Below, one piece after another: positions 1-35,183 of a stretch of DNA of 35,183 bases; position 1 is the stretch's first letter, and each line of letters starts with the position of its first letter. Under the pieces are notes generated by a model. The model saw only the letters and a program-made list of their open reading frames with translations, was not told the origin of the DNA and did no database searches. The position numbers and the translations under genes were made by a program. This DNA is from Deltaproteobacteria bacterium (GTDB lineage Bacteria > Desulfobacterota > Dissulfuribacteria > Dissulfuribacterales > QOAL01), in assembly GCA_027028245.1 (NCBI GenBank), contig JALVJO010000101.1:1-35183 (forward strand). The letters run 5' to 3'.

Positions 1-67
1 TTGATGAAAGCGGCTGCAAAAAGGAAATAGAAAGGGATTGTTATATCGTAATGACCTAAAAAGAGGG
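1..67. other. Short non-coding left edge
   Basis: This stretch lies downstream of the first minus-strand gene. I see no open frame with a ribosome site, no T-run hairpin and no RNA gene in it. It may contain the 3' end of the transcript, but nothing in the sequence proves that. Confidence 0.4.
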
Positions 68-622
68 TCATATCCTGTACCTGGAGCTGAAGGCCTGTTG
101 TGTGTCAAATATCCTTTCACCTGCCATTGCCTCGAGTTCCTCCCTTTTGGGACGGATGAGCAACATGCATGCAGCCCCGATGAGGGCAAGTATATAGACG
201 TGATGAAATCCGCGGCCGGAAAGAAAAAGCGCTGTGCCGGCCATACCCACGGTTTCCACAATGTACATGGCTATTATTGTTGCCGCGTAATAGTTGGCGA
301 AAAACGCAGGCTTGACATTCCTGAACCTGATGCCCCGATTCACCTTGATTCTGCCTTCCAGAACGAACTGCCTGAAAAAATATGCGAATACCAGCATGCC
401 TGCCCCTATCAGATAAATTATATTTTCTGTATTCATCAGGCCTGGAATGGAGCTGCTGATATCAGAGACAGGCTGTGTGTATTGCACGTTCTGCATCATG
501 GCCCTTGAGGCCATTTGGCTTAACAAGACGCAGAGGCCAAGGGATGCCAGCATGCAGATCCAAAGGATCTGCAGAAGCTTGAATTGTTTAATCACCTCTC
601 TTCTTTCCTGTTCATGAAGCAT
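68..622 (-). CDS. Small membrane protein of unknown function (four predicted TM segments)
   Basis: An integral membrane protein of about 184 residues that I do not recognise. From the ATG at 622, hydrophobic segments lie near residues 17-36, 66-84, 108-127 and 132-152. A positively charged stretch (EGRIKVNRGIRFRNVK) joins the second and third and is probably cytoplasmic. An upstream ATG at 646 is in frame, but the 622 start has AAGGGAAG seven bases before it while 646 has no ribosome site, so I prefer 622. It is the last gene of a minus-strand operon, 48 bases after the response regulator stop. That position suggests a membrane partner of the two-component locus, but this is only inferred from context. 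Confidence 0.72.
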   Translation of the reverse strand: MLHEQERREVIKQFKLLQILWICMLASLGLCVLLSQMASRAMMQNVQYTQPVSDISSSIPGLMNTENIIYLIGAGMLVFAYFFRQFVLEGRIKVNRGIRFRNVKPAFFANYYAATIIAMYIVETVGMAGTALFLSGRGFHHVYILALIGAACMLLIRPKREELEAMAGERIFDTQQAFSSRYRI

Positions 623-670
623 GTTTTCTTCCCTTGATTGTTGCATGTCATAACCGGTAACGCTGTCTGC

Positions 671-1363
671 CTAAGGGCAGTCTGCCATGGCATAACCCGT
701 TCCGTGGACCGTTCTTATCCATTTCTCACCGCTTGACATCCTGCCGAGTTTTCTCCGGAGGCGGCTGACAACCGAGTCCACCACGCGGTCGGTTACGAAA
801 TTGCCGTCCCATACCAGCTCAATCAGATTGTCCCTTGTGAAGACCCATCCCGGTCTTTTCATCAAAGCTGAGAGCAGGCGGTACTCAGTCCTGGTAAGGC
901 TGATGGGTGTGCCGCGGACGGACACTTCCCTCCTGTTCTCGTTGAGGACAATGCCGCAGTGCTTTATCACGGAGTCGTTTTCACACTGTATATCCCAGTG
1001 TCTCCGTCTCAATACGGCATTTATTCTTGCGCCGACTTCCCTGGGGCTGAATGGTTTTACTATGTAGTCATCTGCCCCGAGCTCCAGGCCGAGTATCTTG
1101 TCAACTTCATCTCTCCTGGCAGTCAGGATGAGTATGGGGGTTGTATCCCTGCTCTTCCTGACTGCCCTGCAGAAGTCTATTCCGTTGCCGTCAGGGAGAT
1201 TGAGGTCCAGCAGGACGGCGTCAAAGGAGCCCTTTTCCCAGGTCTGCAGGGCATCCTCAAGGGTGAGGCAGTGTGTAAGGCTGTGCCCGTATGTCTGCTG
1301 CAGTGGAAGCTCCAGACTCCTGGCAATGCCAATTTCATCTTCTATCAAGAGGATATTGCCCAT
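671..1363 (-). CDS. OmpR/PhoB-family DNA-binding response regulator
   Basis: A two-component response regulator of 230 residues, the normal length for the OmpR/PhoB family. The receiver domain fills residues 1-118. It has the acidic pair at E8-D9, the phospho-acceptor Asp53 in LLDLNLPDG, the switch Thr81 and the invariant Lys103 in IVKPF. The C-terminal winged helix (about 130-228) carries the usual LTRTEYRLL, GWVFTRDNL, VVDSVVSRLRRKL and IRTVHGTGY blocks, so it should bind DNA and control transcription. It is the fourth gene of an operon encoding exported proteins. The only histidine kinase in the window is divergent from the head of that operon, 5.8 kb away, and is the likely partner. Family assignment is secure; the target genes are inferred. 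Confidence 0.95.
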   Translation of the reverse strand: MGNILLIEDEIGIARSLELPLQQTYGHSLTHCLTLEDALQTWEKGSFDAVLLDLNLPDGNGIDFCRAVRKSRDTTPILILTARRDEVDKILGLELGADDYIVKPFSPREVGARINAVLRRRHWDIQCENDSVIKHCGIVLNENRREVSVRGTPISLTRTEYRLLSALMKRPGWVFTRDNLIELVWDGNFVTDRVVDSVVSRLRRKLGRMSSGEKWIRTVHGTGYAMADCP

Positions 1364-1399
1364 TTTCCTGCCTTCCCGGGGAAACAGACTCGTGATCAG

Positions 1400-1948
1400 C
1401 TATCTTTGCGGGCAGGCAACCTGGTTTCCATAGGCATCCGTGCAGGTTCCGGTGTGTGTCAGGCCGGATCCTGTGCTGTAGCTGGTCTGCCCCTGGTAGG
1501 ATGCGCCGCTCTGGGACTGGACACTGGTATTCCTTGATCCTGATACAGTGCCGTCTGATGCCCTGCTGAATCCTCCCTGGCTCTGAACACTTCCCATGCT
1601 GCCTGAAACGGCCATGCCGCTTTGATGGTTGACTGTACCGTCTGACGTGCGCGTAGTATAGCCTCCACGTCCTCCAACGGTACCTGCAGGAGTCTTGAAT
1701 GCAGTGGCCGAACCGGCTGCAAGATTGCCCTGTCCATCCGTGCTCATGGTCCTCGTGCGGAAGGAACCGGCATTGGGTGCCTTGAATCCTGAGATACTGC
1801 TATGAGTTACACCGCCTGCTGCATTTCCGTGAAATCCCCGGGTACTGAATCGCCCGCCTGCATCAGCCTGCTGCGTAATAAAAAGAGCAAACCCGAACAC
1901 CAAGAAGGTCAAAGTCCAAGTAAAATTAAAAATTGTCTGTAATTTCAT
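1400..1948 (-). CDS. Secreted Gly/Ser/Thr-rich repeat protein, unknown function
   Basis: A small exported protein of 182 residues that I cannot assign to a family. Residues 1-31 form a signal peptide with cleavage expected after QQADA. The mature part is very rich in Gly, Ser, Thr and Gln and consists of about four loose repeats of 25-32 residues. The repeats are built around R(T/A)SDGTV followed by a SGxxxVSGS or SVQSQ element. The tail has a close pair of cysteines (CTDAYGNQVAC) that could form a disulfide. The composition fits an extended or beta-stacked surface protein, not a globular enzyme. It sits 30 bases after the large exported protein and 36 before the response regulator, so it is probably co-transcribed with them. 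A ribosome site AAAGGAGG lies nine to ten bases before the ATG. Confidence 0.8.
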   Translation of the reverse strand: MKLQTIFNFTWTLTFLVFGFALFITQQADAGGRFSTRGFHGNAAGGVTHSSISGFKAPNAGSFRTRTMSTDGQGNLAAGSATAFKTPAGTVGGRGGYTTRTSDGTVNHQSGMAVSGSMGSVQSQGGFSRASDGTVSGSRNTSVQSQSGASYQGQTSYSTGSGLTHTGTCTDAYGNQVACPQR

Positions 1949-1977
1949 TATATTATCCTCCTTTAACTATGATCTTC

Positions 1978-4900
1978 TTACTTACTGTCCGATATTGTGA
2001 TGGAAATACTGTCAAAAAATGCATATCTGGACGTTGAATTTGAACCTGCAAAAGCGGTCTTTTTGAGCAAAAGCCTGAGACTGCCAGTGTGTTCAGGTAC
2101 GGGGACACTTGTCTGCACTTGCTTCCACGTAGTTGACGGGACGTATTCGGTGTTCAAGTAGGTGTTGATCCTTTCGGGGTCCTGTTCTGTTCCAATGAGA
2201 ACGCAGCGGATATACGGGAAGCCGTCTTCTGCATTATCGTCAGAGCTTTTCATCGTTCCCCTGATAATCAATTCAGCCCGGCCGCTTTTTATCTTATCGG
2301 AATATCCAGACAGATCTATATTTTGGATAAGATGTCCGTCTTCAAGGATGAACATCCTGTCATCATCCATGTCCTGGACCCAGCCGTCAGCCCAACTGTC
2401 GTCCCAGCCCTGAAGTCCGTTGTCAAATTCGGGATTCATGACAAGGTTCGGTGGAGACTGGGTGGAATACCGGATTTCAAGCCGCGGCCTGCAGGAAATA
2501 TCCAGGCTCTCCCTTGAGCAATAAAAGGAGGCGGAATAATAGAAGTCCTCTGGAATGGCCACCATGAGGCCGTTATTTTCCATGGAGCCGCTTATCCAAC
2601 CCCTTGCAAGGGATGTAATGTCATATGTCTCAACCTCCTTCGGGGCTCCTGGTTCCACTATTTCCCCTGCTGCAACGGGTTCAGGATCGAAATCTCCTCC
2701 AGGCTCGTTCCACGGGCTTGTTCCGTCATAGGATGCCCAGGTCACGCCATCTGATATCTCGCCATAGGTGCCAGAGCCCTCTTTCCACCAGTGAAGGAGC
2801 CTGTAGATCTGCCTCCTGGAGGGATTATACGACTGCTGAGTCCTGGTGAGCATCAGGCGCGCAGAGTCTATATGGGCATCTTCAGGAATTTCCAGGCCGG
2901 AAAGGTCGAATCTTATGAAAAAACGCCATGCCGGGGCCAATGAATTGTATGCAACAAGTTGCTGGCTCTTTCCGAAATTGCCCCCTGAATCTATCCTGAT
3001 ATAGGCATCGGTTGTACCCTGGTAGGATGGAATATCTCCAGCAGGCATCCCGTCTTGCAGTACCAGGGTTCCGGGACTGCCTGGACCGGGTGTCTGGTTC
3101 CTGCTGACCACTACTTCCACGGAATCCGTGACTTCCTGGTTGATTCCGTCGTTGACGGCAAGGGTGAAGTGAAGGGTCAGGCTGGTTCCGTCAGGTACCT
3201 CAGGGGCGGTGAAGCGGGCCTCTGGGGAATCCTGTTCCTGGATGACTACCTGCACCAGGTCTTCCGGTGCCTGGCTCCAACGAAATTCCAGGGTATCTCC
3301 GTCAGGGTCATGGGAGCCAGAGCCGTCAAGGACCACTTCCTCGCCCTCCCGGGCCGTAATGTCGCTTCCTGCATCAGCCACAGGGGGCTGGTTTTCATCC
3401 GGCGGCAGGCCTGAATCTTCTGCGTAATAGAGATATACATGGCCGAAGACCGCTGCATTGGCCGCCTCCTTGGCCGTCATGTAGGTGAGGGTGTCGCCGG
3501 GGTAACCCTGATTCATGGAAGCATTGAAAAAGAGTTCCCGGGCAAGATCGAGGTAATCCCTCTTCCCGGTGTACTTGTATGCGTAGGCAAAGACATCGGC
3601 TGTTGCATATTCCCAGTTGCATATCAGCACGTCATCCTCTGGGGTGTGGCCGTCAAGATACCAGTAGGGATAATAGATGCCGGTATATGTTATGTCCCTG
3701 TAATCATCGGGATCATATTGCCCAAGGGCGTAATCCTTCATCCAGTCTATAAAGCGCATGAATATGGTGCGGGCCTTGGCTACCTGGGGAGAGAGGCCGT
3801 ATTCTTCAAGGGCGCCTATGTACCAGCCCATGGCATGGAGGTACATGACGAGGTTCCACTCGTTGATATAAAGTGTCGGATCCTTTGAAGGGTCGGGCCC
3901 GTTCAGCCAGCTCCATTCCTCCTTTTCCGGATCTGGATAGTAGTACTCGATCAGGCCCTGGATCAGGTTTTGATACCTTTTATCTCCTGTGAGCAGGAAT
4001 CCCGCGGTAAGGTGATTGATCACGTTTGCCATCTCCCGGATGGGCGGATTGACCCCTTCGGGGCCGCCGCTGGTGATCTCCCTTCCTATGAAATTTTCAT
4101 AGGCTCCGCCCCTGGTATACCTGGGAATGCCATCTTGCATGTAAAAGGAATAGGTGTAGTCAGAGATCTTTTCCAGGAAGATCCTGCTGACAGGATAGCC
4201 GGTGAGATAGTAACTCAATAGTGCGCCCGGGGCGCCGAAACTGGTATCAAGCACCGGGCCGAGATAGTTTCTCTGCCCGTTCTTGTTGCCTGTCTCGTTG
4301 TGCTCTGCATGACCGAACACGGCATTTTTCCATCGTTCTATATCCCAGCCGGTCTCGGTCACAACGTCATGGAGCATCAACTGCTCGGAGTATTTCGAGA
4401 TGGCCTGGGCCATCTCCCTCCAGTCCAGATCACCCTTTCTCAGGAACTGGAGCCATGCCCCGTAATCAATGTCGTACTTGCTGTCAAAGGGGCCGGCCTT
4501 TCCATCACCATATGATTCGTAATCAAGGGGGAGATTTCCATAGCCGCAGCCCAGGGCTCCGAAAAAGTTGAAATAGTCCCTGCTGCTGGGAGATCTTTCC
4601 GAACTCTTCCACAGGCTGTGAAAAGGATAATAGGTGGAATACGGCCCGTTATAGTTTACGTCTTCAATGATGGTCCGGTCATTGTAATAATCGTACATTT
4701 CCGGCAGAGTAAGTCTTGTGAAATCCCCGTCCAGTTCTGAATAGAGCTTGGAGTAAAGGGCATCCTTATCTTCTGCTGCGGCGGTCTCCTGTATGGCCTG
4801 GCCAGGCAGGTATGATTCAAGGGGCATCACGGCTGCCATTGGGCTGAGAATACTTTTGGATGTCCTGGCTGCATCAGAAGCCGCTGCATTGCCGTGGTGG

Positions 4901-6174
4901 AAGTAGAGGAAAAATTCCGAGGTCTTTTCCTCGCCCACCCTGAAATTGTAGAGTCCGCTGTAATCTTCCGGCAGGAGCTTGATCTTTATAACACCCGTGT
5001 TTGTTGCTTCCAGGGCCTTGGGAAATTCCTGCCAGAAATTTGCTGTTCCTGCAGAAATTCCCCTGTCATCAGAGGATAAGTCCATCCAGCCTGCAAATTT
5101 ATCTCCTGAATCCAGCTTACTGCTGTTCAGACCAGCCTCGTAGCCCCTAAAGCGGCAATAGCTCGTGGGCCTTGGAATATCGGCTGCCGTATAGTTGTCC
5201 CAGAAGTCCGTGCCGGAGGAATCCTGGTATATGAGAATCGTGCCGTTGAGGCTGCCTGAAATTTCTCCGGAGCTGCCCGGAAAGAGATAAGAGATCTGGT
5301 TCGTGCTGTCTTCGAGATTCATTACTGCGCTTAGATCCCTGAAAGTAACGCTGTTTTGGCCGTAATAGTCATAAACGTCGTACTTGCCGTTTTCTCCCAC
5401 AGCGGCCTTTCGGTGGTTTCCAAGGGTGAACAGTATGCGGACATAGCTCTTTTCCAGGTAGAAATAGAGGTACGCCCTGTAATCCAGAAGAGGGGATAGG
5501 GACGAGTCCCTCAGGCTTCCCTCAATGCGAAGTACAAGCCTTACAGGCCCTTGCTCCTCGATTTCAAAGACCTTGGGTTTATCATTAATGGTCGAATAGG
5601 GACGGCCTGATTCGTCTGTCAGTACTATCTTATTATCAGAAGAGCTTGTTATTACCGCACCGCCGGAAGTCACCTTGTCGAACAGTGTGAAATGGTCCCT
5701 GTTCAAGGTGAAAACAGCGGCTCCGGTGTCTATGGTTATGGAGTTGTCATTATTTTCAGTTACAGTAATGCCCTCGGCATTTACTGCCCCACCTTTATCT
5801 ACAAGCCGGTATTGTGATTCCCCCCTGGAAGGAACTGATGCAAGAAAGGTGGCAAGAACCCATTTCGCCGGCTTTGATGCATCGTCAGGAGAGCCTCCCC
5901 ATCTTGCGGCGACCTGGAACTGGCACGGAACCTGCCGGCCGCTTTCATCTACCATGGCAAGGGATTGAGTGCTGGTGACTGCCTGTTCTCTCGGGATGGG
6001 GATGCCGGCGCTGACAGGATCAAGAGCCCGGTCTTGTGACAGGGTGTTTACCACCCTGACCGGAATATTCAAGCTCCCGGCCAGGGCGCTGCCGCAACCG
6101 ATGATACCAAACAATATCAGCATTGCTGCCGCTATCATTTTAAAGGGGATACTCATTGCCTCTTTCGTCTTCAT
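1978..6174 (-). CDS. Large modular exported protein: RIFT-barrel/lyase-like region, PKD-like, DNRLRE-like and C-terminal jelly-roll-like domains
   Basis: An exported protein of 1,398 residues. The ATG at 6174 has AAGGAGG six bases upstream; the in-frame ATG at 6201 has no ribosome site and would add nine basic residues before the signal. Residues 1-32 are a signal sequence that can be read as a lipoprotein signal (IIGC, Cys27) or a standard one (SALA|G). Residues 34 to about 450 resemble the RIFT-barrel part of YetA/exo-rhamnogalacturonan-lyase-like proteins (VSAGIPIPRE near the start). A Trp/Tyr-rich helical region to about 915 looks like an alpha/alpha-toroid. A PKD-like domain (VADAGSDITAREGE, SHDPDGDTL) follows at about 922-1025, then a DNRLRE-like domain at about 1038-1240 and a jelly-roll-like C-terminus. 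It probably binds or cleaves a polysaccharide outside the cytoplasm; the substrate is unknown. Confidence 0.8.
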   Translation of the reverse strand: MKTKEAMSIPFKMIAAAMLILFGIIGCGSALAGSLNIPVRVVNTLSQDRALDPVSAGIPIPREQAVTSTQSLAMVDESGRQVPCQFQVAARWGGSPDDASKPAKWVLATFLASVPSRGESQYRLVDKGGAVNAEGITVTENNDNSITIDTGAAVFTLNRDHFTLFDKVTSGGAVITSSSDNKIVLTDESGRPYSTINDKPKVFEIEEQGPVRLVLRIEGSLRDSSLSPLLDYRAYLYFYLEKSYVRILFTLGNHRKAAVGENGKYDVYDYYGQNSVTFRDLSAVMNLEDSTNQISYLFPGSSGEISGSLNGTILIYQDSSGTDFWDNYTAADIPRPTSYCRFRGYEAGLNSSKLDSGDKFAGWMDLSSDDRGISAGTANFWQEFPKALEATNTGVIKIKLLPEDYSGLYNFRVGEEKTSEFFLYFHHGNAAASDAARTSKSILSPMAAVMPLESYLPGQAIQETAAAEDKDALYSKLYSELDGDFTRLTLPEMYDYYNDRTIIEDVNYNGPYSTYYPFHSLWKSSERSPSSRDYFNFFGALGCGYGNLPLDYESYGDGKAGPFDSKYDIDYGAWLQFLRKGDLDWREMAQAISKYSEQLMLHDVVTETGWDIERWKNAVFGHAEHNETGNKNGQRNYLGPVLDTSFGAPGALLSYYLTGYPVSRIFLEKISDYTYSFYMQDGIPRYTRGGAYENFIGREITSGGPEGVNPPIREMANVINHLTAGFLLTGDKRYQNLIQGLIEYYYPDPEKEEWSWLNGPDPSKDPTLYINEWNLVMYLHAMGWYIGALEEYGLSPQVAKARTIFMRFIDWMKDYALGQYDPDDYRDITYTGIYYPYWYLDGHTPEDDVLICNWEYATADVFAYAYKYTGKRDYLDLARELFFNASMNQGYPGDTLTYMTAKEAANAAVFGHVYLYYAEDSGLPPDENQPPVADAGSDITAREGEEVVLDGSGSHDPDGDTLEFRWSQAPEDLVQVVIQEQDSPEARFTAPEVPDGTSLTLHFTLAVNDGINQEVTDSVEVVVSRNQTPGPGSPGTLVLQDGMPAGDIPSYQGTTDAYIRIDSGGNFGKSQQLVAYNSLAPAWRFFIRFDLSGLEIPEDAHIDSARLMLTRTQQSYNPSRRQIYRLLHWWKEGSGTYGEISDGVTWASYDGTSPWNEPGGDFDPEPVAAGEIVEPGAPKEVETYDITSLARGWISGSMENNGLMVAIPEDFYYSASFYCSRESLDISCRPRLEIRYSTQSPPNLVMNPEFDNGLQGWDDSWADGWVQDMDDDRMFILEDGHLIQNIDLSGYSDKIKSGRAELIIRGTMKSSDDNAEDGFPYIRCVLIGTEQDPERINTYLNTEYVPSTTWKQVQTSVPVPEHTGSLRLLLKKTAFAGSNSTSRYAFFDSISITISDSK

Positions 6175-6218
6175 GAAGCGCCTCCTTGGGCCGTACGGCA
6201 TTGCTTTCCGGGATCATT

Positions 6219-7127
6219 TTAAAGCTGGCATGAAAAGGCCGGGCTCAGCATGAAAACCTCAAAGAAGTACAGTTTTCCCGCATTGCTCAGGAGCAGCAGC
6301 CTGCTTCCAATGCCTGTAAGGCCATTTATGTCTGCAAGAAGGCTTTGGGGATTGATGGGTCCGTCTTCTGCTGCCTCTATGATGCTGCCGATAATGAGCT
6401 CGAATTTTTCCAGGCCGGGAAGGAGAGCGGAATCGGGTATCTTTGTCTTAAGGCTGCTGGCCTTTACTGCCTGTAAAAGCCTGCCGTTCAACCTGGCTCT
6501 CAGTGTATCAGACAGGTATGCAGAGTCGAGCAGGGCCTGCCAGGCCTGTTCCAGCTCCGACGAGGTTTCTTCTGTCAATCCCCCGTCTGCTTCAATCTCT
6601 AACAAGGCGCACTGGAGGATGATGTAAAAGGCATTGAGACTGTCAAGCACTTCCTCGGGAATGACCAGGGCGAGCTGCAGGTCCTGGAGTTTTTCTTTCT
6701 GTTCTTCAGTGAGTACGCTGTCGATGGAGCCTGCAGCAAAAAATGCCTGGGTGAACATGGAGAGCCTACTTTCCTTCATGACCTGCATCTTTTTTTGAAT
6801 GATTCTGTGCTCGTCAGCAGAGATATTTCCATCTTGGCCTGCCTGCTGTGCGGTTTTGAGCAGATCTTCCCGGCGCTGGTCCTCAAGGGCAATCCAGTTT
6901 CTGAAATTTTCCCTGAAGGCCTCTGAAATTCGTGCCACTTCCCCGGCCTGCTGGCTAGTCAGCTCAAGTGCGGAGGCTATCTGCCCTGCTGCCTGGCCTG
7001 CGATGCTTTTTTCCAGTTCAGGGGTGCATATTCTCGCGCATAATGCCTGACTGGTACTCATGCCGAGAATAAGTATACAGGCATAGATGGTCCACAGGAT
7101 AATCATGTTTTTCTCGCTTTTTTTCAT
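6219..7127 (-). CDS. Periplasmic LTxxQ-motif (Spy/CpxP-like) protein
   Basis: An exported, mostly helical protein of 302 residues. The signal peptide covers about residues 1-31. Two LTxxQ motifs, LTSQQ at 56-60 and LTEEQ at 139-143, flank a charged helical region. This is the hallmark of the Spy/CpxP family of periplasmic chaperones and stress sensors, though this protein is about twice their usual length. Three DG-[NGP]-[IL] motifs (near residues 99, 181 and 255) look like degenerate EF-hand-type loops. The gene is first in the minus-strand operon that also encodes the response regulator, and it is divergent from the kinase gene, as cpxP is divergent from cpxRA. AAGGAG lies eight bases before the ATG. 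The motif is visible; a role as negative regulator of the kinase is inferred. Confidence 0.8.
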   Translation of the reverse strand: MKKSEKNMIILWTIYACILILGMSTSQALCARICTPELEKSIAGQAAGQIASALELTSQQAGEVARISEAFRENFRNWIALEDQRREDLLKTAQQAGQDGNISADEHRIIQKKMQVMKESRLSMFTQAFFAAGSIDSVLTEEQKEKLQDLQLALVIPEEVLDSLNAFYIILQCALLEIEADGGLTEETSSELEQAWQALLDSAYLSDTLRARLNGRLLQAVKASSLKTKIPDSALLPGLEKFELIIGSIIEAAEDGPINPQSLLADINGLTGIGSRLLLLSNAGKLYFFEVFMLSPAFSCQL

Positions 7128-7212
7128 GGTCTTTTCTCCTTTTTCCTGTATTTGTTAAAGGAGATAATAGGGGACATTGTTTACAGTTTTTTTCTGAAAA
7201 TGTGTTGATTTT
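7128..7212. promoter_or_regulatory. Divergent promoter region between the LTxxQ operon and the kinase gene
   Basis: Only 85 bases separate the two divergent starts, so both promoters and any operator must lie here. It is AT-rich. An eleven-base-spaced direct repeat (TGTGTTGATTT then TGTGACAAAA) overlaps the kinase start and has the spacing typical of OmpR-family binding sites. I could not fix -35 and -10 boxes with confidence. Confidence 0.4.
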
Positions 7213-8673
7213 GTGACAAAAAAATTAAGCGATGTGAGCTTTTTTAAAAAAAGAGCGGGCAATAAGTACTTCGGCGGGATCTACAGAAAGACCCTATTTA
7301 TCACCGTACCAGTGGTGGTCCTCTGCAGCCTTGCCATTGTGGCCGCTATCCTCTTAATGCTCAAGACCGAGGTCTGGAACATATATGAAAAAAGCGTCCT
7401 GGCAGGCATAGAGGCCCTGGCCGGAGAGCTTTCCTGTCAGGGTGGCGATCTCAGAAGGATCGCTGAAATCCTTGAAAGATCCAGAAAGAGCAGTTTTCGC
7501 TGCTTTGTCTATGGTTCCAGCAGCAGGCCCCTTTACTGGTCAAAAGGCACTCCAAGGCCACAAGAGATGTTGAATGCCGGCATGAATATGCTTGGAACAC
7601 GAAAGGCCGCGGCTTCCAGGGGCAGTTGCGGGGGCAGAAGGGGCATCCTTGCAGCTGCAAGGCCCGACAAGGATCATGTTCTTGTATTGATGGAGGATGC
7701 GGCAAGACTTCAGACCATCAGATGGCGGGGCCTGTTCATTATTTCAGCCCTGCTCATCTCCTCGGTTATTGCCGTGGTACTGCTTATGTCAAGGCTTCTT
7801 GTGGTTCCCATTCTCCGCCGCATGGAGGAACTTCAGGCATCTATTTCAAGATTCGGTTCAGGAGAAAGGGAAGTTCGTCTCGAGACCGGAGCTGAAAAGG
7901 CAGATGAGTTTGACGAGGTGTTTGCAGGCTTCAACTCCATGGCTGAGCAGATATGCGAATACGAAAGGGAAACGGCCAGGATGGCAAGGGAAGAAAAGGC
8001 CCTGCTTGCCCAGCTCGCCCATGATATCAACACGCCTATTTCCATTTTAAGGGCCAATGCAGAGAACCTGAACGTGTACGGAGATTCCTTGGAGCCTGAA
8101 AAGAGACAGGAGATCCAGACCGACATGCTGGCCCAGTGCATTTACATACAGGCCCTCGTTGATGACCTCTTGACCATGGCTTCGGCCAGGATTGCTGAAA
8201 TCTCCATAAATCCGTCCATGGTGGTCCTTGACGATATGTTTGATTCTCTTGTCAATACCTTCAGCCCGGTAGCCCGGCAGAAAGGCATCGTGCTTGTGGC
8301 AGACGGAAAGGGGCTTGAGGCCTGGGCAGATCCCATAAGGCTCAGACAGATTCTCACCAACCTGGTCAAGAATTCCATTGTCCACGGCGCAAATGTGTCC
8401 ACCATAGAGATAGATGCCACAGAAAAGGCAGAGATGGTATCTATAGTGGTGAAAGATGACGGGCAGGGAATCGATCCTGAAAATATCCAGAGACTCTTTG
8501 AACGCTTTCAAAAGGCTCCGGGAAACAAAACAGGGGGCTGGGGCCTGGGCCTTGCCATCGTAAAGATGCTGGCCGAGCTCCAGGGAGGAACATGCCTGTT
8601 TCACAGCTCGGAAGACGGGGCTGTGTTTGAGGTTCTCCTGCCGCATGGCCCGGCTGCAGGATCAGGGAAGTAG
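7213..8673 (+). CDS. Membrane sensor histidine kinase
   Basis: A sensor kinase of 486 residues that should phosphorylate a response regulator, probably the one at 671-1363. Transmembrane helices at about 28-50 and 173-196 enclose a periplasmic sensor of some 120 residues without a recognisable fold. A HAMP linker follows, then the HisKA helix with His270 in LAHDINTPISIL. The ATPase domain has the N box LTNLVKNSIVHG, G1 box DDGQGID, F box LFERFQ and G2 box GGWGLGLAIVK, all intact. The start is a GTG at 7213 without a good ribosome site; a second GTG at 7234 is an alternative, so the first seven residues are uncertain. The gene is separated from its presumed regulator by the divergent operon of exported proteins. 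Confidence 0.93.
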   Translation: MTKKLSDVSFFKKRAGNKYFGGIYRKTLFITVPVVVLCSLAIVAAILLMLKTEVWNIYEKSVLAGIEALAGELSCQGGDLRRIAEILERSRKSSFRCFVYGSSSRPLYWSKGTPRPQEMLNAGMNMLGTRKAAASRGSCGGRRGILAAARPDKDHVLVLMEDAARLQTIRWRGLFIISALLISSVIAVVLLMSRLLVVPILRRMEELQASISRFGSGEREVRLETGAEKADEFDEVFAGFNSMAEQICEYERETARMAREEKALLAQLAHDINTPISILRANAENLNVYGDSLEPEKRQEIQTDMLAQCIYIQALVDDLLTMASARIAEISINPSMVVLDDMFDSLVNTFSPVARQKGIVLVADGKGLEAWADPIRLRQILTNLVKNSIVHGANVSTIEIDATEKAEMVSIVVKDDGQGIDPENIQRLFERFQKAPGNKTGGWGLGLAIVKMLAELQGGTCLFHSSEDGAVFEVLLPHGPAAGSGK

Positions 8674-8698
8674 ACGACCTGCCGAATCCCGGTCCTTC

Positions 8699-8726
8699 TT
8701 GACACATATCTTGCTTCTGCTAAAAT
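8699..8726 (+). promoter_or_regulatory. Sigma-70-like promoter upstream of the secreted protein gene at 8798
   Basis: A perfect TTGACA at 8699-8704 is followed after 16 bases by TAAAAT at 8721-8726, one mismatch from the -10 consensus. Transcription would start near 8733 and leave a leader of about 65 bases. It suggests that the downstream gene is expressed independently of the kinase gene that ends at 8673. Confidence 0.6.
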
Positions 8727-8797
8727 ATTTTCAAATAGACTATTTTTTATCATAATGAAGTGGGCCGGATCTGCACCCTCAGGAAGGAGGATTTGCC

Positions 8798-9421
8798 ATG
8801 AAAAAGCTCAGCCTGACAGCAGTGGTACTTTTATTTCTCCTGCTGGTTCCCCTCAGCCTGTATGCATCTTCAGCAGAACTCCTGATGAAGGGTATTGAGA
8901 TCTCAAAGGGTACTGATTTTGGAGACGTAAGATACGGCACCAGGTTCACAGGAGAGATCCTGAACGAGGGGCTTGATCAGATCGGTTTCTGGTATGTGAC
9001 CCTTGACTACAGGGGAGCTGAATTTGTGGAGGTCTGCGGCGGGGAAAATGACATCATCCGCACTAGGATGACCCTGGTTCTTAACGGCAGGGACGGTCGT
9101 TCCGGCATGGTTGTGCTCTTTATGCATGACAATCAGGGTATTCCTGATGTGTTCTGGAGTTATTCAGCCCTGCAGTGTGGCCTTGGAGGGCTTGACTGTC
9201 CTTATCCGTGGGAAACGCCCGAGGAGAGCTGCATGTTCGAGAATGACCCTTCTGAATATGGCGCGGTCGCCCGCATAGGTCAGGAATCTGATCCGATTTT
9301 CCTGCAAAGGGTCTTTGCCACTGGATTCTTCAGGAGATTTGAAGGAGCGGATTTTTCCGGCTGGCTCAGGCACAATTATCCCCTGGTGCCGAGGGTGGAA
9401 GGGCTGCTGGTTTTTCACTGA
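8798..9421 (+). CDS. Secreted protein of unknown function
   Basis: An exported protein of 207 residues that I do not recognise. Residues 1-23 form a clear signal peptide (LFLLLVPLSLYA) with cleavage after YASS or YA. The mature part is mixed alpha/beta and has five cysteines, four of them in a cluster (CGLGGLDCPYPWETPEESC plus C80), which suggests disulfides and a periplasmic or extracellular location. A very strong ribosome site, AGGAAGGAGG, lies nine bases before the ATG. The gene follows the sensor kinase after 124 bases and has its own promoter-like boxes. It may be a target or accessory of the two-component locus, but nothing in the protein itself shows this. Confidence 0.75.
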   Translation: MKKLSLTAVVLLFLLLVPLSLYASSAELLMKGIEISKGTDFGDVRYGTRFTGEILNEGLDQIGFWYVTLDYRGAEFVEVCGGENDIIRTRMTLVLNGRDGRSGMVVLFMHDNQGIPDVFWSYSALQCGLGGLDCPYPWETPEESCMFENDPSEYGAVARIGQESDPIFLQRVFATGFFRRFEGADFSGWLRHNYPLVPRVEGLLVFH

Positions 9422-9763
9422 GTCCTTCAGTAGCCAGGGAGCGGGCAGCTCAAGGCTTTCGCGTCGTGGCGGTCCGCCCGGGTGTTTCGACTTCGCTCTC
9501 GGCGCTGACAGTATCTATCATGAGTTCAGGCACAGGGTGGTTGAAAGAATCTACCATCTCCCTGGTGTGATTCTGGGCGATAGTCCTTTTAATGGTGGCA
9601 TGAACTAAGTATGGGCAGATTATTTCGCATCCAGCATTACAAGAGATCTGCGGTAAGGTGAGGTGATCTGCAGCGCCAGAAACGCGGTATTTATAGGTTA
9701 GTGCAAGGTACACAAAAAAATAAGGCACATACTCTTTTCGAATCCGGGAAAGGGAGGTCTGAA
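9422..9763. other. 342-base intergenic stretch without a recognised gene
   Basis: No open frame here has both a ribosome site and a recognisable product. A 92-codon minus-strand frame at 9450-9728 is open but has no ribosome site and low-complexity content. A small perfect hairpin GGCGG-T-CCGCC lies at 9469-9479 without a T-run. The base composition changes from GC-rich to AT-rich near 9690, where the promoter of the beta-helix gene is expected. Confidence 0.4.
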
Positions 9764-11485
9764 ATGAAAAGAACTCAACTGGCAGTGCTGATGATCATTG
9801 CTGCAATGTACGTGTTTATCAGTCCGACATCCAGAAGTTCAGCCGCAGAATTCCATGTAACTAATGGGAATGAACTGTGGTCAGTGCTGTTGGATGAAGT
9901 TCCGTCAAACGGAGAAGACGATGTTGTTTACCTGGCTGCCGGGACTTACTCTCATAATTTTCCCCATCGACCCCCTAGCGGCTGTTTTACTACTTCAGCC
10001 GGAGGCGACTCGCTGACCATCATGGGTGAGCCTGGAACAACTGCATCAGATGTTGTTATTGATGCCCACGGCAGGTGTTATTGTCTGCAAATTTTGGATA
10101 GAAGTCTTCATCCCAGCTACACTGACCTGCCCTATGAAACAGTTTCGGATCCGGAGTTTGATCGGCCGGAGATTGTTGTTTCAGGCATAACCTTTCAAAA
10201 CGGTGAAAGTACATATGATACTGCCGGGCTGTATATCGCCGCTGATTATTATTCTGTTGTTGTAAAGGACTCCATTATTAGGAACAATTCTTCAGGCAGC
10301 GGCCACGGCGGCGGTTTACATGTTTCCGGTGCCTTTAATCTGTTGCTGGAAAACAACCAGATCCTGAACAACACTGTCCGCGAACGGCTGGTCCATACTG
10401 GTTCTCATGATCATCCAGTGGAAGAGATAAATAGTCGCGGTGGAGGAGTACATGTCTGGAATGCCTGGAACGGCGTTACGGTCATAAACAATATCGTCGC
10501 CGCCAACGTCGCTGAGGGCAATTCTTCTGAAGGCGGCGGCATGTATATCTGCCACAGCTGCGGAACAACAGCCCAGTTGATCAACAACACGATTTACGGC
10601 AACATTGCCAGTGAGGGCGGCGGAGTCCATTTTTCAGATATCCCCAGCCTGGGCGGTACCATCAACCTTTATAATAATATCATCTATGCCAACACCGCAA
10701 CCGGCAGTGAAGGCAGCGCTGATCTTTATTTCTGGGAGGATCCTGCTATTGGGGAAGGGTGGCGCGTCAAGGTCTATGCCTATAACAACAATTTTTCTCA
10801 TGTCCTCGGGACCATGACCGAGTCAGCCCAAAATTTGAACACAGATCCTAGGTTTGTGAATTCGGCTGCCGGCAACTTTCATTTGGCCCACGGCTCACCC
10901 ATGATAAATGCCGGCCGAAATATCGTACCTGATCCCCCGGGTCTGCCGGCAACCGATTTTGAAGGAGACGGCAGGGTTAACGGAGGTATCCCTGATATTG
11001 GGGCAGATGAGTACTATCCCGGCAGGGGAGGGGTTCCCAGGAGAAGAATGCCTGCCGGTCTGGATATCAGAAGTCACGGCAAGGAGGGACCCTTTATAAA
11101 GAAGCCATTTGCAAGGGCAAGTCTTACCATCTCTCTGGCCGCCAATGACGACAAGGGCAAAAAGAGCACCTTGTGGATCGTTATGAATTCGCCCATGGGG
11201 ACTTATTTCCTGTCAGGAAAAGGCTGGACTAAAGAGAAGGCTGTCTATTACAAGGGCCCTTTAAGGGATATCCTTCCCGTTGACCTGCCCAGGCCGCCGC
11301 GGTTTGTCAAGGAAGGCGATTACCAGTTCTATTTTATTCTGGATATGCCCGGGCCGCCCTTTAGGCGGATAAAAACAGGGAAGAAGACAACTTCAAAGAT
11401 AACCTTGTCCGACAGCATAGTGTTTCATGTGACAGGGAAAGACGGGAAAAGGCAATTTCACAAGCCGCCGTTAAATCGAAAATAA
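9764..11485 (+). CDS. Secreted right-handed beta-helix protein (choice-of-anchor Q type)
   Basis: An exported protein of 573 residues. I chose the ATG at 9764 because GGGAGG lies six bases upstream and the signal peptide (to about SSAA|E, residue 28) starts there; the frame is open further up to 9701. Residues 30 to about 420 show the repeated N-rich rungs of a parallel beta-helix (SIIRNNSSG, NQILNNTVR, NNTIYGNIASEGGG, NNIIYANTA). They end in the DxDGRVNGGIPDIGADEYYPG block typical of choice-of-anchor Q proteins. Such folds occur in polysaccharide lyases and adhesins. No lyase active site can be picked out by eye. The last 135 residues form a separate basic, Pro-rich beta domain that I do not recognise. 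It stands alone on the plus strand. Confidence 0.82.
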   Translation: MKRTQLAVLMIIAAMYVFISPTSRSSAAEFHVTNGNELWSVLLDEVPSNGEDDVVYLAAGTYSHNFPHRPPSGCFTTSAGGDSLTIMGEPGTTASDVVIDAHGRCYCLQILDRSLHPSYTDLPYETVSDPEFDRPEIVVSGITFQNGESTYDTAGLYIAADYYSVVVKDSIIRNNSSGSGHGGGLHVSGAFNLLLENNQILNNTVRERLVHTGSHDHPVEEINSRGGGVHVWNAWNGVTVINNIVAANVAEGNSSEGGGMYICHSCGTTAQLINNTIYGNIASEGGGVHFSDIPSLGGTINLYNNIIYANTATGSEGSADLYFWEDPAIGEGWRVKVYAYNNNFSHVLGTMTESAQNLNTDPRFVNSAAGNFHLAHGSPMINAGRNIVPDPPGLPATDFEGDGRVNGGIPDIGADEYYPGRGGVPRRRMPAGLDIRSHGKEGPFIKKPFARASLTISLAANDDKGKKSTLWIVMNSPMGTYFLSGKGWTKEKAVYYKGPLRDILPVDLPRPPRFVKEGDYQFYFILDMPGPPFRRIKTGKKTTSKITLSDSIVFHVTGKDGKRQFHKPPLNRK

Positions 11486-11830
11486 GGAAAGAAAAGATCA
11501 AGGCATTCTCTTTCCGTCTATTGGGGATTGCCTTTAATTAGAGGCCGAAAAAAATTCTCCTCGGTTGTCACGGCCGGGATGTCAAGGGCGGCATGATTGG
11601 AAGTATCGGCAGCAGAATAACTTTTTGCTCGGTTTGCAGACGGGAGAGCTGTGTACGCTGGTGCAGAAGCGGCGTGGTTTTCAGGGATGGGAAACTCGAT
11701 CTTTTTTAAACAGGTCGGTTTATCTTCTGGAAATAATGGATGCAAGATTCGCTTCGGAACAAGAGCGTCCCTTTCATCCTAGGAATTATTTTAAACAGAG
11801 ACCAGACGGAACAATAAAGGAGGGAATTAA
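11486..11830. other. 345-base intergenic stretch without a recognised gene
   Basis: No convincing gene is visible in either strand. A 75-codon minus-strand frame (11518-11745) lacks a ribosome site. The region probably carries the promoter of the lipoprotein gene at 11831, which has the strong ribosome site AAGGAGGG, but I could not identify a pair of promoter boxes with confidence. Confidence 0.35.
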
Positions 11831-12454
11831 ATGAAGGCATATCATAGGAACATAATTCTTGTAATTTCCATTATTTTGACAGGGATGTGCTCGGGCTGTG
11901 TCAGGAGCCTTGCCGTTGTCGATGTTCGAGCACCAGATGTCTGGTGTGTATTTGATACGGACTGCAGAGTTACCGTCCAAGACGAAGTGGATGAATTTGT
12001 AGTGGGCCCTTCCACCGGGCGTGCATTTCTTCAGTCACGCCTCCTTCCTCGAGGTCAGCAGGGAACACCGGCAGAGGGTTTGTATGCTTATTTGTACAGG
12101 CTTGATCTCACCGACTTGGTCGGCATTACAGCTATTCCCTGTATAAGAGAAATGAAGATCGATTTCGGCCCCATTGCAAGGCGGGACTATAATGATGACG
12201 GCATTCAGGATGATGTCTTCGTTGTTACAGCCGGTGGACTGGGTTCCGTAGGTCTTTCTTCCGCTTCCCAAGACAACAGGATAGTCACCTTTACTTTCCA
12301 GCAAGGGCTCTGTGCAGGCTCCAGCCCGGGCAGAGGCCTGTCTTCCTTTTTCTTCGGCATGAGCTCGGCCAAGCCGTCACGATCGGTGAGCGTCCAGCTG
12401 AAAGATACATTGGGAGGCACGACCACGGTTCAGGCTCGAGCCCCGCAAATGTAA
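11831..12454 (+). CDS. Probable lipoprotein with a DxNDDGxxD motif, unknown function
   Basis: An exported protein of 207 residues. The N-terminus has a basic start (KAYHR), a hydrophobic core (NIILVISIILTG) and MCSGC, where Cys23 is a plausible lipidation site although Cys at -3 is unusual. The mature protein has a DYNDDGIQDD segment near residue 120 of the kind that binds calcium in FG-GAP or thrombospondin type 3 repeats, followed by a beta-rich, Ser-rich C-terminus. I do not recognise the family. It is convergent with the TerB-like gene, with only 34 bases between the stops. The ribosome site AAGGAGGG lies six bases before the ATG. Confidence 0.72.
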   Translation: MKAYHRNIILVISIILTGMCSGCVRSLAVVDVRAPDVWCVFDTDCRVTVQDEVDEFVVGPSTGRAFLQSRLLPRGQQGTPAEGLYAYLYRLDLTDLVGITAIPCIREMKIDFGPIARRDYNDDGIQDDVFVVTAGGLGSVGLSSASQDNRIVTFTFQQGLCAGSSPGRGLSSFFFGMSSAKPSRSVSVQLKDTLGGTTTVQARAPQM

Positions 12455-12488
12455 AAGGAGAAATTACCAACTGCCTTTTTGAGATTAG

Positions 12489-12992
12489 TCACCCGATTTC
12501 TGCTGCTTTTCTGTTTTCAAATGTATCCAGGATTTCAAAAAAGCAGCGCTTTTCATCTGTATTAAACCGTTCATGAAGACCGAAAGGGTATCTGGTGACA
12601 GAGCTTGCGGCAATATCAAGACAGATGGTCAGCAGAGATCTCTCAAACTGATCCCTTTTTCTGTCGTCGTCCTGGTACATTCCTGCCTGTGCGGCAAGTC
12701 TGCGAAGCGTCTTCAGCATTTCCGGAGAAGGCCGCTGTTTCAGCATGGGAGCAATGAATTTCCGGGCATCTTCCAGTTTAAATGCCTCGTATCCTGCCAT
12801 TTTGTTGAGATGATTCACGTGCTTCTCAACAAAATCATAAAAAATATCAATTTCACCCTGTTGGGGCAGTCCGTCAGCCCAGATCATTTCAATCAACGGG
12901 ATATAATCGATGAAGTAGACGTCTTTTCCGGTAATCCCGAAGGGTTTTAATTCTTCCAGGATTTCTTCGCGGAGCTTAACTTGTTTACCCAT
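12489..12992 (-). CDS. TerB-like helical cytoplasmic protein
   Basis: A protein of 167 residues without signal or membrane segments. It appears all-helical. The pattern FIDYIPLIEMIWADGLPQQGEIDIFYDFVE early and DEKRCFFEILDTFE at the end matches the general layout of TerB/DjlA-type domains, where an A-D-G segment lies between two helices. TerB-domain proteins are linked to tellurite resistance and stress, but the sequence gives no specific role. It starts with a modest ribosome site (AAAGGGTG, nine bases upstream). It stands alone: convergent with the lipoprotein gene and followed upstream by the repeat-rich intergenic region. The family call is moderate. Confidence 0.68.
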   Translation of the reverse strand: MGKQVKLREEILEELKPFGITGKDVYFIDYIPLIEMIWADGLPQQGEIDIFYDFVEKHVNHLNKMAGYEAFKLEDARKFIAPMLKQRPSPEMLKTLRRLAAQAGMYQDDDRKRDQFERSLLTICLDIAASSVTRYPFGLHERFNTDEKRCFFEILDTFENRKAAEIG

Positions 12993-13200
12993 GGGCTGTC
13001 ACCCTTTTATGCGCGGAATATCGGGCAGTTGTAAGCATGAGAGGTTATACCGGCCATTGCCTTTGTCAGCAGAAAATTGCACTCTCGGATAACTTCCGAT
13101 GCTGTTTTAATAATTCAGAATTATTATCGGACGGATGGTCAAATATCTTTAATGGTCCTTATTCCCATGAGTTCGGCCGGCGATTCCGCGGGGTCGGGCA

Positions 13201-13265
13201 TTTGAAGTACCATAGTACGTCTCCTTGCACCTTCGGCAAACTTACCAGCTGCATAATCCGGGTTT
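13201..13265 (+). repeat. GTAC-hairpin intergenic repeat, copy 1
   Basis: The block begins TTTGAAGTAC, then CATA and GTACG, a four-base-looped hairpin. It continues with a CTTGCACCTTCGGCAAACTT stretch and ends in CCAGCTGCATAATCCGGG. The second copy at 16568-16640 has the same order of blocks. The core GCATAATCCGGGTTTA reappears with one change near 33656. This looks like a dispersed REP-like intergenic repeat. Confidence 0.55.
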
Positions 13266-13320
13266 AATTTTTGGAGCAAATAATTTTGGCTTTTTAGGCT
13301 CCTTGCCTTATGATGTAAGC

Positions 13321-13531
13321 ATTCCCAGTTTGTCCCTGGACGAAGAAGGGCAGGAAGGTGCATTTCTTTCAAGGTTCACCAAGCCGCTGTGCAGATTTCA
13401 AATTCTTCTCGAATACAGACATCGCCAATCTTATCGGCTTGGCTGCAGCTGAAGTTGGCTTCCTTGTGGTGAAACCTTTCAAGAAATACCCCTTCCTTTC
13501 CAGTGGTTCAAATGTGGGACAAACTGGGAAT
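13321..13531 (+). repeat. Palindromic MITE-like element, copy A
   Basis: A 211-base element with perfect 16-base terminal inverted repeats (ATTCCCAGTTTGTCCC at 13321-13336 and its reverse complement at 13516-13531). Inside, an imperfect arm TTTCTTTCAAGGTTCACCAAG (13363-13383) pairs with 13463-13486, and AAGCCG (13381-13386) pairs with CGGCTT (13435-13440). The whole unit can fold into one long hairpin. It stands in the direct orientation 48 bases before the ATPase gene. It is about 80-85 percent identical by eye to copies B and C. Confidence 0.85.
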
Positions 13532-13578
13532 ACTCTCCTTATGTATTAAGAACGTGATGTAAAAGGAGGCCTTCTATT

Positions 13579-15135
13579 ATGAACAGACTCCCCATAGGCA
13601 TACAGTCCTTTAAAGAGATCAGGAAAGACTATGTTTATGTGGATAAGACCAAGACTGTATACGAGCTTGTCAATGGGGGGAAATACCTCTTTTTCTCAAG
13701 GCCGAGGAGATTTGGGAAATCCCTTCTTGTGGATACCCTGAGGCATCTCTTTGAGGCAAGGAAGGGGCTTTTTGAAGGGCTCTGGTTGGAGGACAGGTGG
13801 AGGTGGGAAGAGAGCTTTCCTGTCATAAAGATTGACATGGGAGGTCTGGTAAACAGGGAGATCGAGGCCTTTTCAAGGAGTCTTGGGAATCTATTTAAAA
13901 ATATTTATGAAAGATATGGGCACCTGGATGGGTTTGATGAAGGCCTTTCTCCCAATGACCTTATGTTGAACCTTGTAGTAGAGATATCCAAGAAAAGGGG
14001 TCAGCAGGTGGTCATCCTTATAGACGAATACGATAAACCCATCATAGACAACATTGAGAGGCCGGAATATGCAGTTGAGATCAGGGATTACCTCAGGAGC
14101 TTCTACGAGGTCTTTAAGGGTCTTGACGAGCACATAAGGTTTTTCTTCATGACAGGAGTTAGCAAGTTTTCAAGGGTAAGCCTGTTTTCAGGCCTGAACA
14201 ACCTTGAAGACATCTCCCTTTACCCCGCCTTTGGAACACTTCTTGGCTATACAGAAAAGGAGATCAGGGAGAATTTTTCAGGCTACCTTGAGGGAGTAAA
14301 TCTTGATGAGATGCGCTACTGGTACAACGGCTACAACTTTTTGGGGGAAGAGCGTGTCTATAATCCCTTTGACATCCTGCAATTCCTGAAATCAAAGAAG
14401 TACCAGAACTACTGGTTCCGGACAGGCACGCCGTCTTTTCTCATAAAGGTCCTGGAAGAGAGGGAAGAAGAGCCCGATATCCCGGGGATAGAAAATACAG
14501 AGCTGTCGGCAGACCTACTTGATGCATTTGACTGCTATACCATGCCCATAGAGACGCTGTTGTTTCAGACAGGCTATCTGACAATTAGGGAAGAGATGGA
14601 AGAGGCAGGGGAGCTTTACTACACCCTCGAACTTCCAAACTATGAGGTGAGACAGAGCCTCAACAGGGAGCTTCTTTTCAGTTACTTAAAGGCAGGGGAC
14701 AAGAAAAAGGAGATAGGAAGAAGAAGGGCCCTTTGGAAGGCCTTAAGAGAAGAGGATATTGAGGGGTTTATAAGGATAATAGAGGCCCTTTTTGCAGGGA
14801 TTCCCTATTCCACAGTGGATCTTGCAAGATATGAAGACTATTACAAGTCGGTGCTGTACGCCTTTCTCATGGGAGCAGGCCTTGAAGTGACAGCAGAAGA
14901 CATCATGGACAGGGGCAGGATGGATTTAAGCATCAGGCTCCCTGAGATCTATCACAGGGATTCTCCAGTGGTAATCCTTGAGCTCAAGGTGGTAACCAAG
15001 AAGGAAAACAAGGCCCTCAGGCAGATAAGGGATCGTGGTTATCACAGAAAATATGCAGACCGTTCCTGCTTTTTGGTAGGGCTTGAGTTCAACAAGCATA
15101 CAAAGAGGCTTTATGCAGCCTGGGAAAGGGCCTGA
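13579..15135 (+). CDS. AAA-ATPase-like / PD-(D/E)XK nuclease family protein (DUF1703 type)
   Basis: A protein of 518 residues, the usual length for this family. The N-terminal block (LPIGIQSFKEIRKDYVYVDK) and the P-loop-like segment SRPRRFGKSLL at 40-50 belong to the AAA-ATPase-like domain. The Walker B segment VVILIDEYDKP is near 143-153. The C-terminal domain (about 400-515) ends with the nuclease core MDLSIRLPE...VVILELKV near 450-472, where the Asp and the ELK triplet fit a PD-(D/E)XK active site. These proteins are often present in many copies per genome and their function is not settled; defence or mobile-element links are suspected. AAAGGAGG lies nine bases before the ATG. The gene is alone between two inverted palindromic elements. 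Confidence 0.92.
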   Translation: MNRLPIGIQSFKEIRKDYVYVDKTKTVYELVNGGKYLFFSRPRRFGKSLLVDTLRHLFEARKGLFEGLWLEDRWRWEESFPVIKIDMGGLVNREIEAFSRSLGNLFKNIYERYGHLDGFDEGLSPNDLMLNLVVEISKKRGQQVVILIDEYDKPIIDNIERPEYAVEIRDYLRSFYEVFKGLDEHIRFFFMTGVSKFSRVSLFSGLNNLEDISLYPAFGTLLGYTEKEIRENFSGYLEGVNLDEMRYWYNGYNFLGEERVYNPFDILQFLKSKKYQNYWFRTGTPSFLIKVLEEREEEPDIPGIENTELSADLLDAFDCYTMPIETLLFQTGYLTIREEMEEAGELYYTLELPNYEVRQSLNRELLFSYLKAGDKKKEIGRRRALWKALREEDIEGFIRIIEALFAGIPYSTVDLARYEDYYKSVLYAFLMGAGLEVTAEDIMDRGRMDLSIRLPEIYHRDSPVVILELKVVTKKENKALRQIRDRGYHRKYADRSCFLVGLEFNKHTKRLYAAWERA

Positions 15136-15638
15136 GCAGGGTATTTGTTCTTCCGGCAATTCCTGTCAATCAGATTCCACAATCTTTTCAGAGAGTAAGC
15201 AGTCATCCCGGAGAAATCTTGCTGCTTCAGCACCAGGATAACAAGGCCTCCTGACAGCAAACCGGCTAAATGGTTTCAGCGGATCACCTGGTCTGTTTTG
15301 GCCAATAGTCCGCCGGAAAGGGTAGGGAGCATTTTCCGTTTCGCCTCCATTTATGCCACAGGCAGGGAAGGGGTGTTTCTTGAAAGGTTTCACCACAAGG
15401 AAGCCAACTTCAGCCGCAGTCAAGCCGGTGAGATTGGCAATGTCTTTATTCGAGAAGAATTTGAAACCTGCACAGCGGCTTGGTGAACCTTGAAAGAAAT
15501 GCACCTTCCTTGCCATTCCTCCTCCAGGGACAAACCGGGAATGCTGCCAAAGGGTTGTCCTTGGGACCAATTGCCCGACTGCTTTGCAGCGGCCAGGGGT
15601 TTCTTTCCTCAGGGAAAAACTTGATATAGAATCGGCAC
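15136..15638. other. 503-base intergenic region with inverted copy B of the palindromic element
   Basis: The only structure I can identify is the element at 15329-15543. The first 190 bases show no gene or hairpin. The last 95 bases, before the DUF72 gene, contain TTGATATAGAAT at 15620-15631, which could serve as a -10 region. Confidence 0.5.
15329..15543 (-). repeat. Palindromic MITE-like element, copy B (inverted)
   Basis: A 215-base copy read on the minus strand. Its upstream end has the TIR as GGGACAAACCGGGAAT on the plus strand at 15527-15542. The other end (from 15329) is degenerate, with GCATTTTCCGTTTCG in place of a full TIR match. The inner arms are well conserved, including the AAGCCG/CGGCTT pair. 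It points towards copy A across the ATPase gene. Confidence 0.82.
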
Positions 15639-16379
15639 ATGGAAAAGATCAGGCAGAAGATACATGTTGGCACCAGCGGATGGAACTATGAAAGCTTTAT
15701 CGGGACAATCTACCAGCCCGAGACCCCTAAGCGCAGGTATCTTGAGACCTACTGCACCTTTTTCGATACCGTGGAGCTGAATGCCTCATTTTACAGGAGT
15801 TTTCCGGAAAAGACCTGGCTCGGCTGGCATGAGCGCACGCCTGAAAATTTCCTATGGTCTGTCAAGGCTTCCAGGTTTATTACCCATATCAGGCGGCTTA
15901 AGGTTGAAAAGGAGTCCGTGGATATGTTTTTTCAGAGGGCTGGGCTTCTTGGTGAAAAGCTGGGGGTGGTGCTTTTTCAGCTTCCTCCAAGCCTCAAATA
16001 TGACGAAAAGATATTCCTGGATTTCCTCGACCTGCTGCCCAGGGGGATCAGGATAGCCCTTGAGGCGAGGCATAAGACCTGGTTCACTCCAGGGGTCCTG
16101 GCACTTCTTGAGGCGCGGAACATAGCCTGGACCATCAGCGAGACCGCCGGCAGATATCCCATGCTCGAGGCCTTTACCGCCGATTTCACCTACGTAAGGC
16201 TTCACGGGCACAGCGAGCTTTACCGCGGGCTTTACGGCAGGGAAAGGCTCGAGAAATGGCTTGAACTTGTAAGATCATCCGGCAGGGAAACATTTTTCTA
16301 TTTTGACAATACCGATGACGGAAGTGCTGCCAGGGATGCCCTGACCTTTTTGGAGATGACAGGCCGAAGGAAGGCCTGA
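15639..16379 (+). CDS. DUF72 (YecE-family) protein
   Basis: A cytoplasmic protein of 246 residues. The block VGTSGWNYESFIGTIYQPETPKRRYLETY at the start, FDTVELNASFYR near residue 42, NFLWSVKASRFITH, LGVVLFQLPPSLKY and the C-terminal FFYFDNTDDGSAARDAL are the family's signature segments. The fold is a TIM barrel. The biochemical role is not known, although the family is widespread and sometimes neighbours DNA-repair genes. Length is normal. The ribosome site is weak (CAGGG, some distance upstream). A perfect hairpin CAGGCC...GGCCTG overlaps the stop codon but has no T-run. The gene has no obvious operon partner. Confidence 0.93.
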   Translation: MEKIRQKIHVGTSGWNYESFIGTIYQPETPKRRYLETYCTFFDTVELNASFYRSFPEKTWLGWHERTPENFLWSVKASRFITHIRRLKVEKESVDMFFQRAGLLGEKLGVVLFQLPPSLKYDEKIFLDFLDLLPRGIRIALEARHKTWFTPGVLALLEARNIAWTISETAGRYPMLEAFTADFTYVRLHGHSELYRGLYGRERLEKWLELVRSSGRETFFYFDNTDDGSAARDALTFLEMTGRRKA

Positions 16380-16416
16380 TCAGTTCACCTAAGTACTGCA
16401 CGGCAAAAGGAGACAA

Positions 16417-16482
16417 ATGGTTTTTTTGTATTTTTATAAATACTTAGCTTTTAAAAAGCACATCAATAAAATTCACGTCTGA
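16417..16482 (+). CDS. Possible small ORF with strong ribosome site (21 residues)
   Basis: The frame begins with ATG at 16417, five bases after AAAAGGAG, and encodes a hydrophobic, aromatic N-terminus (MVFLYFYKYLAF) and a basic C-terminus (KKHINKIHV). The stop codon TGA is in the exact centre of a 19-base palindrome. It could be a leader peptide or a type-I-toxin-like peptide. It may also be chance in an AT-rich stretch. Confidence 0.25.
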   Translation: MVFLYFYKYLAFKKHINKIHV

Positions 16483-16489
16483 CGTGAAT
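16428..16489. promoter_or_regulatory. Cluster of three palindromes, including a perfect 19-base one
   Basis: Three palindromes follow within 62 bases: GTATTT/AAATAC (16428-16443), GCTTTT-A-AAAAGC (16447-16459) and ATTCACGTC-T-GACGTGAAT (16471-16489). The last is a perfect nine-base inverted repeat with a one-base centre, the typical size of an operator for a dimeric regulator. No run of Ts follows a GC stem, so a terminator is unlikely. Confidence 0.45.
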
Positions 16490-16567
16490 GTTCTACTTTG
16501 TTTTTTCGTCCCCTTCTGCCGCCCTTCGGGATTGGCAATTTCTCTCAATCTGCTTTGTTACTCAGGG

Positions 16568-16640
16568 TTTGAAGTACACAAGTACGACTGCGCCCCTCGC
16601 GCCTCGCATCTTGGGCAAACTTGCCAATTGCAGGACTTAG
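16568..16640 (+). repeat. GTAC-hairpin intergenic repeat, copy 2
   Basis: TTTGAAGTAC, ACAA, GTACG is followed by a CGC-rich spacer and TTGGGCAAACTTGCCAATTGCA, in the same order as copy 1 at 13201-13265. The spacer is 11 bases longer here. The block TTGG-GCAA-CTTGCCAA can form a second short hairpin. It lies at the 3' end of the flagellar operon and could act in transcript processing. Confidence 0.5.
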
Positions 16641-16643
16641 GCA

Positions 16644-16898
16644 TCATACTGTAACATCTATGGATTTTTTTCCAGTGCCCTGGAAAGAGGGTTTTTGCGG
16701 CGAGTTAGCTTCCTGGTGCTCTTCATCGGCTGTGCCGGTTCCAAGGCTTACCCTGTCCGTGAGATTCCTGGGTTTTTTCCGGTCCTTTTGTTCCCGGCGC
16801 TTTTGTCTTCTTCTTTCCTCCCTGACGCTTGAGGGGTGAGGACTGACCGGCCGGATCTGGTTCAGGGGATATATTTCATTTACAAAGTCGTCCGGCAT
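16644..16898 (-). CDS. Small charged protein at the end of the flagellar operon
   Basis: A protein of 84 residues with no known domain. It begins MPDDFVNEIYPLNQIRP, has a Pro/Ser segment and then a very basic stretch (REERRRQKRREQKDRKKPR). It starts 22 bases after the stop of the second FliL-domain gene, with AGGGGGG some 11 bases before the ATG, and runs in the same direction. An upstream start at 16973 would overlap that gene. Small charged proteins at this position are known in some flagellar clusters but I cannot name this one. Coding status is moderately supported by the spacing and by the start, not by homology. Confidence 0.52.
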   Translation of the reverse strand: MPDDFVNEIYPLNQIRPVSPHPSSVREERRRQKRREQKDRKKPRNLTDRVSLGTGTADEEHQEANSPQKPSFQGTGKKSIDVTV

Positions 16899-16920
16899 GA
16901 TGCTGTTTCCCCCCTGCCTT

Positions 16921-18096
16921 CTACCTAAGGAGAAACCCCATGAGCCTGATATCCTCCAGGCGGAGGGGGGCAAGTTCCTTGTTCAGCCTGTCCAGCAGGG
17001 GACGGCGGTATCTTGTAAGCAGGTCTCCCTTGACGCCTCTTGATATGTTTATGCCCTTCAGCTCCTGGTAGATAATGTCCCTTACCCAGGCCTCTCTTTT
17101 CAGAAGTTCCTGCTTGGTTGTAGCATCAGGGACTATGAGCTCAATCCGCAGCTTGAAAAAGACGAGATCTCCTGATTTCTGGGCGGGAATCAGAAAGGGC
17201 GCAAGATCTATGGCCTGGGCAGTGCCCCTTGCCGGGCTTTTGGCAAGTTTCAGCGCAGACTCGGCCGGGACCTGCATGGTTTTTTGCTGGTTTTTCGAAG
17301 AAACAGGTGCGGGATTTGCCGGCCTTTTGTCCGCACTGGATGCCATGAGCCAGATGGTAAATACGGCAGCAACACACAGGCCTGCTGAAAGGCCGGTGAC
17401 AATCCAGGGGATCAAGCCCTTTATACCGGCGCCTTCAGGTGCTGATACTTCCCGGTTTTCTTCCGGGGGTTGTTCATCCGAACCCTCCCGGGATTCCTGG
17501 GAGGTTTCGTCCTCAGCGGCCTCTACCTCTGAACTGCCTGTATCTTCTGGTCCCTCTTCAGCTGCACTTTCCCCGGAGTTCTCTTCCTGGGCATTTTCTT
17601 CCGACGGGGTTTCAGGTTTTTCTTCCTTTTCCTTCTTCGAGGCCTTTTTTTCCAGGGGCTGGCCTGTTTCTTCTGTTTTGCTTTCTGCTTCCGGTTCCAG
17701 CTCCTGTTCCAGGAATTCTTCCTCGAAAAGGGGGATTTCTTCTATGTCGTCGTCTTCCCAGAGCTCATCGTCTCCAAGATCTATTCCCGTTTCGTCATCA
17801 TCCATGCTGCTGCCCGGGGGGGCAGAGTCTGCACCCTGTTCCGGGGTTGATCCTTCGGGCCCTTTCTCCTGAACAGAAGCCGTCTCGTTTGATGCCATGT
17901 TCTGAAGGCTTTCGGCATCCGGGGGGCTTTCAGCATTCAGGCTCAGATCGTCCCGGCCGGCTGGTGCATCCTGTGCTGCGGTCTCAGCGCCTGAATCCCG
18001 GGCATCTTCAGAAATATTCAGCTCTTCCATCTGCTGGTTGATCTCCTCCAGGGATTCAGAGATGGCGGCTGTCTTGTCAGCGGCCGGTTCGCCCAT
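16921..18096 (-). CDS. FliL-domain membrane protein with a long acidic cytoplasmic N-terminus
   Basis: A protein of 391 residues with one transmembrane helix at about 227-252. Residues 1-225 are low-complexity, extremely rich in Glu, Asp, Ser and Pro, with a short basic patch (KKASKKEKEEK) near 150-160, and should be disordered in the cytoplasm. The periplasmic part, about 295-391, resembles the FliL C-terminal domain (FFKLRIELIVPD, YQELKG, LLDRLNKELAP, LEDIRLMGFLL). FliL proteins surround the stator-rotor interface and affect motor torque. Normal FliL has only about 20-30 residues before its helix, so this is an unusual second FliL beside the standard one at 28580-29104. It is 10 bases after cheY in the operon. 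The start codon has only a weak ribosome site. Confidence 0.75.
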   Translation of the reverse strand: MGEPAADKTAAISESLEEINQQMEELNISEDARDSGAETAAQDAPAGRDDLSLNAESPPDAESLQNMASNETASVQEKGPEGSTPEQGADSAPPGSSMDDDETGIDLGDDELWEDDDIEEIPLFEEEFLEQELEPEAESKTEETGQPLEKKASKKEKEEKPETPSEENAQEENSGESAAEEGPEDTGSSEVEAAEDETSQESREGSDEQPPEENREVSAPEGAGIKGLIPWIVTGLSAGLCVAAVFTIWLMASSADKRPANPAPVSSKNQQKTMQVPAESALKLAKSPARGTAQAIDLAPFLIPAQKSGDLVFFKLRIELIVPDATTKQELLKREAWVRDIIYQELKGINISRGVKGDLLTRYRRPLLDRLNKELAPLRLEDIRLMGFLLR

Positions 18097-18106
18097 TTCT
18101 CAATTC

Positions 18107-18487
18107 TTATTCAAAGATCTTTTCTATCTTTTCACCCAGTGTTTCAGGGGTAAAGGGCTTTACTATGTAGTTGCTTACCTTGGCCTTTACGGCTTCAATG
18201 ATGTTTTCCTTCTGGGCCTCAGCAGTAACCATCAGAAAGGGTGTTTGCTGGAGCTTGTCATCGGCCCTGACCTTTTTAAGCAGTTCGATGCCGGTCATCT
18301 TGGGCATGTTCCAGTCGGAAACGATGAAATCCACCGGTTCTTTCTGAAGCATTTCCCAGGCAACCGAGCCGTCGTCGGCCTCCACGAAGTTTTTGAATCC
18401 AAGCTGTGTGAGAATATTTTTCACGATTCTGCGCATGGTGGCAAAATCATCCACGATCATTACAGTCATGTTATAGTCAATAGCCAT
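18107..18487 (-). CDS. cheY: Chemotaxis response regulator CheY
   Basis: A single receiver domain of 126 residues that, when phosphorylated, binds the flagellar switch and reverses or stops rotation. The acidic pair Asp13-Asp14, phospho-acceptor Asp58 (SDWNMP), Thr88 and Lys110 (VKPFTPE) are all present, and there is no output domain. The ATG at 18487 has AGGAGG six bases upstream. It lies between fliA and the second FliL-domain gene. The 86-base gap before it is larger than most in the operon and might hold an extra promoter. Its likely targets in this window are FliM and possibly FliN, both of which have CheY-binding-type peptides. Confidence 0.96.
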   Translation of the reverse strand: MAIDYNMTVMIVDDFATMRRIVKNILTQLGFKNFVEADDGSVAWEMLQKEPVDFIVSDWNMPKMTGIELLKKVRADDKLQQTPFLMVTAEAQKENIIEAVKAKVSNYIVKPFTPETLGEKIEKIFE

Positions 18488-18573
18488 TTATGTCCTCCTG
18501 GAAGTAGTGGTTAATCTCTTAATCGTACTTTCTGCCTTCTTTCATTAAGACTTCCGGATAAAGGTGCCTGCTC

Positions 18574-19392
18574 TTAAAAAAGTTCCTTGAATTCAGCAAG
18601 TTCAGCTTGAGAAAAGCCCTCGGAAAGATAGGACCTTATCCTGATGATGGCCTTTGTATGCATCTGGGAAATCCGGCTTTCGGTGTAGCCCATGATCTCA
18701 CCTATCTCCTTCATGGTCAGGTCCTCGAAGTAATACAGGGAAACCACCAGTTTTTCCTTTTCCGGCAGGGTTTTAATCCCCTCTATCATGATTTCCTTGA
18801 CCTGAGACAAGTTGAGCTGTTCGAAGGGATCGCTTTCGCCGTCATCTGCTATGAGGTCGAAAAGGTCCTCGTCGTTGGCATCGGGCATCCTCCTTCTTAT
18901 GGCCTCGATATCCAGAAAAGTGACCCCCCTGGTCTTGTCCAGGAGTTTGTAATACTGCTGCAGGCTGATCCCCATTTCCTTTGCAATTTCTTCGTCTTCC
19001 GGCACCCTTTCCAGCTTTTTCTCCAGTCTTTCCACTACCTTTTCAAGTTCGGTGGCCTTTTTGCGGACCGATCTGGGCACCCAGTCAAGATGACGGAGTT
19101 CATCCAGCATGGCACCCCTTATCCTGAATTCTGCATAGGTCTTGAACTTGATCTTTTTGGCAGGATCAAATTTTTCAATGGCATCTATAAGCCCTATTAT
19201 GCCCGGGCCGATCAGGTCTTCCGGCAGGATATGGGGCGGCAGCCTTCCTGCCAGCCGGCTGGCTACGTAATTGACAAGGGGTGAATATTTTACAATGAGC
19301 TCTTCCCGCTTGTCTGGAGTGAGCGTGGCCCCCTGGCCAAAAAATTCCTCGGTATAGTCTTTCAGTTTGGGTGCAGCGCTTGTTCTTGCCAT
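18574..19392 (-). CDS. fliA: Flagellar sigma factor FliA (sigma-28)
   Basis: A sigma-70-family factor of 272 residues that directs RNA polymerase to late flagellar and chemotaxis genes. Region 2 (ILPEDLIGPGIIGLIDAIEKFDP, FKTYAEFRIRGAMLDELR) comes first, followed by the RSVRKKATELEKVV block of region 3 and the region 4 helix-turn-helix (LTMKEIGEIMGYTESRISQMHTKAI). Length is close to that of other FliA proteins. The frame could begin at a TTG at 19401, overlapping flhG, but the ATG at 19392 is the more likely start. The gene follows flhG with a gap of five bases and precedes cheY. No separate anti-sigma factor (FlgM) is in the window. Confidence 0.96.
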   Translation of the reverse strand: MARTSAAPKLKDYTEEFFGQGATLTPDKREELIVKYSPLVNYVASRLAGRLPPHILPEDLIGPGIIGLIDAIEKFDPAKKIKFKTYAEFRIRGAMLDELRHLDWVPRSVRKKATELEKVVERLEKKLERVPEDEEIAKEMGISLQQYYKLLDKTRGVTFLDIEAIRRRMPDANDEDLFDLIADDGESDPFEQLNLSQVKEIMIEGIKTLPEKEKLVVSLYYFEDLTMKEIGEIMGYTESRISQMHTKAIIRIRSYLSEGFSQAELAEFKELF

Positions 19393-19397
19393 GTCTT

Positions 19398-20294
19398 TCA
19401 AAGCCTCAACAGGTCTTGCCAGAAAAATTTTATGTTTCCGTCGTTTCTCTTGCCCTTTTGCTTCAGGACTTCCTCGGCAATCCGCTCAAACTCCTGGCTT
19501 GCCCTGCAGGCCGGGAAGATTTCAAGGGCGGTCTTCTGCTGGCGGACAGATTTCGGGATGCACAGATCCCTGGGGATATAGCCGAGGAAATTGAAGGAAA
19601 GAAAACCCAGGAACCTGTCAGCTACCGAAGTAAGTTGCCTGAAGACGTTCTGGGCCTCTTTTTTGCTGTTTGTCCAGTTTACTATGATGGAAAATTCATT
19701 GACCCTGTACCCTTGGGACAACACCTTGATGAGTGCATAGGCATCGGTAATGGATGTGGGTTCAGGTGTCAAAATTACAACTCTTTCTTCAGACGCCATG
19801 TTGAAATACATGACGGTGTCAGAAATTCCAGCAGCATTGTCGATGAGCATCACGTCAATGGGCTCATCCAGGCTGTCGAATTCGTTTAGCAGAAAGAGCT
19901 TTTCGCTCTCATCAAGAAGGCACATCTCCTGTATGCCCGAGCTTGCAGGAAGCAGCTTGATGCCCTCGGGGCCGTCCAGGATCACGTCTGACAGGCTTTT
20001 CTCCCCGGAAAAAACGTGCTGAATGGAATACTTAGGGGTAATCCCGAGCATCACGTCCACGTTTGCAAGGCCGAGATCGGCATCAAGTATCAGGACATTC
20101 TTGCCCTTTCGCGACACCGCAAGGGCCAGGTTGGTGACAATGCTGGTTTTGCCAACTCCTCCCTTGCCGCTGCTGAAACACAGTACCTTGGGGACCCGGT
20201 ACGAGGTATCCCGGGCAGTACTGCCCCGGTCTGAAATACCAGTCTCGGCGCCGCTGTAATCCTTCCACTCTTTCAATGTAGCTGCCTGATTCAT
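19398..20294 (-). CDS. flhG: Flagellar number regulator FlhG (FleN), MinD-like ATPase
   Basis: A ParA/MinD-family ATPase of 298 residues that limits flagellar number by acting on FlhF and, in some species, on the master regulator. The deviant Walker A SGKGGVGKTS lies at 42-51, followed by ILDADLGLANVDVML and MLIDNAAG. The first residues NQAATLKEW match the DQAxxLR-type activator peptide with which FlhG stimulates the FlhF GTPase. The C-terminus (FFWQDLLRL) could be the amphipathic membrane-targeting helix. It lies 12 bases after flhF and directly before fliA. The flhF-flhG pair points to polar flagella. Confidence 0.94.
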   Translation of the reverse strand: MNQAATLKEWKDYSGAETGISDRGSTARDTSYRVPKVLCFSSGKGGVGKTSIVTNLALAVSRKGKNVLILDADLGLANVDVMLGITPKYSIQHVFSGEKSLSDVILDGPEGIKLLPASSGIQEMCLLDESEKLFLLNEFDSLDEPIDVMLIDNAAGISDTVMYFNMASEERVVILTPEPTSITDAYALIKVLSQGYRVNEFSIIVNWTNSKKEAQNVFRQLTSVADRFLGFLSFNFLGYIPRDLCIPKSVRQQKTALEIFPACRASQEFERIAEEVLKQKGKRNDGNIKFFWQDLLRL

Positions 20295-20306
20295 GTCTTG
20301 TCCACG

Positions 20307-21524
20307 TCAACACACATTAGCATTCAGATGTCCCGGAGTCTGGCGGCCGGCACTGGGTACAGATTCCGGTTCAGCAAACAGGGTACTGCAGAGTTTTTCT
20401 GCCCTGGGCACCTGGATATCCTCCGGTACCCGCTGGCCGTTTGTCATGTAGGAGAGCGAAAGACCGGCCTGGACCACGGCAAAAAAGGCTGAAGCCGGAA
20501 ATCTTGTTTCATCGGTCTTTGTCAGGGTCCAGCCTCCTGCTGGAAATGTCTTGTAAAAATCTATGGATTCCATCAGGTCCTCTCTCTTATAGGTTGAACA
20601 AAGCATGACCTGTGCCATAAGTCCCGGCACGGCGTCAAAGAGTCTGCGTAGCTCGGTCTCGTGGGCAGAAGAGAAAGGATTTCGCCCGGTTGTATCCACC
20701 AGTATAAAATCCTTGTCCCTGTGTATGCTGAAGATTCTAAGGAGCTCCTTGGTGGTCCGCGCCGTCTCCAGGGGAAGGTCCATAAGCTGTGCATACTTCC
20801 TTAGCTGGTGTTCTGCTCCCAGCCTGTAGGAATCAACACTGACAAGCAGGCCTGTCTTTTTTTTGAGAAACTTCAGCCGTGCAGCAATTTTGGCAAGGGT
20901 TGTTGTTTTTCCGACACCTGTAGGACCTATGAAGGCCCACCAGACAGGGGTACGGGAATTTTCAGCAGCAGGACCTGGTCGAAAATGTTTCATAAGGTAG
21001 TTGCTGAGCCATGAAATTATCTGGTCCCTGGTTATTTGGTGATGGCTGAAGGATGAAAGGATGGTTTTTGACAGGGAGCTTGCAGTTGCCGGATCAATAC
21101 CAAGACCTGAAAGCATTTCTTGGACTGCCGGGCCTTTTTTCATCCCGGCCGGCTCAGGTCCAGGAAGGTCCCTGGTGCTGCCGCCTTGTTCCAGGACTTT
21201 TTCCAGGAGCATTGTCATGTTGGAAAGGGCCTTTTTTATTTCACTTACTTCTTCAGAGAGTTTTTCAAGGGATAAAGGCTGAGGTGGTGGCTGGACCTTC
21301 GCCGCTTCAGCGTCGGACTTGGCAGGGGATATCCGGGAACTTGATGTTTCCTCTTCCCGGTCCACGGCTGCCACCACCTCTGTATAGCTGACAAAGCCCC
21401 TTGATTCAGGGTCCTTTTTCCTCTTTTTTTCTGTGCTCAGGATAACGGCCTCGCTTCCAAGTTCAGCCTTGACCATTTCCAGTGCCTTAGAGATATTTTC
21501 TGCAGTGAATCTTCTAAGATGCAT
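20307..21524 (-). CDS. flhF: Flagellar placement GTPase FlhF
   Basis: An SRP-type GTPase of 405 residues that recruits early flagellar parts to the cell pole. The short N-terminal domain MHLRRFTAENISKALEMVK is typical. A variable basic/Pro-rich region follows to about 120, then the helical N domain and the G domain with GPTGVGKTTT at 200-209, the DSYR motif, DTTGR at 277-281 and TKTDE near 339. The C-terminal 30 residues are not conserved. It starts 15 bases from the flhA stop with GGAG seven bases upstream. The order flhA-flhF-flhG-fliA is the usual one in polarly flagellated bacteria. Confidence 0.95.
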   Translation of the reverse strand: MHLRRFTAENISKALEMVKAELGSEAVILSTEKKRKKDPESRGFVSYTEVVAAVDREEETSSSRISPAKSDAEAAKVQPPPQPLSLEKLSEEVSEIKKALSNMTMLLEKVLEQGGSTRDLPGPEPAGMKKGPAVQEMLSGLGIDPATASSLSKTILSSFSHHQITRDQIISWLSNYLMKHFRPGPAAENSRTPVWWAFIGPTGVGKTTTLAKIAARLKFLKKKTGLLVSVDSYRLGAEHQLRKYAQLMDLPLETARTTKELLRIFSIHRDKDFILVDTTGRNPFSSAHETELRRLFDAVPGLMAQVMLCSTYKREDLMESIDFYKTFPAGGWTLTKTDETRFPASAFFAVVQAGLSLSYMTNGQRVPEDIQVPRAEKLCSTLFAEPESVPSAGRQTPGHLNANVC

Positions 21525-21538
21525 GTCTCTCTCCAGCC

Positions 21539-23641
21539 TTATTTCAGTGATACCATGCCTACCGACTCAAGCCGTATGCTGCTCGGCACTTCTGAGTGGG
21601 AAAGTACAGCAGCCTCGGGTACGAATTTTTCTATCAGCCTCCTGAGATGCCTTCTCACCACCGGGTTTGTGAGTATCACCGGCTGATATCCCCTGCCGGC
21701 TGCCTCTTCCACAACATCCTTTACGGCAGAGACGATATTTTGCGCCGTTCCCGGATCCAGGCTCAGGAATACGCCGTGTTCTGTCTGCTGCAGGCTGTTT
21801 CTGATCTGGTCTTCTATGGAGCTTTCCAGGGTGATGACATGGAGGGTGTCTTCTTCGTCCAGGAAGGGCCTTACTATGGCCCGTCCAAGTCTCTGTCTGA
21901 CGTATTCAGTCAGTATCTCCGGGTCCTTTGTCATCTCAGCGTAATCGGCAAGGGCTTCGGAGATGGTCAGAAGATCCCTGATGGACACATTTTCCCTGAC
22001 AAGGTTCTGGAGCACCTTCTGGATAATTCCCAGGGGAAGGGCGTTTGTGACCTCTTCCACTGCCTTGGGGCTTGTTGCCGCCAAGGCATCCAGTAGACGC
22101 TGTACCTCCTGCCGTCCCAGGAGGTCAGCGGCATTTTTCTTTATGACCTCGGCAATATGGGTGGCGATAACCGTGGAAAGGTCAACGACTGTGTAGCCGG
22201 CAAGCTGGGCCTCCTCGCGCTGTTCCTCCCTGATCCAGACAGCAGGGAGCCCGAAGGCGGGTTCGGTGGTTGGAATGCCGTCTATCTCTTTCTTGGCGTC
22301 TCCCGGGTTCATGGCCAGCAGGTGGCCGATCATGAGGCTGCCCTTGGCAGCGTCGATACCCTTAATCAGGAGCCTGTACTGGCCAGGCTGAAGCTGCAGG
22401 TTGTCCCTTACGTGCAGGGGAGGCACTATGATCCCGAGCTCCTGTGCAAACTGCCTCCTGATGGACTTGATGCGCTCAAGGAGATCTCCCCCCTGTTCCT
22501 CGTCCACAAGGGGTATAAGGCCGTAGCCTACCTCAAGCTCCAGAATGTCAAGCTGCAGGAGCCTTTCCACATCCTCCGGGGTACCCGGCTCCGGCTGTTC
22601 CTCCTTCTCGGCCTCTGTCCGCTGGGTCTCGGCCGACTTTTTCATTTTCGCCTCTTCCTTGAATGCAATGTATGCCAGGGCGCCGATCCCCAGGGAGAGA
22701 ACGGTAAAGGGGATGGTGGGAAGGCCGGGTATTACGCCGAATATGAAAACGATGCAGGCAGTTACCGCAAGAGCCTGAGGATGCACGGCAAACTGCTTTA
22801 TGAATTCCGTACCCATGCTTGCGCTCGAGGCAGCACGGCTGACCAGGATTCCGGCTGCAGTGGAAATGATCAGGGCCGGGATCTGGGATACAAGGCCGTC
22901 TCCTATGGTAAGAAGCGTGTAGCTCTGTGCCGCGCTTGCCACAGGCATGTCCTGCTGAAGAACCCCAATAACGAAACCTCCTATGACGTTGATGGCCATT
23001 ATCACAAGACCCGCTATGGCTTCGCCCCTGACAAACTTGCTTGCACCATCCATGGCCCCGTAGAATTCAGATTCCCTGGCTATGGCATCCCTTCTTCGCC
23101 TGGCCTCGTTTTCATCAATGAGGCCTGCATTGAGGTCGGCATCAATGGCCATCTGCTTGCCGGGCATGGCATCCAGGGTAAAGCGTGCAGCCACCTCTGC
23201 TATGCGGCCGGAACCCTTGGTGATGACCACGAAGTTTATGATGACCAGGATGGAAAAAACTATGCCTCCAACCACGTAATTGCCTCCCACAACGAAGTGG
23301 CCGAAGCCCATGATTATCTTGCCTGCCGCATCCACCCCTTCGTGGCCGTGCAGGAGTATCAGCCTGGTGGAGGCTATGTTCAGGGAGAGCCTGAAAAGGG
23401 TGGTAATCAGGAGAAGGGAGGGAAATATGGGAAAGTCCAGGGGCTTTATCACGTAGATGGAAAGGAGGAACACCAGGAGAGAGATTGTGATATTAAGGGC
23501 CAGGAACAGGTCCAGGGCCGGGGCCGGAAGGGGAAGTATCATGATGAGCAGCACTCCCACGACCCCGGCTGCGGCCACAAGGTTGTTCCTGTCTACCTGG
23601 ATTCCAGTCCACACGGATCTAACAGCATCTATTGCGGTCAT
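21539..23641 (-). CDS. flhA: Flagellar export gate protein FlhA
   Basis: The large subunit of the flagellar type III export gate, 700 residues, the normal length. Residues 1-320 contain about eight transmembrane helices. Between them is the FHIPEP-family signature (RFTLDAMPGKQMAIDADLNAGLIDENEA). A linker follows, then the cytoplasmic domain from about 360, which forms the nonameric ring that receives chaperone-substrate complexes. The C-terminus ends in a hydrophilic tail (SSIRLESVGMVSLK). GAGGAG lies seven to eight bases before the ATG. It is 20 bases downstream of flhB and 14 before flhF. Confidence 0.97.
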   Translation of the reverse strand: MTAIDAVRSVWTGIQVDRNNLVAAAGVVGVLLIMILPLPAPALDLFLALNITISLLVFLLSIYVIKPLDFPIFPSLLLITTLFRLSLNIASTRLILLHGHEGVDAAGKIIMGFGHFVVGGNYVVGGIVFSILVIINFVVITKGSGRIAEVAARFTLDAMPGKQMAIDADLNAGLIDENEARRRRDAIARESEFYGAMDGASKFVRGEAIAGLVIMAINVIGGFVIGVLQQDMPVASAAQSYTLLTIGDGLVSQIPALIISTAAGILVSRAASSASMGTEFIKQFAVHPQALAVTACIVFIFGVIPGLPTIPFTVLSLGIGALAYIAFKEEAKMKKSAETQRTEAEKEEQPEPGTPEDVERLLQLDILELEVGYGLIPLVDEEQGGDLLERIKSIRRQFAQELGIIVPPLHVRDNLQLQPGQYRLLIKGIDAAKGSLMIGHLLAMNPGDAKKEIDGIPTTEPAFGLPAVWIREEQREEAQLAGYTVVDLSTVIATHIAEVIKKNAADLLGRQEVQRLLDALAATSPKAVEEVTNALPLGIIQKVLQNLVRENVSIRDLLTISEALADYAEMTKDPEILTEYVRQRLGRAIVRPFLDEEDTLHVITLESSIEDQIRNSLQQTEHGVFLSLDPGTAQNIVSAVKDVVEEAAGRGYQPVILTNPVVRRHLRRLIEKFVPEAAVLSHSEVPSSIRLESVGMVSLK

Positions 23642-23661
23642 ACTGGTGCTCCTCTATTCGC

Positions 23662-24741
23662 TTAACCCCTGGGTTTTGCCGTCCTGCCCTTAAGCCGGTA
23701 TACGTATGCAAAGATTTCTGCAACGGCCTGGAACAGGGTTTCAGGTATGGTTTGTCCCACCTCAACTAGTTTATAAAGGCTTTGTGCCACCGGCTTGTTT
23801 TCCACAACGGGTATGCCGTGTTCCCTGGCAATCTCCCTGATTTTCTCTGCCAGGACCCCGGCACCCTTGGCCACAACGTATGGGGCCTGCATCCTGCCTG
23901 CCTCGTACTTCAGAGCCACGGCCAGATGCGTGGGGTTGGTAATGACTACATCCGCCTCAGGCACTTCCTGCATCATCCTCTTTCTGGCCTGCTCGCGCTG
24001 GATGCTTCGGATCCTGGACTTCACCTGGGGATCTCCCTCGGTTTGCTTGAATTCCTCCTTGACTTCCTGTTTTGTCATCTTGAGGTTTTTCTCAAACTCC
24101 CAGCGCTGGTACATGTAGTCCAGTACGGAAAGAAGGATCATTGCCAGGCAGGATTTCCAGAATATCTTGAAGCTCACCGTGCCGATGTAGGAAATTATCT
24201 GATACGGGGTCTGGTCCAGCAGGGGCGGCAGGAGATGGATCTGGTCCCGGACCGTGCTCCAGGCAATCCAGGTGACGATCACGAGCTTGAAAAGGGACTT
24301 GATAAATTCTACCAGGCTCTGGAGGGAAAAGAGCCTTTTCAGGCCCTCCATGGGATTGATCTTGGAAATTTTCGGGATAATGGGTTCCCAGGTGAAGAGC
24401 GTGCCCACCTGGAGATAGTTTGAAAGAAGGGCAATGACGGTGATAACTAAAAAGAGAGGGGCCATGAGGATGAAAAACTGCTTCATGCCCAGGAGCGCCA
24501 GGGGCTGCATGCTTTCGAAACTCACCTTGATGCTGCCCAGGTGTTCAAGGTAATAGCTCAAGGTCCCGCAGAGACGGGTCATGAAAAAACTGCTTCCCCA
24601 GTACAGGGTAAAAAGGCTTGACAGAAGGACTGCCACAGAGGCAAGCTCCCTGCTCTTGGCAACCTGTCCCTTTTCCCGGGCCTCCTGCCTCCGCTTAGGG
24701 GTTGCCTGTTCAGTCCTTTCCTGGAAGGATTCCTCTGCCAT
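23662..24741 (-). CDS. flhB: Flagellar export switch protein FlhB
   Basis: The substrate-specificity switch of the flagellar export apparatus, 359 residues. Four transmembrane helices occupy about residues 30-215, preceded by the typical basic start (ERTEQATPKRRQEAREKGQVAKS). The cytoplasmic domain contains the autocleavage motif NPTH at 269-272, where cleavage between Asn and Pro switches export from rod-hook to filament proteins. The C-terminal domain ends at KLVEVGQTIPETLFQAVAEIFAYVYRL, also standard. GAGGA lies eight bases before the ATG; fliR ends 11 bases upstream. Confidence 0.97.
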   Translation of the reverse strand: MAEESFQERTEQATPKRRQEAREKGQVAKSRELASVAVLLSSLFTLYWGSSFFMTRLCGTLSYYLEHLGSIKVSFESMQPLALLGMKQFFILMAPLFLVITVIALLSNYLQVGTLFTWEPIIPKISKINPMEGLKRLFSLQSLVEFIKSLFKLVIVTWIAWSTVRDQIHLLPPLLDQTPYQIISYIGTVSFKIFWKSCLAMILLSVLDYMYQRWEFEKNLKMTKQEVKEEFKQTEGDPQVKSRIRSIQREQARKRMMQEVPEADVVITNPTHLAVALKYEAGRMQAPYVVAKGAGVLAEKIREIAREHGIPVVENKPVAQSLYKLVEVGQTIPETLFQAVAEIFAYVYRLKGRTAKPRG

Positions 24742-24752
24742 CTGTCAGTTCC

Positions 24753-25544
24753 TCAGCCGCTGCCCATGGCTTTTAGTGCCAGGGGCATGAGTTTGACTGC
24801 CTTGTCCAGCGATCTTCCCAGTACCGGCCAGAAAAACTGGAGGGTGAGGCCGAAAAAGAAAAGTCCCAGGGCAACATTGAGATTAAAGCTTACTATCAGC
24901 ATGTTTATCTGGGGGACAAGCTTTGCCAGAATTCCCAGGGCTACCTGCGACAGCAGAAGTATGCCCATGACAGGTGCCATGAGTTTTATGGAAAGGATGA
25001 ACATCTCTTCGGCCATGAGCATGACCATATTGTAGAGGGATTTTGACAGTATCAGGTGGCCGGGAGGCATGATTTCAAAGCTTTCCTTGAGCACCCTGAT
25101 TACGGCATGATGCCCGTCTGCTGCAAGAAAAAGGAGAAGGGCAATCATATATGCGAACTGGGCTACTATTACCGACTGTACCCCTGTCTGGGGATCCATG
25201 ACGTTGGCAACGCTGAGTCCCATCTGAATTCCAACCATCTGCCCTGCAATCTGGAGCCCTGCAAAGACCATCCTGATAAAGAGGGCAAGGGTCATGGACA
25301 TGAAGATCTCTCCAGCTGCCATCAGTAGCATGCCTGCGGCACTTTCCGGGAAAAAATCCGCAGAAACAGGCACTACAGGGGTGAGGACAAGGGCCAGGAC
25401 CATGGACATGGCAGCCTTAAGGGGCATGGGAAGCGTGCGCGAGCCGAATACCGGCATCAGGAAAAGCAGCGTGGAGACCCTGAGGAGAACCAGGAGAAAT
25501 ACCTTGTAGTTCAGGGTGATCCAGCTTAGAAATTCCATGTTCAT
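24753..25544 (-). CDS. fliR: Flagellar export gate protein FliR
   Basis: An inner-membrane protein of 263 residues with about six transmembrane helices. With FliP and FliQ it forms the helical core of the flagellar export gate. The N-terminal segment (FLLVLLRVSTLLFLMPVFGSRTLP) and the internal GLQIAGQMVGIQMGLSVANVMDPQ block are typical family features. The start has no strong ribosome site, which suits translational coupling to fliQ 13 bases upstream; a second ATG two codons in is possible. It lies between fliQ and flhB, as usual. Confidence 0.96.
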   Translation of the reverse strand: MNMEFLSWITLNYKVFLLVLLRVSTLLFLMPVFGSRTLPMPLKAAMSMVLALVLTPVVPVSADFFPESAAGMLLMAAGEIFMSMTLALFIRMVFAGLQIAGQMVGIQMGLSVANVMDPQTGVQSVIVAQFAYMIALLLFLAADGHHAVIRVLKESFEIMPPGHLILSKSLYNMVMLMAEEMFILSIKLMAPVMGILLLSQVALGILAKLVPQINMLIVSFNLNVALGLFFFGLTLQFFWPVLGRSLDKAVKLMPLALKAMGSG

Positions 25545-25557
25545 GGCAGAGCGCTCT

Positions 25558-25827
25558 TCAGCGTATGAAAAGCGGGATATTTACGATGATGTCCCTGGTA
25601 TAGTCCACCATCTTGTTCATCATCCACGGAAAGGCCAGGAGCAGGCCTATGAGCACTGCTATGATCTTTGGAACAAAGGTCAGAGTCATCTCCTGGATCT
25701 GGGTGACTGCCTGGAAGATACTGACCATAAGGCCCACGATGAGACCGAGCCCCAGCATGGGAAGGCTGATCATCAGGGTAAGTTCCACAGCGTTCCTCGC
25801 CATCCCCACCACCATGTCTTGTGTCAT
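25558..25827 (-). CDS. fliQ: Flagellar export gate protein FliQ
   Basis: A small membrane protein of 89 residues with two transmembrane helices (about 17-38 and 51-76), the expected size and topology. Four FliQ copies join five FliP and one FliR in the export gate. The block ISLPMLGLGLIVGLMVSIFQAVTQIQEMTLTFVPKI is close to the family consensus. AGGAGG lies seven bases before the ATG. The gene is four bases after fliP. Confidence 0.96.
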   Translation of the reverse strand: MTQDMVVGMARNAVELTLMISLPMLGLGLIVGLMVSIFQAVTQIQEMTLTFVPKIIAVLIGLLLAFPWMMNKMVDYTRDIIVNIPLFIR

Positions 25828-25831
25828 ATCG

Positions 25832-26590
25832 TCATCCTCCTGTCATGAAGCTCTGGACAAGAGAGCCTGTCAGCAGGTGCCAGCCGTCCACCAGCACGAA
25901 GAGCAACAGCTTGAAGGGAAGGGAGATGAGCACAGGCGGCAGCATCATCATTCCCATGGAAAGAAGCACACTCGAGACCACCATGTCTATGATGAGAAAT
26001 GGGATATAAAGGACAAAGCCTATTTCAAAGGCGGTCTTGAGTTCACTGATCATAAATGAGGGTATCAAGACGTTTGTGGGGATATCGTCCTGATTCCTGG
26101 GGTCCTTTATGCTGGCAAAGCCTGCAAAAAGCGCAAGATCTGCTTCCCTGGTGTTTCTGAACATGAAATCCCTGACAGGGTCCTGGATGTTCTGCCATGC
26201 CTGTTTGAAATTTATCTCCTCATTCAGATAGGGCTGGATGGCCATCTTGTCGGCCTGGCTCCAGACCGGCTGCATTATAAAAAAGGTCAGAAACAGGGAA
26301 AGTGCTATGAGTACCTGGTTGGGCGGCATCTGCTGGGTGCCGATGGCCTGCCTGAGAAAGCCGAATACCACTATGAGTCTTGTGAAGCATGTCATCATCA
26401 GGAGTATGGAAGGTGCCAGGGAGAGGACGGTGAGCAGCAGGATGATCTCCACGGCAGCAGCCACCTTCTGGGGATCGTCGGTGTTCTGAAGGCCTATGTT
26501 GATGGAAGGAAGCTGAACGGCCAGGGCATTTCCTCCAAGCACGGTCAGGGCCGTAAGCACTAATATTGAAATGAAAATAAAGCGCTTCAT
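25832..26590 (-). CDS. fliP: Flagellar export gate protein FliP
   Basis: The main subunit of the export gate, 252 residues. A cleavable signal peptide (MKRFIFISILVLTALTVLGGNALA) is typical of FliP. Four transmembrane helices follow around a large periplasmic loop. The segments MMTCFTRLIVVFGFLRQAIGTQQMPPNQVLIALSLFLTFF and FIPFLIIDMVVSSVLLSMGMMMLPP-type block are the family signatures. Its ATG overlaps the fliO stop in an ATGA, so the two are translationally coupled. Confidence 0.96.
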   Translation of the reverse strand: MKRFIFISILVLTALTVLGGNALAVQLPSINIGLQNTDDPQKVAAAVEIILLLTVLSLAPSILLMMTCFTRLIVVFGFLRQAIGTQQMPPNQVLIALSLFLTFFIMQPVWSQADKMAIQPYLNEEINFKQAWQNIQDPVRDFMFRNTREADLALFAGFASIKDPRNQDDIPTNVLIPSFMISELKTAFEIGFVLYIPFLIIDMVVSSVLLSMGMMMLPPVLISLPFKLLLFVLVDGWHLLTGSLVQSFMTGG

Positions 26591-26916
26591 CCTGCAGTTT
26601 CCCGGCTCTTTCCGGCCTCTGCGGCATTTTCACCCATCAGCCTGTCAAAGGCCTCCATCTCGTCCTTTTCCAGCCTGCCAAGAAGGCTCATGCCCTTTTC
26701 CGTGGAGCCTATCAGGAAATATGTTCCTGCGACCCTGATGAGAGAAACATGGCGTTTTGGAAGGAGCAGCCTGTTTTCCATGACCTCGATGTACCTGCTG
26801 CCGGCCCTGCCTGTGAGTCCTCCCCATTTTCTGAGAAGAAATGCCGCAGTCAGCATGAGTCCCAGGATCAGAGCAAGTGCCCCTGTCATCCTTATTATCA
26901 AAGAAGCAGTATCCAT
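26587..26916 (-). CDS. fliO: Flagellar export protein FliO
   Basis: A short membrane protein of 109 residues with one helix at about 6-28 and a cytoplasmic domain. FliO helps FliP oligomerise during assembly of the export gate. The segment YIEVMENRLLLPKRHVSLIRVAGTYFLIGSTEKGMSLLGRLE is the conserved FliO core, with residues that often read VGxxxxLLGxTxxGVxLL. The ATG is one base after the fliN stop, and the stop overlaps the fliP start. Length and position agree with FliO. Confidence 0.92.
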   Translation of the reverse strand: MDTASLIIRMTGALALILGLMLTAAFLLRKWGGLTGRAGSRYIEVMENRLLLPKRHVSLIRVAGTYFLIGSTEKGMSLLGRLEKDEMEAFDRLMGENAAEAGKSRETAG

Positions 26917-26917
26917 T

Positions 26918-27559
26918 TTATCCCAGGGATTTGACCCGTTCTGCCGGGCTTATGATCTCGGTAAGCTTGATTCCGAATTTTTCGTTTACTACCACCACTT
27001 CCCCCTTTGCCATGAGTTTCTTGTTTACATAGATATCTGCAGGTTCTCCGGCCATCTTGTTGAGTTCCACCACCGAGCCCTGGCTGAGCTGCAGAAGGTC
27101 TTTTATGCGCATGGAGCGGCGCCCGAGCTCCACGGAGATATCAAGGGGGATCTCCAGGAGGAAATCAAGCTCGGGCCTGACGCCCTCCGGGTCAGAGGAA
27201 TCCTCTTTCAGTTCTCCAAAATCGGGCTTGTTTACCTGAGCGCTGCTCTCCTGGGGCTGTTCCTCCACCGAACCTTCCTGGACTGCCTTTGCAGCAGCGG
27301 CATCCCCGCCTTCTGCAGCCTCCTTGAAGGCGTCTGACCAGTCTATGTCCTCCTGGTCAGGCGGTGTTTCCTTTGCCCCGCCTTCTTCAGGCTGTGGTTC
27401 TGCACTTTCTGCCGCCATGAGATTATCCAGCTCATCCTGGTTCAGTTCCTTCTCCGAAGCCTGCTCAGAGCCGGCCTGTTCCTGTGCGGCGGAGTTGTCG
27501 GCATGGCCTGAGCCATCTTCTTCGTTCAACAACTTGTCTAATTCTTCCTGTGTAAGCAT
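26918..27559 (-). CDS. fliN: Flagellar switch protein FliN with extended N-terminus
   Basis: A C-ring protein of 213 residues; FliN is usually 100-160. The SpoA (C-ring) domain is at about 132-208 (LLEIPLDISVELGRRSMRIKDLLQLSQGSVVELNK). The first 130 residues are acidic and low-complexity. Two peptides there, LTQEELDKLL at 2-11 and LNQDELDNLM at 39-48, resemble the CheY-P-binding peptide of FliM (LSQDEIDALLGG in this operon). I chose the ATG at 27559 because AGGGGA lies nearby; the frame could also start at a TTG at 27583 that overlaps fliM. It lies between fliM and fliO. FliN with FliM forms the switch ring that sets rotation direction. Confidence 0.93.
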   Translation of the reverse strand: MLTQEELDKLLNEEDGSGHADNSAAQEQAGSEQASEKELNQDELDNLMAAESAEPQPEEGGAKETPPDQEDIDWSDAFKEAAEGGDAAAAKAVQEGSVEEQPQESSAQVNKPDFGELKEDSSDPEGVRPELDFLLEIPLDISVELGRRSMRIKDLLQLSQGSVVELNKMAGEPADIYVNKKLMAKGEVVVVNEKFGIKLTEIISPAERVKSLG

Positions 27560-27579
27560 GTTAGTCCCCTGAAGATGAA

Positions 27580-28566
27580 TCAATCATCGTTGGTGAGTAC
27601 CTGTTCTACCTTGAAGGCCTTCTGACCTTTGAAAATGCCCGGAAACCCCCTGAACTTGGGCTGGTTTTTTATAAGGGCAAGGAGCATGTCGTCAAACCTG
27701 GTATCAAGCTGAATGATGTCTCCTGTCTCCAGTCCCAGGACCTCCCTTCCCGTAAGCTCTGCAGTTCCCAGGGGTACCTCTATCTCCACTGGAATGTCCC
27801 TGATGTTCCTAAGCAGGGCCTGGCGCCAGGCAGGGTCTTCGGATTCTTCTGTCTGAAAGGATGTCTGCAGTTTCTTCTTTATGGGCTGGATGATGCTGAC
27901 CGGCAGGCAGATGTATATAACGCCTGTCATCTCCTCTATGTCCAGCTGGAATTTGCAGACGATGACAGCATCGTCGTCGGAAATAATCTTGGCAAACTGG
28001 GGATTGATCTCGTTTCTTACGTAATGTACCTCCAGCGGGAATATGGCCGTCCAGGCCCTGGCCCAGTCCTTCAGCAGGGAATTTACTATGCGCTTGATAA
28101 GCCTCTGTTCAATAGAGGTGAATTCCCTCCCCTCAACCCTGCTTGCCCCCAGGGAGGTGGAGCCCAGAAATATCTCTACAATGGAAAAGACGAGTTGCGA
28201 GTCAACAACCATCATGGCAAGGCCTCTCAGGGGTTCCAGCTTAAGGATGTGCAGAGAGCTTGGAACCGGGACCCTTTTCAGGAATTCCTTGAAGGGGATG
28301 ATCTCTATGGGAACCACGGTGCTGTCTACCATGACCCTCAGCATTGATGAAAGCGTGCTCCTGAGTCCCCTGTTGAAGTGTTCATTGATTATGGCAAATC
28401 CCGGGAATTTCACCCTGGACATGGCCGCAGAATTCACGAAATCATAGGGGATGATATCCTGGTCCTGACTGTCTGCAGCCGTGGTTTCCTCGGTTTCGGG
28501 TTCGGCCACGTCATCCAGCCCGCCGAGCAGGGCATCGATTTCATCCTGGCTGAGTACCTGGGACAT
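27580..28566 (-). CDS. fliM: Flagellar switch protein FliM
   Basis: The switch protein that binds phospho-CheY and couples it to the rotor, 328 residues. The N-terminal peptide LSQDEIDALLGG (residues 5-16) is the canonical CheY-P-binding motif. The CheC-like middle domain runs from about 45 to 230 with IINEHFNRGLRSTL, EIIPFKEFLKRVP and SIEQRLIKRIVNSL. The C-terminal SpoA domain occupies about 250-325 (PVEIEVPLGTAELTGREVLGLETGDIIQLD). AGGAG lies 10 bases before the ATG. It is the second gene of the operon, 13 bases after fliL. Confidence 0.97.
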   Translation of the reverse strand: MSQVLSQDEIDALLGGLDDVAEPETEETTAADSQDQDIIPYDFVNSAAMSRVKFPGFAIINEHFNRGLRSTLSSMLRVMVDSTVVPIEIIPFKEFLKRVPVPSSLHILKLEPLRGLAMMVVDSQLVFSIVEIFLGSTSLGASRVEGREFTSIEQRLIKRIVNSLLKDWARAWTAIFPLEVHYVRNEINPQFAKIISDDDAVIVCKFQLDIEEMTGVIYICLPVSIIQPIKKKLQTSFQTEESEDPAWRQALLRNIRDIPVEIEVPLGTAELTGREVLGLETGDIIQLDTRFDDMLLALIKNQPKFRGFPGIFKGQKAFKVEQVLTNDD

Positions 28567-28579
28567 GTCGCTTTCTCTC

Positions 28580-29104
28580 CTACTGGACCACGAACTGGCT
28601 GAAATACACGTTTTTGAGCCTTCCCCGCCCGATTATCCTGCTGACCCGGGCTATTATTTCATCCCTGAGCCTGACCTTTCCCTCAATGGATATGACATCC
28701 TCCAGGGTCTGGCTGCTGAGAAGGAGCAGGATGTCGTTCCTGATCTTGGGAAGCATCTTCTCAGTCAGGTCCTTGGTCTTGTCATCCTTTACCTCCAGTG
28801 TGATGGTAGCCTTCAGGAAGTGGCTGGCCTTGGGGTCTGCCAGGTTCACTATGAAGGGTTTCAGCTCAATGGTGATGCCGATCTGGGGCTCTTCTGAAGA
28901 AGATACCTTGGGAGTTTCATCCTTCTGTATCTCCTTTGCGATCTCTTCATCGCTTGGAGCCGAGTAAAGGAGAAAGAATGCGCCAGCCCCTCCCGCTATG
29001 ACCAGGAGGAGCAGGACAATGATTATCAGAAGGAGTTTTGATCCGCCTTTTTTTCCTGTTTCCTTGGAGTTATCGCTTGCTGGGTCCTTTTTCTTTTTGG
29101 CCAT
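28580..29104 (-). CDS. fliL: Flagellar basal-body-associated protein FliL
   Basis: The standard FliL, 174 residues, first gene of the flagellar operon. A basic cytoplasmic start (MAKKKKDPASDNSKETGKK) leads into one transmembrane helix at 23-47 and a periplasmic FliL domain (IELKPFIVNLADPKASHFLKATITLEV, LLLLSSQTLEDVIS, GRLKNVYFSQFVVQ). FliL forms rings around stator units and supports torque. GGAG lies eight bases before the ATG. A sigma-54-type promoter is located 50 bases upstream. It contrasts with the second FliL-domain protein at 16921-18096. Confidence 0.96.
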   Translation of the reverse strand: MAKKKKDPASDNSKETGKKGGSKLLLIIIVLLLLVIAGGAGAFFLLYSAPSDEEIAKEIQKDETPKVSSSEEPQIGITIELKPFIVNLADPKASHFLKATITLEVKDDKTKDLTEKMLPKIRNDILLLLSSQTLEDVISIEGKVRLRDEIIARVSRIIGRGRLKNVYFSQFVVQ

Positions 29105-29152
29105 GGTGTGCTCCGGGTTGATTAGTCATAATTTTGTGGATACTGTTTTTGA

Positions 29153-29167
29153 GCAACACATGTGCCA
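29153..29167 (-). promoter_or_regulatory. Sigma-54 (-24/-12) promoter upstream of fliL
   Basis: On the minus strand TGGCACATGTGTTGC is a full match to TGGCAC-N5-TTGC, with the GG and GC doublets 10 bases apart. Transcription would start near 29141, leaving a leader of about 37 bases before fliL. This is the standard promoter class for middle flagellar genes in many polarly flagellated bacteria; an enhancer-binding activator is not in the window. Confidence 0.8.
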
Positions 29168-29277
29168 TTCTGAAGAAGACCTGTAATGCCTTGAAATAAT
29201 GCAATAAAAAAATGTCAGTGAAGTTTTTATGATAGAGGGGAAAGAGAGTGAGCTGCCCTGTTTAGTCATTTTTTTGA

Positions 29278-30969
29278 CTATTGAATCCTGAAGGAAAACA
29301 CCTCTTTTCTGTGGATAAAACCGGTGCAAAGGGGTGAGGCAGACAGTTTCCCGGGTAAACTTTCCATGTGCCGGGCGTCTTTTTCGAAGAGGGCCAGGAT
29401 GAAGGGGCGGGGGATGCCGGAAAGTTTATGGATATCCTGGACAAAAATGAGCCGTTTCGGGTAGGCCCTGCTGTAGAGTGCATACTTGAGTCCGTTTTTA
29501 TCAGGCTTCATCTTGAAGAGTACCACCCTTTGGTCCAGGGACATGACAGCTTCCGTGCAGGAGGTGAAGCTTCTGGCGGATTCTTTCCTGGAAATCCCAG
29601 GCTCTATCAGCAAACAGAAGGAGGAGACAGCATAAATCATGAGCACCGAAAAGAGAAATACGGGTCTTTTTCCCTTTTCCAGGAATCTTGCCCACAATGC
29701 CAGGGAAAGGGCTGCGGCCGAAAGGGCCGACAATGAATAGGGGTGCTGTCCGCTGGAGGCAGGATCAAGGAAGAAGAGGAGGAGAATCAGCATCATCACC
29801 AGGGCCGTGATCCAGCCCAGGGTCTTCAGGACGGTTTGGCGGCTCCTTTCGGGCATCCTTTGGGAAAGGCAGTTCAGGACCATGCCGGTGATTATGGAAA
29901 GGGGTACAAAGGCAGGAAGCAGATACCTTCCATGCCTGCTGGCAGCAAGGGAAAACGGAATCAGTATGCCTGCAGTCCAGGAAAGGAGAAAGACAAAAAT
30001 CCTTTCCCGGAGGAGTTTTTTCCACCAGCTTTTTTCCCCGCATTGTTCCTTCGGAGGGCCTCCATCAGCGAAAAACTGGGGGGCCATCCACAAAAGCCAG
30101 GGTAGAAAGGCAATAAGGAGATACTGAAGGTAATAGTAAAAGGGCTTGTTGGCACTGCCTTCCAGCCTGGATATAAGCTGGTTTGAAAGAGCGGCATGAA
30201 GAAGGCTTTTCCCTCCTAGGTGCAGGAACAAAAGGGCTTCAAGAGCAAATCCCAGTATACAGACTGCTGAAAACCACGGAAGTATCTTCAGCATATCCCC
30301 AAATCTCTTTTCTGCTGCAAGGTAGAGGAACCAAGAGAAGAGGGGCAGCATGAGGCCGACCGGCCCCTTTGTAAAAAGCCCGGCCAGGGCAGCGGCGCAG
30401 CCGGAAAGTGCGAAAAGAATTGATTTTTTCCTGGAGCCTGCTGCATCGGCCTGGTAAAAGCAGACAAGAGCTGTGCTGCATTCAAGGGCCAGGAGCATGT
30501 CCAAAGAGGCCTTTTCGGCCTTGAGCCAGAATTCCGGCAGGGCTGCCAGGCAGAGGGCAGACAGTAGTCCTGTTCCTGTACCCAGGTGTCTTCTGGCAAA
30601 CCGCCAGGAAAGTATGATCAGGCCAGCTGCAGACAGCATGCTTGGTACAGAAACGGCAAGGGCGGAGATCTGCCCTTCAGGCAGGCAGAACAGGTACTGC
30701 AGGATAAAGAACAGGGGAGGGTAGTCGGTGTAGGGTCTGCCGTAAAGATGCGGGATCAGGAGGCTGCCGCCTTCAAGCATGTCTCTGACAAAGAGTGCAG
30801 ACCTTGTTTCAAACCCGTAGATCTCCCTGTGCAGCAGCACAGGGATCAGGGAAAAAATGAAAAAGATCGTGACAAGATAAACAGATGCAGCAGGAGATGA
30901 TGCCTTTAGTGCAGGAAAATTCCACGGTCCATCCAGGCCCTGTATTTTATTTTGAAAAAAATCGGCCAT
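29278..30969 (-). CDS. ArnT-like (PMT/GT83 family) membrane glycosyltransferase
   Basis: A polytopic membrane protein of 563 residues with some 11-12 transmembrane helices. It resembles ArnT, which moves 4-amino-4-deoxy-arabinose from an undecaprenyl-phosphate carrier to lipid A. The first periplasmic loop has FETR at 53-56, where the family has its catalytic acidic residue, and YTDYPPL at 80-86, matching the FEKPPL motif. Family length is about 550. The frame opens at a TTG at 30978, but the ATG at 30969 is the preferred start; its ribosome site is weak. It is the last of three genes in the sugar-modification set and ends 174 bases before fliL. The exact donor and acceptor are not shown by the sequence. 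Confidence 0.85.
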   Translation of the reverse strand: MADFFQNKIQGLDGPWNFPALKASSPAASVYLVTIFFIFSLIPVLLHREIYGFETRSALFVRDMLEGGSLLIPHLYGRPYTDYPPLFFILQYLFCLPEGQISALAVSVPSMLSAAGLIILSWRFARRHLGTGTGLLSALCLAALPEFWLKAEKASLDMLLALECSTALVCFYQADAAGSRKKSILFALSGCAAALAGLFTKGPVGLMLPLFSWFLYLAAEKRFGDMLKILPWFSAVCILGFALEALLFLHLGGKSLLHAALSNQLISRLEGSANKPFYYYLQYLLIAFLPWLLWMAPQFFADGGPPKEQCGEKSWWKKLLRERIFVFLLSWTAGILIPFSLAASRHGRYLLPAFVPLSIITGMVLNCLSQRMPERSRQTVLKTLGWITALVMMLILLLFFLDPASSGQHPYSLSALSAAALSLALWARFLEKGKRPVFLFSVLMIYAVSSFCLLIEPGISRKESARSFTSCTEAVMSLDQRVVLFKMKPDKNGLKYALYSRAYPKRLIFVQDIHKLSGIPRPFILALFEKDARHMESLPGKLSASPLCTGFIHRKEVFSFRIQ

Positions 30970-31043
30970 GTTTCTCAAGACAGGTCATCTGAACGGCCTG
31001 GAAAAGGCCGGGCATGGAAGGCCCCTTTGGAGATATCTTCTGT

Positions 31044-32099
31044 CTAAATGTCCTCAGGGCTGCCGAGTTCCTGGACTGCGATGTCACCTGATTCCACGTA
31101 GAATGCTATGGTCTTTCTCAGTGCGTCTTTCAGGCCCACCCTGGGCTTCCAGCCAAGAATATTTTGTGCATTGGAGATATCGGGCACCCTGTAGCCGACA
31201 TCCTGGTAATCCGGGCCGTAGTAATCAATGGCCGGTATATCCCTGAATTCCACCTTTTCTGCCAGGGGGGCAAGTTCCGGGAATTCTTTTATGACTTCCA
31301 CCATGGTCTCGGCAAGAACCCTTATGGAATAGTCATTGTAGGGGTTTCCGATATTGAATATCTGGCCGTCGCATTTGCCGCCTTCGTTGCGAATTATGGA
31401 AAAGAGGCAGTCAAGGCCGTCATCCACGTAGGTGAAGCAGCGGCGCTGCCTGCCGCCGTCGACCAGGGTTATGGGCTCGCCCCTGAGTATGTGCCCCAGG
31501 AACTGGGTAACAACCCTGGAGCTGCCCTCTTTGGGGGTTGCCAGGCTGTCAAGGCCGGAGCCGATCCAGTTGAATGGCCTTATCAACGTGAAACGGAGGC
31601 CCTGGTGTTTGCCCATGGCCCATATTACCCTGTCCATCATCTGCTTGGCGCATGCGTAAATCCAGCGCTGTTTTTCTATGGGGCCGTATATGAGATTACT
31701 TGTGTTTTCGTTGAATGTTTCATCCTGGCACATGCCGTAAACTTCGCTGGTGGAGGGGAAAATCACCCTGGTACCGTATCGGGCGCACTGGCGGACTATA
31801 CGCAGGTTCTGTTCAAAGTCCAGCTCAAAGACGGCAAGCGGGTCCTTTACATAGGTGGCAGGCGTTGCAATGGCCACAAGAGGCAGGCATAGATCGCACT
31901 TTTTCACGTGATATTCTATCCATTCCTTGTTTATGGATATGTCCCCTTCCAGGAAATGCACGTTGGGATGATCTACCCTGTCACCGAGCCTGTCAGATGA
32001 AAGGTCCATCCCGAAGATTTCCCAGTCTGTCTCTTCAATGGCTCTTCTTACAAGATGACTTCCTATAAAACCGTTTACGCCGAGTACTAGTATTTTCAT
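31044..32099 (-). CDS. ArnA C-terminal-type UDP-glucuronate decarboxylase (UDP-4-keto-pentose synthase)
   Basis: An NAD-dependent short-chain epimerase/dehydratase-like enzyme of 351 residues that matches the decarboxylase half of E. coli ArnA and converts UDP-glucuronate to UDP-4-keto-pentose. The NAD-binding motif GVNGFIGSHL is at residues 7-16. The catalytic segment FPSTSEVYGMC (114-124) contains Ser118, Glu119 and Tyr121, corresponding to Ser433/Glu434 of ArnA. RRCFTYVDDGLD and YQDVGYRVPDI contain the conserved arginines. In E. coli the activity is fused to formyltransferase; here it is a separate gene, 37 bases after it. It could also make UDP-xylose, as known for stand-alone homologues. 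Confidence 0.92.
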   Translation of the reverse strand: MKILVLGVNGFIGSHLVRRAIEETDWEIFGMDLSSDRLGDRVDHPNVHFLEGDISINKEWIEYHVKKCDLCLPLVAIATPATYVKDPLAVFELDFEQNLRIVRQCARYGTRVIFPSTSEVYGMCQDETFNENTSNLIYGPIEKQRWIYACAKQMMDRVIWAMGKHQGLRFTLIRPFNWIGSGLDSLATPKEGSSRVVTQFLGHILRGEPITLVDGGRQRRCFTYVDDGLDCLFSIIRNEGGKCDGQIFNIGNPYNDYSIRVLAETMVEVIKEFPELAPLAEKVEFRDIPAIDYYGPDYQDVGYRVPDISNAQNILGWKPRVGLKDALRKTIAFYVESGDIAVQELGSPEDI

Positions 32100-32136
32100 T
32101 TAAATGGTCCTTTCATCTGAAAACGCCCTGGGTATC

Positions 32137-33054
32137 TTATTCAAGCACCAGGCCGTCCTTTCTTATTTCAGCAGGCAGGGCTTCCTCTTCGCTGGGCCTT
32201 GGCTCCAGGGACGCGGAAATAATCCTGAGACACCCCCCGCCGGTTTGTACAAAGATATCCTTGCCATCCTGCATTACGGTTCCTGCAAGGCAGTTCAGGT
32301 CCCTTTCAGGCAGGGGTTCGGCATCCCAGATATAGATTTTTTTGTCTCCCAGCATGGCAAATGCACCTGGATAAGGCCAGGTAACCGCCCGAACCAGGTT
32401 GTAGATACGCTGTGCGTCCCAGTTCCACTGGATCTTTCCATCCTCTGGTCTTCTTCCCCCGAAATAGGTTGCCTGGGAATGGTCCTGCTTGATCCTGGGG
32501 GCTGTTCCATCCAGCAGTTTCGGGATGTATTCCCTCAGGACCTCCTCTGCGGCATCCTCGAGTTTTTTGAACAGGCTAAGGGCAGTATCCCTTTCATCCA
32601 CGTCCACGGCCTTCTGGCCCACAATATCCCCGGCATCTGCCTTGAGCACCATGTGGTGAAGGGTAACGCCGCTTTTCTTCTCGCCGAACACCAGCTGCCA
32701 GTTGACAGGACACCTTCCCCTGTATTTGGGGAGTAGGGAACCGTGGAGATTTACCGCTGCAATCCTGGGCGCATCCAGTATCTCCTGCTTTATCATCTGC
32801 CTGAAGTAGCATGAAAGGATGATGTCAGGTTCAAGAGATCTTATGAGATCCACCCACTCCTTCTGATTCACATCTTCCGGGAAATAACACGAAATGCCGC
32901 TGGCCCTGGCCAAGTCTGCCAGGGAATCGAACCACACGTTTTCATTGCTGCTGTCCTTGTGGGTAAAGACTGCCGGCACCTCGATCCCGAGCTCGGTCAG
33001 GACCTTTAAAGCCCTGCAGCCCATATTGTGGTATCCAAGTAGGATTACAGACAT
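32137..33054 (-). CDS. ArnA N-terminal-type UDP-Ara4N formyltransferase
   Basis: A folate-dependent formyltransferase of 305 residues that matches the N-terminal half of E. coli ArnA (YHNMGCRAL, FTHKDSSNENVWF, NLHGSLLPKYRGRCPVNW, LVRAVTWPYPGAF). The catalytic triad Asn102, His104 and Asp140 is at the same residue numbers as in E. coli ArnA. The enzyme formylates UDP-4-amino-arabinose before transfer to the lipid carrier. Related enzymes act on other UDP-amino sugars, so the substrate is inferred. It is the first gene of the set with the decarboxylase and ArnT-like genes. GGAG lies 14 bases before the ATG, a rather distant ribosome site. Confidence 0.9.
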   Translation of the reverse strand: MSVILLGYHNMGCRALKVLTELGIEVPAVFTHKDSSNENVWFDSLADLARASGISCYFPEDVNQKEWVDLIRSLEPDIILSCYFRQMIKQEILDAPRIAAVNLHGSLLPKYRGRCPVNWQLVFGEKKSGVTLHHMVLKADAGDIVGQKAVDVDERDTALSLFKKLEDAAEEVLREYIPKLLDGTAPRIKQDHSQATYFGGRRPEDGKIQWNWDAQRIYNLVRAVTWPYPGAFAMLGDKKIYIWDAEPLPERDLNCLAGTVMQDGKDIFVQTGGGCLRIISASLEPRPSEEEALPAEIRKDGLVLE

Positions 33055-33717
33055 TTTTTATTTTTTCTCCGTTTTTTCTCCAGGCAGCTGCGCCTCCGGA
33101 CGAAGTCAAGGCCAATGGCCTTAATCCTCGCTAATATTCTTTCATGCAGGGTGTTGAAAAAAATCCCAAGGCTTCTTCCAATATTTTATCCAAGACAGGC
33201 ATAAATTCCTGCGATCCCAAGGACATACTCAAAACATACTAATCTTTACTCCATGATATTTCCAGCACCCATCTTTCAGCCAAGGGGGGTTCCCGGTTTG
33301 GCCCTGAAGGAAGAAGGGCAAGGATCGGTGTATTTCTTTCAAGGTTCACCAAGCCGCTGTGCAGGTTTCAAATTTTTCTCGAATACAGACATCGCCAATC
33401 TCAGCGGCTTGAGTGAGGTTAAAGTTGGCTTCCTTGTGGTGAAACCTTTCAAGAAACACCCCTTCCTTGCCTGTGGCTCAAATGGGAAACAAACCGGGAG
33501 TGCTCTCCAGGCCAAATATCCCGGATTATGACTTCAAATGCCAAACAAAATGATTTCTTTTATAATTTCAGCAGATTATTGTTAATATAATGACAGAAAA
33601 TATTCAGCTAAATGGTGACAGGTTCCAACAGCAAAAACGTTCGTCATTGGAAGTGCATAACCCGGGTTTATTAAAAATCCGGAGACGACCCCAGATGCCG
33701 GCATCCCGGGGCAGTGG
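33055..33717. other. 663-base intergenic region with copy C of the palindromic element
   Basis: The region should contain the promoter of the sugar-modification genes and the 3' end of the DUF362 gene. A perfect palindrome AAGGCCA-A-TGGCCTT lies at 33108-33122. The palindromic element covers 33291-33499. The segment GCATAACCCGGGTTTA near 33656 recalls the tail of the GTAC-hairpin repeat. No gene is supported. Confidence 0.55.
33291..33499 (+). repeat. Palindromic MITE-like element, copy C
   Basis: A solo copy of 209 bases, 18 kb from copy B. The terminal repeats are TCCCGGTTTG (33291-33300) and CAAACCGGGA (33490-33499). Where copy A has CCCAGTTTG/CAAACTGGG, copy C has CCCGGTTTG/CAAACCGGG, so both arms changed together. 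The inner stem AAGCCGCT/AGCGGCTT (33351-33358, 33403-33410) is eight bases here, against six in A. It stands between the sugar-modification and DUF362 genes. Confidence 0.85.
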
Positions 33718-34665
33718 TCAAAAAAGCCTTTTCAAAAGGGACTTTATCCGCCCCTTGAGGAATCTTAAGGGATTGAACGTGATAGGTTCCAGAACTTCGG
33801 GCATGATGATGCCCTCTGGCAGCCTGATGTCCCGGGGGTTTTTCCTGGGAAAGAAAAGGTCTTCCATGTTCGAACCGGGAATCCCGCGGATCCTTGCCTG
33901 GTTCCACAGGGGGATCCTTTCGGGCAGAAGGTTCAAAAGGTGATACATGCAGGTATCTGCTGCAACAGGGCTGGCTGCTGCTGCAATAACTCCAAGCCGG
34001 AATGCAGTGCCCCCTGACGGCCCGCCTTTATGCATGATTTTACGTGCGTCTGAAACGTTCAGCATGGGAGGAAGTGCCTGGCAGATGTCAAGGATCATGT
34101 CGGCAAAAACCGATGGATTTTGTCCATGCATCATGTGGGCAAGGGCCTTTCTGAAGCCTACCACCGTGCCGAAGGTATTCTTGACTGCACAGGTTGCCCC
34201 CATCTGGCAGTGGGCCTTGAATCTCGGGATGTTCAGTACGAGATCGGCCTCCAGGGCAGTTTTCGATATGCCGATTTTTATGCCGCAGGGCAGGTGGCGG
34301 CAGACAGGACTTTTCAGGGAACAGGCCTTGATACCGTTTTTTCGAAGTGTTTCCAGGATGCCTAGAAATTCCAGGACCTTTTCGGCATTTCCGAATGCAG
34401 GCGAATCTGCAACACAAACCCGTGCACCCTTATCAAGAAGCTGGCGGCAGACTGCTGTAATCAGGTCAGGGGAGGTTGTGCACAATTCTTCTCCGGCCTT
34501 CAGGAGGTTTGGTTTCACAAGGACGTTTTGTCCCTTAATGCTGCCGGGAAGAAGTCTTGCAAAGACATCTGAAAGCCAGTCATCCAGGCTGGATGAATTC
34601 TCCAAGGCACCGGGATGTCCGCCTTCTTCCTGCAGTGTATCCAGGTATACGGGGAGTTTTGCCAT
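33718..34665 (-). CDS. DUF362 family protein
   Basis: A cytoplasmic protein of 315 residues. The segments NVLVKPNLLKAGEELCTTSP, ARVCVADSPAFGNAEKVLEF, LVLNIPRFKAHCQMGATCAVKNTFG and VAADTCMYHLLN form the DUF362 pattern. Many relatives carry an added ferredoxin domain; none is present here. The family's reaction is not established. It starts eight bases after the SNF2 gene stop with only a weak ribosome site, so it is likely translated by coupling. A hydrophobic, basic C-terminus (FNPLRFLKGRIKSLLKRLF) might contact the membrane. Confidence 0.88.
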   Translation of the reverse strand: MAKLPVYLDTLQEEGGHPGALENSSSLDDWLSDVFARLLPGSIKGQNVLVKPNLLKAGEELCTTSPDLITAVCRQLLDKGARVCVADSPAFGNAEKVLEFLGILETLRKNGIKACSLKSPVCRHLPCGIKIGISKTALEADLVLNIPRFKAHCQMGATCAVKNTFGTVVGFRKALAHMMHGQNPSVFADMILDICQALPPMLNVSDARKIMHKGGPSGGTAFRLGVIAAAASPVAADTCMYHLLNLLPERIPLWNQARIRGIPGSNMEDLFFPRKNPRDIRLPEGIIMPEVLEPITFNPLRFLKGRIKSLLKRLF

Positions 34666-34673
34666 CTGCCCAG

Positions 34674-35183
34674 TTATGAGAAGAGGATTTCAAGATCTTC
34701 TGCAGTAAGGCTTGAAAGCATGTTTCTGCTGCCGCTCAGGATGGAGCCGACTATCTCCTGCTTCTTCTTCTGGAGCTTAAGCACCTTTTCTTCCACAGTG
34801 TTTTTGGAAATCAGGCGATAGGTGACCACCTTCCTGGTCTGACCGATCCTGTGAGTCCTGTCCACTGCCTGGAGTTCTACTGCCGGATTCCACCACGGAT
34901 CTACTATGAATACGTAATCTGCTGCAGTGAGATTCAGGCCGATCCCCCCGGCCCTGAGACTTATGAGAAAGAGCTTTACATCCTGGTTTTCCTGGAAGTT
35001 GATCACCTTCTCTTCACGCCTGGACTGGGGTGTCCTGCCGTCGAGATATTCAAAGGAGATCCCCCTTTCCAAAAGGTCCCTTTTGATTATGCCGAGCATC
35101 CTGGTAAACTGGGAAAACACAAGGGCCTTGTGGCCTCCCTCTACCGTTTCTCCCAGAAGATCCATCAGCTGGAGAAACTTTCC
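34674..35183 (-). CDS. SNF2-family DNA helicase/translocase, C-terminal part (runs off the window)
   Basis: Only the last 169 residues are inside the window; the frame is open to the right edge. It is the second RecA-like lobe of a SNF2 enzyme. KALVFSQFTRML begins motif IV, EYLDGRTPQSRREEKVINFQ and FLISLRAGGIGLNLTAADYVFIVDPWWNPAVE form motif V, and DRTHRIGQTRKV is motif VI with its arginine finger. The tail (KNTVEEKVLKLQKKKQEIV) is typical. The protein moves along or remodels DNA-protein complexes. It is probably co-transcribed with the DUF362 gene that follows it. Confidence 0.95.
   Translation of the reverse strand, partial: GKFLQLMDLLGETVEGGHKALVFSQFTRMLGIIKRDLLERGISFEYLDGRTPQSRREEKVINFQENQDVKLFLISLRAGGIGLNLTAADYVFIVDPWWNPAVELQAVDRTHRIGQTRKVVTYRLISKNTVEEKVLKLQKKKQEIVGSILSGSRNMLSSLTAEDLEILFS

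Follow-up and report, generated by a model that had tools for sequence, protein, structure and literature searches.

The divergent locus at one end of the window appears to encode an envelope-sensing circuit that is Cpx-like in its arrangement, with an exported CpxP-like protein, yet is not orthologous to Cpx. According to this reading, which we regard as probable though well short of certain, a cognate histidine kinase and an OmpR/PhoB-type response regulator control a shared divergent promoter, an exported LTxxQ protein serves as feedback partner, a Gly/Ser-rich secreted protein is a conserved output or client, and a giant exported protein is variable cargo. The window is the whole 35,183-nucleotide stretch analyzed, contig C101 of a 2.86-Mb draft genome of a Deltaproteobacteria bacterium (labeled G000). 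It was compared against 46 genomes of its class and 395 genomes sampled from its phylum, one phylum being covered, with domains called from Pfam and NCBIfam profiles at curated cut-offs. Four genomes recur below: G001 and G002 belong to the same genus, G028 to another family of the order, and G383 to a distant class.

The sensor kinase gene (7213..8673) lies on the plus strand, divergent from a minus-strand operon that reads downward from 7127. The operon is headed by the gene for the LTxxQ (CpxP/Spy-like) exported protein (6219..7127), followed by those for the giant exported modular protein (1978..6201, likely start 6174), a Gly/Ser/Thr-rich secreted protein with a signal peptide and a C-terminal CxD..G..xxCP motif (1400..1948), the OmpR/PhoB-type regulator (671..1363), and a membrane protein with four predicted segments that belongs to no known family (68..646). 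Spacing between genes is a tight 24–44 bases. A gene for a TPR protein (1..71, also on the minus strand) begins at 71, its opening codons overlapping the stop codon of the membrane-protein gene (ATGA), and is then cut by the window edge, beyond which the operon continues; in G002 the TPR gene is whole at the matching place (281 aa) and shows the same stop overlap. The sequence-only reading had placed all of these genes, the TPR gene aside, where they lie, with the regulator fourth in an operon led by the LTxxQ gene and divergent from the kinase, and the layout bears it out. Compared with its window counterpart, the membrane-protein gene of G002 (L063:3565-4100) carries a frameshift that breaks it in two. 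Elsewhere in the window, positions 9701-11485 encode an exported, repeat-containing protein, beta-helix-like by eye, in which NCBIfam recognizes a choice-of-anchor Q domain and DUF5123 matches weakly; 13579-15135 encode a protein that by eye resembles AAA-ATPases and PD-(D/E)XK-type proteins; and the minus strand of 16921-29104 carries a flagellar cluster comprising, again by eye, a sigma factor and FlhG-, FlhF-, FlhA-, FlhB-, FliR-, FliP-, FliN-, and FliM-like open reading frames. A search for defence families found none.

The two signaling proteins are conventional in their domains. The kinase has two membrane segments, a periplasmic part of about 115 residues, and HAMP, HisKA (with H270), and HATPase_c domains. 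The regulator combines Pfam Response_reg and Trans_reg_C with invariant D53 and K103, and so has the receiver with a phospho-accepting Asp and the winged-helix output of the OmpR/PhoB type. Separated onto opposite strands in the window, the two genes might seem to serve other partners, the kinase answering to a regulator elsewhere and the regulator of the LTxxQ operon to another kinase. Such a mispairing is highly improbable, since in G028 the orthologues of both stand next to each other on the same strand, divergent from a relative of the LTxxQ gene. The G028 kinase is 41% identical to that of the window over 285 residues and the regulator 55%; the kinase sensor regions are barely conserved between the two genomes. 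Moreover, G000, G002, and G028 each have the kinase, the LTxxQ protein, and the regulator, whereas none of the three was detected, at the thresholds applied, in G001, a genome 99% complete. Window kinase and regulator are thus very probably a cognate pair. The adjacency in G028 and the joint presence and absence further imply a linked pair, of which the split is a rearranged version or an alternative. The split may be derived or it may be one of several layouts, its polarity lying beyond the reach of three loci. The sequence-only reading had named a different kinase partner elsewhere as its own undoing; the G028 orthologues point the other way. A search among named genomes for close relatives of the kinase turned up only ordinary kinases, at 23-39% identity.

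The same gene order recurs in G002, where the kinase gene is divergent from LTxxQ, a 131-codon remnant, Gly/Ser, regulator, membrane-protein, and TPR genes; conservation of the order in a relative, a check proposed at the outset, thus holds within the genus, with the giant gene reduced. Between G000 and G002 the kinase is 77% identical, the LTxxQ protein 67%, the Gly/Ser-rich protein 81%, and the regulator 84%, with dN/dS values of 0.11-0.18 for these four. Of the giant gene, only the last 131 codons survive in G002 (69% identical, dN/dS 0.17; window residues 1277-1405, 1987..2373 on the minus strand). The remnant starts six bases past the LTxxQ stop codon, midway through the C-terminal domain, and lacks both a signal peptide and a ribosome-binding site. 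A 3.8-kb deletion in G002 would be the simplest account of these features, with misassembly as an alternative.

What does persist alongside the LTxxQ gene is the Gly/Ser family, a rare one. Its members were found in four genomes, G000, G002, G028, and G383 of another class, and every one of them, in the one phylum sampled, adjoins both LTxxQ and two-component genes, the layout taking three forms. In G028, contigs C64 and C152 (L127:1-15000 and L129) overlap exactly by 55 bases at their ends and are very probably neighbors; the joined layout has the LTxxQ gene, then a small unrelated open reading frame, then two tandem Gly/Ser genes (39-42% identical). The G383 locus (L128:10822-12041) has a Gly/Ser gene, containing a masked stretch of N, with an unambiguous LTXXQ gene (40.9 bits) behind it; the two are transcribed divergently from an OmpR-type regulator–kinase pair. 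Consequently, the company of LTxxQ and two-component genes is constant for each Gly/Ser homologue, and what lies between the LTxxQ and Gly/Ser genes varies from locus to locus. Judged by these loci, the LTxxQ gene has its conserved neighbor in the Gly/Ser-rich protein, not in the giant protein. The linkage of LTxxQ and two-component genes claimed for the window accordingly recurs in both G028 and G383. The long LTxxQ subfamily itself was found in G000, G002, and G028 only, among the 46 class genomes and the 395 phylum genomes, and a search for LTxxQ and Gly/Ser proteins on plasmids returned none. The Gly/Ser-rich secreted protein is undescribed, and it is this protein, in place of a conspicuous enzyme, that is conserved with the LTxxQ gene.

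The LTxxQ protein belongs to its family narrowly. It passes Pfam PF07813 marginally (25.4 bits against a cut-off of 24.3), has an N-terminal hydrophobic segment, and carries two motifs 83 residues apart, LTSQQ at residue 56 and LTEEQ at residue 139; score, paired motifs, and signal peptide together identify it as an LTXXQ-family member. Both motifs are kept in the G028 protein, which is 26% identical to that of the window, and both are degenerate in G002 (LDSSQ and LMEEQ). The motif region is followed by a helical C-terminal extension of about 150 residues that ends in EVFMLxPxFxC. Two cysteines, C34 and C300, located close to the two termini of the mature protein, are conserved in G000, G002, and G028, making an end-to-end disulphide possible. 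Profile comparison with a clear LTXXQ protein yielded nothing convincing, and Spy and CpxP in the PDB gave no sequence match. An AlphaFold model built from the single sequence, without an alignment, is helical in outline at low confidence, its mean pLDDT of 45.6 being too poor for a fold search.

The giant gene spans 1407 codons from its first ATG; starting at ATG10, which is preceded by GGAGG, it yields 1398 residues, the very size given earlier for a modular exported protein. Residues of about 46-925 fall within a family whose profile matches the PcRGLX structure (E = 6e-24), and Pfam PcRGLX_2nd scores 47-49 bits. Of the PcRGLX domains, only this second one passes in the window protein; 7 of the 14 family members also match the first and six the third. 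Beyond the PcRGLX-like region lie Ig/PKD and DNRLRE domains and then a C-terminal domain. The most highly conserved motif of the family, H-x2-D-I-D-x2-H, is retained in 13 of 13 aligned relatives, and we infer its role in catalysis from conservation alone. At the corresponding residues 604-612 (4366..4392, minus strand), the window protein instead reads YSEQLMLHD, with Y604, Q607, M609, and D612. The broader form, H-x2-(D/E)-x-D-x2-H, is likewise lacking from the window protein, while Penicillium PcRGLX has H-x2-E-V-D-x2-H. Loss of the motif makes the label “enzyme” doubtful. The protein is most safely described as exported and PcRGLX-like and is probably not an active lyase, more likely binding or scaffolding a glycan than cleaving it, and the annotation “large exported enzyme” is a likely error, corrected here.

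These features bear directly on the proposal that the locus is a glycan-utilization circuit, in which the kinase would sense a polysaccharide or its fragments and induce an exported, active lyase or hydrolase. The PcRGLX-like region, with its Pfam score and profile match, and the glycan-type accessory domains speak in its favor. The loss of HxxDIDxxH speaks against it, as does a neighborhood devoid of identified sugar transporters or other carbohydrate enzymes. Furthermore, none of the other 45 class genomes has the giant protein; in G002 its last 131 codons are all that is left, and the circuit nonetheless remains. We therefore consider a glycan-utilization circuit improbable. A large exported enzyme as the purpose of the circuit, as the sequence-only reading had it, is not supported; its kinase–regulator pairing, gene order, and link between LTxxQ and two-component genes are. 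Across the phylum, PcRGLX-like relatives were found in 20 other genomes among the 395, and none of the 14 such loci read lies beside an LTxxQ gene or a comparable partnered two-component pair. Several of these relatives (L094-L104), some apparently without a signal peptide, lie in exopolysaccharide clusters together with glycosyltransferases and asparagine-synthase-like and polysaccharide-deacetylase-like genes, and a role there in exopolysaccharide processing is possible. A protein resembling the 13579-15135 product of the window is encoded near the PcRGLX-like gene of L102 (15480-17030).

The region between the divergent genes bears a candidate operator. Its extent depends on the start of the kinase gene: the GTG codon at 7213 lacks a ribosome-binding site and overlaps a conserved block that is intergenic in G002, where the kinase begins further in. 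Because of that overlap, GTG 7234 is preferred as the probable start. The divergent intergenic region described earlier is thus more likely about 106 bases long (7128..7233) than the 85 first given. Over 106 aligned bases, this region is 76% identical between G000 and G002, whereas synonymous sites in the genes on either side are 39-55% identical. On the LTxxQ strand of G002 it contains an 11-base tandem repeat, TTGTCACAAAA-TTGTCACAATT, equaled in 17 of 1000 shuffles, in which the candidate site forms a perfect tandem pair, TTGTCACA-N3-TTGTCACA. Tandem 11-base repeats are the sort of site bound by PhoB/OmpR-type regulators. In G000 the first copy is retained along with one half of the second; the site there is TTGTCACAAAATCAACACA (7201..7219, minus strand), a candidate operator that the regulator is predicted to recognize. 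The repeat motif, derived from G002, was matched as well by one of 1000 shuffles for G000 and by none of 1000 for G002; a similar-looking repeat pair in the intergenic region of G028 was not significant. The CpxR box GTAAA-N4-8-GTAAA was not found before the LTxxQ gene, with one GTAAA present in G000 and none at the matching place in G002. Scanning three genomes with the repeat motif gave 12 matches against one in the control. A wider regulon was considered and dropped, the two orthologous hit pairs lying inside glnD or just before the gene for a YfdX-like periplasmic protein. At the latter, in both same-genus genomes (L119:2881-2899 and L120:1408-1426), a match with three mismatches lies 17-35 bases before the likely start, which may be chance, the region being conserved.

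Taken together, a plausible working scheme can be drawn, in which the genetic linkage is observed and regulator binding, LTxxQ feedback, the signal, and the roles of the Gly/Ser-rich and giant proteins are inferred. A change in the envelope or at the surface would act on the kinase, leading to phosphorylated regulator, which would bind the 11-bp tandem sites between the divergent genes and turn the operon on. The operon would make more regulator, creating positive feedback on its own supply, and would also yield the membrane and TPR proteins. The LTxxQ protein would play the part that CpxP plays for CpxA, a periplasmic accessory to the kinase that feeds back on it, with the Gly/Ser-rich protein as conserved output or client. 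The giant PcRGLX-like protein would be an add-on in the slot between them.

A simpler possibility is a plain autoregulated two-component operon whose outputs are the LTxxQ protein, as a periplasmic chaperone, and the Gly/Ser-rich protein, as a surface protein, with no feedback on the kinase. The neighborhood and the conserved promoter region fit this as well as they fit feedback, the LTxxQ motifs have degenerated in G002 though the remaining locus is kept, and the kinase sensor is divergent. Weighing on the other side, the LTxxQ gene is tied to the kinase locus in three independent lineages, as befits a physical partner, an association that a dedicated output would also produce. A plain operon is accordingly a serious contender, yet an unlikely one, and the Cpx-like circuit with LTxxQ feedback remains the reading we prefer. 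Counting against that preferred reading are the marginal LTxxQ score and the degenerate motifs of G002, the poor sequence match to a clear LTXXQ protein and to E. coli CpxP, the weakly conserved kinase sensor regions, and a repeat motif that falls short of significance in G028. More speculatively, and held only tentatively, the locus could represent a rare, sporadic envelope-sensing module, in which the Gly/Ser-rich protein, with its C-terminal cysteine motif, and the extended LTxxQ protein, with its paired end cysteines, form a dedicated sensing and effector pair of an OmpR-type system. The Gly/Ser-rich protein would then be the client or ligand that is read, with cargo, for example a dead lyase-like glycan binder, swapped in and out of the slot. 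The locus supplies four defined genes for probing the role of LTxxQ proteins in bacteria other than enterics.

Among known systems, the giant protein compares with PcRGLX, a Penicillium rhamnogalacturonan exolyase of polysaccharide lyase family 26 (PDB 5XQ3 and 5XQO). The likeness, seen through the family profile, covers the N-terminal region, the beta-sandwich, and the start of the alpha/alpha-toroid. However, PcRGLX and 13 bacterial relatives keep H..(D/E).D..H and the giant protein does not, and a Tyr of the fungal enzyme, different in 5XQO and 5XQ3, sits in an insertion that the bacterial profile lacks. The circuit itself parallels Cpx. In E. coli, cpxP is divergent from cpxRA; here the LTxxQ gene is divergent from the kinase gene in the window and from the kinase–regulator pair in G028. 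Both systems feature an exported protein with two LTxxQ motifs, an OmpR-type two-component locus, and probable autoregulation. In Pseudomonas aeruginosa, too, cpxP encodes a two-LTXXQ-motif protein and is adjacent to cpxR, and CpxR activates its promoter about 100-fold, from 42 to 5245 Miller units (PMC5063474). Unlike in Cpx, the window regulator lies inside the LTxxQ operon, and it is no CpxR equivalog, scoring 153 bits against NCBIfam CpxR (cut-off 341), with CreB at 212 and PhoB at 191, both below their own cut-offs. The kinase shares 25% identity with CpxA in the kinase core only, its sensor finding no match, and is not orthologous. Nor is the LTxxQ protein orthologous to E. coli CpxP (BLAST E = 0.06 over 27 residues; NCBIfam CpxP 17 bits vs. 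148), from which it further differs by its 150-residue extension and end cysteines, and the locus adds the Gly/Ser-rich and giant proteins. In QseG–QseE and ExoR–ExoS, too, an exported, periplasmic accessory protein tunes a sensor kinase (PMC6075780, PMC10659215); what these share with the LTxxQ system is the idea only, the protein families being different. The locus thus extends the CpxP-type arrangement to a system that is not orthologous to Cpx.
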